64,000 bases of DNA, taken from NCBI GenBank assembly GCA_022592445.1, contig JABYQR010000065.1, positions 62,001 through 126,000 of the forward strand. The letters are read 5' to 3'. Source of the stretch: Cytidiella melzeri (lineage: Eukaryota; Basidiomycota; Agaricomycetes; Polyporales; Irpicaceae). Below, in pieces: positions 1 to 64,000 of the stretch. The notes beneath the pieces were generated by a model. That model was not told the origin of the DNA. It worked only from the letters and a program-made list of their open reading frames with translations, and did no database searches. A program made the position numbers and the translations under genes. Numbering within the stretch: the stretch's first letter is position 1; each line of letters opens with the position of its first letter.

Positions 1-153
1 CTCCTGCTTAGAAACCAACTAGCAGTTGTGAAACTTTGTGTAACAGTCAGATACAGTACTCACTACCAATGCAGCCACAAATTTACATTGTCCAAGAAAG
101 TAGGGGTTGAGAATTTGTAGTTAGCTTCCAACTGGTAATTTTTGCTCAGAGCC

Positions 154-683
154 TAACAAAGTGGAATATGTGTGCGAGGGGTAGAGGCTGTTAAGCTTCG
201 AAGATGAGTCTTATTATTCTTGCTGCTTCAGCAGCTCTGCTTATATACATGTCTGTATCTACTTATGTAAGCGACTACTATACATGTCTACTTCAGCTAT
301 TCTACTGTACTACTAAGTGCATGACTCATGCATGACTCATTGTATAACTAGACTCAGCACTTGTACCAGAGGCGTACATAATGAGTAAATGACTCATGCT
401 AGTACTTGTCCTCAGATGTATGCTTTAGGCATCCTCTGGAGTCATACGTGCTTTCCATGTCATTTCCTATGCTACTAGAACACAGGCGTACATATATGTA
501 TAGTATTACTACAACCGATATCTGTACGTCTCAGCTAATGTAATGGTTACTACTAGAGTTTCCATATACGGCTGCATAATTCCCATACTAAGACTGTGGG
601 AACTCTGCTACCTAAAGCGTCCTTGTAATAAGGCGTGGGAAACTACATATCATATCATATTATTATATTATATAGTTTCAACA
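154..683 (-). repeat. Copia-1 3' LTR
   Basis: 530-bp copy of the same repeat as 6411-6968. On the minus strand it starts TGTTGAAAC directly after the polypurine tract (complement of 684-694, AAGTGGGAG core). It has a TATA element (tatataagc) and three bZIP-type TGACTCA sites (322, 333, 390). Compared with the right LTR it lacks a duplication of about 28 bp in the TGACTCA cluster. Confidence 0.9.
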
Positions 684-702
684 CTCCCACTTAACCGTTA
701 CA

Positions 703-2922
703 TTAGTGAGTGTTTAGATTAATTAGACCTAATCTCCCACTGAAGTATGATTGCTTCTGAAATGCCAATGACTTTGTCATGATATCAGCAATCTGTTCTT
801 CAGTTGGAACAGCATATAGTTCGGCATTCTTATTTTCGACAAACTCTCTAACATAATGATATCGAATGTCAATATGCTTTGAGCGTGACTCTATCTTTGG
901 ATTCTTGGTGAAGTAAATAGCACCATGATTATCACAGCATAGAATGGTAGGCTCTTGCTGTTTTAAATCCAATTCTTTGAGCACAGTGCGTAACCAATAA
1001 CATTGCTTGGAAGTTTCGCACAAGGCCATGTATTCTGATTCCATTGATGATAGAGCAACAGTTTTCTGCTTTTTAGAAGTCCAGAAAATTGCTCCTTCAG
1101 CCAAAAGAAATACATGTCCTGTTGTCGAATGTCTATTGTCTTTATTCTCAGCCCAGTCTGCATCCGAATAACCAATAATACCAGCATTACTTGATCCATT
1201 ATACTTGATCGCATAGGACTGCGTTCCAAGCAAATATCTCAGTATATATTTAGCTGATTTATAATGGTGGTCAGTTGGATTTGACATGTACTGTGAAAGA
1301 CGTATGACTGCATAGGAAATGTCTGGTCTAGTACCAATCATAACATATATAAGCGTGCCAATCAACGCTTGATACTGTCTCAGTAAACCACAATCTGCTT
1401 TGTAGTCAGAATCTGCCTTCTGTAGTACAGCACCTGAAGGTAATGGTGTCCGAGCAGGATTAGCATTTGCCATATTAAATCGTTTTAAAGCCTCTTGAAT
1501 GTACGACTCTTGGTCAAGTAGAATTGTTTTAGCTTTACGATCTCTCTGCACACGCATGCCTAGAATAAGCTTAGCTTCTCCTAAGTCACGCATCTCATAG
1601 CAATCCATAAGATTTTTCTTAAGTGCAGACATAGCAAGTTTACTATTTCCTATCGGAAATATATCGTCAACATATAGAATGAGAATTAAATTCCCCCCTT
1701 GTTGCCGATACACGTAAACACCAGCATCTGAATGAATCCGGTCAAAGCCTAATTCTATCAGAGTGTTATGAATCTTGATATTCCATGTTTGTGAAGCTTG
1801 TTTAAGTCCATAAATGGCTTTCTTAAGCAAACAAACATGGTTCTCCGTTCCCTTCTCCACAAAACCTTCTGGTTGTTCCATATAGATTTCTTCATCCAGT
1901 TTGCCGTAAAGGAAAGCTGTTTTCACATCCAATGCCTCGATTTCCCAATATTCAAGTGCAGCTATAGCTAGTAGCATGCGTATGGATTCAAAACGTGCGA
2001 CTGGTGAGAAAGTTTCTTGATAATCAATTCCTTCAACTTGGGTGAATCCTTTTGCAACAAGACGCGCTTTATATCGACCATCAGACTTTATGGTGAAGAC
2101 CCATTTGCATTTCACAATTTTGCGTGATGCGTCTGGTCGTCGTACAAGCGTCCAAGTTTTATTCTTCATTTGAGAATCAATTTTGTCTTGTGCAGCAGCA
2201 AACCATTGATCCCGATCATCTCTTTTCATTGCCTGCTTCCACGTCTGTGGATATTCATTGATTGAATAAGCAGTAATTGAATTAAGAGTCTCGTCATCAA
2301 TTTCTGCAGAATCATCATCATCAGTTAAGCCTCCTGATAGAGTTTGATGTTCTGGACCCGGTTCAATGGAAGGTGATCTCGAGGGTTGACGTGATGACGT
2401 TCCTGATCGCAAAGGTATCCGTAATCTGGATGGCCCTGCAACCGGAGATCTCGCGCGTATTCTCGAGTTCCAGTCAGCTCTCAAACGAAGCTCATTTTGT
2501 TCTTCCTTTTTGTCCTTAGCCACTTGCTTTTCTAAAGCTTTCTGCATATCCACCGGCCGCATGGAAAGTTTAGGATTTTTTCCAGCAGTTGAACGTTTGT
2601 TCTGGTTGATAGGTGGTGGCAAAGGTGGTTTAGGCTTAGGTCCTCGTTTGATTTGTGGTTGTGGTTCTTTGTCAAGAACCGGAGCTGAAGGGGATTGCTG
2701 CTGTTGTCGAGAAGGATGAGTAGGTGCTTGGTGCTCTGGATGATCATCATCTCCATCATCAGAATCTTGGTGACCTTGTTCATCATTCTCTTCAAAAGGT
2801 GAAAAATTATTGTGTGGAGGAACAGTGTTATTATCACTGTTATTGATGACTAAAGGTTGTTTGGAAGGAGTAAATCTTTTGATACGGGAAATGAGTCTCG
2901 TCAAATACTGCATCGCGAGCAA
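703..2922 (-). pseudogene. Copia-1 reverse transcriptase and RNase H
   Basis: C-terminal part of copia Pol in one open frame of about 740 codons. A low-complexity acidic/proline-rich linker is followed by the reverse transcriptase (WVFTIKSDGRYKARLVAKG entry motif, catalytic YVDD in the segment LILYVDDIF) and RNase H (SDADWAEN, SSMESEYMAL, KHIDIRYHYVRE, DIMTKSL), ending just before the polypurine tract. Reverse transcriptase copies the element RNA and RNase H degrades the RNA of the hybrid. This part looks intact, but it is out of frame with the integrase upstream (break at about 2880-2920), so no continuous Gag-Pol can be made from this copy. The real polyprotein has no start here; the first methionine of the frame is incidental. 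Confidence 0.9.
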
Positions 2923-4266
2923 TGACGATTCGCTGTTTATCCCAGAACCAGTAACCCTTTACACCCGGTTCATCTCCAACGAATATCATAGGAGTTGCTT
3001 TTGGTGACAACTTGTTCTGACGACTCTTGATCGGTACATGGACGTATGCACGACATCCAAATACACGAAGCATTGAGATATCTGGTTTTATACCCAGAAA
3101 ACTCTCTATAGGTGTCTGCCAGTTTAATCGTACATTAGGTAGACGGTTATTTAAATATACCGCTGCTTCGCAAGTAAGCTTCCAGAAACCATTTGATAAC
3201 CCAGCTTGCTGTCGCAATGCTTCGGCTTTATATTTTATGGTCTGTTGCCATCGCTCAGCTCTACCATTTTGTTGTGGAGTATACGGTACAGACATTTGTA
3301 ATTCTATTCCATGTTCCTTCAGATAATCCTTGAACTCATTATTAATGAACTCTGTTCCACCATCGCATCTGAACTTCTTCATCTTCTTTCCTGTTTGGTT
3401 TTCGGCCCATGACTTGTATTCTTTGAATCTTGTGAACGCTTCATCTTTGTGCTTGAGATAATAGAGCATCCCATGACTAGAAGCATCATCAAGACAAGTC
3501 ATACCGTATTTGTAACCATCAATAGAAGTTGTAGAATATTCAATGAGATCGGAATGAGTTAATTCAAGGACTTCTGTAGCTCTCGACATAGATGGTGGAA
3601 ATGGTTGTCTCTTCCTTTTCCAACTTGACATCCGTGACAAGGAGAAATTGTCGATGGAATAGGAATCTTTTCTTTTAATCCCTTTGTTCCTTTGTGAAGA
3701 TTTTCGACAATCTTATTCCCTGGGTGTCCTAGTCGATTATGCCACAACGTATAATCATTACGACTAACTTTATTAATTGAGTCTATCTTCCTGACTAGAC
3801 GTCCTTTAATCCAATAAAGTCCGGCATGATCAGGTTGACCATTTATAATCTCTTTTCCTTCATTATAAATTGTCCATCCTTTCGATGTAACACTGCTAGT
3901 GCATCCTAGTTGCAGTGCTTTAGAAGGAGAAAAGAATCTTGTAGTCGCATCTGGTATATAGAGGACATTGTTCAAAGTTGTGCGATGTATTTTATCTTTC
4001 ACAAGGATCGTGTCAAGTACAACCGTTCCTTTTCCCAATATTTTGACAGTCATATCTTTACCTGCTACAGAGCATGTACCTGCTACCGTTGCTGGTTGAT
4101 ACGAGATAAAGTCGTCAATTTCATTGGTAATGTGACTAGTAGCACCACTGTCGATGAGCCATTCAACGCTTTCAGTCTCACACGTGGAATAAAGAGAAAC
4201 GTTGATGATTTCATTATCGTGCTCGAAGACAGGTTTGGTATCTACTTGAAGATTATTTACAGTCAC
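2840..4266 (-). pseudogene. Copia-1 protease and integrase, frameshifted
   Basis: Two overlapping frames. 4266-3559 holds the aspartic protease (WLIDSGATSHITN) and the GAG-pre-integrase zinc region (LWHNRLGHPGNK, CHGCQVGKG). The frame breaks near 3600-3640 and continues in 3640-2840 with the integrase core (HSDLIEY, DDASSHG, CDGGTEFINNEF, YTPQQNGRAER, giving the D,D,E catalytic residues) and its C-terminal part (GYWFWDKQRIVI). Compared with the single continuous frame in copia-2 (9961-12600), the break removes the link between the zinc region and the catalytic core. Inferred to be inactive. Confidence 0.88.
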
Positions 4267-5162
4267 TTTGTCTTTGCCTTTGCCTTTGGACTTCTTTCGT
4301 TGTCCTCCTTTCTTTCCTTTATTCTCCTTGTTACCCTGCTTGTTGTTGGTAGAAGATCCTTGCTGATTATTTCCATTACCACGAGACTTGTTCTGGTTAG
4401 GTTTCCCTTTATCCCAGTGCTGACTCGTAGTATGGTTAGAAAGCCCACACTTCTTGCATTTTTCCTTCGGTAAACGCGTGGTCTGCGTAATCCGATTCGC
4501 ATTTTCACTGTTTGAACCCTTTCGACGTAACTCTTCCGCAAGTATCTTGGGATGAGCGTGTCAAACTTAATTTCTTCGGGTTTTGCAACAGTGCCAATGT
4601 ATGCAGAAATGGCGGTTTCATATGACGTTGGTAAAGCCCACAAAAGAATATGAACTTTAATTTGATCATCAAGGTCTAACCCAGCAACTTTGGTATCTCC
4701 AATCTTAGTACGGAAGCCTTGAATTTGTACGTTCATATCCTTAGACTCATCAAAAGTTGAGCTAAGTAGGTTTCTGAACGCAACAGAGCTTGCTAAGACT
4801 GATGTCTTTTCAAAATCTGTTTTCAATTTCTTCCACACTTCGGAGGCCAAATCCTCTCCTTCAAGATAGGATTGCAAAGTAATGTCAAGGTAAATATTGA
4901 AATAAGCTAAAGCGCGTTGGTTCCGAATTTCCCAATCCTTAAGTTCCTTCTTCTCATCAGAAGTGTCAGGAGGTGCAGTAGTCGTACCAGAACCTGAACT
5001 GGTAGCTGCTGCAGGTAAGGTAGGTTTCTTTTCGGTTCCATTCACGATTAACCAAGTGTTTGAATATCTGAACAAGCCAATCATAGCGGTGGACCATTTC
5101 TTGTAGTTTGAACCGTCAAAGACGATCATTTGACTACCGCTAATCTTTCCTGGTTCAGCCAT
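4263..5162 (-). pseudogene. Copia-1 gag, frameshifted
   Basis: Gag capsid precursor. The start is the ATG at 5162, whose A is the last base of the TAA that ends orfC (TAATG). The first about 200 codons match copia-3 gag nearly base for base (FDGSNYKKWSTAMIGLF; LLWALPTSYETAISAYIG of the copia-type Gag fold). One C is missing at about 4550 relative to copia-3, after TLIP. The original frame, which contains the zinc knuckle CKKCGLSNHTTSQH, is lost, and an unrelated basic tail is read instead. Gag would package element RNA. Copia-3 has a different single-base lesion further downstream. Confidence 0.88.
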
Positions 5163-5729
5163 TATAACCAAAAGCAATCAAGGATCAAGTTGTAGTACGA
5201 ATGTACACTTCAGAGATATGAGGTACTACAGGTGCAATTACAGGTGATGACGTCTGTTTAGAAGTTTCTTCTAGAAGATCTTCGACTTTGGTATTTTCTC
5301 CGGAATCTGAGTTCTTATCTAGAGATTGATTTGATGTGTCACCAATGTAAGTTGTGCCTGTGATGATCTCTGATGGTTCCTGATCTATTACTACTTCTGG
5401 TTCGTTGTTCTGTGGTTCTGATTCTCGACGATTTGCTAAGTTTGAAAGTATGCAGTGACTAAAGCAGGTACGTCAAGATGCGGTACAGATCCTATGTAAC
5501 CTCCAATGAGTTCTTTCTGATGTTCAAAAGGTTCAAGATACCGGTCCTGTGTTACCAATGCAATAATTCTATAAACTTCGTTTAAATCTGCTTCAAACGA
5601 ATATCTATAGCGGTTAGGGCACGGTTGTGTTTCACAGGGTCTTGCAACACTGTCGACGTCACAAAAGTTCTCTGAGTCAAAGAGGTGTAATTCGGAATTC
5701 GTACACGCTAAAGAAGCCAGAGTACAACG
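5160..5729 (-). pseudogene. Copia-1 orfC, AUG-less frame ending on the gag start
   Basis: Open reading frame in two overlapping registers immediately before gag. The first runs from just after a TAA at 5732 and carries a C-x4-CPNR motif (CETQPCPNR) and GSVPHLDVP. After a -1 register change near 5437 an acidic, serine/threonine-rich frame runs to the TAA whose last base is the A of the gag ATG. No ATG begins either register. The same arrangement with the same register change is present in copia-3; copia-2 keeps one uninterrupted 203-codon frame. Function unknown. It could be a downstream exon of a spliced upstream ORF, or be translated from a non-AUG start. Confidence 0.55.
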
Positions 5730-5732
5730 TTA

Positions 5733-6410
5733 CAAACTAAGTAAAGAAAAGTCATAAAAGTTTGTCAGAATGCGCTACGTGATGGTCGTGACTCGAAGCA
5801 GAACGAGAGAGAGATAGAGAAAGTATACAAGTACACTACGGACTACGCTAATGAAAAATGGCCGTTTGTAACAAGTATAAGAGTACACATCGCGATATTT
5901 TATAGTATACATTACGCGGTATAGTACAAAAAGCGGTGATTTCTAATTCCAGGACTGACTGACGTGCGCCAACACGAAGGTCCTAGGCCTCTAAGTCACA
6001 AGCTTAGAGTGCCACTCAACACTACCCTCCTATTGTACTACTCCGCCGATCTACCACTTGTACAAGTGGGAGCTTGTTCCTCCACCACCGGATTTTACAC
6101 TGCGTGTTAGGCAGATTCCGCGTAATGCACGACTTGTTAAAGTCGAGAACCACCAAGGGTGGCTTAAGTATTCAGCTGGGTTGGGAGTGCGTACGCAAGG
6201 GGCAAGTAGGTGAGGGAATTAGCTGTAGAAGATCAGTTGGGAATATTGTATTCGAAGCTGAGGCAGTCAACCAGTACAACTCTACTACTACTATGTGGCC
6301 AAACAAAGTAAAGTAGAGAAACTTACTTATAAGAAAGCTTGGGGGATACTGGTTGATGGATGTCGTTGAGAGTGTGGATGTAGTTAAGCTAAAAGCCGGG
6401 GCTCATAACC
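5733..6410 (-). other. Copia-1 leader and primer-binding site
   Basis: Untranslated leader between the 5' LTR and orfC. On the minus strand it begins with GGTTATGAGCCCCGG (complement of 6396-6410), which is complementary to the anticodon arm of initiator tRNA-Met (GGGGCUCAUAACC). This is the internal 'half-tRNA' type of primer site known from Drosophila copia. The 243-nt ORF at 6074-6316 is on the opposite strand and is not supported. At about 5926-5928 the leader joins sequences that in copia-3 flank the 1.74-kb orfA/orfB module. Confidence 0.7.
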
Positions 6411-6968
6411 TAACAAAGTGGAATATATGTGCGAGGGGTAGAGGCTGTTAAGCTTCGAAGATGAGTCTTATTATTCTTGCTGCTTCAGCAGCTCTGCTTA
6501 TATACATGTCTGTATCTACTTATGTAAGCGACTACTATACATGTCTACTTCAGCTATTCTACTGTACTACTAAGTGCATGACTCATGCATGACTCATGCT
6601 ATGAGTGCATGACTCATGCATGACTCATTGTATGACTAGACTCAGCACTTGTACCAGAGGCGTACATAATGAGTAAATGACTCATGCTAGTACTTGTCCT
6701 CAGATGTATGCTTTAGGCATCCTCTGGAGTCATACGTGCTTTCCATGTCATTTCCTATGCTACTAGAACACAGGCGTACATATATGTATAGTATTACTAC
6801 AACCCATATCTGTATGTCTCAGCTAATGTGATGGTTACTACTAGAGTTTCCATATACAGCTGCATAATTCCCATACTAAGACTGTGGGAACTCTGCTACC
6901 TAAAGCGTCCTTGTAATAAGGCGTGGGAAACTACATATTATATCATATTATATTATATAGTTTTAACA
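6411..6968 (-). repeat. Copia-1 5' LTR
   Basis: 558-bp LTR. On the minus strand it starts TGTTAAAAC and ends at CTTTGTTA, directly followed by the tRNA-iMet-type primer site. It carries a TATA element (tatataagc) and five TGACTCA sites (6579, 6590, 6610, 6621, 6678); two of these come from the extra ~28-bp duplication absent from the left LTR. Close similarity to the left LTR indicates the same insertion event. Confidence 0.9.
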
Positions 6969-8124
6969 GTCTGTAACTAGATTACTAATGCTAAGAATTG
7001 GTAATCCTATGAGTAATGATTGGTAATGCACAGTCCTGCTTGCTAATACTACTGAATAGAGAATGTAAGCAATGACTGAGCATCCTACATAACTGAATTG
7101 TCACGGAGACGAAGCTCGACGCAACTAAAAGGGACACGATGTGGAAGACGACGAAGAGGTGGCGGCAGGCTTGAAGCACAATGCTCTCACCAGCTATCAA
7201 ACTTTATGCAAGTTGCTAGCCCAGTAAAGACCAAGTTAATATTGGGTACTACTAGCTATGTAGTACAGGAGGGGTTTGCTTACCTAGCCCAGTAAAGACC
7301 AAGAGGTCGAGATGGGGGCTAGGAGTGTACATGTAGCTGCTTATATAGACTTCAGGGACCTGCGCACAGACCATGTTGAGGGCAGGCTTTGCAAGAAGCC
7401 ATGTGAACGAAGAACAAAAGAACTACCTAAAGGAGAACAATAGCTATTGTCTAGACCTTGCCAAGAACTCTACCCGTGAGAGAATCTATCTAAAAGGAGA
7501 CCAACTATTGTATTCCATTCCCACACTTGTGAGAACATCCTTCCATAAAGAGAACAACAAGGAAAGAACAATAAGGAGCCCATGTGGACAGTATCTATGG
7601 CGTCAAACCCTAGCTATGGGCTGAGCCATGTGCTTGTAGCCATGTGGTCTTACTTAAGCTAAGTCACATGCCAGTGTGACGTAGTAGCAAGTAATGTGAC
7701 CGTGTGGAGCGTCTAAGCCACGTGATACGGGCGCTTAATAGACGTGAAAAGGGAGTGTATGCAGAGAAGGTTGCAACTGAGCTGCAGCCCGGAGTTTTAC
7801 AGATAAAAACAAGAGGTAAATTGCAAAAATTAAGGGCTAGTCAGGCCATCCATGACATGAATGGTGCTGACTGAGCCTTTGATAAGCTCAATACATTTGG
7901 TATATGAAATATGAGTCATGCAGAAGCCTCATGGTACTTCTGCTATTCAGTTATGGAAACTACTGGAACACGATGCCATATGGTGCAAGTATCGCATCGT
8001 GTGTGACCATAAGGATGGTGGAATCACATGCTATGTACTATCTGATCTTATCTATCTACATATCTAATCTACATTGTCCACAGATCTGATGTCCGATAAT
8101 CAGCGATACAATCTCGCTTTGACA
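6969..8124 (-). repeat. Copia-2 3' LTR, truncated and interrupted
   Basis: Matches 15664-16074 in two pieces, 6969-7098 and 7858-8124, separated by the solo LTR at 7099-7857. The outer end corresponding to 15562-15663 is missing; copia-1 begins exactly there. On the minus strand the inner end is TGTCAAAGC after the polypurine tract AAGTGGGAG. Confidence 0.88.
7099..7857 (-). repeat. Solo LTR, family C, nested in the copia-2 LTR
   Basis: 759-bp insertion bounded by TGTCA...TGACA and flanked by a perfect 5-bp duplication TGAAT (7094-7098 and 7858-7862). Removing it plus one repeat restores the copia-2 LTR sequence seen at 15800. The reverse complement of the same repeat lies at 47131-47818 inside the gypsy element. 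This copy contains an extra internal segment with the phrase tagcccagtaaagaccaag twice. The TATA-like tctatataagcagc points to minus-strand orientation. The small ORFs inside are not supported. Confidence 0.9.
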
Positions 8125-9711
8125 CTCCCACTTGATGCCAACATCATTTTGCTTTGAGCTACTTTGAATGACAGCATCTCGTGAGGGTGCAGTGAAGTTC
8201 ACTAGTCCAAGACCCCCACTGAATTTAGACTGTTTCTGAAATGCCAATGACTTGGTCATAATATCAGCAACTTGGTCTTCAGTTGGGATGGCATAGAGTT
8301 CTGCCTTTTTGTCTTCATTTATGAACTCGCGAACATAGTGATAACGAATGTCAATGTGCTTTGAACGAGCTTCAATCTTTGGATTCTTTGTGAAGAAGAT
8401 GGCACCATGGTTGTTGCAATAGATCGTAGTGGGACCTCTTGGTGACATATCCAATTCCGTAAGCATAGTACGTATCCAAGCACACTGTCTCGCTGTGTCG
8501 CATAATGCCATGTACTCTGCTTCCATTGAAGAGAGTGCTACAGTCTTCTGTTTCCTCAAGACCCATGACACTGCGCCTTTGGCCAGAAGGAATGCATAGC
8601 CAGTAGTGGAGTGTCTATCGTCTTTGTTCTCAGCCCAGTCTGCGTCTGAGTACCCAACTAGTCCAGATTGGCTGCATCCATCATACTTAATAGCATATGA
8701 CTGAGTACCAAGTAGATAACGGAGTATGTACTTCGCAGCATTCATATGGATCTGAGTGGGATTTGACATATACTGAGAAAGACGTATGACAGCATATGAA
8801 ATGTCGGGACGAGTACCAATCATAACATATATGAGTGTACCAATTAAGGCTTGATACGAACTCCTAAGCTCATGTTCCGCTGTATAGTTGGAATCTGCTT
8901 TACAAAGTTCTAGTCCAGATGGTAAAGGTGTACGGGCAGGATTAGCATTGATCATTTGAAAACGTTTAAGAGCATCTTCAATGTACGACCCTTGAGAAAG
9001 GTAGAGTGTACGCTCTTTACGATTTCTATGCACTTGCATGCCTAGGATTAGCTTTGCTTCTCCTAAGTCACGCATCTCATATTGATTCATGAGATTTGTT
9101 TTGAGTGCTTTGATCCCAGCTTTATCGTTGCCAATAGGAAATATATCATCAACATAGAGGATAAGCATCAAAGTCCCCCCTTGTTGGTGATATATGTATA
9201 CACCAGCATCGGACTCAATACGTTCAAAGCCTAAAGCTACAAGCGTATTGTGAATTTTGATATTCCAAGTTCGTGGAGCTTGTTTAAGTCCATAAATGGC
9301 TTTCTTAAGCAAACAAACATGGTTCTCTTTTCCCTTCTCTACGAAACCTTCTGGTTGTTCCATATAGATTTCCTCATCCAGTTCGCCGTACAGGAATGCT
9401 GTTTTTACGTCCAGTGCCTCGATTTCCCAATTCTCGAGTGCAGCTATAGCTAGTAGCGTGCGGATGGACTCAAAACGTGCGACTGGTGAGAAGGTTTCTT
9501 GATAATCGATTCCTTCAACTTGCGTGAAGCCTTTTGCTACAAGACGTGCTTTGTAACGACCGTCAGATTGGACTGCAAAGACCCATTTGCATTTGACTAT
9601 TTTCCGTGAAGGGTCTGGTCGTTTAACAAGCTTCCAAGTGCCATTCTTCATTTGAAAGGCAATTTCGTCTTGTGCAGCAGCGTACCATGAATCTCTATTG
9701 TCACTTTTCAT
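8056..9711 (-). pseudogene. Copia-2 reverse transcriptase and RNase H
   Basis: Frame of 551 codons closely similar to the copia-1 domain: WVFAVQSDGRYKARLVAKG, LILYVDDIFPIG (catalytic YVDD), SDADWAENKDDRHSTTG, SSMEAEYMALCDTARQ, KHIDIRYHYVREF, DIMTKSLAFQKQSKF. The frame runs past the expected end (after VNFTAP) through the polypurine tract and into the LTR. The related fragment at 49676 has a TAA stop there, so the stop seems mutated here. It is separated from integrase by a TGA and a frameshift, so this copy is inactive as a polyprotein. Family identity is certain. Confidence 0.9.
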
Positions 9712-9960
9712 CGCTTGTTTGGAAACAAGTCTGAGGAAATTCGTTCATTGTGAACGCCGTGACATAGACAATATATGTTCTAGAGATTCAGATTGATCCT
9801 CCGATTGACTTGGTAGATCAGATGGGAGATCAATGTTCAATTCCTCCGGTGTCGAAGGTAATCTAGAAGATCCAGGTACTGGATTAGACGCTGTACGTCT
9901 TACTGGTCCAGGTACTGCTGGCTTTGTTGATTCTCTCCATTTAGCCGTTTGCTCCTTTTG

Positions 9961-12600
9961 TCACTTTTCAACACCCTTATCGCGTGCAACTGCCTGTTCA
10001 TTACGCTTCACTTCATTGACTGGATTAAAGCCAAGCGAAGGATTCTTTCCAGCAGTTGATCTCTTTGGTCGAGACGGTGGTTGCTGCTGTACTGGTTGAC
10101 GTGCGTTTGAACGTGAAGGCTGAGGCAGTGCTTGCTGCAGTCTACTGACTGGTGTGCCGCGGGTATTACGACTGGGTGCTCTCAGCTGAGGTACAGGCTG
10201 CTGAGGAGGATTCTGCGGTTCTTGTTGTCTTGGATGATTATCATCTCTATCATCAAGCTCATTGTGACCAGCATCATCGTCCTCATCAACAAAAGGTAAA
10301 TCGATGTCATGTAGAGGTTGTGGATTATCGTTGGATTGGGGTTGTTTGGAAAGAGAAGTATCAAGATCGGTACAATATGGGAAAGTATTCTTGTCAAACT
10401 TTACGTTGGTTGCTAAGACTATCCGTTGTTTATCCCAAAACCGGTAACCCTTAAGACCAGGTTCATATCCAATGAATATCATAGGAGCTGCCTTGGCAGA
10501 CAGCTTGTTCTGACAACGTTCCTTGTGTATAAAGACGTATGCACGACATCCAAATACACGAAGGCGAGAAATATCAGGTTTTTCACCCAAAAATTTCTCA
10601 ATAGGTGTGTGCCAATTAAGACGCTGACTTGGTAGGCGGTTATAAACGTATACGGCAGCCTCGCATGACAACTTCCAAAAGCCGTTAGAAAGACCAGCAT
10701 GGTGACGCATGGCTTCTGCTTTATAAATAATTGTCTGCTGCCATTGTTCCGCTCTACCATTCTGCTGATGTGAATAAGGCGTGGATGTCTGACGTTCTAT
10801 ACCATACTGATGTAGGTATTTAGTGAACTCATCATTCAAGAACTCTGTACCCCTATCACTGTGAAACTTCATCTTTTGACCAGTCTGGTTTTCCGCCCAT
10901 GTTTTCCATCTCTTAAACTCGGATAATGCTTGGTTTTTATGCTTGAGGTAACATTGTTCCCCCATACCAGTAGCATCGTCTAAGAGAGTCATGGCGTACT
11001 TATAACCATCAATCGAAAGCGAAGGAAATTCAACTAAGTCCGAGTGAACCAGTTCTAGTGGCTCCTTGGCTCGTGATAAAGAGGGTGGTTTTGGAAGTTG
11101 CTTTCCTCGACCAAGTTCACATCCGTGGCATGGAGCAGTTGAGGACGGAACAGAGATACGCTCAGGTAATCCCTTAGTCCCTTTGTGAAGATTCTCAACA
11201 ATGCGCTTCCACGGATGTCCTAGCCTATTATGCCACAACAGATAATTATCAGAGGTCTTTATGGCTGCTACTGTCTCTTGTCGTTTTACTATGCGCGCAT
11301 TTATGTGGTACATGCCTGCGTCGTCACAGTTTCCATACAGGAAATCTTTGCCCTTGTGTTGTATAGTCCAGCCTTTCGCTGTGATTTGACTTGTATAGCC
11401 ATTGGCCAAAGCCTTACAAGGTGCAAAGAATCGAGTAACTGCATCTGGGATATAAAGAACGTTTTGAAGGGTGGCACGGCTTACTACACCATTTTTGAGC
11501 GTTGAGTCAATAATCACAGTCCCCCTTCCCAATATCTGAAGTGACATTTTCCTTCCTGCAACCAAACAGAATCCGGGTTTCACTGCAGCGGAATATTGTA
11601 CAAAGTCAGAATATTGGTTAGTGATAAGGCTACTCGCGCCACTGTCAATAAGCCATTGGACAGTATCACGCTTGTGCGAGGAATAGAGTGAACCAGTGAT
11701 CATTTCGAAAGACTCAGTCTCGAATACAGGCATAGTTTCTACGTTAACACTTTGAACTCGTGCTTTTCCTTTTCCCTTCTGATCCTTTTTCCCATTCTTG
11801 TTGTCCTGTTTCTTCTTGTTCTGCTGCTGATTGTTCTGCGCTCCAGACGACTTATTCTTCTGAGTATTGTTATTGGACGGTTTAGTGTCCCAGTGCTCCT
11901 CGGTAGAGTGATTGGTCTTGCCACACCTCTTTGAACCTTTATTGAATCGCTTGACTTGAGTTATCCTTGAAGCAGAGGTGCCTACTTCGTTAGAAAGATG
12001 CCTAGTTTCCTCGGCTTCAATCTTAGGAATGATGTTACTCAAGGTCAAGTTCTTCAGGTCATCAATAGTGCTGATGTATGTGGATAAAGCAAGATCATAT
12101 GAAGGAGGAAGTTTTCCCAGCAACAGGAAAGCCTTCATTTTGTCGTCAAGAGTGAGACCAGCAGTAGCGACATCTTTGACCATGGTCTGATACTTTTCGA
12201 TCTGAGGACGTATTTCTTTATTTTCATCAAAGACCAGGTTGTTCAATTTCTTGAACGCAACCATGCTCTCGAGTATGTTGGACTTTTTGTACTCTTTCTT
12301 CATGGTGTCCCAGATGTACTTTGCATCAGTGATCTGATTGTTGTCAAGTTTGGACTTGATAATATCGAAAGAAATCTTTGACAATAGGTATCCAGCCGCG
12401 CGTATGTTCAACGTCTTCCATTTAGCAATCACTGCTGCATCAGCAGGAGAGCCTGGTTCCGTGCTAGCTCCGGTGACAATGTCCCAACCATCAATGAACA
12501 TCAGAGTGGCCTGCATAGCCATCTTCCATTCTTGATAGTTATTGCCTTTAAGAACTGGTTTGTCATCCTTAGCTAGCTTCTGGATTTTGTCGGAACTCAT
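9961..12600 (-). CDS. Copia-2 Gag-protease-integrase frame
   Basis: One uninterrupted frame of 879 codons. Gag lies at residues 1 to about 230, with a zinc knuckle whose first cysteine is replaced by serine (SKRCGKTNHSTEEH). A glutamine/lysine-rich linker follows, then the aspartic protease (WLIDSGASSLITN, about 315), GAG-pre-integrase (LWHNRLGHPWK, CHGCELGRGK, about 455-500) and integrase core (HSDLVEF, LDDATGMG, HSDRGTEFLNDEF, YSHQQNGRAEQ, about 520-640), ending in a proline/glutamine-rich tail. The ATG at 12600 overlaps the TGA ending orfC (ATGA). The stop at 9961 reads AAG TGA CAA, and a CGA to TGA change would explain it. Gag assembles particles, protease matures them and integrase inserts the cDNA; the missing zinc ligand makes full function doubtful. 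Confidence 0.88.
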   Translation of the reverse strand: MSSDKIQKLAKDDKPVLKGNNYQEWKMAMQATLMFIDGWDIVTGASTEPGSPADAAVIAKWKTLNIRAAGYLLSKISFDIIKSKLDNNQITDAKYIWDTMKKEYKKSNILESMVAFKKLNNLVFDENKEIRPQIEKYQTMVKDVATAGLTLDDKMKAFLLLGKLPPSYDLALSTYISTIDDLKNLTLSNIIPKIEAEETRHLSNEVGTSASRITQVKRFNKGSKRCGKTNHSTEEHWDTKPSNNNTQKNKSSGAQNNQQQNKKKQDNKNGKKDQKGKGKARVQSVNVETMPVFETESFEMITGSLYSSHKRDTVQWLIDSGASSLITNQYSDFVQYSAAVKPGFCLVAGRKMSLQILGRGTVIIDSTLKNGVVSRATLQNVLYIPDAVTRFFAPCKALANGYTSQITAKGWTIQHKGKDFLYGNCDDAGMYHINARIVKRQETVAAIKTSDNYLLWHNRLGHPWKRIVENLHKGTKGLPERISVPSSTAPCHGCELGRGKQLPKPPSLSRAKEPLELVHSDLVEFPSLSIDGYKYAMTLLDDATGMGEQCYLKHKNQALSEFKRWKTWAENQTGQKMKFHSDRGTEFLNDEFTKYLHQYGIERQTSTPYSHQQNGRAEQWQQTIIYKAEAMRHHAGLSNGFWKLSCEAAVYVYNRLPSQRLNWHTPIEKFLGEKPDISRLRVFGCRAYVFIHKERCQNKLSAKAAPMIFIGYEPGLKGYRFWDKQRIVLATNVKFDKNTFPYCTDLDTSLSKQPQSNDNPQPLHDIDLPFVDEDDDAGHNELDDRDDNHPRQQEPQNPPQQPVPQLRAPSRNTRGTPVSRLQQALPQPSRSNARQPVQQQPPSRPKRSTAGKNPSLGFNPVNEVKRNEQAVARDKGVEK

Positions 12601-13208
12601 GGTAAGAAGAAGTATACAATATCAAACTCCTCTCTGTGGAATCTACTATAGTATTTGTTGATCAACAGGGGTATTTCTGGTAGAAGCGGTTCAAGAGTGT
12701 TGTCCTCGACGTCACTATCTTTGTCTAGAAGATGTTCTACTTCAGAATCAGATTCTGATGCAGATTCAATTGTATCTGGTATGTCTACCTTTGATCGACG
12801 TGGCGAAGATTTGATTAACGTAGACACTGATGAAACTGCAACTGCTGTGATTGTGGATATAGATTCTTCTTCTCCGGTTTGAGGTTCTGGAGATGGTGAG
12901 GGTGGAGTTGAAGTGTTGTCAACAATAAGATCCCAATCAAGATGCGGTTCTTCTCCGATATTCTCTGGATTGATTTCACCGAGCTGTTTGTCGTTAGGAA
13001 CAATATATCGTCCTTCAGAGTATACAGCAACTGGATCGGTGTCTTCAAAGTAATCAGCTCTGTCTTGTCCAAATAGACAATATGGACAAGGTTGAGTGAC
13101 ACAAGACGAGAGATATTGTTCAGAGAAGGCAAAAGATGTATTGCACTTGTTTGTGGTATCGAAGAAGTGATGTTGTTGTTTACAACGTGGTGCCAGATTT
13201 TTACAAGT
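12597..13208 (-). CDS. Copia-2 orfC, 203-codon AUG-less frame overlapping the gag start
   Basis: Uninterrupted frame from just after a TAA (13211-13209) to a TGA at 12599-12597 that overlaps the gag ATG (12600-12598) as ATGA. It contains no ATG, so the start is unknown; splicing to an upstream exon or a non-AUG start are possibilities. It reads a cysteine motif C-x4-CP (CVTQPCPYC), then GRYIVPNDKQLGE, IGEEPHLDWDLIV, and an acidic serine-rich C-terminal half (ESASESDSEVEHLL). The C-x4-CP, RY-x2-P and PHLD pieces align with orfC of copia-1/3, which supports real coding. No known domain is recognised. The position argues for a role upstream of, or coupled to, gag translation (inference). Confidence 0.6.
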   Translation of the reverse strand, partial: TCKNLAPRCKQQHHFFDTTNKCNTSFAFSEQYLSSCVTQPCPYCLFGQDRADYFEDTDPVAVYSEGRYIVPNDKQLGEINPENIGEEPHLDWDLIVDNTSTPPSPSPEPQTGEEESISTITAVAVSSVSTLIKSSPRRSKVDIPDTIESASESDSEVEHLLDKDSDVEDNTLEPLLPEIPLLINKYYSRFHREEFDIVYFFLP

Positions 13209-13400
13209 TTATCTACAGGAAACATAAGACGCGTTACCAACAATTTGACAAGACGGCAGAGACGAAGGAAAGGTGGTACAAAAGTACTACAAGTACAACT
13301 ACAGAAACTTGTTGAAAGTGACTGTGTACAAATGTACAAATACACATCGCAATATTTTATATGTTACATGTGTGGTATTGCTCAAGTTTCAGTTGCCCGT
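13209..13400 (-). other. Copia-2 spacer between orfB and orfC
   Basis: About 190 bp with no open frame of note. It corresponds to the spacer at about 61739-61953 in copia-3; both contain a fragment like tacacatcgcaatattttat on one strand. It may hold the splice or reinitiation signals needed for the AUG-less orfC. Confidence 0.4.
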
Positions 13401-14763
13401 CTAGTCGCTATTTCTAGCTACCATCCTGTCCAACATCTGGAGAAGCTCATTCTCCTCAGTCGGCTGCTCGACAGTCTGTCCTTCCTTGGCTGGCTGTGAC
13501 CAGTCACGAATTTGGTCCTTGACCTCTTCGGACATTGTGGTCCAGTCGTCGTTCTGCTTGAGGTGCCAGGCAATGATTTGAACGAGCTTTGCTTGCTAAA
13601 CTTGTCGTTGCCTTGGACGACCTGCATAGCAGTGTGGAAGTCGTCGTGTCAGAGCTGGAATGGTTCCCGTTCCCCATCTGTGCAATACCAGACAAAACCG
13701 TGTCACATCATTATTGCAACTCGAGCTGATGCTGCAATGAATTTGTACGACTCAATTTGGTCCTCTTCGAGCGCAAAGAACAGGCGACAACCTCCTCCTT
13801 CAATGTTCGACTTGAGCACCACACCATTGTCCGTGATAAAAGACATTGCATCCATGATGTGAGGCTCGGTGTCGGTGAACTTGCCATCCCAGATCTTGTT
13901 GGCGGCATCCTGTGCGTTTTGCAACGCAGTCCCGGTCAATTCGTCCCACTTGAAGCAGTACAAGCTTGCATCATGAAGCTCAGTGGTTGGAGCGACAGGG
14001 CGCTCTTCCCCAAAGAACTCCTCAATAGTTTCAACGGGCTCATTAACAGTGGTAGTGCTCGAGGTGACTGGTAACGGCGGAACCATAGGGACGTCTTGTT
14101 TGATGTTGACGGGTACAGCTGGAGTGCGTGGGCGAGGTAGTTGACGAGGAAGTGGAGACCGGCTCCGTTTGCTGCGACAGGCAGCATGGGCTTGCTCCAG
14201 TTCAAATTGAACTCGTCTGCGGTGGTTGGTGCGGAAACCCGTCCACGAGGTGCGGTTGGCTGCCTTTAAGGCTGAGAGGTGGTGCGGCGACATTGCTGCT
14301 CGTCGTAGAGCTCAGCAAGACGAGGAGTATTGTCCCCCCTTCAATGCATGTCTGCGTGAAGAGAGGTGCAGATGTTGGTGATGATACGGTTCACCGCTTC
14401 CTGTGGACACGGGCGTGGGTGAAGGGATTTGCGGTCAAATGTGGCTGGAGGGGCGCAACGATTGTTAGACCGTGCGCCTTGCGGATTTCCCCCCTCTCGA
14501 TCGACATGGCGAGCTTCTCTAGCCTCGGTATGCCATTGATGGTTCGGGATGGTATTGAGATAGAATGTATGATGGTGATGGTCCCTTCTAGATTCTAAAC
14601 GATCGTAATCGAACCTTAGCTGGTGCAGTCCGATTTGTTGAATTTGCAAAGTGTTACCTCCAGCCAGGCGAACTCGCTCAGTACGTCTTTCTAAAAACTG
14701 TTCCCAGTTCCTGGAGCGCTGTTCAGCCCTTTCAAAGATAGCATTGGTACGGCGGGCGGGCAT
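13401..14763 (-). pseudogene. Copia-2 orfB, decayed accessory ORF
   Basis: Counterpart of copia-3 orfB. It starts at the ATG 14763, 2 nt after the orfA stop, with an MPARRTN start like the MPNNSRRT start of copia-3. The first part is open to about 14341 and a second to 13703; two in-frame TGA codons and a frameshift follow. The end is recognisable: DDFHTAMQVV against ADFHTAMEVF in copia-3, then, in the shifted frame, a helical tail (AWHLKQNDDWTTMSEE against LTQRHMEKKEDWMSIF) to a TAG at 13401. Total length, about 454 codons, matches the 471 of copia-3. The N-terminal half is basic and the middle proline-rich. Function unknown. Homology rests on position, ends and the C-terminal motif; the centre is poorly conserved. 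Confidence 0.6.
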
Positions 14764-14765
14764 GT

Positions 14766-15041
14766 TTAGAATTCGTGGGTGAAACGGAATGCGGGTTGAA
14801 GTGCTCGTCGGTTATCGGTGTCGATCCAGAAAATAATTCTCGGAAGTGTGCAAGGAATTTCTGTGAAAGGAATAAACTGTGAGAAAAACTCTTGCACAAG
14901 AGATTCTTCACGAAAATTATCCCCAAATTCGACTTCAACCGAACGATAAGCAATGGTGAAACAAATAGAGCGCGCGTAACTAATATGCGAATGTGCAGGA
15001 GACAAAATCTCCGTGAAACCAAAAGTAACAAAGTTCGACAT
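14766..15041 (-). CDS. Copia-2 orfA, small accessory protein
   Basis: Intact 91-codon ORF. It is homologous along its length to copia-3 orfA: MSNFVTFGFTEI against MSSTFTFGITEI, then RSVEVEF against RLVEVEV, ESLVQEFFSQF against ESLVENFYSHS, and IPCTLPRIIFWID against IPRTFSRKVLWIE. The leaders just before the ATG are also alike (tagaattt, then gaggc). The stop TAA is followed after 2 nt by the orfB ATG, the same spacing as in copia-3. No known domain is recognised; it looks like a small beta-rich soluble protein. Conservation between two distinct copia families despite DNA divergence indicates past selection on the protein. Confidence 0.68.
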   Translation of the reverse strand: MSNFVTFGFTEILSPAHSHISYARSICFTIAYRSVEVEFGDNFREESLVQEFFSQFIPFTEIPCTLPRIIFWIDTDNRRALQPAFRFTHEF

Positions 15042-15561
15042 AAGCCTCTACTAAATTCTACAAAAACCGACAAATTGGGAATGCCAAGGGTATTAACTGT
15101 GCGTCGTACACAGCTCCTTTTAGTCCCCTGAGTCACGAGCTCAAGGTGACGCCTACTTTCCCTCCTTTCACCGCTTTTCACAGCCTCCCAATTGTCTAAG
15201 ACAAAAGACCCTTTCGATCACCTCTGGACGCCACCTTATTGGGCTTTGTCCGAGTAGGTGCATGATTCTGATAGTGAATCACAAGCCAAGAACACTTATG
15301 AGGTGTAGGCTACCGATTGGATGTGACTGTGCGCGTGTTCCAGGGGTAAGAAAGCAGGGGCAATTCTGTAGAAAATAGTTATGGGAAAAATGGCGAGAGA
15401 GGCGAGGCTTAGTCTACTACAACTGGGTCTTCTACTACAAAGTGGCCTACAATGTGTAGAAAGAAATGTTACTCACGAAGTAACAGTTGTGTAGTGTCGA
15501 GCTTGAGGATGGTTTCAGAGTAGAGGAGTGGTAAGAAGAGTTAGAAGCGGGGCTCATAACC
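15042..15561 (-). other. Copia-2 leader and primer-binding site
   Basis: About 500 bp of leader with no supported ORF. The primer site is at the right end: the minus strand reads GGTTATGAGCCCCG immediately after the LTR (complement of 15548-15561), matching the initiator tRNA-Met anticodon arm as in copia-1/3, although the LTRs are unrelated. Confidence 0.65.
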
Positions 15562-16074
15562 TGTTTGAAAGTTACGAGTGTAGGGGATGACTAGGAGAGT
15601 CAACTAACTCTGGGAGTAAGTGTCTTATTATTTCTCTGCTCTCTAGGAGCGGTATATATACATGTCTGTAACTAGATTACTAATGCTACAGTAATGTCAT
15701 ATGAGTAAGGATTGGTAATCCTATGAGTAATGATTGGTAATGCACAGTCCTGCTTGCTAATACTACTGAATAGAGAATGTAAGCGATGACTGAGCATCCT
15801 ACATAACTGAATGGTGCTGACTGAGCCTTTAGTAAGCTCAATACATTTGGTATATGAAATATGAGTCATGCAGAAGCCTCATGGTACTTCTGCTATTCAG
15901 TCATGGAAACTACTGGAACACGATGCCATATGGTGCAAGTATCGCATTGTGTGTGACCATAAGGAAGGTGGAATCACATGCTATGTACTATCTGATCTTA
16001 TCTATCTACATATCTAATCTACATTGTCCATAGATCTGATGTCCGATAATCAGCGATACAATCTCGCTTTGACA
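15562..16074 (-). repeat. Copia-2 5' LTR
   Basis: 513-bp LTR. On the minus strand it runs from TGTCAAAGC to CAAACA, with a TATA element (tgtatatatacc) and one TGAGTCA site. Further copies are 6969-8124 (split) and 49734-50256. Its outer end is only 170 bp from the ATG of the DUF6535 gene. Confidence 0.92.
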
Positions 16075-16243
16075 ATAAGTCACATATATAGGGCCTTGCA
16101 TGCTATGCAGCAGACGAGCATTCTACTAGGCGTCCCCCTCTCCACCGTCTTATCAACGTATGCCAATTGCCCAGCTTGGTCGCCTTGCCATTACATACTA
16201 ACATCCACTTGATAGAATATTGGTTCACTCAAGCACCCTGTAA

Positions 16244-18843
16244 ATGTCCGGATCGACTCGGAAGCATGACTCGGAGGTGCTTCAGCATAGCGCTCAGTAT
16301 GTTCGAGCGGGAGGATGGTCAGCGATGGCTCGAGTCGTCAGGGATTTTGACGAAGAAAAGGTCAAGGACTGCAAAGAAGATATTGATACCCTGCTCGTCT
16401 TTGTGCGTATTATCTCCGCTGGTGCTTGATGTACTACATAGGTGCATGCTAACATGGCGTGTTATTCGGAAGGCTGGTTTATTCTCTGCTGTCCTATCCG
16501 CCTTCCTAGTCGGATCGTATCCCCTTCTTCAACAAGACACCCCTGGCCAAATACTTCTCACACTCGACAAAATTTATCAGGCCCAAATTGGAGGAGGGCC
16601 TGCCAGCTCGCCAGCTGTATCCCAGCCCGAGCCATTCGTACCATCTACATCCGCCGTTCGTGTCAATGTCCTCTGGTTTTCCAGTCTTATTATCAGCCTC
16701 ACCACCGCTTCATTTGGTATGCTGGTGAAACAATGGTTACGCGAGTATCTTGCGGTAGAAAACCCTTCGCCCCAAGCACGTCTCCGAATTCGCCACTTCC
16801 GCGAGCCTGAACTGACCAGGTGGGCAGTTTTCGAGATAGCGGCCGTACTTCCGGTTCTGCTTCAGCTGTCCCTTGGGCTGTTCTTTATCGGGCTCTGCTA
16901 CTTCACTTCTATGGTGCATCCTAGCATTGGTAACACCAGTCTACCTCTAGTGGCTGGGTGGGCATTCTGCTTTTTGACTGTCACAATTCTCCCTGTATTC
17001 TTTCCTCGCTGTCCTTACAAGACGACGTTGTTGAAGAAGGCCCTGACTACTGCGCATCAAGGTGGCGCGACTGTTGTGGCGAAATTCTTTGAAGGTTATT
17101 ATACCCGAGGCCCCACTTTCGCCGACGTATCGCGTAAAGTCTTCGATGAGACTGTGAGAGCTTTCGTCCCAAAACCTCTCCAGCTGTTGAGAAGGCATGT
17201 CGCGAAGAGCGACGAGCGAAAGGCTGCCGTGTCTGAAGATGCTGATCTCGATATTCTGGCCGCAGTTGATGCTGTGCAGTCCAACGACGAACTCTTGGAA
17301 ACTACGATAGCGGAGTCACTAGACCAAGCCTCACCTGAGTGGCCTGCGGCTATCTCCTTCCTATCCCATGTTTTGCGAAACCGGCTAGGCCTTCACCCTC
17401 CAAACGTTTGCTTTACCGACCTTGGATCCTTGACGAAACGCGGACGGGATGCAGTTGTCAACATACTTCTTCGTTACACGAGCAAAATCTCGCTCCTTGA
17501 CCGTGACTGGAATTCCGACGAGAGGCGTGCTGTTTCGACCGCCTTTTCGGTGCTACTCGCGTACTCAGATAGTGACGGCTTATCTGAGACCGGCTGGAGC
17601 GTCATGTGCGAATGCCTCACCAATGGTGGCAAGACTCTTTGCCGTCCGTTTGGCAAACTTTTCCAATCGCAGCCAGAAAATTCGAATTTTGATTATACCG
17701 ACTCCCTACCCTCCATCTTCTTCAGTAGGCTCTCAGCCGCGCTTACCCAATTAGGCCTCGACCTCGACGTCGCACTCACTCACTTGGAAGCTGTCGCGAA
17801 CGGCTACATGGAGGGACATCGCACCCTGGAGAACATTTTGGCAGACGACGACCTCCAGTTGACGACTGCGTTCTCGCTGTTCCCACCTGCCTTTGGCGCA
17901 CTTTGCGTGAGAATTACCGAGGACCTTGGCCGTGCGATGACGCAGTATTTGTATCAGGCCGTCTTTCGCTCAGTCAAGAAATCACATATCGACGGTACCT
18001 CAACATCGTCTCGTGTACGGGCAGCACTATCCGGCGCACTCTGGCTAAGTTACGTCTCCCCTCGAAACCTGCATGGTGATCGTGACGTGGTTGTATCCGA
18101 CATCTTCAACGTTTTTGATCAATTGCTAGATACAAAAGAGTCCGCAGCGTTGCTCATGGAGACTGTAGCCAGCGTACCGGCTTCGTGGATGGAAGTTGAG
18201 GACGTCGGATGTGCATTGGCAGACCTTGCTACCAGAGTGACCACTAGTAAGTTGCACTACAATCACTCACAGAAGAATCTAACAATCCATCGTACCAGCT
18301 TCGTGGTCGGCGAAACTATCGAATATGGAAGCGGTTCTCCATGACATGCAAGATGAAAACAACCTCGAGGCGCCTCAGATAATGAGGCTATGCTGGTTCA
18401 TCATTCGCATGGTCAGGTTGCCGCGAGCCCTCGAATTACGTGAGCATTGGATGAAGGTTCTGGGATTGCTCTGCCAGCGCCCTTCCGCCATCCGCGAGAC
18501 CTATTCGGGGGAAAGCTTGGACTTGGCGCACAAGTGCCTGGAGTATATCAACCTTGAGGACGTGGGCGACTTTGTCCTGGATGACTCTCGATTCGCCAGG
18601 TGGGCCGACTTGTTCGACATGCAAACTACTGTCTTCGACGACCATCTCGTGAAGCACCTCGACCACGGCAACGCGCAATATTCACTCAATAATTGGCGTG
18701 TGCGGCGCTTGTTTGAAAGAAGTATGGTCATTCACCCGCAAGGAGAGATAGGCACGAGCCGCAAAGTGGCGGTAAGTAATGCTCCCAGTGATACAGCGGA
18801 CATGTCGGCGTTGGAGAGTGGGCAGATTGAGTATAGTTCGTGA
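16244..18843 (+). CDS. DUF6535-family membrane protein
   Basis: Three exons: 16244-16402, 16473-18246, 18299-18843; 825 aa. The start is the ATG in aaatgtcc at 16244. The first intron (70 bp) has a tgctaac branch point, and its removal joins DTLLVF to AGLFSAVLSAFLVGSY, the typical DUF6535 core. Four hydrophobic segments lie at about residues 54-72, 118-137, 170-195 and 210-230, with MLVKQWLREY between the second and third. The remaining about 590 residues are a helical, HEAT-like soluble region. The family is widespread and multicopy in Agaricomycetes; its function is unknown. A copia-2 LTR ends 170 bp upstream, with a TATA-like acatatatag at about 16083 in the remaining promoter. All frames are intact, so the gene is probably expressed. 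Confidence 0.85.
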
Positions 18844-19551
18844 AAGTATCTTCGAGTATAACAGACGTCAAAATCCTTGTTCTGGTTCGTGGTCGCACTT
18901 TTTACGAGTAAACCCAGGCGCATGTACCGAGCGAGACCTACACTGCGGCTGTCACAAAAATAACTTTGGATAAGTATCGCGACTCTTGGGTTGCGCGACG
19001 ACCGACTCACCCCACCGGCGAGCAAGTTTGGGTTGAACTAATCGCACATTTGATTTTGTAACCTACGATGAAGAGCACTAAGTAATGCAACGACTCTAAG
19101 CGAATATTAGACGATACATGGCGATTGGCCACCCAAAACGAATTCTCCAGACCGAGACTCATGCAAGATTGGCGACGAAGAAAACGAGCCGCAGATGAAG
19201 GGTAAATATGGAAGTGCCATCGAGACAGACGGCACAAAAAGGAAGAGGGACTCGAATGCGAAAGGAAGGTGGGCACAGAAATTTGTGATTGCATGGGTGA
19301 CGATGTAAAGTACTGAAATTGAAACCCGGGAGGCGACAAAAAGGAAAACGCTAGATCATGACAGTTCATAATACAATGTGGAGAGACCGAAACGATGAAC
19401 AATGAGTGAATGTGCGGAGTAGGAATTCCATTTATAATGATAATGTAGTAAATCAGAAGTGTGAGCATGGATCGTGGACAGCGATAATGATGCGTCGGGT
19501 GGGTGGGAAGGTAGCGCGAGCGGCGTGAGGATATTCCTTTCAAAAAACACT
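18844..19551. other. Intergenic region between convergent genes
   Basis: 708 bp between the stop codons of the DUF6535 gene and the CDC24-type gene. It should contain both 3' UTRs. I see no further gene, repeat or RNA in it; the small ORFs lack coding features. Confidence 0.5.
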
Positions 19552-22500
19552 CTATTGGACGTAGAGCGTTACTTGGCTGCCGGGACGGAATGACTCGAAT
19601 GCCATTTGCACATCTTCTGTCGAACCTAGCGAAACCAAGTCACCGTCTTCGTCCTTGTACTTCACCCGAAGAGGACCATCGTCCCTTCTAGGTCCACAAA
19701 GGCGGATCTTCCTGCCAACCCTCTCAACTAACTCCTCGTACTCCGTCGCGCGAGGCACCTGAATGACGAAGATGTCTTCGTGGAAGTGGACCTTGACCTT
19801 GACGGGCACTGAGAACTGAAGCTGCTGTGTGGCGGAAGTCAACATCTTGTCTTGATGAGCGCGGCCTTGTACGATCCCAGACAACGATGAATCGCTCGAG
19901 CCATATGGTGTGATTGGTGAACCACTAGTGGGCGAATAATCCGAGCTGTTGTCACCTGTCGACTGGCTTGATCCACTGCCGCGTTTGCTGTCAATAGGAT
20001 GCTGCGACTGCTCTTCCCACGGCCCTGATGTCGGAAGCGGCGGGGGAGGTTGTCGTGGTACATATGCTGACGGTTGGCTGGCGCTCCGGGATCGAGTTGG
20101 TGGCATGCTATGGGCTGGCGGTTGTGGACTTGGTCCGCTCGCCCGTGAATTCGAACGAGATTCTGCCAGTGCCATGTCCTTGAGACCTGCAGAGCTAAAC
20201 TGACTACGCAACGGTGGCCGCTGTGATCCATGACCGCTTTGGCTCATGCGACCGGCTCCTTGTCGCCCATTCTGCATGAGGTGAGGGTAGCCACTGAGGG
20301 GAGGTATAGGCGACACTGCACTCCCGCTGCTACGCACGCTGGAGTAGCCATCAGGCTGTGTGGGCCTTCGAGCGCTGATTGGCGTCCCTCGGCCAGATAC
20401 AGGGGTGCTCGCCATCATTGGGTAGTCTTCGTAGTCATCATCCCCGTCAGGATCAAAGCCATCATACGCTGGTGGATATCCGGGAGGGCCGCCAAGTACT
20501 GATTGTTCATCTGAACCGACGGAGCTTGCAAAGCGACTGTTACGACCGTTGTAGGGCCCAGGGTAAGGAGGTAAAGTTGATCCCGGAGTCGAAACGGCTG
20601 AGTTTGTTTGAGAGAATACAGAGAACGTACGCTCGCTGCCATACGGGTTGGGACGGGAGGCCGGCGCAGGATTTGTGCTGTTGGCAATGTGAGCGAAACG
20701 CATTTGCATGTGTACGCTTCTCGATTCAGAGGTGCGACGAGCAGCGACTTCTTGAATAAGACGATTTAGCTGGTTCTCCCACAGACGGAGTTGCTCTTCA
20801 TTGCGGCAGCGGAGGGTAAAGTGCTCCAAGTCGTCATCCCCCTTCCAGTAGACTGCAAGAGAGTATTGACCTACGGCCATGGTAGCATCAGCCAGTGTTG
20901 CAACAGAGTGATCAAAGATATGTTCATACCTGCAACGATCTTGGGCACCGCGCTTGTGACATTATTGAGGAAGATGCGTCCCTTGAGAAGGAGAGGGGTG
21001 TTCTTCTTCTTGTTGCTAGCACTGGACCCCCCAGGAATAGTCAAAGGGGCGGGGACGCCTTGCTTCTTGAGGAGTGAGTTGCTCTTGCCAACTTTTTTCG
21101 CGTTGGGACCGGCAGACACGTACTCCTTGCAGCAGAGGATGATCTTCTCAAACAGGAAGACGTGATATTCCCTATCCATCTCGGATTTGTTGACCATGAA
21201 AATGTCGTCGAGAAGGAGAGTGCCGAAGTTTGAGATATCATGCCCCTTCCAATCCGCAACGCGGCCCTTGAGGTTGCTCAGCGTGCATTGGTTCTCTACT
21301 CGGCGCTGCTCCTCGTTGACTCTGTCGGTGATGCGTCTGGTCACAGCAACACCGGCCGCAAGATCTTCCATGTGAGGATACTCGGGGACATTCTTGAGCG
21401 TCTTGACCAAACTCTGATAGACGCGCATTCAGCCCGTGTCATCCGGGTTGCTAAGCGGGCACAGGAACTCACCTCGAGCAACAGAGGGTACTTGCATATC
21501 CGCTGTACGGGTTTGATGAGGAACGCGGGCAACTCCGACTTGACATTGAGGATATCGTCCAGAGTCTGACAAAAAGTTTTTGTTTTCCCGTGTCAGATTA
21601 CTAAATCCGTAATACAGCGTGAAACACAGCCATGAAACACACGCACCGAAAGATGGTGTTCCTCAGTGAGCATGATGTCGCTTGCGTTGGTGTAGTTCGC
21701 ACAATAGGGCTCGTAGACGGAAAACTCGTCCTCCTATTGTTGATGCCAGACCATTCCATACCAGCAAAAACAATAGACCGTCAGAAACAATGCAAAGACC
21801 CGAATCGAGTCAGCGAGCGCCCCGAAAAAAAAAGACGAAAGGCACGCACAAATTCTGTGAAAGCCGAACCCCATAGTCGTTGGTTCCAGGGCTGCTCCCA
21901 GATACTTTCCAGCTTGATCAGGAAACGTCGCTGGAAATTGAGGAGCTTGTTAAGATTTGGGAATAGCAGGTGAATTGTCCCGTGGTCAAGCGTATTCGTC
22001 TGCGCGGCTGCGGTTGCGTACCGCTGGAAAAGGTATCAAAGTACGCGTTCAGACGCTTGTCTAGCCCGATTTCGAATACAACACATACCTGCATTTGCTC
22101 GAGATCCTGGACGTACTTCCTTTCGGTATGTATGAGTTCTGTAACTACCTGGAAGCCGGGATACTGGTCTTTCTGGCCAGCGGCGAGCAGTTCTCCCGGC
22201 AGGGAATCGGAGGAATCCTTTGGTGACCACAAAGGTGGTGACGAAGGTACTACATCTACGAGAACTTCCTCCGGGAGCTGGTCGACGAGGACAGTGACGA
22301 TGTTGACAACCTTGGACCAGTATGAGATGCGCTAGAGGCAAGAAGTCACAGAGAATTGCACACCTTGACGAAGCCATCTGTCGAGTTCCTATCCCATAAA
22401 TCGGTTACTGTGAACGTCCCACAGCCCTCCAACTGTTGCACGTTCATTGCGAACAATGCGATAGCCCGTTTTCTTGTCCTGTCATTTGTTGGGTCGAAAT

Positions 22501-22825
22501 TGTCGACGTCAATGTCAATGGGCTGAACATGAGGCAAGAGGTTGAAGAGGTAACAGAGGGGGACACCGAGGACGAAACAGTCCCAGAGCTGATGCACAAT
22601 GTCTGTGGACCGGCGGGAGGACGATTCAGGTGCATACGACATATTGAAGAAGTTTGAGAAGTCCTGTACGCGCATCAAGCGAGTTCTGAGGGCGGAGCAT
22701 TGCTGGTAGAGAGAGGTAGACTGGGAGGCAGCCTTGTTGAGTGCGGTGTTTGTAGCGACGGGGGAGTCTGAGCCGGGCCCTGGGGTTGCGATGAGCGACT
22801 TTTTGCGCCCTGCGGCGGTAGTCAT
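19552..22825 (-). CDS. CDC24: Cdc24/Scd1-type Rho guanine nucleotide exchange factor
   Basis: Seven exons on the minus strand: 22825-22364, 22310-22089, 22023-21850, 21733-21647, 21565-21473, 21413-20930, 20870-19552; 946 aa. Domain order is that of fungal Cdc24: N-terminal CDC24 calponin-like domain (about 40-165; QQCSALRTRLMRVQDFSNFF, then LWDCFVLGVPLCYLFN), DH domain from about 205 (ELIHTERKYVQDLE; LLFPNLNKLLNFQRRFLIKL; FLIKPVQRICKYPLLLE), PH domain about 400-545 (YHVFLFEKIILCCKE), a serine/proline-rich linker, and a C-terminal PB1 domain (about 862-946; VKVKVHFHEDIFVIQVP, then YKDEDGDLVSLGSTEDV). It activates Cdc42 at sites of polarised growth; the PB1 domain binds a Bem1/Scd2-type scaffold. 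Start chosen at the ATG giving MTTAAGRKKS; in-frame methionines further upstream lie in unconserved sequence. All introns are GT-AG. Confidence 0.93.
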
Positions 22826-25800
22826 TGCTGGGCTTGTAGCGTGGAGGGGGGCAGGATGGTGAGAGAGGGAGGGAGAAGAGAGAGTGAGGACGGTGGTAAA
22901 GGTGTTGTAAATGGGTTCGAGCCTATTCACACACAGCCAACCTGTTTGTCTCTGTTTGGCTGCCAGTTGCCAGCGCTCATTCCCCGCGCTAATCTCTTGG
23001 TTCTTTGACGCTCTGTTCGTTTGCACCATCCCTCGACTCGGACTCACTCTGTTCAACAAGCTGTTGGTCGTTGTCTGGCCACGTCGCCCGCTCTTGCAAA
23101 GTAAATACGGCGAGTTGCAGACAGCAGCGGTACCTGCTGGCTCTCTTGGTTTCCTGTTTTGTATCTCGTTTGAGCGGGGTGTTGCAATCTCGTCCATCAA
23201 TCTCGTCGCGCAACCCGAAACTGTTCCCCATCAGGCTGAGATGGTCGGTCTCATAACATACGGGCCACCCCGTCTTTCTGCTCGGCCGACTGATGCACAT
23301 TCGTCCCTCGAATCATAGCCCACCCTGAGCTCCCATGCAGTTGGCCATGTTAACCGCAAGCTCGGCCTGTCAGACAGCATCGTTTCACGCTGTTGTCAGG
23401 CTCCTACGCCCACACGTCGCCATCTCGAACCTCCATGTCCTCAATCTCAATCCGACACAGAGCTACATTGTCGTACTGAACCCTTATTTTTATCATGATC
23501 ACTTTGCGATTTCTGAGCCAGGCACAGCAGGTGGCATAATCATGTTTCTGAAACTGATCTTATGCAGTGCGAATTATCTGCGCTATCTCTGCTGCTCTCA
23601 GTCCACTGTGTCAGAGGTATGTACGCACGCGTTCCGAGCTTGCGAGCAGCCCCTGATGATCATCACCACCTACAATCAGAACACATCGCTTCATGGATAA
23701 GTAAACAAGCCGACGAGGTCTACTCTGTCAAGTCAATTAGCCTCAGGAGACACGGCCAGGACCTCGCAACTACCAGCCTTGTCGACGAATGCTCACCTTT
23801 CCTTTTACCTGGCTTACCGCCACAAATCTCGACGCACTAGCAGCCCGCCATTTAACCACATCTAACCATGATGGTCATCCATCTGGAACAGTTTCCGCTT
23901 CCCCGTGCCTCTTCCCGGCTTTTCCGACCTGGAACAAGTTCCAACGGCCGTAGATCAGGTTCCCTCCACAGCATCTCTGAAAGTCCCTGTTTCTGCCCGC
24001 GGTCTTGATCGAAGTTGGATGAACAGCACTGCATATATTGTTGCACCCTCAACTGACTTTTCCGTGTGTCAAGACCAAACTATAGTTCGTCAGACTCTGG
24101 ATGATTATGTCAAGCTGTCGTAATGCGTCGTATTTATTGAACGATATAGCTACGCGCAAGCACTGCATGTATGATGACGGCCAGTATGAGGCCAACGCAA
24201 CAAGCTATTCATGCACACTCACCACCACATCCCAGATGCTTCCCCGACAAACACGAACTTACACTATTGCCAACTCTAACTTCTTACTTTCCTCATACAT
24301 ACAGTCCTTTCAATCGCCTGTATAGGTTAACCTTGTAAGGAAGTAGATGGACATCGCGATGGCTCATTTCCCCCACGATTATGTAGTGCCATTTCCCAAC
24401 AGCTTGTTACCCGAAGCGTACGCTCCCTTATACCCGTGTCTCTATAAGACTGAACCTGCTCCCTCACAGGGCGCACCGTGAATACCCGACATCGCTGCCC
24501 ATTCACCGCAAGAGCTTCGGTCAAGAGTTGCATCACATCTTTAGACTCTGTTTTTTCCGGCAACCTGGAAATGGTGTCCATGCGCTGGGACACGAACCCA
24601 CGGAAGCTTCGTGTCGTGCTGCGCCCCGTCCTGTGCAGGTCATCCACCACTAGCGGATGTCAATGCCTGCTCTTCTAGCTCGAGCTTGGTCTTTTCCCTC
24701 GCAACACGCCCGCTGCTCTTTCGTCTCACCCTTCCCCTTCATTGAATGCTGCTTGTGACAGGATCTCCCCCGTGATTGGCCCCTGCCACCCTCGTCAGTA
24801 ATAGTTGCCGGCTCACTTACAGCATCGTCGCCTAGACTTTTTCTACCCGCGGCTGGTTACGAAAACGTGGTACAGGCACTCTCACAACCCTACCGTTCCT
24901 CACGGACCTATCGCTACTACGTCAGCCTTAACGCCGCCACTTTCTATTACTCATTCACTGTTTTTTATTCTTCTTCACGCACCAGACGTCTCAATTCGGG
25001 CAGCCACCGTTGCCCATTGACGTTATATCCTTACCTTGCGGTAGCAACGCTGACGGTTTTTCTCATTTCTGCGACCCGTAATGTTACCTTTTCATACAAC
25101 AGATTACTCTGGCGGCGATTGCAATTAATCACACGGCGCTGCTCAGTCCGTTGCATAGGATAACATCAAGGTCTTGGAGTCTTCTTGCTGGTGCTCTGTG
25201 GGCAATGCAAACCGTAGGCAATTTCTCATCCGGGCAAAGTGGATCGAGCCAGAGTTGTGCGTCGTATGTTGGCAATACCCACAATGTTGACAATGACCAG
25301 TCAGTGTCGGCCAGGCCTGTAAAATCCGTTAGCCACTTTGCGAAACATGACTGTCATCAAACGCAGCGAAGATTACTATAGTGCATCGATAAATTCTGAA
25401 ATGCAAATGTCAATCTTTGTGTCAGTCCCTCCTCGGTAAGACACTCTAAAACATTTATCGATGTCACGTGCAATTTACGATCTACAGGAGTCGCGCGTGC
25501 CTGAGAATATATACTCTGTGCTTGAACTACCAAGCACTTGGACATTATCTTGTGGTACTACTTTCTGGTCCAGAAATTTCCGCAAAAATGCACATTTTCC
25601 TTTGGCTCCTTCCCCTCTCCTCAGTCCCTAGAAGACTTTTTGCTTGGCATATTCAGCTAGTACCTCATCTTAGTCTGATACTCTGTTTCGCTTACAGCAC
25701 AGCAAAGCTCACTAGTCCTCTTTGTACAGATTCGGAGCAGAACGTGTGCAAAGGGCATCGGGTACTGTCGATTGCGATTAATTTTGCGACTGATGCACGA

Positions 25801-26047
25801 TATCACAGACTTTTTGGCACAAGACCTAGGCCTAGGAGTAAAGTTGGAACATCGATAGAATACCGATGGAGAACTCTTATGAGAGATTGTGAGGTCGGGG
25901 AATAAGCACAAAGTTGACTCTACAATCCCAATTCCAAATAAATCTGATCACCTCTCGGAGCTCCTTGTTGAAACTCCTCGCATAACATCCGTGAGTGCAA
26001 CTGGCTACGACTGCTCGAACCATCTACTAGTGAGCAGAATCTCTGAG
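22826..26047. other. Large gene-free interval between divergent genes
   Basis: About 3.2 kb between the starts of the CDC24-type and THI6-type genes. No ORF here has recognisable motifs, and attempts to join short frames by splicing gave nothing convincing. It must hold both promoters and may include long 5' UTRs or a non-coding transcript. The sequence is complex, not repetitive, and no LTR or transposon homology to the rest of the window is seen. Confidence 0.4.
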
Positions 26048-28262
26048 ATGTCGAAAAAGACCATCGATTATTCGCTGTACCTCGTGACGGGACGGGACTT
26101 GCTTCTACCTGGCAAGGTAAGACCTTAGTCCGACAACCGTACTGAGCAAACCTGTAAACTGACCGTTCATCGTGTAGGATTATCTGGAATGTCTTGAAGA
26201 AGTAAATCACCTGTTTCCTCAAACAGTAGCGCGTCGAATGAACCAGCTTTTAGGCCCTCCAGGGAGGCGTTACCCTCGTACAAGTCAGAGAGAAAACAGC
26301 GGACACAGGCGAAGTAAAGCACTGTTTCAACAGCTACATTCCAGCATATCGTGCTCAGCCTATTTTTACCGCACAGATTCTCGAGGTCGCTCGCCAAACT
26401 AAAGAGGTCTGCCAGAAATATGGTGTCCCAGTCTTGATCGACGATCGAGTCGATGTTGCTCTGGCCATCGGTGCAGACGGCGTGCATCTGGGACAGACAG
26501 ACATGCCTGTGCCCATCGCACGCTCCTTGCTCCCACCAGGGTCCATCATAGGCAAAACATGCAACACCCCTGAGCACGTCCTCGAAGCCGTAAAACAAGG
26601 CGCCGACTACATTGGCATCGGTCCTGTCTGGCAGACAAACACGAAGAAGGTCAAACATGCTGTCACTGGCCCAACTGGCCTGGGAGGGCTGCTCCAGGCA
26701 CTCGACGGCACAGAAGTCAAGGCGGTGGCGATTGGTCAGTCGGTTGGCATGTAAAACCCACTCACGTACTCGCTCATGAGGATCTTATTCACCAGCTGGC
26801 ATCAACTCGAACAATGTCTTGCACTGCCTATGGGGTTCGGTTTCATCTACAGGACACGCTCTGGACGGCGTCGCAGTTGTCAGCGACATCATGGCATCTT
26901 TGCAGCCAATGGCCGCCGCCCAAGCGCTTTCCGCCCGTATCTCTGCGTTTTACCACACGCAGCTGTTTCCACAAGTCGCCTACACTGTTGAAGATATCAT
27001 AACAGCCGTCGGCTCCGTTCTGGACAGCGTCAAGCAATTTGGGCCACTCGTCCATCAAGTTCGTTATCTCTCACACACGGTTTCAAAGGGTTTTTTTTTG
27101 ACATGTTGGATAGATCACCAACAATGTTGTCACAACTCAGTCCGCTAATGCAACCCTCGCGCTCGGGGCATCGCCGATAATGGCGACGGCCCCAGAAGAG
27201 ATGGAGGATCTGAGTAGAGTCACTGGTGCACTGCTGGTCAACTTCGGCACCATCCAGAACCTGGATGGAATGCTTGCTGCCGGTGAGAGAATCTGTCCCT
27301 TGCGATGCGTATATGCATCTTTGAACACATACCGGAACTATAGGCAAGCAAGCCAACATCAACCGGAAACCAATCGTATTCGATCCTGTGGGCGTTGGAG
27401 CGACACAGTACCGCCGAGAATCTGCCAATGGCAAGTCCAGCGCATGAAACCGCACCGCATGCACTTACACGCTCTGTCACAGGTCTTCTCAGTGCTTGGC
27501 AAGCGACAGTCTTAAAAGGCAATGCTGGAGAACTCGCTGCGCTTGCCAACTCTGTCGAGGTATGCATTCGCTGACCATGATCGACGGCTGCCCACCCTTT
27601 GAGCTGACGTTTCGCCGAACTCGGCCCCAGGTACAGGCCAAAGGAGTAGACAGCGTGGGCAAAGGCTTCAGAGATCCCGCCAAGTTCGTGCGAGAACTCG
27701 CAAGAAAGCAGCGTCAGTCACTCTCAATCTTCTCTGTCTTTCTGCACATCATGCATCATTGTTGAGCCCCTTACTGACTGGTGGGGTGCTTCTTATATGT
27801 TTTCGGGTGACAGGGAGCATCGTGGTACTGACGGGAGTGACCGACTGGGTGTCTGATGGCAACACTGTCGTGCGAGTCTCAAACGGACATGAGCTTCTAG
27901 GCGAGATCACTGGCTCTGGATGCATGGTGGGCACGGCGGTAGCGACGTTCTGCGCAGGCGCGAGTGCGGCTGCGAACTTTGAACGATCTGAGGATGCGAT
28001 AGAGGACGGCAGACTGGTCAGAGGGGACATGCTTGTAGCAGCGATAGGAGGGTGAGTCGGGCCATGTCCTCTTCGTGCAAGGGCTTTCGTTGACATGGAC
28101 CCGCGTATTAGCGTCCTGGCTATCACTGTTGCCTCCGAATTTGCAGCGAAACGAAATGACGTGAAAGGCAGTGGCACGTTCCTGCCTGCATTGATCGACG
28201 AGCTGGGAAAACTCACGGCCGAGACGTTGGCTGATGCAGCTAACATTGAGATCGTCCAGTAA
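26048..28262 (+). CDS. THI6: Bifunctional thiamine-phosphate synthase / hydroxyethylthiazole kinase
   Basis: Eleven exons: 26048-26116, 26178-26201, 26254-26313, 26377-26734, 26796-27058, 27114-27282, 27344-27430, 27483-27559, 27631-27712, 27814-28051, 28112-28262; 525 aa (yeast Thi6 is about 540). The N-terminal half is thiamine-phosphate synthase ([52 protein letters not shown]), which joins the pyrimidine and thiazole halves. The C-terminal half is a ThiM-type kinase phosphorylating hydroxyethylthiazole ([56 protein letters not shown]). The intron 27431-27482 starts with GC (GCAAGT donor). No TPP-riboswitch core could be recognised near the start. Its stop is 59 bp from that of the opposing PhyH gene. 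Confidence 0.92.
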
Positions 28263-28321
28263 GGATACAGTAGCTCAAAACAAAGAAATGTACATATACA
28301 CAGATTTCAAGGGTTCATTGC

Positions 28322-29773
28322 TCAGACTCGTGTCTCGAGTATGGTCGGGTTTGGGGTGTCCAGTATCTTGGAGAACGGCAGCTCAGGCGTAGGCTGCAAC
28401 CAGTTCTTCGCGTCATAGACTGCATATGGCGCAGATTCGATCATGTGGAATGTGTATGCGAATCGCGTGTTCGGACTGGTGTTCTTCTCCGACTTATGTA
28501 GAACGCTTCCGTGGATGAGGACAAGGTCGCCTACGGTGAGACCACGCATCAGTTCCAAGATATTCGGACGAAACCTTGAATGTCCCACTCACCAGGCTCA
28601 CAGGCTTCGAGGATATACTTCCCCTCAGTCTTCGTTGGGGCTTCATCGGCGTGTGCCAGTTCCTCAAAACCAGTACCACCTTGCGGTAGTCGGACGAAAC
28701 GTTTCGATATCGCGGTCGTGCGATGGGACCCAGGGAGGAATGAAAGAGCGCCATTTTGAGGCGTGCACCTTTCAAGCGGAATCCAGAAGCCCAAAGCCGA
28801 CGGAGGATCAGTGTACTATATCATGAACATTTCAGCGGTCGCCGTCCATCGCAGCTCCGCAAGACACTCACCAGAAATGTTCTACAATACAGGCTGTCAG
28901 TCAAATGCAGGACACATTGCGTAGGCGACTGTGCACGTACGAGTCGTTATGCTCGGGAACTATAGTGCGATGTTTGTGAAAGCTGAGACATGATAGAGGC
29001 AGGAGACTGACCTTCGCCACCTATATGCGTCTGTTTACAGATCACCATCGACTGCAAGGCTGACAAAATATGTAGTTCTTTCATGCTCGCGTTGCAGAGA
29101 TGCTGTTGTTGGCACGTACCAGCAGGATCGTGATGGAATTTGAGGTCGCGAGCAACTGCCTTGATAGACGGATTCTCCAGAGTGACCTTCCTGAACACAG
29201 GATCAAGCTCGTGAAGACCTGTAGAAATTGCAGGTCAATTGAACTGTCCGCAACACAAGATTCACGGTCAAGCACGGGACGAACCATGACCAATTTTGTT
29301 AACAGCCTTCTCCTTCTCCCTCGACAGTTTCCCGTTCTTATCCAGTGCCTCCTCCTCGAAGAAGAATCGAATCTTATCACCGGAATTGAGGAAATAGTCA
29401 TCGCCAACATGGTTATCGTCGCCGGTCGTAAACTTGGTCTAGACGAAGCGTAGGTCGTACATACACCAGGAAAGGCGAGTGACCCGCAGCTTACCAAAGG
29501 ATGGTCCTCGAGACTGAAGTTGCTCAAGAGCTGTTGAGACCGAGTCAATAGTGCTTCCGTGTCTTTGTGGCTCAGAAAGTTGGACAGGCGCAGATATCTA
29601 GGTCGATACTGTCGATCCCATGAGAATGTCGCGCGAAATCCAAATGCTTACCCATCTCTATAGAACTACGTGCATTAATGCTATGCTTAGTGTTCGCTAT
29701 CAGTAAAGTGGCCTCCGCATATGCTGACCTGTTCGATTTGTGCTTGGTTCAGATACTGCAGTGTTTGCGTCAT
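28322..29773 (-). CDS. Phytanoyl-CoA dioxygenase (PhyH/PHYHD1) family protein
   Basis: Nine exons on the minus strand: 29773-29729, 29608-29495, 29438-29285, 29218-29120, 29059-29012, 28959-28941 (19 nt), 28881-28872 (10 nt), 28815-28593, 28530-28322; 306 aa. It is a non-haem Fe(II)/2-oxoglutarate-dependent oxygenase: iron ligands in the HxD motif PEHNDSTFL (His157, Asp159) and a distal histidine in HGSVLHKSEKNTS (His249), with Arg260 as likely 2-oxoglutarate ligand. GFWIPLERCTPQNGAL and FLPGSHRTT are typical of PHYHD1-like members. The two tiny exons encode the HxD region and keep the frame exactly. The junction between exons 1 and 2 (29728-29609) is the least certain; a further micro-exon may lie there. 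Substrate unknown. No peroxisomal targeting tripeptide at the C-terminus (ends ETRV). Confidence 0.85.
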
Positions 29774-30283
29774 AACTCAGATGTGCATCCAATGTGTCCC
29801 TGCAAGTGATATGGGTTCACAAGCTGCGAGGAAGGTGACGGGCTGAAGCAAAGCTAGCTGTATGCAGCGTGACACCTTGGCGAGTGACCCTGTAGTCACG
29901 CTGCACGTGCGGCCCTCGTCATTGATGGCGGGGATACGTCACTGGCGGCTGCACCGGTCGCTGTGATATGATGTCGCAGCCAGGTCCACTTTACCTCACC
30001 ACCGCCACAAGCACTGTGGAGAGCTTATTTTTCCCAGCCAGAACATGTCGTCACACAAGTCTGTGCGAAACCAGTGCCTGACAATTTGGTGGCTGACCCC
30101 ATGCCTTATATAAGATGCGTTGGGTATGGGTTCCGCATTCTATCTTCATCCTCTTACCTCCACCGCAGTCCTCTCCTGTTTTCATCTCCGTAAGTCTCAG
30201 TCTCTGCCCCTGTCTTACCCATCCGCAGTGCTCATCCAGCATCCCCTCCAGCTTCTCACGACCCTTGACGAATCATCACCACA
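29774..30283. promoter_or_regulatory. Shared promoter of the PhyH and SUR7/PalI-like genes
   Basis: 510 bp between two divergent start codons. A good TATA element, ttatataag, lies at about 30106-30114, some 170 bp upstream of the SUR7/PalI-like ATG, followed by a pyrimidine-rich tract (about 30140-30240) typical of fungal transcription starts. No clear TATA points to the PhyH gene. Confidence 0.55.
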
Positions 30284-31012
30284 ATGGCTGCAGGAGCTGC
30301 AATCCCAGGACTCTTCTTCGTCTTCGCCGCAATGGTACTCCTTATCTTCGTATGTCTAATCCTCCTGTAGATAGAGTTTTCCATTGCTGACTGTCACTCG
30401 CAGGCTTCCGTGTCTGCGCCTACATGGAACAGGATCTCATTCCTCGACACACCAGGAACCAACTTTGGTGTATTCGGCTACACAGGTTCGCAAACACACA
30501 TTGGCTACCAGTTCCCATCTCCTATTGGGTATGTCTGTCATCTGCAATTTCACTTCTGTCATCCTTACTTACCACTTCCCTCCCAGTGATGGCAAATTGA
30601 ACGGAGGATCCCTGCACAACCTCACCTTCGCCCTCATCCTTATCCCAATCGGTAGGTCATCTCTTTACAGCCATCGCTCGCCTACGTTACTCATACTCGA
30701 ACTGTAGCTGCTGGCCTCTCCGGACTCGCCTTCCTCTTCGGTATCTGTGGCGCTGCATACCACCGTACCGGCACTGTCTTCATGTCCATCATCTCTGCAC
30801 TAGCTCTCCTGGTCACGCTTGTCGGTTGGGTGCTCGAGATGGCCTTGTTCGGAATCGCACACCATGACGCAAGCAAGCGCGGAATCGATGTCAAGTGGGG
30901 CAATGCCAACTGGCTCGTCCTCGGCGCACTTGTGTCGTTAGCCGTCGGCTTCGTCCTCGCGACATGTGGCATCTTCGGTAGCTATCGCTCAAACAGGAGA
31001 ACGTCCTACTAA
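30284..31012 (+). CDS. SUR7/PalI-like four-pass membrane protein
   Basis: Four exons: 30284-30349, 30404-30528, 30587-30651, 30708-31012; 186 aa. The start is the ATG of MAAGAAIPGLFFVFAAM, which forms the first membrane segment. A first extracellular loop (SAPTWNRISFLDT, FGVFGYTG) is followed by segments starting LTFALILIPIAAGLSG, VFMSIISALALLVTLVGWVLEMALFG (broken for length) and WLVLGALVSLAVGFVLATCG. Topology and the W-x-x-I loop fit the fungal SUR7/PalI family, which acts at the plasma membrane in eisosomes or pH sensing. The short length and short tail (SYRSNRRTSY) argue against a full PalI sensor. Family assignment is moderately sure; the exon structure is clear. Confidence 0.78.
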
Positions 31013-32302
31013 GCCTGCAGCCATCATCTTTCCATTCTCCTTCCGTACAATTATAGCCCCATACTCCTGTAACATTCGACTATTTTTCCCTATGGAATAC
31101 GACCGGACACTGCTGTATCAGTATCTACCACTGCCCCTTCCTTCCTTCACTCGGCTGACTAGAGCGGCTGTCGCTTTGCTTTGCCATCTAATTCACGTTG
31201 AGAATTTGATGGTCTGCCAACGTCACATATACCTCACAATACTTTAAACCCAACTCTTTCAAAACTTTCACGTACTTGCTTGATGTAGCTGTAGACTCTA
31301 CCTCGCGATTGGTGATATCGATATACGTGCAAGTTTTCCATATGTTCAGTGACTGCCTCTTCAGATCGTGAACAAAGACAAGTTGTTTGCCCAGTGGCTT
31401 TTAACCTCGTTGCTCAATAAAGTCAGTTCGAGTGTTCGGGAGCACTATCAACTGAGCAGCCGAAGGTCTCAGCCACTGACTCGTTCACGCGTTTGACCAC
31501 GTTCACTGGCAGTATATGTTCCTGCAAAGCATAGGTGCGGCCTTTACATACTTCCGGCTTGTGCTTCGACGTCTCTTCCTCGTGCAGCGTATGCCTATCT
31601 CTGAAATGTTCTCGATTGCTGATACGTGCTGTTTTAGACCATTGGTAGTCTGGTTTTCATGGACGGTGAGTGGGCGATGTCGTACTCACCTTCTTGCGAT
31701 AGGTGTGGACGGGGGGAGACGGGCGGGCGGTGCCATCGGTTTCCGGCTTCGACGTCTCTCCCTCCTGCAGCGTATGTCTATCTCTTGCGTCTCCGTGGTT
31801 GCTGAAACTGTCTAGTCTAGGTAAGCGATGTCAGATGTCTGTAGGGGGAGAGGCGGGCGGGCGGTGTGCAGCTGTTTTCTGGTTTGTACCTCAACGTCTC
31901 TCCCTGCAAAAGCAATGCACAATGCGGTACGTCAACTAGTCTTGCTCTCTCTGCGGAAACGCTGATAATCTGAACACATGTATGTATGTGCGCAGAAGTA
32001 CGCGTTACAACCATGGAGGCGCGAACCTTTTGAAAGCCCAACGTCGTTATGATCTCCGTTGCTGAGACTTGTATAACGCCTTTCGTTCATGTGTCCACCT
32101 GAATCATGAATACCTTCTTCATCACAGTTGTCCAATCCAAAGCTGGTTGCTACAACGATGACTGTGGATATCAGCTGCAGAATGATAAGCTCGGTTTATG
32201 AGGTTCAGTGTAGACACAGGAGGATTAGCGCAATACGGTCGAGGCCGTACGGCTCACACTAGGTCCAGCTCATGGATAAGGGGCATTTCCTGTGAAGCTT
32301 AG
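31013..32302. repeat. Intergenic region with degenerate repeats
   Basis: 1.3 kb between convergent genes. A unit reading roughly ttccggcttcgacgtctctc plus about 25 bp occurs at about 31551-31603 and 31741-31787, with a weaker copy at 31873-31917. A GC-rich phrase, gacgggcgggcggtg or close, occurs at about 31717 and 31849. These look like an old tandem duplication. The ORFs that cross them show no coding features. No gene called. Confidence 0.45.
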
Positions 32303-34704
32303 CTACCAAATCCGTTTCACCATCGTATAACGCGTAATCTCCTCTAACGGCACTTTCTTCTTCTTGTCCCCACCGGCTGCAGCCTTCTCCTTCGCTTCTT
32401 GACCTAGCTCGCCAATCTCCGCGACAGGTGCAGCGTTATCTCGACGGTGATCCAGGATAGTCTTGAGGTCGCGATTATATTTCTGATAAACAACCTCAGA
32501 TGTCTGTAAACCACAAGAAAAGTCTACGTGGCGAGCTGACCTGTTCTTCTTTTCCCTCGCCGATAGGATCGCGTCCAAAATCATTCACCACATCGGCTGC
32601 CGCGCGATCCTCCATTCCTGCCCGACGCCGCGTAGCGTAGCTCAGCAGTTGGATACCCATGATCAGTTTGAGTCCGACAAAGCTAGTAAAATCGCTGACG
32701 TTGAGTATACACATGATGAATGCAAAAAGAGCCTCACCAAAGCCAGAATAAACATCCAAGCGCCAACCATTTGACCACGTTAATCCAGTCCGCTTCGGAG
32801 AACTGCGCGACGTTCCACGACCACGGTGACAAGTCCTCTGTATGCATTGATAAAAGTAGGTTAATCGTTTGTGAACCAATCAAAATGACGAGGACGGCTA
32901 GTGGGAGCGACGCAAAGCCAAGCCTGCGTGCGACCAGCGGCGACTGATCTACGTATGTGTGCTGTATATGTGTCATGTCATCAGAAGTGGTTATGCGAAG
33001 AACAGCTACATTGACTTGCCTTCCTGTTTCCCCGTCGACTCACGCCGCTGGCGCTGGCCAAATCACGACATAGAACATCGGTATATCGTTCGTAAACGGA
33101 CGGACGTATGTGATTGAACTTGGTTATGAAAGCGTGCTTCAGCCAGTCTACTAGCATCTCCGATATCATGACCGATATGACGGGCTAGACCGACAACATT
33201 AGCAGACGAAGAAGCTCGAGGGAGAAAAAATTACGTAGGACACCGTCCACAACACACTGTTGCCTCTAAGCCAACCGAAACTTTTGGGCAAAGCGAAGCC
33301 TTCACTGAAGTTGAATGAGGATCCGCTGAGTTCGATAAGATTGCGGAATGCAACGACCACGAGCATGAGGGCCAAGGTGAAACGCTCCACTATATCTGCT
33401 GCGGCGTAAGGATGTCAACGGCTCAGATGTATACAAATATGCACACCTGCACACGTTATCTGGAACAAGTTATCTTTTTCAAACTTCTTGAAAACGCTGC
33501 CTTTGATCTCCACGAACTGGTTGGAGACGAGCAGAGTAAGCAGAGAATTATCATAAGAGTTGATTGCGACGTTGAGGGATATCATTTGATATACCATGAC
33601 CAGAGAGTGCGAGACTAGAATAGAGTGAGCATATTCTTTTTACCAACCGAAATACAGCTGACCTGTATATATCAAGGCGAGTATGAAAAAAAACAATGGC
33701 CGTAAGGTGTGCTGTGTAGGCCACTTCCGATGCGAAAGCACTTCCAAGGTAGATCTTGAAAAAAGAGAGTCTATGATATCTTGTCCAATGGCTCCGCAAA
33801 GACGGTCAGCAATCTACAATAGCATTCAGGTCAGCAAAAAAGAGCTCAGGGAGTAGATAGTGAGGGGAGAATTTCGCGTACTTCTAGCGCATTGAAGATC
33901 ACGTACAGTTTGATTGTATCTTGGCCTCGAATAGAGTGGTATATCTTGCTTGCGTCCGTGAGCGGACTCAAGATAACTAGGGACGCTACAAGAAGCAATG
34001 CTCGTAATATATCTGCTTTCTGAGAAGGGGGAAGGGCAGAGGAGGACGGTACCACTGTGTTGTACAACAGTTTCCCGAAAGCGAGAGTGAATCGTATAGG
34101 AAGGATAGTGAATGTGTATAAAAACGAGTCAAGGCAAAGAATGAAGCCAAATATTGATATCTGCATAACACAGTGAGCACGTAGACCTCCATCGTTCAAC
34201 GAATTCTCGCACCTTTTCTATAGCTACGGGCATACTGAGGAAGTTACTAACTCTCTCCCATTTATGTTCCTGATGGGAATCGAAATCTGTAGCGAGCAGC
34301 TCCTCGCGCAGATAGTCCCACAATGAAAACTGCGGAGCATCTGTGTCAATTGATTTTGCCTGTATATTCGTATGTGTAGACGACGGTGGGGTTGGTGACC
34401 GCCGCTGAAACGGAGAAGTCGAGATTGGCGTAGGCGGAAGAGACGAGTAGGCGAGTGGTGCACGGAGCGCAGAGGGCTGCAGCACAGCAAAGGACGCGTC
34501 GTCTTCAAGGCCCGAGTCATGATCAAGCTCTTCTCTATCGCTTCCAGAGTCAGGAGAGAACAAGAAAGAGGTGGTTGTACGCGATGATGCTGGCCGCTGG
34601 GCGGATGGTGACAAACTCCGAGGGCCCCATCGCGAGGCTGATAGACTAGAGGCAGACCTTCTGACTCGCTTTCGTCTGGGTGAATGTGAGCTGGATGTTG
34701 GCAT
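32303..34704 (-). CDS. TAPT1/EMP65-family multipass membrane protein
   Basis: Nine exons on the minus strand: 34704-34213, 34160-33882, 33813-33663, 33614-33447, 33395-33235, 33184-33020, 32961-32738, 32682-32541, 32503-32303; 660 aa. The first about 130 residues are serine/arginine-rich and disordered. The TAPT1 domain (Pfam DUF747) follows: LWDYLREELLATDFD, several membrane helices, SKIYHSIRGQDTIKLYVIFN, ADRLCGAIGQDIID, FVEIKGSVFKKFEKDNLFQ, DIVERF, VDWLKHAFITKFN, YVDQSPLVARRLGFA. The family acts in the endoplasmic reticulum or at cilia; yeast Emp65 forms a complex with Slp1 in ER protein quality control. The intron 32962-33019 has a GC donor (GCAAGT) and the last intron is only 37 bp. The exon sum divides by three and frames join without stops. 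Confidence 0.88.
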
Positions 34705-39757
<5,053 letters not shown>

Positions 39758-40420
39758 TCACGATGAACCCTTACCTCCCCAAGTCCACCAAGACTTCCTA
39801 GGCTGGGTAGCCTCTACAACAGGGACTGTGGCAAGGTGCTCAAGATTAACAGGCGGCGGCGGAGGTGTGGTGTTCGCTGTCGCTGAAGGTGTCGAAGTCT
39901 CATTTAGCGAGGCACTCCCCGCAGGTCCTCGCCCCAGCCCAAGTTTCGCAAATATGCTCTTCTCCTTTTCCTTTGGCTTCCCACCTCGCAGCGCCTGCTC
40001 AAACTCATGTGTCTCCTCTGCTTTCCTCAGCCTTGCCTCGAACTCCAACCGCTCTCTCAACTTGAGCTCTTCGGCCGAGGGCGACTCCTGCGGTGCTCCA
40101 TCGTGGTTCTTTTTCACGGCGTAGCTACCGACGACAATGGCGGCGATGGTCGCTCCTTGAAAGATGATACGTGCACGAAACCATCGGTTGAGAGACTGAG
40201 ATTCGCCTTTCTTGCCAACCTTGCGAGAAGCCATGATGAGCGCAAAGCATGTTAGTGCTGTGCCTGCAAGTTGAAGATCCAAGGACGTAAGAATTCGAGG
40301 AATGCAAGATGATACGTGAAAGGACGCACCGATGGGCACTAGAGGCTCCTCCTTGAATCTCCTTGCGAGCTTTTGCTTCCACGTCTCCACGCCCTCTGGA
40401 TGTGCGTGCACCACGCTCAT
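39758..40420 (-). CDS. RCF1: RCF1-type respiratory supercomplex factor (HIG1 domain)
   Basis: Two exons on the minus strand: 40420-40330 and 40263-39758; 198 aa. The HIG1 domain spans about residues 25-90: PLVPIGTALTCFALIMASRKV forms the first membrane helix with its conserved P-x-G start (interrupted by the intron), then SLNRWFRARIIFQGATIAA matches the second helix with the type-1 R-x-R-x3-Q signature. The C-terminal half is charged coiled coil and then proline-rich, ending WWTWGGKGSS. In yeast, Rcf1 sits in the inner mitochondrial membrane and links complexes III and IV. N-terminal sequence (WKQKLARRFKEEP) fits the family. The second hydrophobic helix (AIVVGSYAV) supports the double-spanning topology. 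Confidence 0.9.
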   Translation of the reverse strand: MSVVHAHPEGVETWKQKLARRFKEEPLVPIGASFHVSSCIPRILTSLDLQLAGTALTCFALIMASRKVGKKGESQSLNRWFRARIIFQGATIAAIVVGSYAVKKNHDGAPQESPSAEELKLRERLEFEARLRKAEETHEFEQALRGGKPKEKEKSIFAKLGLGRGPAGSASLNETSTPSATANTTPPPPPVNLEHLATVPVVEATQPRKSWWTWGGKGSS

Positions 40421-40889
40421 GTTGGGTCTTTACAAATGACACTCTAAAGATGATAAACGTGCTTTAGGTCACCGTAGTAGTGGCCGTTGCAGAGTTTCGA
40501 CCAGTACTAACTTACCGGACCGGTTTTATGAAGGTGGATTGGTGAATTTGTGACCGCCGGCAATTACCGCGCCACTGTTGATTGTTTATTTTTATTTTTA
40601 CTTTTTACTTTTTGAATTTTTATTTTATTTAAAAATCAGTGCTATTAAACGTCGGCGAAGCCAGGGACGGTGCAAACTGTAGGACTATACACATAACAAA
40701 ATACGTGTAACAGGGAGACTTTGATGTCCAGACGCGCAAAACGCGCAGTGAATGTACACTACCATGTCATTGACTACTCATTACTGGTGGGAGTGTGTTC
40801 AAATGTAAATGCTGGTGGATTTTCAAGAAGAAAGGAATAAAAAGCAGGGTCAGGGTCAGAGGAGTTCTTGAGGAACTCCAGGAAGTTGC
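40421..40889. other. Intergenic region with AT-rich tract
   Basis: RCF1-side promoter followed by a T-rich tract at about 40584-40635, then unique sequence to the start of the gypsy 5' LTR. No gene seen. Confidence 0.5.
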
Positions 40890-41326
40890 TGTCACGAACA
40901 GGCACACTTTTTACTTTTCTTATCTTATCTTATCGATGGCACATGGCTCCTGCATGTGATCAAGTACATGTGACAGACTGGTCACATGATCATAGAAGGT
41001 GCTGGAACATTGTGGAACATTGTAGAACATTGCACCATAGCACACCATATGTTCCCACGGCAGTGTTAGGAGTACAGACCCGGTACCAGGGGTCCTTGTC
41101 TGAGATGTATATAAACCCACCTTGTACCTTCCTAAAGACCTCAGATTCTACCTCCTGGTCTTTAGGTGACGTCCACCTTGTACTAGGTCTATCACTGTAC
41201 TAATATATCCTGGTCTTTAGCTCATTGTCAGCTGCTTCCTCGTTGTCGTCTCTCTCCCTTTCCTCATCATCATTATCCCTGTCGTCATCGTCCACGCGAG
41301 TTTACTCGTCGTTCCTCCCCCCCCGT
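40890..41326 (+). repeat. Gypsy-1 5' LTR
   Basis: Starts TGTCACGAACAGG, as does 48797. It contains a TATA element (gtatataaaccc, about 41107) and the repeated phrase cctggtcttta. The right boundary is placed where similarity to the 3' copy ends (after the C8 run); the true end could be a few bases further. It has small indels relative to the 3' LTR. Confidence 0.82.
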
Positions 41327-41898
41327 TCAAAGCCATTGTCTCCTACGTCTCACGCCGCCCTCACTACCATCCCCTGGGCACCAGGCTTCCTGCCTTCGAC
41401 CACAAAAAGTTTGCTCGTGACAACGAGTCCATCAAGGAACGTGCACGCACAGAACGCGCGCAAACCCTCGCAGAACGAATTGAGAAACCGTCTCTCAAGG
41501 ATCGCGTCTCCCAGGCACCCCCGCCACCTCGCCCAGACGCATAAAAACCTGTGACACTCGATTTTCACAAGTTTTTCATCAAGGATCAAGTCGGTATCCT
41601 CAAGCCGAAAATCGAGGCCACTACCAGACGCCTCAAGATTCTGATCGAACTCACTCACAACCGGAACAATTTGCAGACCTGGGCAATCTTACTCCTCAAC
41701 AATAAACTTCTGCACCTCATCGACCACACGGAGGAAGTACTCTCCACACGCACACCTGCCCAACTCAAAGCACTGAATTGGGGCTTGCAGTCAGTAGGGC
41801 AGATCAACTTCACGCAATTACACAAGAGGTTGACAGAAGTTACGAGTAGAGTTGCATTTGTAGCAGTCGGAGGATACTTCGAAAAACTTCCCTTGTAA
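41327..41898 (+). pseudogene. Gypsy-1 open frame upstream of gag
   Basis: About 190 codons in one frame with a single internal TAA (about 41542). The first part is charged and helical (FDHKKFARDNESIKERARTE); the second reads DFHKFFIKDQVGILKPKIE and NNKLLHLIDHTEEVLSTR, ending in tandem stops TAA TAG (41897-41902). A clear ATG at its beginning is not obvious. It is unlike standard Ty3 Gag; it could be an N-terminal Gag extension or a separate product. Function unknown. Confidence 0.45.
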
Positions 41899-41902
41899 TA
41901 GA

Positions 41903-43355
41903 TAGTCATCATTGAGTGCAATAATCTATCCCACATCTTCAACCCCGACGATCTTCAGGATTGTCACAATAACGAAGAAGACCACGCGTACATCGAGGTC
42001 TGCGAACAACAACTGTGTCCAAATCGAAGTCAAAAGTTTGTAGTATCTCGTCATTTCAGAGAAGGACAACGATACTCTGGTTACGCACCCTGCGATAACA
42101 GTCAAATACCGCTGATTGTTGAAGTTCCCGGAGTAGTCAAAGTTCCGGGAGAACCAGAACTTGAGACCAGTACAGTCACACCGGTCTTAACTGAAATCAC
42201 CACTGCCGTTCCTGTCCCTGAATCCATACCGGAAACCTCGCCGGTAACTCCCGAATTACCTACAGTTGCCACCACCAATCCCGTACCTGTCATAATGGCA
42301 ACACCCGCAGTAGATCCCACCCTGATTGCAGCTATTGTAGCTGCAGTTGCGCAAGCAACGCCGAGACCACAAGTCACGGTCAACAATAATGACTCCAAGC
42401 CCGATAGATACAAGGGCAAACATGGCCGCGACTTAGAGCAATTCCTGTCACGATGCGAGGCTTACTGGGTGACTGCCAGTATTGCCGATGAAAAAACCAA
42501 GGTCCTGACAGCAATCTACCGGTTGTCAGAGAAGGCTGCCCAATGGGCAATACCGGTCACAGACCATATGGCTGACCACAACGGTGATTTGCCAGCCAAC
42601 CTCGATACATGGGCCAAGTTTAAAACGGAGCTCAAGAAGTACTTCAGCGATGCAACGCCCGAAGATACTGCTATCTGTGAGTTGGAAAAGCTCTGTGGAG
42701 CAGAGAAAAAGGAGAAGAATGCGCATGACGTAGGTACTTACGTCACCGGTTTCCAATCCTACGTGGGACGCATTAATGGGTTGAGCGACAAGGACAAGGA
42801 GATCCGGTTTATCAAGGGTCTCCCTGAATACATCTATGGGCGACTGGCAACGGCCAAAACACCTCCAGCCAATTACCAAGGCTGGATTGATAGGTCCCTA
42901 AAAATGGCAGCTGCATACGCCCGCATCAGGGAGACAACGAAAAAAAAACTCCGTCTGTTCCCCCGTCAACTACGTCGAGGCCTACCCAATCTCAGCCCAG
43001 GTTTACTCCGGCTCCCCGTCCTTCCAACAGTCCGGTTCCCATGGAGGTCGATGCCTCCAAGATGCAACAAGGTTGGCGGTGTTACAACTGCCAAGAACTT
43101 ACCACCGACCCTAGTCACATTGCACGCACGTGCACCAAACCGGCAGTTCCACACCCACCACCTCGAGGGACTCGTGTGGCTGCTACCACTGGAGAGGTAT
43201 CTTCTTCTCGGGCCGAAGAAAAGAAGCCTGAGAAGGAAGAAGCGTTGAGCTCGTTGGGAGTGTTGGAAGTGACACTCAATGCCGTGCTAGGAGAACTGGA
43301 GAAGTTGAGGGCGGAGAACGCCGACCTCAAGAAGAGACTTGAGGAGGGTTTTTGA
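41903..43355 (+). pseudogene. Gypsy-1 gag, frameshifted
   Basis: After the tandem stops an AUG-less frame (with CEQQLCPNR at about 42005) runs in frame into Gag, whose first methionine is at 42295 (MATPAVDP). The capsid region is clear: DRYKGKHGRDLEQFLSRCE, KYFSDATPEDTA, FIKGLPEYIYGRL, PANYQGWIDRSLKM. A frameshift in an A-run at about 42940-42948 moves the rest to another frame, where a variant zinc knuckle (CYNCQELTTDPSHIARTC, longer than the usual CCHC spacing) and a coiled-coil tail (LEKLRAENADLKKRL) are read to a stop at 43355. Gag would form the particle and bind RNA. Confidence 0.8.
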
Positions 43356-45274
43356 TTCGGGCCGTGATTTGAGCTGCGCAAGCACGTGCCCCGTGTATAC
43401 CATGTAACAATAGATTTTCCGTACTCGCGTCTGATGTATTAGAGACTGGTTCTGAATTGGAACATTTTCACGTACCCATCACAGTTTCAGGAGTGCGGAG
43501 ATCTAAAGAAGTTGCAGCAATGATTAATAGTTGAGCCTCAACACTATTCATTCATAAATGGTTTGTTCGAGAACATCGTATCAGGACCCAGAAGTTGAAA
43601 CAACCAATTCCGGTGTACAACATAGATGGAACCCCAAATCGAGACGGGGCTATTGATGAAGTCGCCATTCTCAATATGAGGATAGGGGACCACGAGGAAA
43701 GGACTATCTTCACGGCTACCGACATTGGGCCGGAAGATGTAATCATAGGAATCGATTGGTTGAGGTACCACAACCCCACCATTGATTGGTACAAAGGCAT
43801 CATCAGGATGGATGGATGTCCTGATGCGTGTAAACCTAGAGAACGGGTTGAGGAAGCGAAGGAGGTTGCAGCTAAGAGAACAGCTGAGCCTAAATGGAAG
43901 AAGAGGACCCCGGGATTACAGAAAGTTGTGGAACAACTTCCGTACTTGCCGGTGGATACAGAGGAGGCTGAAGAAGACCTCGAGGAGACCACAGAAGGTT
44001 CAGAAAGTTTGGATGGGGCCGAATCGCCGAAGTTACAGGCACAGGCCACTACTCAGCTTGGTGGAAAAGGAACTCCCCGACGCATTGTACACACACGTCT
44101 GACACCTATGGTACAAGAAGGCGAACACTTGTTCACTCTAGCAGGATACACATACTCTAGTGAACTAGCTGAAGTTGAGAACCAGGTTAAACCAGTCAAA
44201 ACCTTTGAGGAGATGGTACCTGAACAATATCGTCAACATGCTCACATCTTCTCTGAAACGGAATCTCAACGACTTCCAGAACACAAGTCGTACAGCCATG
44301 CAATTGAGTTGATTCCGGAAGCAAAAGGATTCCACGCAAAAGTTTACCCGCTTTCACACCCTGAGCAAGAAGAGCTTGATAAGTTTATCTGAGAAAATCT
44401 AGAAAAAGGGTACATTCAACCGTTGAAGTCCCCAATGGCGTCACCCTTCTTCTTTGTCAAGAAAAAGGATGGAAAGTTACGCCCAGTACAGGATTACCGG
44501 AAGTTGAACGAAGTCACTATCAAAAACAGGTATCCATTGCCGTTGATCTCCGAACTCATGGATAGACTGCGAGGCGCTAGGTTCTTTACCAAGCTAGATG
44601 TCAGATGGGGATATAACAATGTCCGTATCAAAGAAGGTGATGAACACAAGGCAGCGTTTGTTACCAACCGTGGACTCTTCGAACCAACTGTCATGTTCTT
44701 TGGACTCACAAACTCTCCAGCTACGTTTCAGAACATGATGAATGATATTTTTGCCGACCTCATTGCCGAAGGCAAAGTCACGGTTTACTTGGACGACATC
44801 CTTATCTACTCCAAGGATATATCTGAACATCGAGAAGTGGTACATGAAGTTCTAAAACGGCTCAGGCAACATGACCTGTTTTTGAAGCCGGAGAAATGCG
44901 AGTTTGAGAGGTCAGAGACGGAGTACCTTGGCGTCATCATTGGCCACAATCAGTTACGCATGGATCCTGTCAAATTAAAGGCAGTGGCTGAATGGCCTGT
45001 ACCGCAGAACGTCTCCGATATCCGCCGATTCCGCAGGTTTGCAAATTTCTACCGAAGATTCATCAGGCACTTCGGGAAGATATGTAAGCCCTTGGATCAT
45101 CTCACGGGTAAGGTACCTTGGAAGTGGGGCCCTGAAGAGCAGTCGGCGTTTGATGAACTCCGCCGACGATTTGTGGAAGCACCGGTGTTGGCAATGTGGA
45201 GTTTTGATAGACCCACACGTTTGGAAACAGACACATCCGGATATGCAATGGGAGGAGTATTGGAACAACAAGCC

Positions 45275-46056
45275 TGTTGCGGAGCGACTGCTGATAGACT
45301 GATAAACCCTAAACAAGGGTGAAGTAGATGTGAGGGGGAAGTGGAAAGGGATCTCCAACGACGACAGCGAGGTCAAAGTCGATGATAAGCAGGCAAGCAG
45401 GCACAAAGGCCGGATACTAGCAGTGCAAATGACAGAGTTAATATGGTATGATACTAAGTTACATGCAGTAACTCACCTAGCAGTGCAAATGACAGAGAGG
45501 CCAAGATGCAGAGCTAGGGAGGGTAAGGTCTACTATATATACTGTGGCTGGGTGGTCTGTGCACAAGTTCCCACACTAGGGACTGGAGTAACAATAGAAC
45601 AATAAGGGACCAGGGTAACTGTCAAGGACCTGAGTAACTGTCAAGGACCAGGGTACGTAGAACAATAGAGCTAGAACAATAGAACAATAGAACAATAGAA
45701 TAGGAACAATAGAACAATAGAAACTGGGGGAATCCCTGGGGAATCCCTAACAATAGATAGAAGACAATAGTCGAAAGACAATAGAACAATAAGATCTGGG
45801 GGAATCCCTGGGGAATCCTCATCAATGGAAGAGGAACAATAGAACAATAGCCTAGGTTGATCTGGAACCGCTCCAGACTGAGTCTAGGGTTTGGGTCTGG
45901 ACTATTAATAAATAAGGCAGGATGTCACGTGACCCGGGTTAGGGTTAGGTCTGGTAACACTCCTAGCTGGAAAATAAGCGCTCTAGATAGGCGCTTAAGG
46001 CTGTAAACTTGTGACAATGTTGGAAAAATCTGGTCTCTGTTGGACTATCCATGTCA
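45275..46056. repeat. Solo LTR, family D, inserted in gypsy RNase H
   Basis: 782-bp insertion starting TGTTG and ending GTCA, flanked by the 5-bp duplication AAGCC (45270-45274 and 46057-46061). Removing it rejoins VLEQQA to EDGTWHP in frame. A TATA-like ctatatatac lies at about 45533, suggesting plus orientation. The right third is a minisatellite of agaacaat-type units. No other copy of this family in the window. Confidence 0.85.
45590..45850. repeat. agaacaat microsatellite inside solo LTR D
   Basis: Imperfect array of the octamer agaacaat/aacaatag with interspersed copies of a longer phrase (ctgggggaatccctggggaatcc twice, at about 45724 and 45797). Probably grew by slippage within the LTR. 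It is not spaced like a CRISPR array. Confidence 0.7.
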
Positions 46057-47130
46057 AAGCCGAAGACGGCACGTGGCATCCAGTAGCCTATCGGTCTGAG
46101 GGCATGACTGAGACCAAACAAAACTATGAGATTCATGATTGAGAACTCATGGCAATTGTACGAGCCCTTGAGGACTGGTGTCACTACCTGGAAGGGCTAC
46201 CAGAGAAATTACCTATTTTGTCCGATCATAAGAATCTTGAGTACTGGAAGACAGCCCGTAACTTGACACGTCGTCAAGCACGTTGGTCGCTATTTCTCTC
46301 ACGTTTCAACTTTGAGATCATTCCAAAGCCCGGGAAATCTATGGGAAAGTCAGATTCCATGTCACGATTGGGTCAACACGAGGTCAAAGACAAAGAAGAC
46401 AATCTGTCACGAGTAATTGTAGCGCCTGAGGTTTTCCGAGCTGCCACTTCTCAACGTGGGCAAGCTAGTGTACAGCCAGACAGAGACCTGTTGAAACGTA
46501 TCTGTGAATGTTCTCTTCGAGAGACCGAGGTGGCAGAAGCACTTGCCAAAGTCAAGAAACTCGGACCTCGTCTTCTTAGTCGTGGACTCGAAGAATGGAA
46601 CGTGGAGAATGGACTGTTGTTGTCCCGGGGAAAAGTTTACGTCCCTAAAGATGACGAGATCCGAAAGGAACTAGTTTGGAGACATCATGACTTACCTGCT
46701 GCCGGACATCCGGGCAGATACAAAACACTGGAGTTACTATCCCGGAACTACTGGTGGCCCAGCATGACACGGTTTGTCAATGATTACGTAGACACATGTG
46801 ACACCTGTCAAAGAACAAAGACGTACCCTGCTCCACCACGCGGTCTGCTCAATCTGCTAGAACCACCCAATGCCCCATGGGAAAGTGTCACCACAGACTT
46901 CATTGTCAAACTACCGCCATGTAAAAGATATGATTCCATCATGGTTGTGGTTGATCGAACAACAGCACAGGTGCATTGCTACCCATCACGGGAAAGCATG
47001 AAGACTCCTGAACACGTACAAGATTATATTGCAAACGTGTTTTGACTCCACGGTGTATACCTCGCCAGATGATCTCAGACCGCGGATCAGTATTTGCGTC
47101 TAAGTTTCTTCGTGCTATCTATGATGCACT

Positions 47131-47818
47131 TGTCATGGATGGCCTGACTAGCCCTTAATTTTCGCAATTTACCTCTTGTTTTACCTATAAAACTCCGGGC
47201 TGCAGCTCAGTTGCAACCTTCTTTGCACAAACTCCTTTGCACGTCTATTAAGCGCCCGTATCACGTGGCTTAGACGCTCCACACGGTCACATTACTTGCT
47301 ACTACGTCACACTGGCATGTGACTTAGCTTAAGTAAGACCACATGGCTACAACCACATGGCTCAGCCCATAGCCAGGGTTTGATGTCATAGATGACGTCC
47401 ACATGGACTCCTTTTGTTCTTTCCTTATTGTTCTCTTTATGGAAGGATGTTCTCACAGGTGTGGGAATGGAATACAATAGTTGGTCTCCTTTAGATAGAT
47501 TCTCTCATGAGTAGAGTTCTTGGCAAGGTCTAGACAATAGCTATTGTTCTCCTTTAGGTAGTTCTTTTGTTCTTCATTCACACGGCTTCTTGCAAAGCCT
47601 GCCCTCAACATGGTCTGTGCGCAGGTCCCTGAAGTCTATATAAGCAGCTGCATGTACGCTCCTAGCCCCCATCTCGACCTCTTGGTCTTTACTAGGCTAG
47701 ATAACTTGAACAAAGTCTGATAGCTGGTGAGAGCATTGTGCTTCACACCTGCCACCACCTCCTCGTCAATATCCACTCCGTGTCCCTGTTTGTCACGTCG
47801 AGCCCCGTCTCCCTGTCA
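47131..47818 (+). repeat. Solo LTR, family C, inserted in gypsy integrase
   Basis: 688-bp insertion, TGTCA at both 5' and 3' ends, flanked by GCACT (47126-47130 and 47819-47823). Its removal restores the integrase reading AIYDA-LGVKSSMSTAYHPQ. It has a TATA element (tctatataagcagc, about 47635). Same family as 7099-7857, opposite strand; it lacks that copy's extra internal repeat. Confidence 0.9.
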
Positions 47819-48796
47819 GCACTCGGAGTAAAGTCGTCCATGTCCACTGCGTACCATCCTCAGACAGATGGTAAAACCGAACGTATGAACCAAGAGATAG
47901 AACAGTATCTCCGAGTGTTCTGCTCCTTCAGACAGGATGACTGGGTGGATTGGTTACCAATTGCGGAGTTTGCGCTTAATAGCCGAGTACACTCATCCAC
48001 CGGGAAGGCTCCCTTCGAGCTGATTTATGGGTATCTACCGGAGTTCCATGGGCCTTTGAACCCAGTGTCAAATGTTCCCGCAGCAGACGAACGTCTTCAA
48101 GCGCTTCGAAAAGCCCAAGAAGATGCTAAAGCTGCGCTACAACTTACAGCAGAATGCATGAAACGGTTTTATGATCACGGAGTTGCAAAAGCTCCACAGT
48201 TTAAGGTTGGAGACAAAGTTTACGTGGAACGCAAAAAACATCCAAAGGAACAGCCGGTGGCAAAGCTAGCACCAAAACGAGATGGTCCCTATGAGATTTT
48301 AGAAAAGATTGGGCATTTGGATTACCGGGTTAAACTCACCATTCGAGACAAGCGTCACCCGGTGTTCCATGTGGATAGGTTGCGACCAGCCAAGACGGCA
48401 AGTTTGGTCCCTAACCGGGAATTTCCTGAACCCGAGCCGATTGTGGTTGACAAAGAAGAGGAGTACGAGGTAGAACAGATTCTTGATTCAAGAATCTTCG
48501 GGTGAAAGAAGGAGTTTCAGTACCGTGTGAAGTGGAAAGGATACCCAGAATCAGAAAATTCCTGGGAACCAGCAACCAACGTCACTCATGCCGATGAAGC
48601 TGTCAAAGTTTTCCACAGACGACACCCAGGAGCTCTACGACCAATCGCAGCATCTCTATTCTTGGCAATGAATTTCCGACCAATCAACAAAATTTTTGAG
48701 AAACTACCTTCAGAAACTCTACAACACGTATCCTTGTGGGAAGACGGTAGACTTAACTCCTGCCTTCCGGAGAAAAGGCCTTTAGGAGGGGGGTAA

Positions 48797-49233
48797 TGTC
48801 ACGAACAGGCACACTTTTTTTACTTTTCTTTTCCTTTTATTTTTCCTTATCTTATCTTATTGATGGCACATGGCTCCTGCATGTGATCAAGTACATGTGA
48901 CAGACTGGTCACATGATCATAGAAGGTGCTGGAACATTGCACCATAGCACACCATATGTTCCCACGGCAGTGTTAGGAGTACAGACCCGGTACCAGGGGT
49001 CCTTGTCTGAGATGTATATAAACCCACCTTGTAGCTCCCTAAAGACCTCAGATTCTACCTCCTGGTCTTTAGGTGATGTCCACCTTGTACTAGGTCTATC
49101 ACTGTACTAATATATCCTGGTCTTTAGCTCATTGTCAGCTGCTCCCTTGTCGTCGTCTCTCTCCCTTTCCTCATCATCATCACCCCTGTCGTCATTGTCC
49201 ACGCGAGTTCGCTCGTCGTTCCTCCCCCCCCGT
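48797..49233 (+). repeat. Gypsy-1 3' LT R (possibly clipped)
   Basis: Same repeat as 40890-41326, starting TGTCACGAACAGG after the polypurine tract. It carries an extra T-rich stretch near its start and lacks about 20 bp of the 'ggaacattg' repeat of the 5' copy. Similarity stops after the C8 run; the next about 25 bp lead into the copia-2 fragment. Confidence 0.82.
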
Positions 49234-49257
49234 CGTCACTTCCTCGCTCTTCATAGA

Positions 49258-50256
49258 GTTTGGTTGTGTTCTTGACAAAAGGCGCAGTGTCATGGGTCCC
49301 GAGGAAACAAAAGACTGTAGTGCTCTCTTCAATGGAAGCAGAGTACATGGCATTATGCGACACAGCGAGGCAGTGTGCTTGGATATGTACTATGCTTAAG
49401 GAGTTGGATATGTCACCAAAAGGTCCCACTATGATCTATTGCAACAACCACGGTGCCATCTTCTTCAAAAAGAATCCAAAGATTGAAGCTCGTTCAAAGC
49501 ACATTGACATTCGTTACCACTATGTTCGCGAGTTCATAAATGACGACAAAAAGGCAGAACTCTATGCCATCCCAACTGAAGACCAAGTTGCTGATATTAT
49601 GACCAAGTCATTGGCATTTCAGAAACAGTCTAAATTCAGTGGGAGTCTTGGACTAGTGAACTTTACTGCACCCTAACAAGATGCTGTCATTCAAAGTAGC
49701 TCAAAGCAAAATGATGTTGGCATCAAGTGGGAGTGTCAAAGCGAGATTGTATCACTGATTATTGGACATCAGATCTATGGACAATGTAGATTAGATATGT
49801 AGATAGATAAGATCAGATAGTACATAGCATGTGATTCCACCATCCTTATGGTCACACACGATGCGATACTTGCACCTTATGGCATCGTGTTCCAGTAGTT
49901 TCCATGGCTGAATAGCAGAAGTACCATGAGGCTTCTGCATGACTCATATTTCATATACCAAATGTATTGAGCTTACTAAAGGCTCAGTCAGCACCATTCA
50001 GTTATGTAGGATGCTCAGTCATCGCTTACATTCTCTATTCAGTAGTAATAGCAAGCAGGACTGTGCATTACCAGTCCTTACTCATAGGATTACCAATCCT
50101 TACCAATCATTACTCATATGACATTACTGTAGCATTAGTAATCTAGTTACAGACATGTATGTATACCGCTCCTAGAGAGCAGAGAAATGATAAGACACTT
50201 ACTCCCAGAGTTAGTTGACTCTCCAAGTCATCCCCTACACTTGTAACTTTCAAACA
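49258..50256 (+). mobile_element. Copia-2-type 3' fragment: RNase H end plus LTR
   Basis: The left part reads the last about 135 codons of copia-2 Pol on the plus strand (TKGAVSWVPRKQKTVVLSS, IYCNNHGAIFFKKNP, KHIDIRYHYVREF, DIMTKSLAFQKQ), ending in VNFTAP and a TAA at about 49674. A polypurine tract (aagtgggag) and a complete LTR 49734-50256 (523 bp, TGTCAAAGC to CAAACA) follow. Everything 5' of RNase H is missing. LTR elements rarely truncate at the 5' end during insertion, so deletion or recombination is more likely. Confidence 0.9.
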
Positions 50257-50257
50257 C

Positions 50258-50681
50258 GGTGTGTGGCAAGGAGAGCATGAGTGGCATCATGACTGTCGGG
50301 GTGGCTGTAGACATTGAGAAAGAAGCATTCCTCATGGCCGAAGGAGAGGGAGAAGCACAAGAGGTGGGGATGTGTTATATCATGGCGTGTGCGCGGGTTG
50401 GATCCAGCCCACCTGCAATTGACATAGCAGGCTACCCGAGCCTGTCGGATGTCGGTGACTTTGAGGAGAAGCCAGTCCGCAGATTGCACTTGCAGCCCAA
50501 GGTATTTGTTGCCCTGGGGATTGGTGGAGGAAGGGCTTCATTTCAGAACCAAGTACAAACGTTCTTGGATAAAAATGGCATCAGCTAGAATGAAATGCTG
50601 CAGCACCGCTGCGGTGTTATTAGCCGTATGATTTGCATGAAAGGAAATTATCCTAAATGTATTCTGTGTCTCTGCGGTCAT
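50258..50681 (-). pseudogene. LINE ORF2 fragment, endonuclease N-terminus
   Basis: Starts with an ATG at 50681 one short gap after ORF1 (same frame). It reads TFRIISFHANHTANNTAAVLQ, ADAIFIQERLY, QVQSADWLLLKV, RQARVACYVNCRW and CFSLSFGHEECFFLNVY, the usual N-terminus of the apurinic-type endonuclease of Tad-like LINEs. It has one internal TGA (50538-50540) and is cut at 50257 by the end of the copia LTR. Reverse transcriptase is absent from the window. Confidence 0.7.
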
Positions 50682-50696
50682 TGTGGGGATGCTATG

Positions 50697-52520
50697 TCAT
50701 TCTACCCAGGCTAGGGCCTTGTCACCCATGCCAATGTGGGTGGTTCGCCTGGTCTGTGGAACCTGGCGGAGGTCAGTGTGTGGTGCTTGGCAGGCTGTTT
50801 GATTAGCTGGTTGGTGGCTCTGAACCCACTCGTGATTGCGGCGGTGCTGGAAGAAGGAGCAGTCAGCAGAATCAGCTCAGTGATGCTCACCGCAGTTGAA
50901 GCACTTAGTGGGCGCAAGGGGCGCCAAGTGCTCATGGTTGCACTCGTTGTGAGGCTGTGTGCACACTGAGCATCTCACAACCTGTGAGCGGCAGATGTCA
51001 GCAGGATGACCCCATCGCTGGCAAATTGCACAGCGCGGAGTTGCTGGTCAGAAGTTTTGCGCCTGAATGGCCCGACAAGTAGCCCCATTCAGATAAACCA
51101 CTTGGCACAATATCTGCCGCATGTAGCGAGAGGTGGAGCTATCGTAAAAGTTAGCAAAGACGTTTCCAAAGGATGACCCTTTGGTGACGTGGGGATTACC
51201 AATGATAGCGACTCCCTCCCATGCATATTGGCTCAAGAGGGCATGTTTAATCTGTCGAATAGACTCATCAGATGATGCACCAGCTGGATCTGAAAAGGGA
51301 ATGCAACAGTAGAGCACACCGTTGCAGAAGTGGAACTTGGAGCATATCGGAGTGGCTTCACTCAAGCCCCTGCATGCTCTCCAAAATGATTCGATGACTG
51401 CCTCCGTTCCTTCACAGGGCAAAGCATGGATTTGTAGTTGTAGAGTATTGTTGATCCACCGTACAAAGAGAACACCTGGAGCATTGTGAGGAAGTTGTCC
51501 TGTCATCTTGGCCTCCTCATAGACAAGAGAGAATGCGCTGAGAAGCTGTTGGTCGTCAGGTATCTCAGAGACGTTAACTGTACCACCCGACGGTTTAACC
51601 GTGATGACTTTTGACGTGTTGTGTGGGGTGTGCTGCGGCACAGCCCGATTGCTGGGAGGGGCAGGCACCAGCTTGGTGGCCATAGTGAGTGCCGCCTCTG
51701 CTGGAGCATCCGGCATGGCGGAAGCGAGGGTGGAGGAGATGTTGAGAAGAGTGTTGGCTGGTCAAGCTTTGGCCACTTGGGCGTATGAGGGAGCCGGGCG
51801 GTTAGCCATGGGAATGGGAGGAGGCCTCTGGGCAGAGGTGAAAGGGAGCGTGGTTTGAACAGTGTAGTGTGTTGGTACACCTCCTGCTCGGAAAGGACGT
51901 TGAGTGGTGCCTAGCGCATGTGCAGGGTGCACTGTCTGCGGAGTGTGTTGGGAAAGAGTGGTGGTGAGGGGAGCAACCGCAGTTGGGGAATTGCGAGGAG
52001 ACGGAGAGGCAACGGAGCATTGGATGGAGAGTTTGTTGTTGACAGTGTTATTCCACTGGTTGACAAGGCTTTGCAGGTTGTTGAAGATGGGGAGGATGGT
52101 GTTTTCAAAGGCCTTAGGCTGCCTTGCGAGGTCCCGGATGCGGTGCATGACCATCGGCTCGGTCAAGAAGGCTGCAAGAGTGGAGAGGGTGATGGCGAAT
52201 GCTGGGAGAGACTCGCTGATCTGACTCTCACTTTTGTACAGTAGGAAGGTGTTGTAGGGTGCCTCAGGGGAGACATCATCCCCCCACAGGTCTGCGTCTT
52301 CTTCGATAGTGGTTGGCCCAGACTGATCTGGTTGAGGAGGCTGGGAGGCATAGCTGGCTGGAGGTATGTGAGGAGGGTTATAAAATGAGACAGAGGTCAC
52401 TCCAGGGGCTACCGGCTGATTAAACTCAGCTGGATGGTCCACAGGCGGCTGGGTAAGGTATTTGAGCAATTGTTGAGACAGGGGTAAGGTCATGTCTGCG
52501 TCTGGTAGAGCGCCAGACAT
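50697..52520 (-). pseudogene. LINE ORF1, Gag-like protein with zinc knuckles
   Basis: Single frame of about 607 codons from ATG 52520 (MSGALPDADMTLPLSQQ) to a TGA at 50697. Three internal TGA codons (51762, 51048, 50877), no frameshifts. The N-terminal part is proline-rich with a helical segment; the middle folds like an RRM-type ORF1 domain (NNTLQLQIHALPCEGTEAVI). The C-terminus has three cysteine-histidine knuckles (CAICQRWGHPADIC, CSVCTQPHNEC, CFNCGEHH, the last split by a stop). This fits ORF1 of Tad1-clade LINEs, an RNA-binding particle protein. All internal stops can be explained as CGA to TGA. Confidence 0.75.
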
Positions 52521-53347
52521 GATGTATTAAAAGGGGTCCAAGACTTAACGGAGTAAGCTAATAATGTGAGACTTAAGGAATAGAGGTATGTTTAGGGTAA
52601 TATAAGAGGAACACAAGCAATTAAGGGGAAGGGGAGGGGAATGGTGGCGAGGAGAGCGTTATGCTTAAGCATGGGAATTTTCCTGGTGCTGGTACAGGTT
52701 CAAGAAGCGTCGCCAATAGGGTCGCTCAGAGTTGGTGCAGCGCCGCTGCTCGCAGTCCACAGCTCCGGTGTCTATCACCCCAAAGAGGAAGGTGATGTAA
52801 GCAGTCACAGTCTGTCACAAATGTGCTTGCAATTGTTGTGGGATTTTTTGCTTGTGCTCAAGTAGCTTACATAGATCAGCCTTCAGAATAAAGAAACATT
52901 TCATAGTTATGAACCACATCAAGAAACACGAGGTTTAAGTAATAAGAAAGCTAGACTGTTACATCTTCGTGACTACCAATTATGTAGTCGACTTATAAAT
53001 AATCCCCCGCCAATAAGGAAATAAGTCGCTGTGGAAATAAGTCGAATTAAGCGCTGGATTATTCCATAATGCGACTACATAACGCGCAACCGATCAGGCC
53101 CTAATGCGACAAGCGCCCCTCATGATCACCCGCAGTGCGCACTGATGGTTCTCGTTGCTTTTACTGGCACCAACTTTACACTGGCCAGTGAGTACCCGTA
53201 GCCACTGACCACGACCACCTACCAAATTACACCAACTGGTGATTACCCGTGGCCACTGACCACGACCATCAACTGGATAACACCTTCAAGTCAGAATAGT
53301 GTGTCACATTGAAACTCTGCTTGAACGTGAAGTATCCCATATCAGCC
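52521..53347. other. Intergenic region with a MITE-like element and a short direct repeat
   Basis: Upstream side of the anion transporter gene and the outer end of the LINE. Contents: possible LINE 5' UTR to about 52900, the inverted-repeat element at 52980-53082, and a direct repeat of about 36 bp (acccgtagccactgaccacg and acccgtggccactgaccacg cores, 53184-53219 and 53235-53270). No gene. Confidence 0.5.
52980..53082. mobile_element. MITE-like inverted-repeat element
   Basis: About 103 bp with terminal inverted repeats of about 26 bp: TTATGTAGTCG-x-TTATAAATAATCC on the left, and on the right the complement of TTATGTAGTCG-x-ATTATGGAATAATCC. If the element starts at TGTAGTCG, a TA dinucleotide flanks each end, as in Tc1/mariner-type MITEs. 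The centre holds a doubled gaaataagtcg. Only one copy in the window, so mobility is inferred. Confidence 0.5.
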
Positions 53348-55465
53348 ATGATTGCGTCTTGGCAGAGCATACTGGCCCTCATCGTTTTCTTTCTCACCAG
53401 TGCGAAGTCTCTTTTGTCAGACTCTGGGCAAACAGCTAACAGATACGCTCCTCTCCAGATATTGTTGGGGTGCTACCATTCACAATAATGATTCCTGTTT
53501 CAACTCCCATAATCAACGCCTTTGCAGCAAAGACCGCCGTGTTCTTGCGGGTGTGTCTTCCGTCAGGCTCTTGCTGCAAAGATCATCCCGGAATCATAAC
53601 GCAAGCGAGTCGTGAAGGAGAAAAACGTCCTGCGGTGATTTGGCGGAAAATAACTGTCGGCTTTCAGACTGCTCCTCTAGCAGCGGTATTGCTGCTTCTT
53701 GCCACCGGCGTCCTCCATGTAAAGGAAATACGGGAAGGAATTGTGGGCACCAGTGGCGTCGAGCCTTTGGATATCATGGCCCTCTTCATGTCTCTGGTAG
53801 GTGACGTTAACACGTACACTTGTAACTGTCATAAGTTAAGCTCTCGTTAGGCATATATGGCGATTTCCTTGGATACTACAGGTTTGTTCCGCTTCCTTGC
53901 GTTTTGGGTAGTGCGCAAAGGCGGTTCTTCTGGGCGGAGCTTGTATCTGTATCTTTACGGCTTCTTTTTCACTGCGGGGATATTCGTCGGAAACGTGAGT
54001 GATGAAACCATGTTCGTCGCTGAGTATCTTTCTAACTTCCATCCTAGGATCCTGTCGTTCTATTTGGTACTCCGTTCTTGGCGTACTTTTCGAGAGCATC
54101 TGGGTGGGTCCGTAACTATTGTACATCAACATATTTTATTGATTTATACATATCTTATCAAGCGTCATACCGCCTACAGCATGGATTTTTGCTCAATTCG
54201 TAGTTGCAAACACAGGTGATCCTGGCTAAGCTACCAATGTTGCATGGCATCTGCTGACTCTCTCACCCCAGCTGCAGCAGTCCTTCCGTCAGCAAACCTC
54301 ACAAATCTCGTGCTCACAGGGGCATTCTCGATCTCATTCATTTCGTACGCGGCTCACGCCATCCTTCCTACACTTGCCGTGGGTGTCGCCATATACCCCC
54401 TGCTTGCGTTTATTGTCTTCAAGTCACCAAAGTACATTCCGCGCCAAATTAACGTGCTCGAGCTGCAGCATCCGCGGTCGGAAACAGGGTCACTATCGAG
54501 CAGTCAATCACCTGATGCATTGACTGACAAGAAAGGGGCGATCCTCGGCTCAGTCTTGCTTGGAGTTACGCTGGCGGCCCTTGTAGGGACCTCTCCATTG
54601 AAAGTTCCTGTGTGGATGGTGACAGTCCCACCCGCTTTGCTTATGGTGGCAAGGGATATCTGGCATGACAGGCATCTGTGGGGAGGGAACTTTAGTCCGT
54701 CTGCTCGGTCAGAGCCAGCGGCATCCATTCCTATGCAAGTCATCTCCACCACTGGATGCTGTAAGACCGACGAAACGCCTGAAGTGCAACCTATTGAAGG
54801 TGAATCTGAAGAGAGAGAATTATACACGCTCGACTCGTTTTACCAGAATATTAGAGGGCGTACGTTGCCAACGCTGTTTGGCATTCTTCCTCGCCTGCCC
54901 ATTTCTCTCGTACTCTTCGCCTTTTGTATGTTTATCCTTGTTCAGGCTTTGACGACATGGGGCTGGGTAGAGGTCTTTGCGGCGTGGTGGTCTGCATGGA
55001 TCATACTTTGCGAAAGGGCTGGCACAGAATTTGCTATCGCCGGCGTGATTTACGGTATGCTCGTCGTGAGCACCTTCTTGTGCAATGTACGTGCTTCTCA
55101 TCCTTCAATGCTTTACCCTGAGTCCTGAGCTCATGAATATTTTCTCTCAGATCTGTGGAACCAACATCGGGACCACCATCCTCCTTGCTCGCGTGTTACA
55201 ATCCTGGCTCTCCAGTACGACCTCCGTCGACCCCAAAATCAGACTTGGCTCGATATACGCCCTCGCTCTCGGGAGCAATTTTGGCGCATACACTTTCTCC
55301 TTCTCAGCCTCACTCGCTGGGCTGCTCTGGCGTGATATTCTGAGGCAGAAGGGGATTGTGGTGTCTCAGCGGCAGTTCGCGTGGTTTAATCTACCGACGA
55401 TTGCTTTGGCTGTACTGACCTCTGGAGCTGCTCTCATTGCCGAGGTACATGTCACGTCGCGATGA
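53348..55465 (+). CDS. ArsB/CitT-type anion transporter
   Basis: Seven exons: 53348-53399, 53459-53796, 53851-53994, 54048-54103, 54163-54215, 54272-55086, 55151-55465; 590 aa. Many hydrophobic segments (about ten to eleven): MIASWQSILALIVFFLT, AAVLLLLATGVLHVKEIREG, DIMALFMSLAYMAISLDTTG, LYLYLYGFFFTAGIFVGNDP, PTAWIFAQFVVANTAAAV, SANLTNLVLTGAF, and a C-terminal block ICGTNIGTTILLARVLQ. The SANLTN and NIGTT hairpins, each after an 'AxxxANTA/CG' turn, are the paired substrate loops of the ion-transporter superfamily (ArsB, NhaD, CitT). Substrate (arsenite, dicarboxylate or sodium-coupled anion) cannot be told from sequence. The first two exon joints are the least certain. Confidence 0.8.
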
Positions 55466-55587
55466 CTCTAGTTGTTCTCGAGACAGCTTAGAGACGAAGC
55501 ATGTATTGCAAGTTCATAGAGGCAATTCACAGTAACAGTGGGCAAGCTGACGCTCATGAGTTTATGACAGAACAGTGTAGATTCAAC

Positions 55588-55650
55588 CGCTGTTTAGCTG
55601 AGTCGGTAGAGCGCGTCAGTAGTAACGACGAGGTCACTCGAGTCGTTTTA
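55588..55650 (+). pseudogene. tRNA-Thr(AGU) relic
   Basis: The A box TAGCTGAGTCGGTAGAGC (55595-55612) matches the D arm of fungal tRNAs. An anticodon arm follows with loop GTAGTAA (anticodon AGT, U33, A37) and variable loop AGGTC. The T arm is damaged (the usual GGTTCGA reads tcgag after ACT), the anticodon stem has an A-C mismatch, and no 3' acceptor strand pairs with the 5' end. Judged a decayed tRNA-Thr gene. Confidence 0.45.
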
Positions 55651-55875
55651 TGGGAGTATACGGTTCGGAAGGGGTGAAGATGAAAGTAAAATAGTGGCAT
55701 TGCAAGACTGTCACGACGCGTGTGTGACGGGACGCGTCGGCGAGTGACGTCCGTGACAGTGCGATGATGATTACTTACCACGAGATGGTTATTGGAGGCT
55801 TTGACTTTCTCTCCCACACGTCCACAGCCGCAGTAAGACGGGCAGGGACTTGAACCTCTGCCACCACCGCTTACG

Positions 55876-58189
55876 ATGGTGCAACTCAATATCATATCCA
55901 CGTTGCTACTTAGTGCATTGCTGGTACAAACGACTTTCGCCGCCGCACCTGTGGACTACGACTGGCGTGTCTTGGGCGCACAAGGCATCAATTTCTGGAA
56001 GTTGGACAAGTCTGCGGCTGCATCGTCTCGTATTGCATCTGGCGCACATGACTCTCAGCAGGTCCCGCTCAACACACGACCTTACCCAGAGTTCTCCGCT
56101 CACTGGTTCTCACAACCGTTGGATCACTTCTCCAAGTCATCTGAGACCTTCGGACAGCGATATTGGATAAATACTCGTCATTACAAGCCACGACCTGGTG
56201 CTCCTGTTATAGTGATTGACGGAGGAGAAACGAGCGGCGAGGATCGCTTGCCGTTCCTTGATACTGGTATTGCGGACATTGTGGCGAAAGCGACGGGCGG
56301 AATAGGTGTTGTATTGGAACACAGGTGCGTGAGATACGATTGAGGATTTGACATGGTCCTGACATCATGGCAGATACTATGGTGCGTACCGTAGGCCTAC
56401 TCCAGTACGAACGCACTGACCTGGCTGTAAAGGTGATTCTATTGGCGTCCAAAATTTGACAACGGATTCATTGAGGTACGGCTTTCGTGTCTTATATTTG
56501 TCCTATTGCACAAAGAATCTATCGCAGGTTCCTCAATAATGACCAGTCTGCCGCTGATTCGGCAAACTTCATGGCTCACGTGGAGTTCTCAGGCATAAAG
56601 GAAAACATGACGGCTTTGAACACGCCGTGGATATACTACGGAGTAGGTTGGTCAGGCTGATATATTGTGCAAGTCACTCAACATCGGTGCAGGGATCTTA
56701 CGCAGGTGCACGCGCAGCTCATATGAAAGTACTGTACCCAGAGCTCGTATTCGGTGCAATAGCCTCTAGTGGTAAGATGTAATCGTTAAGCCGACGAAAA
56801 CTTTGATGAACCAGCAGTATAGCCGTTACCCATGCTGCTATGGAAAACTGGGAGTACATGGAAATCATCAGACAGGCTGCCGATCCCAAATGCTCGGCGC
56901 ATCTGGAAAACGCTGTTGGCACCATTGATGGTATTCTCGCGCAGGAAGGTCCGATTGGCATAGTCATGAAAAATCGCTTGAAGGGTTTATTTGGAGTTGC
57001 GGAACTCGAACACGACGAGGACTTCGTGTCCTTACTCACGGTCAGAAGGACTTTTGCCAATCACTTGCTTGCTACTGAAAACCATCAATTTTAGTCCCCC
57101 CTCAGTGCATGGCAGGGCAAGAATTGGGACCCTGCTGTGGGGAGTACCAAGTTTGAAGAGTTCTGCGAGGCATTGAACAAGTCTATCTTCAGCCACCCCG
57201 AGATCATGGCTGCGATGAACGAGACGGTTATGTATGATCATGAAACGCGCATGGTCTCCTTCTCGGATGGATTGAGCCTTGACCTTGCCATAATAAATTA
57301 CGCGAAATACGTGCGCGAGGTGAGAATATCGTCGCCATGTTTTACTGAACTGTTCGAATTGATTTGTACAGAAATATGTTTCCAGATGTCCGGTGGACGA
57401 GGGCGTGACCATTGAGCAGGTACAGACACATCATTCTCTTTCCAGAACTTTACTCTAAGGGCAGTGCTCAGTGCTTCGGCACATTTGATGATACTGCATA
57501 CAGCGGGACCTCTCTGGATGACACTTGGCGGCTGTGGCTTTTCCAAGTATGCACCGAATGGGCTTACTTTTTCGTACGTCATGCAGGACTCCATTAACCG
57601 CCTTATATAGAACTGAGGATCACGATAGGACGCTCCTCCTCCTGGCCTACCAAGAATCGTGTCTAGCTTGTTGACGCTCGAGTATGCGTCTATGACCTGT
57701 CGCCAGGCGAGCGGTGCTTTTCATGACCTGAAGGTCCCTGCTGACTATTACTTGCCAGGCGTTCCCTCCTGGAAAGTACTTTACTGTACCTCCAATGCCG
57801 AATATCACTGTTGTAAATTCACTAGGCGATTTTGATATTGCTGCAGACAGGCTTGCCTTCATTGATGGCGAGGGTAAATCGCTTCAACTCCTTTTGCCTC
57901 TCTTTTCACTGACGCTCACCCAGTGGACCCGTGGAGACCATGCACCCCGCATAGCGACTACGCCAAAGACCGTCCGGACACAATCGCTCGACCTTTCAAG
58001 GTCATCCCTGGTACGCTTCACAACAGATGCGCTGAACGTTAGTGTGACCTACATTTCTCAGGTGGTGTGCATCATTGGGACGAGAATGGCTTGAGGCGCA
58101 GGCAAGACGAGCCTCCTGAAATCCAGAAGATCCATGCCGAGATTGTAGAGTTTGTTGTGGAGTGGTTGAAGGACTGGAAGTCTGAGTAG
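55876..58189 (+). CDS. Secreted S28-family serine carboxypeptidase
   Basis: Thirteen exons: 55876-56324, 56374-56381 (8 nt), 56433-56475, 56528-56642, 56693-56771, 56823-57040, 57095-57319, 57372-57419, 57472-57573, 57629-57706, 57759-57873, 57924-58010, 58062-58189; 564 aa. Signal peptide MVQLNIISTLLLSALLVQTTFA, listed here as residues 1-22 with a hydrophobic core. S28 landmarks: FSQPLDHFS, YWINTRHY, VIVIDGGE, the nucleophile in GGSYAGARAAH (Ser207), Asp495 in EVDPWRPCT, and His526/527 in GVHHWDENG. The family removes residues C-terminal to proline (prolyl carboxypeptidase/DPP2-like) outside the cell or in vacuoles. The intron 57707-57758 seems to use a GC donor. The start overlaps a tRNA B-box-like sequence on the other strand, probably by chance. 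Confidence 0.88.
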
Positions 58190-58982
58190 CTTCATACCCC
58201 TGCGTCAAAGGTTACGAACTATGGGCAATGACAGAGTCGAGACAGACAACTGTTCTGCGATGTTCTTGGAGTGTATTGGCTCATCCTCAATTATAGAATC
58301 ACATGAAGGACCTATTCCCGATACCACGCTGGTGGGGATAATCGTAGGGTTGGAAATACCTGTTGTATAGATATCCCGACTTCGTCCAAAAGATTCGCAG
58401 TCCCCGAAGGGGAGGGTCCCGTGAACGCACTCGTTGCGAACAGTGGGATGGAATGCTCGAAAAAGTACAACCCACCCTGGGTGAAATGGCTGTACAGGCC
58501 ACACAAGACTTTCACAAATCAATACAAAGTATTTTCAACAACAGCAACCCACATTATACACCGGGGAACAGCAGGTGACCCCACTGGATATCCATGACAA
58601 GTAGTCCACTGGCAAGCAAAAGCTCACTTTCAGAACTACTCTTCCCCAGGATTGACTATTGAAGGGTGTTGATACACCCGGAAACCGCTGCACATGCAAC
58701 AAGCTCAACAAGGACCCCTTCTTGTGAACAAGCAGAGCTCCTTGTCACTTGAGAGCCCTTGCGAGACGTCTCGAGGATCACGCGAGAGTTGGTTCTGAAG
58801 CTTGCTTCTCGAGCTGGTTCTACAGCTTGCTTCTCGAGCTTGTCATACAGCTCACGTCTTGAGCTTGTCTTTGGGCACTCAAGCTTGTGCTTCCTTGAGT
58901 TATGGTTCAAGTTCTCGCGCGAGTTCTTGTCCATGTCTCTTGTGAGTTTTGGGCAGCCTCAAGCACATTAACACTTTCCCTT
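58190..58982. other. Intergenic region with a short degenerate repeat
   Basis: Between the peptidase stop and the copia-3 LTR. At about 58796-58860 a phrase like agcttgcttctcgagctg is repeated two to four times with changes (also tcttgagcttgtc). No gene or element recognised. Confidence 0.45.
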
Positions 58983-59532
58983 TGTTAAAACTATATAATA
59001 TAATAATATGATATGATATGTAGTTTCCCACGCCTTATTATAAGGACGCTTTAGGTAGCAGAGTTCCCACAGTCTTAGTATGGGAATCATGCAGCCATAT
59101 ATGGAAACTCTAGTAGTAACCATCACATTAGCTGAGACGTACAGATATGGGTTGTAGTAGTACTATACATATATGTACGCCTGTGTTCTAGTAGCATAGG
59201 AAATGACATGGAAAGCACATATGACTCCAGAGGATGCCTAAAGCATACATCTGAGGACAAGTACTAGCATGAGTCATTTACTCATTATGTACGCCTCTGG
59301 TACAAGTGCTGATCCTAGTCATACAATGAGTCATGCACTCATAGCATGAGTCATGCATGAGTCATGCACTTAGTAATACAGTAGAATAGCTGAAGTAGAC
59401 ATGTATAGTAGTCGCTTACATAAGTAGATACAGACATGTATATAAGCAGAGCTGCTGAAGCAGCAAGAATAATAAGACTCATCTTCGAAGCTTAACAGCC
59501 TCTACCCCTCGCACACATATTCCACTTTGTTA
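58983..59532 (+). repeat. Copia-3 5' LTR
   Basis: Starts TGTTAAAAC and ends CTTTGTTA. TATA element gtatataagcag at about 59438; four TGAGTCA sites (59272-59365). Same family as 154-683 and 6411-6968. Confidence 0.9.
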
Positions 59533-60038
59533 GGTTATGAGCCCCGGCTTCTAGCTTAACTACATCCACACTCTCAACGACATCCATCAACCAGTATCCC
59601 CCAAGCTTTCTTATAAGTAAGTTTCTCTACTTTACTTTGTTTGGCCACATAGTAGTAGTAGAGTTGTACTGGTTGACTGCCTCAGCTTCGAATACAAAAT
59701 TCCCAACTGATCTTCTACAGCTAATTCCCTCACCTACTTGCCCCTTGTGTACGCACTCCCAACCCAGCTGAATACTTAAGCCACCCTTGGTGGTTCTCGA
59801 CTTTAACAAGTCGTGCATTACGCGGAATCTGCCTAACACGCAGTGTAAAATCCGGTGGTGGAGGAACAAGCTCCCACTTGTACAAGTGGTAGATTGGCGG
59901 AGTAGTACAATAGGAGGGTAGTGTTGAGTGGCACTCTAAGCTTGTGACTTAGAGGCCTAGGACCTTCGTGTTGGCGCACGTCAGTCAGTCCTGGAATTAG
60001 AAATCGCCGCTTTTTGTAGCTGTAGAATTTCTTGAGGC
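59533..60038 (+). other. Copia-3 leader and primer-binding site
   Basis: Primer site GGTTATGAGCCCCGG (59533-59547) directly after the LTR, complementary to the initiator tRNA-Met anticodon arm. The remaining leader matches copia-1 up to 60018. The ORF at 59627-59869 is on the other strand and present in copia-1 too; its conservation follows from the DNA identity of the copies, not from coding. Confidence 0.65.
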
Positions 60039-60323
60039 ATGTCGTCCACTTTTACTTTTGGTATCACGGAGATTGTGGACTCTCCTATACTTTGTGGTGT
60101 TTCTTACATGCGCCATTATGTTTTCGTTGTATCATACCGACTGGTAGAAGTCGAAGTTGCAAGTGGTCATACTCGTCTTGAATCACTTGTGGAAAACTTT
60201 TACTCACATTCGACTTTTCCATTAGCAATCCCCAGGACTTTCTCAAGGAAAGTGTTGTGGATTGAATACGACGACATAAATCTTATACTTTCGATTCTTT
60301 CTTCCAGACCGTTATATTTTTGA
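60039..60323 (+). CDS. Copia-3 orfA, small accessory protein
   Basis: 94-codon ORF beginning ATGTCG after the leader phrase gtagaattt-x-gaggc that also precedes copia-2 orfA. It aligns end to end with the copia-2 protein (see 14766-15041), the best-conserved part being the N-terminal FTFGITEI, RLVEVEV, and the final LWIE. It stops TGA at 60321-60323, 2 nt before the orfB ATG. No signal peptide, zinc motif or known fold is recognised. Conservation in position, start context, length and spacing across two diverged copia families argues for a real gene. Confidence 0.72.
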   Translation: MSSTFTFGITEIVDSPILCGVSYMRHYVFVVSYRLVEVEVASGHTRLESLVENFYSHSTFPLAIPRTFSRKVLWIEYDDINLILSILSSRPLYF

Positions 60324-60325
60324 AG

Positions 60326-61738
60326 ATGCCGAACAACTCTCGCCGCACTTCCCGTCGCGTCAATGCCCGCTTCGCTCCCCATTCTCCCAATGATCCCTAC
60401 CGCGTCCATGATTACACTCGGTTTGACCGTATGGGTCACCCCATCGTTATGGAGATAAGGAGTTCAGCAACTCCCATCTCTATCCGTATGAGTCAAACCG
60501 ATGCTCAGGATGCCAGGATCAATGTCAACTACGTTGACAGGGACGGAGTTCGGCACATGGAATCGATGGAGTATAGTCTTCTTGGTCGTCATGGCTGGGA
60601 CAGATTTAGGCAGAGTGACAGGCAAAGGCACCTCCGAGAGGTTAATCGCATCATTGATGAAGCCAATCGAGAGGTGGAATTGGATTTATACAGACGAAGG
60701 CCTCGTAATGTCAGCGCGGAAATCAGGGCGCATCAAACCCAAATTTCTTCCAGGGTTAATGCTGCACCTCCTCGCCAATCTGCGTCGCCGTCGCACCCAC
60801 ATCCTCATTGTCATCCTACTCCAATGCCACCGCCTTTTGTGAGTGCAGGATTATCGTTTTGGGACATGGTTGCCCAAGCATTAAATAATTTTGCATCTCC
60901 ACAGACTTCTTCAACTATGGTCAATCCGCCTACACCGGTCATTCCGGATATCGTTGATGGTATGAACGGTTTAAATATCAGTTCACCAGTTTCTCATGAT
61001 TCTTCAGAACCAGTAGTCCAGGCCGCTTCAGCTGCCGAGCCTACTCCGGTTCCATCCTCCACTACTCAGGAGGAGGGACAGGTTGAAGATGAATGGCCAA
61101 CGGTATACGCTCCCCAACCAGTCATTCCCACTTTTTCATTCGACGACTGGGTCCACGTTGATCGTACAGACACTAGGCCGGCTTCGCCCGTCTACGCGTG
61201 TGGTATGGTTTACGGCGTGGATGGACCAAAGGGGGAGGTTTTCAGGCCGGAGCAAGTTTGTTCCATCCTCGCCATGCAACACGTTCAACATCCCAACTAT
61301 ATGCCCAATGAGCTGGTCTTACGCTCTAAGGGACTGGTTGATACAATGGTCGTTAGCATGGGCAACAAATGCGAGCACTATTGTGAGATGGTCGAGGAAC
61401 TGGAGGAATTTGCCAAGTCTCAGCGGATCAAGGAGATCACAGCCTGTGCCCGGATCTACCTCAAGCTCAAGAGGGGACAGTGGCCGGACTGTGACAACAT
61501 CTGGAATACGTACTTTATCTCAGTTGCAGACTTTCACACAGCGATGGAGGTCTTCAATGGTTGCGATCATCTTAGCGATCACCAGCTGGTCTGGCTGACA
61601 CAGAGACATATGGAGAAGAAGGAGGACTGGATGAGTATCTTTCATAGGGAGGAAGAATTTAAAGGCAAAATGAAGGAGGTAAAGATCGAGCCCGCTGTGC
61701 TCGAGCCTTCTTTAGAGCCTGGATCGTCTTCTCTTTGA
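60326..61738 (+). CDS. Copia-3 orfB, accessory protein of unknown function
   Basis: Intact ORF of 470 codons starting at the ATG two bases after orfA. About residues 1-150 are basic and arginine-rich (RRTSRRVNARF, WDRFRQSDRQRHLREVNRI); about 150-255 are proline/histidine/serine-rich and disordered (SPSHPHPHCHPTPMPPPF); about 255-450 form a probable globular helical domain (FSFDDWVHVDRTD, VYACGMVYGVDGPKGEVF, KCEHYCEMVEELEEFAKSQ, CARIYLKLKRGQWPDC, ADFHTAMEVF). No reverse transcriptase, protease, envelope or zinc-knuckle motif is present. The basic N-terminus suggests nucleic acid binding (inference). The ORF is undamaged in an element whose gag is frameshifted. Homologue: decayed orfB of copia-2. 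Confidence 0.7.
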   Translation: MPNNSRRTSRRVNARFAPHSPNDPYRVHDYTRFDRMGHPIVMEIRSSATPISIRMSQTDAQDARINVNYVDRDGVRHMESMEYSLLGRHGWDRFRQSDRQRHLREVNRIIDEANREVELDLYRRRPRNVSAEIRAHQTQISSRVNAAPPRQSASPSHPHPHCHPTPMPPPFVSAGLSFWDMVAQALNNFASPQTSSTMVNPPTPVIPDIVDGMNGLNISSPVSHDSSEPVVQAASAAEPTPVPSSTTQEEGQVEDEWPTVYAPQPVIPTFSFDDWVHVDRTDTRPASPVYACGMVYGVDGPKGEVFRPEQVCSILAMQHVQHPNYMPNELVLRSKGLVDTMVVSMGNKCEHYCEMVEELEEFAKSQRIKEITACARIYLKLKRGQWPDCDNIWNTYFISVADFHTAMEVFNGCDHLSDHQLVWLTQRHMEKKEDWMSIFHREEEFKGKMKEVKIEPAVLEPSLEPGSSSL

Positions 61739-61953
61739 ACGGACTCTCAAGCAAATCGAACTATACCGCGCAATGTATACTATAAAATATCGCAATGTGT
61801 ACCTTTATACTTTTACAAACGGTCATTTTCATTAGCGTAGTCCGTAGTGTACTTGTATATTTTCTCTATCTCTCTCTTGTTCTGCTTCGAGTCACGACCA
61901 TCACGTAGCGCATTCTGACAAAATTTTATGACTTTTCTTTACTTAGTTTGTAA
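61739..61953 (+). other. Copia-3 spacer between orfB and orfC
   Basis: Short untranslated stretch. From 61761 it matches the copia-1 leader again. Contains pyrimidine-rich blocks ending in tag (actttacttag-like at about 61946, ctttag at about 61975) that could serve as splice acceptors for the AUG-less orfC. Confidence 0.4.
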
Positions 61954-62522
61954 CGTTGTACTCTGGCTTCTTTAGCGTGTACGAATTCTGAATTACACCT
62001 CTTTGACTCAGAGAACTTTTGTGACGTCAACAGTGTTGCAAGACCCTGTGAAACACAACCGTGCCCTAACCGCTATAGATATTCGTTTGAAGCAGATTTA
62101 AACGAAGTTTATAGAATTATTGCATTGGTAACACAGGACCGGTATCTTGAACCTTTTGAACATCAGAAAGAACTCATTGGAGGTTACATAGGATCTGTAC
62201 CGCATCTTGACGTACCTGCTTTAGTCACTGCATACTTTCAAACTTAGCAAATCGTCGAGAATCAGAACCACAGAACAACAAACCAGAAGTAGTAATAGAT
62301 CAGGAACCATCAGAGATCATCACAGGCACAACTTACATTGGTGACACATCAAATCAATCTCTAGATAAGAACTCAGATTCCAGAGAAAATACCGAAGTCG
62401 AAGATCTTCTAGAAGAAACTTCTAAACAGACGTCATCACCTGTAATTGCACCTGTAGTACCTCATATCTCTGAAGTGTACATTCTGTACTACAACTTGAT
62501 CCTTGATTGCTTTTGGTTATAA
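61954..62522 (+). CDS. Copia-3 orfC, AUG-less frame ending on the gag start
   Basis: Two registers: 61954-62247 (with FCDVNSVARPCETQPCPNR and YLEPFEHQKELIGGYIGS) ends in TAG. A register one base back continues from about 62244 to the TAA at 62520-62522, whose last A begins the gag ATG (TAATG). Acidic and Ser/Thr-rich in its second half (NTEVEDLLEETSKQTSSP). Copia-1 has the identical arrangement; copia-2 has a single continuous frame with the same motifs, so a shared one-base change or a -1 frameshift is implied. No ATG opens the first register. Function unknown. Confidence 0.55.
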
Positions 62523-63427
62523 TGGCTGAACCAGGAAAGATTAGCGGTAGTCAAATGATCGTCTTTGACGGTTCAAACTACAAGAAATGGTCCACCGCTA
62601 TGATTGGCTTGTTCAGATATTCAAACACTTGGTTAATCGTGAATGGAACCGAAAAGAAACCTACCTTACCTGTAGCAGCTACCAGTTCAGGTTCTGGTAC
62701 GACTACTGCACCTCCTGACACTTCTGATGAGAAGAAGGAACTTAAGGATTGGGAAATTCGGAACCAACGCGCTTTAGCTTATTTCAATATTTACCTTGAC
62801 ATTACTTTGCAATCCTATCTTGAAGGAGAGGATTTGGCCTCCGAAGTGTGGAAGAAATTGAAAACAGATTTTGAAAAGACATCAGTCTTAGCAAGCTCTG
62901 TTGCGTTCAGAAACCTACTTAGCTCAACTTTTGATGAGTCTAAGGATATGAACGTACAAATTCAAGGCTTCCGTACTAAGATTGGAGATACCAAAGTTGC
63001 TGGGTTAGACCTTGATGATCAAATTAAAGTTCATATTCTTTTGTGGGCTTTACCAACGTCATATGAAACCGCCATTTCTGCATACATTGGCACTGTTGCA
63101 AAACCCGAAGAAATTAAGTTTGACACGCTCATCCCCAAGATACTTGCGGAAGAGTTACGTCGAAAGGGTTCAAACAGTGAAAATGCGAATCGGATTACGC
63201 AGACCACGCGTTTACCGAAGGAAAAATGCAAGAAGTGTGGGCTTTCTAACCATACTACGAGTCAGCACTGGGATAAAGGGAAACCTAACCAGAACAAGTC
63301 TCGGGTAATGGAAATAATCAGCAAGGATCTTCTACCAACAACAAGCAGGGTAACAAGGAGAATAAAGGAAAGAAAGGAGGACAACGAAAGAAGTCCAAAG
63401 GCAAAGGCAAAGACAAAGCGACTGTAA
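62522..63427 (+). pseudogene. Copia-3 gag, frameshifted near its end
   Basis: Starts at the ATG overlapping the orfC stop (MAEPGKISGSQMIVFDGSN). Copia-type Gag with a variant zinc knuckle CKKCGLSNHTTSQH (C-C-H-H instead of C-C-H-C). At about 63303 one base present in copia-1 (tctcgtggtaa) is missing (tctcgggtaa), so the lysine/glycine-rich link to protease is read out of frame and stops at 63427. The region lost in copia-1 is intact here and the reverse. Confidence 0.88.
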
Positions 63428-64000
63428 ATAATCTTCAAGTAGATACCAAACCTGTCTTCGAGCACGATAATGAAATCATCAACGTTTCTCTTTATTCCAC
63501 GTGTGAGACTGAAAGCGTTGAATGGCTCATCGACAGTGGTGCTACTAGTCACATTACCAATGAAATTGACGACTTTATCTCGTATCAACCAGCAACGGTA
63601 GCAGGTACATGCTCTGTAGCAGGTAAAGATATGACTGTCAAAATATTGGGAAAAGGAACGGTCGTACTTGACACGATCCTTGTGAAAGATAAAATACATC
63701 GCACAACTTTGAACAATGTCCTCTATATACCAGATGCGACTACAAGATTCTTTTCTCCTTCTAGAGCACTGCAACAAGGATGCACCAGCAGTGTTACATC
63801 GAAAGGATGGACAATTTATAATGAAGGAAAAGAGATTATAAATGGTCAACCTGATCATGCCGGACTTTATTGGATTAAAGGACGTCTAGTCAGGAAGATA
63901 GACTCAATTAATAAAGTTAGTCGTAATGATTATACGTTGTGGCATAATCGACTAGGACACCCAGGGAATAAGATTGTCGAAAATCTTCACAAAGGAACAA
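63428..64000 (+). pseudogene. Copia-3 protease and GAG-pre-integrase region, partial
   Basis: Continues in the polyprotein frame: VNNLQVDTKPVFEHDNE, aspartic protease WLIDSGATSHITN (about 63523), then LWHNRLGHPGNK at the window edge. Intact as far as seen, but not in frame with gag in this copy. Confidence 0.85.

Follow-up and report, generated by a model that had tools for sequence, protein, structure and literature searches.

We found that two accessory genes, orfA and orfB, are conserved in a Ty1/copia lineage of the fungus Cytidiella melzeri. Both seem to be located within a GT-AG intron of the leader, a feature that is new here, and alternative splicing of this intron probably switches the element between production of the accessory proteins and of Gag-Pol. 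The analysed DNA (hereafter the window) is a stretch of 64,000 nt from assembly GCA_022592445.1, contig JABYQR010000065.1, positions 62,001 to 126,000 of the forward strand. Copies of two families, the copia-3 type and the copia-2 type, were compared, all from the same genome. The RNA of an LTR element must serve both as genome and as mRNA; if our reading is right, RNA that keeps the intron would serve as mRNA for the accessory proteins and spliced RNA as mRNA for gag-pol, which is a simple solution that can be read from the sequence. The original prediction had proposed no means of expression for orfA and orfB, and the splicing evidence suggests one; what we add to it is the putative leader intron, the zones devoid of AUG, the lack of lysine in part of OrfB and the methionine-free frame before gag. 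The features of the window are as follows.

58983 to 59532, forward strand: 5ʹ LTR of copia-3 (TGTTA...TTA), matching both LTRs of full-length family members
59533 to 59554, forward strand: primer-binding-site (PBS) region GGTTATGAGCCCCGG of copia-3, including a 5-codon uORF, MSPGF (ATG 59537-59539, stop 59552-59554)
59617 to 61946, forward strand: predicted leader intron of copia-3, GTAAGT...TTAG, enclosing the leader hairpin, orfA and orfB
59934 to 59954, forward strand: hairpin of copia-3 with a 7-bp stem and a CUYGUGA loop, within the predicted intron and 5ʹ of orfA
60039 to 60323, forward strand: orfA of copia-3, 94 codons, whose start is the next AUG past the PBS uORF in unspliced RNA
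60326 to 61738, forward strand: orfB of copia-3, 470 codons (ATG 60326, stop 61736-61738), 2 nt past the orfA stop
61947 to 62521, forward strand: AUG-free stretch of copia-3 from the predicted acceptor to gag, containing the methionine-free frame orfC
62522 to 63427, forward strand: gag of copia-3, the start of gag-pol (Pfam Retrotran_gag_2, E 7.6e-23)
13213 to 15476, reverse strand: putative leader intron of copia-2, 2264 nt, GTGAGT...TGTAG, homologous to the segment absent from copy L039
14766 to 15041, reverse strand: orfA of copia-2, 91 codons, without lysine, 42% identical to copia-3 orfA
13401 to 14763, reverse strand: orfB homologue of copia-2, frameshifted in the window copy
5924 to 5925, reverse strand: point in copia-1 without the orfA/orfB stretch, with flanks 97-98% identical and a 1-base overlap

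The first ORF of copia-2 holds Retrotran_gag_2, gag_pre-integrs and rve (Pfam), that is, a copia-type Gag and an integrase, and the second ORF holds the reverse transcriptase (RT); relatives of the latter ORF carry PF07727. The integrase lies before RT. The order and domains are those of copia gag-pol and not those of a Ty3/gypsy pol. The two families share 81% identity in RT-RH and 35% in the first 250 residues of Gag, and are thus related copia families. The sequence GGTTATGAGCCCC after the copia-3 LTR presumably fits the anticodon stem-loop of initiator tRNA-Met, as for a half-tRNA primer.

The evidence for splicing comes first of all from L039, a copia-2 type copy that lacks exactly 2.27 kb, from the leader donor to the acceptor before gag. 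In comparison to L030, it was 99.5% identical over 609 nt that end at the GTGAGT donor, and 98.8% identical over 1067 nt starting with the base next to the TGTAG acceptor, and it has the exact form that a reverse-transcribed spliced RNA would take. A search with 141 nt across the junction gave 40 scored matches (113 candidates), of which C336 alone spanned the junction, the remaining ones ending (30) or starting (9) at it (nt 69-72). The splice signals were kept in other copies: a GTRAGT donor between the PBS and the first gene was present in all 24 copia-3 type copies and GTGAGT in 9 of 11 copia-2 type copies, and the acceptor CTTTACWTAG was seen in each of the 13 copia-3 type copies in which the gag-start motif was found. 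The intron of the copia-3 type was assigned by homology to the one absent from L039; no spliced copy of this family was found in the genome, and the single spliced copy belongs to the copia-2 type. We also noticed that L039 runs into a contig edge and is seen without its 3ʹ end. A separate small leader intron ending in CTACAG and an acceptor just before orfA (TGTAG/AATTT) were plausible at first; no genomic copy was so joined, in pattern scans that covered exact matches to the exon end and gave no count of unspliced copies (those with a final A were excluded).

AUG codons are depleted where scanning ribosomes would pass. Before gag, there was no AUG in 592 nt (three copia-3 type copies) and in 612 nt (one copia-2 type copy), in comparison to means of 7.7-10.3 in shuffled sequences, of which 0 of 1000 lacked AUG in each case. 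AUGs do occur in this stretch in L029 (two) and L030 (one), both of the copia-2 type, and in 2 of 13 copia-3 type copies (one each). In both families the AUG-free zone starts no more than 20 nt upstream of the acceptor. Between the donor and orfA, 19 of the 22 copia-3 type copies measured had no AUG (P 0.0145 for the window copy, 0.007 for L025), and 3 of the 7 measured copia-2 type copies had some. The 5-codon PBS uORF was present in 22 of 22 copia-3 type and 8 of 10 copia-2 type copies with the motif found, being longer in L038 and in copia-2 of the window, and the orfA-orfB gap was 2 nt in 22 of 23 and 8 of 11 copies, respectively. Copia-3 type orfA contains two further AUGs (three in 1 of 23 copies). 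This arrangement is consistent with an unspliced RNA that would act as the mRNA of orfA and orfB, with orfA starting at the first AUG past the uORF and orfB reached by leaky scanning or by stop-start coupling across the 2 nt, and with a spliced RNA that would act as the gag-pol mRNA, gag having its first AUG. The genomic RNA would then double as the accessory mRNA.

The N-terminal part of OrfB contains no lysine over 301 (copia-3 type) and 289 (copia-2 type) residues, with 30-43 arginines in this stretch in both families. The first lysine was residue 302 in 10 of 11 intact copia-3 type copies (254 in the other one) and residue 290 in L036, an intact copia-2 type OrfB of 454 aa that is 28% identical to that of copia-3. 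No in-frame AAR codon was present where 7.7 and 8.7 were expected, the other frames of the stretch contained 5-12 of them, and composition does not explain the lack of lysine (shuffle P 5e-5 and 0.0027). For comparison, gag-INT of the copia-3 type has 102 lysines in 1066 residues and a longest lysine-free run of 89. OrfB thus has a lysine desert, long, conserved and beyond composition. The lysine deserts studied earlier are described as not depleted of arginine, and OrfB resembles them in that diverged proteins have kept a long stretch devoid of lysine but not of arginine; the accessible part of that study makes no link to LTR retrotransposons (PMC10169902).

We tentatively guess that OrfB acts on the unspliced RNA or on the particle (in export, stability or packaging), that the lysine desert blocks its ubiquitylation and that OrfA is its partner; the intronic hairpin could perhaps be the route by which OrfB acts on the unspliced RNA. 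Alternatively, OrfB could be an adaptor that links the host ubiquitin system to a restriction factor and so delivers this factor to the proteasome, as retroviral accessory proteins do, with OrfB itself spared by its lysine desert. Such a desert, kept in two proteins of so low identity, would fit this, and long lysine deserts are described as enriched among ubiquitin-proteasome proteins; however, the same source describes deserts in some viral proteins too, where they are thought merely to allow escape from ubiquitylation and degradation (PMC10169902), and no ubiquitin-related domain was found in OrfB among the Pfam or PDB profile matches. We consider the adaptor function unlikely.

Neither protein had a significant Pfam or PDB match; the original prediction had called both unlike any Gag, Pol, envelope or known accessory protein that could be named. 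For OrfB, the Pfam matches were all below the curated cut-offs (Stc1, E 0.014; Thioredox_DsbH, 0.047; RsfS, 0.14), as was PID_2 for copia-2 OrfA (E 0.26), and the PDB profile search gave E 1.2-1.3 only. Against 5.8 billion proteins, neither OrfB alone nor the alignment of OrfB from both families matched anything at E 0.001 (4347 and 5483 candidates) in a search that uses a word filter and can miss fast-evolving relatives; no relative of OrfB was found in viral contigs. The same collection does contain fungal elements: in a control search, 7952 of its 7973 scored proteins matched the copia-2 RT, the best at 79% identity, and named basidiomycetes were among them. AlphaFold models made from the window sequences only were unusable (pLDDT 36.5 for OrfA and 37.3 for OrfB), so that RNA binding by either protein is suggested by composition alone. 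OrfB consists of two parts; its acidic C-terminal region contains lysine and includes the best conserved stretch, DFHTAM. This, together with a divergence between the families that is about Gag-like (28% versus 35% identity), could indicate that OrfA and OrfB are structural and supply a second particle protein from the genomic RNA. We regard this as quite improbable, as no Gag, capsid or zinc-knuckle match was obtained and a Gag, of the Retrotran_gag_2 type, is encoded by the element in any case.

The leader splicing itself has a competing explanation, in which L039 arose by chance deletion or misassembly and gag is reached by reinitiation on one orfA-orfB-gag RNA or from an internal promoter (the conserved block TATAAAATAT downstream of orfB). 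A TATA-like block follows orfB in both families, only one spliced copy of the copia-2 type and none of the copia-3 type is known, and copia-1, in the same window, has a deletion of nearly the same stretch: it lacks positions 60019-61760 of copia-3, the interval in which the original prediction had placed the gene pair. The copia-1 junction occurred once in the genome when up to 3 mismatches were allowed, and copia-1 was rejected as a spliced copy because its ends are not GT..AG. Such ends contrast with those of L039, which fall exactly at the GTGAGT and TGTAG kept by other copies, and the start of the AUG-free zone next to the acceptor in both families also speaks against a chance deletion. 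An origin of L039 without splicing thus seems to us a poor prospect.

Splicing of a leader intron is our preferred reading. The original prediction is supported, and none of the three outcomes that it had named as speaking against it was observed. As had been predicted, both frames are open between the LTR and gag of copia-3, and copia-2 has homologues of both in the same order, orfA being intact in the window and orfB in other copies of the family. With copia-3 proteins as tblastn queries, orfA was detected in 10 of 10 copia-2 type loci (E 9e-9 to 2e-13), and 3 of these 10 gave a match to orfB as well, over residues 337-451 (E 4e-6 to 2e-8). Further homologues were found in this genome, with at least 20 copia-3 type and 12 copia-2 type open full-length orfBs, and orfA was intact in 22 of 24 copia-3 type copies. 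The selection on function that had been postulated is evident for orfB, which is under strong purifying selection: dN/dS was 0.087-0.147 between the window copy and 10 other intact copia-3 type copies, and pooled pN/pS among those ten was 0.088. For 8 copies (28 pairs), pN/pS was 0.08 for orfB, 0.10 for orfA, 0.43 for gag-INT and 0.33 for RT; ratios for copia-2 type orfA were scattered from 0.07 to 1.67. Two LTRs were present in 7 of the 10 copia-3 type copies checked, flanked by a 5-bp target duplication that was exact in 5, had one mismatch in 1 and was absent in 1. Since the position of the pair is shared by the two families and full-length copia-3 type insertions of this kind contain it, it is a module of the element and not a host gene captured once. 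That the ORFs are open by chance, or are a captured gene without function for the element, is hardly credible with dN/dS of about 0.1 and so many open copies in two diverged families, even if relatives of OrfB outside this genome were not found in the collections searched. Extra ORFs in LTR elements are often envelope-like, but OrfB, which is encoded 5ʹ of gag and lacks any membrane-spanning segment (hydropathy averaged over 19 residues is at most 0.78 in copia-3 type and 0.97 in copia-2 type), is most improbable as an envelope.

In retroviral leaders, the splice donor lies between the PBS and the first gene, and a conserved hairpin past the donor is present in unspliced RNA only; donor and hairpin are alike in position in both families described here. 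However, the unspliced retroviral RNA has Gag-Pol first, whereas orfA and orfB precede gag, which would reverse the logic. Fungal victoriviruses use stop-start coupling, and the stop-start overlap at gag (TAATG/ATGA) and the 2-nt gap between orfA and orfB are similar; however, no AUG occurs in the orfC frame that precedes gag, which leaves coupling at gag as a candidate only. Ogre and Retrosat2/RIRE3/RIRE8 belong to Ty3/gypsy, in contrast to the copia elements studied here. Ogre of pea, described with a 550-codon ORF of unknown function between the LTR and gag, resembles copia-3 and copia-2 in having an extra ORF 5ʹ of gag, and as of 2005 its report stated that introns upstream of gag had not been described for LTR retroelements, among them Ogre itself (PMC1142308). 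Retrosat2/RIRE3/RIRE8 of grasses have one extra ORF in place of two, the orphan ORF0, which precedes gag-pol and is described as evolving apart more quickly than the gag-pol ORF; a search of the source text gave no mention of an intron (PMC3485330). In BARE1 and EVADE of plants and in Drosophila copia, a spliced subgenomic gag RNA is described as setting protein output (PMC3735527, PMC8892269). The splicing in these elements is downstream and blocks pol to give Gag only, whereas in the families studied here the two accessory genes that precede gag would be spliced out. Our literature search found neither a copia element that has an intron 5ʹ of gag nor the OrfA and OrfB proteins. The chances are about even that this is the first LTR lineage with intron-encoded accessory genes and a spliced gag-pol. 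It would use a splice switch of the retroviral type in reverse, and the unspliced genomic RNA would encode a regulator with a lysine desert whose target is this RNA itself or the degradation machinery of the host. Two orphan proteins under clear selection, one with a lysine desert, make the old question of the role of ORFs 5ʹ of gag testable in a fungus.

The intronic hairpin was paired in 97.3% of cells over 16 distinct rows, with 3 pairs changed on both sides; the covariation was mostly one between-family difference. The z-scores of the region were weak (-1.94 and -1.14), and an Rfam search of the copia-3 leader gave no match. The methionine-free frame orfC is frameshifted in copia-3 of the window and its stop overlaps the gag start (TAATG). 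Changes between the families by codon position were 134/124/126, without a third-position excess, in a comparison where the copia-2 type row is partly out of frame and had lost its stop signs in the alignment; the ratio was 0.53, from few changes. We regard orfC as a candidate third gene only. It was open over 189 codons in 7 of 13 copia-3 type copies, and its stop-free length was greater than that of any of 2000 shuffles.

The accessory genes orfA and orfB were both open in copia-3, one of the Ty1/copia LTR retrotransposon copies of the window:

58983 to beyond the window end: copia-3 element
60039-60323: orfA of copia-3, between PBS and gag, open
60326-61738: orfB of copia-3, between PBS and gag, open

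The same architecture was present in both families, that of copia-3 (c3) and that of copia-2 (c2); in copia-2 itself, on the opposite strand, orfA was intact and orfB frameshifted. Copia-1 lacks the stretch 60019-61760 of copia-3 at window 5924-5925, and the sequences flanking this point on either side share 97-98% identity with copia-3. This loss is a non-splice deletion with a 1-base overlap at its junction, which was found once in the 49.7 Mb of genome searched (up to 3 mismatches allowed).

The gene pair is a family trait. The c3 OrfB had at least 93 genomic matches (at least 20 covering residues 1-470 without a stop), the c2 OrfB at least 94 (at least 12 covering 1-453 or 1-454 without a stop) and the c2 OrfA at least 150, all lower bounds because only the best candidates were scored. 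Both LTRs could be seen in seven of ten c3 copies retrieved as 10-kb stretches; the 5-bp target duplication was exact in five of these seven, differed by one base in one and was lacking in one. Between c2 and c3, identity was 81% for RT-RH (reverse transcriptase-RNase H), 35% for Gag residues 1-250, 42% for OrfA and 28% for OrfB. We also noticed that RT was out of frame with gag-INT (the gag-to-integrase part) near the RT start in several c3 copies, among them L014, L025 and L027, and that open frames over gag reached 1493 codons at some genomic places; in many copies RT may be non-functional or expressed through a frameshift.

Among 24 c3 copies examined, some of them cut by contig ends, orfA was intact in 22 and orfB in 11. 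The gene pair is under selection, as the original prediction had argued from its conservation across families: dN/dS was 0.087-0.147 between the window orfB and ten other intact c3 orfBs, and, over the 28 pairs of eight copies, pN/pS in the two accessory genes (orfB 0.08, orfA 0.10) lay below that in gag-INT (0.43) and RT (0.33). Across all 22 intact c3 orfAs pN/pS was 0.21, and when orfAs of the c2 family were compared with that of the window, the ratios scattered from 0.07 to 1.67, with few changes and decayed copies included.

A pattern scan revealed one c2 copy, L039 on contig C336, with the leader fused directly to the stretch preceding gag. In comparison to the c2 copy L030, it was 99.5% identical over 609 nt on the 5' side, ending one base before GTGAGT, and 98.8% identical over 1067 nt on the 3' side, beginning one base past TGTAG. 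When a 141-nt junction query was scored at the best 40 of 113 candidate places, C336 alone spanned it, 30 places stopped at the left side (nt 69-72) and nine began at the right side (nt 71). One genomic copy thus has the spliced form, the trace expected, judging from the sequence, of reverse-transcribed spliced RNA; the 2.27 kb missing from it would contain orfA and orfB. The GTRAGT donor was found in 24/24 c3 copies and the homologous acceptor CTTTACWTAG in all 13 with a located gag-start motif; genome scans yielded no spliced c3 copy. The form of L039 and the conserved donor and acceptor suggest regular alternative splicing of a leader intron. Within the predicted intron, 3' of orfB, both window families also carry the TATA-like or poly(A)-like block TATAAAATATYGCRATGTGTA (61781-61801 and about 13362-13341).

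Additional ORFs on the 5' side of gag have been described in Ogre (PMC1142308) and Retrosat2 (PMC3485330), and splicing of copia RNA in elements such as BARE1 and EVADE, where it yields Gag alone (PMC3735527, PMC8892269). Introns upstream of gag were described in 2005 as unreported in any LTR retroelement (PMC1142308), and no later report was found in the literature searched, where subscription journals are thinly covered.

AUG codons are depleted along the leader. A 5-codon uORF in the PBS (MSPGF or a one-residue variant) occurred in 22/22 c3 and 8/10 c2 copies with the motif; L038 and the copia-2 copy of the window have a longer version. The AUG that follows it on unspliced c3 RNA belongs to orfA, the intervening ~422 nt being AUG-free in 19 of the 22 copies that were measured (3.6-3.7 expected; P 0.0145 for the window copy, 0.007 for L025); the orfA AUG was next in 4/7 c2 copies. 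Before gag, no AUG was present in 592 nt of the three c3 copies tested (counted from 17 nt upstream of the predicted acceptor) or in 612 nt of one c2 copy (counted from the acceptor itself); shuffled means were 7.7-10.3, and 0/1000 shuffles were as low. In a wider set this stretch was AUG-free in 11 of 13 c3 copies, and two of three c2 copies had AUGs (L029 two, L030 one). This pattern suggests that ribosomes would reach orfA and orfB on unspliced RNA and gag on spliced RNA. The gap from the orfA stop to the orfB start was 2 nt in 22/23 c3 and 8/11 c2 copies. Leaky scanning to orfB is also possible, since position -3 is A at the orfB AUG in 24/24 c3 copies and G (c3) or C (c2) at that of orfA. 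Between acceptor and gag lies a methionine-free candidate frame, orfC (window 61947-62522), open over 189 codons in 7 of 13 c3 copies (L014, L015, L017, L023, L026, L027, L028), whose stop overlaps the gag start (TAATG in c3, ATGA in c2).

A 7-bp hairpin lies 85-105 nt upstream of orfA, within the predicted intron. Across an alignment of 16 distinct rows, 97.3% of cells kept the pairing, and three pairs had changed on both sides; nearly all changes fall between families, so the covariation counts as one piece of evidence. Folding z-scores of the region were -1.94 and -1.14. By analogy with retroviral packaging signals, the hairpin could mark unspliced RNA.

The first part of OrfB is lysine-free and arginine-containing, with all or nearly all lysines in the C-terminal part. 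Lysine first appears at residue 302 in all but one of the 11 intact c3 copies; the exception, L012, has it at 254, and L036, the only c2 copy measured, at 290. In two c3 copies and L036 this stretch had no in-frame AAR codon, against 5-12 in the other frames and 7.7 and 8.7 expected from base composition. Of the 22 intact c3 OrfAs, all but one had a single lysine, the exception having two; of 11 c2 copies, four had none and the rest 1-3. In the lysine-rich Gag-INT and RT no lysine-free run exceeded 93 residues. Neither protein matched Pfam or PDB profiles significantly, structure prediction gave no usable model, and hydropathy indicated no transmembrane stretch in OrfB. As a guess at their job, we give most weight to a factor whose target is the unspliced RNA or the particle. 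A host-directed ubiquitin adaptor ranks next; according to PMC10169902, long lysine-free, arginine-retaining stretches protect ubiquitin-proteasome proteins, and lysine deserts some viral proteins, from ubiquitylation.

Synonymous diversity was 0.131 for orfB, about 13 times that of gag-INT (0.010), 0.023 for orfA and 0.013 for RT; over all sites, the leader differed by 0.007 and the LTR by 0.022. Divergence from the window copy peaked in orfB, reaching 11.5% per 200 nt, and 1908 of 3160 informative-site pairs failed the four-gamete test (11 copies). Given this high diversity and these failures, the alleles of orfB seem to predate the remainder of the element and to have been reshuffled by recombination, with the protein nearly unchanged. 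Balancing selection on the RNA, e.g. for escape from small-RNA silencing, could be the cause.

Elsewhere in the window, a Ty3/gypsy element (40907-49231; Retrotrans_gag, RVT_1, Integrase_H2C2) adjoins a c2-type LTR fragment (49273-50263), and a 725-codon frame with DUF6535 (16167-18344) immediately adjoins the copia-2 LTR.
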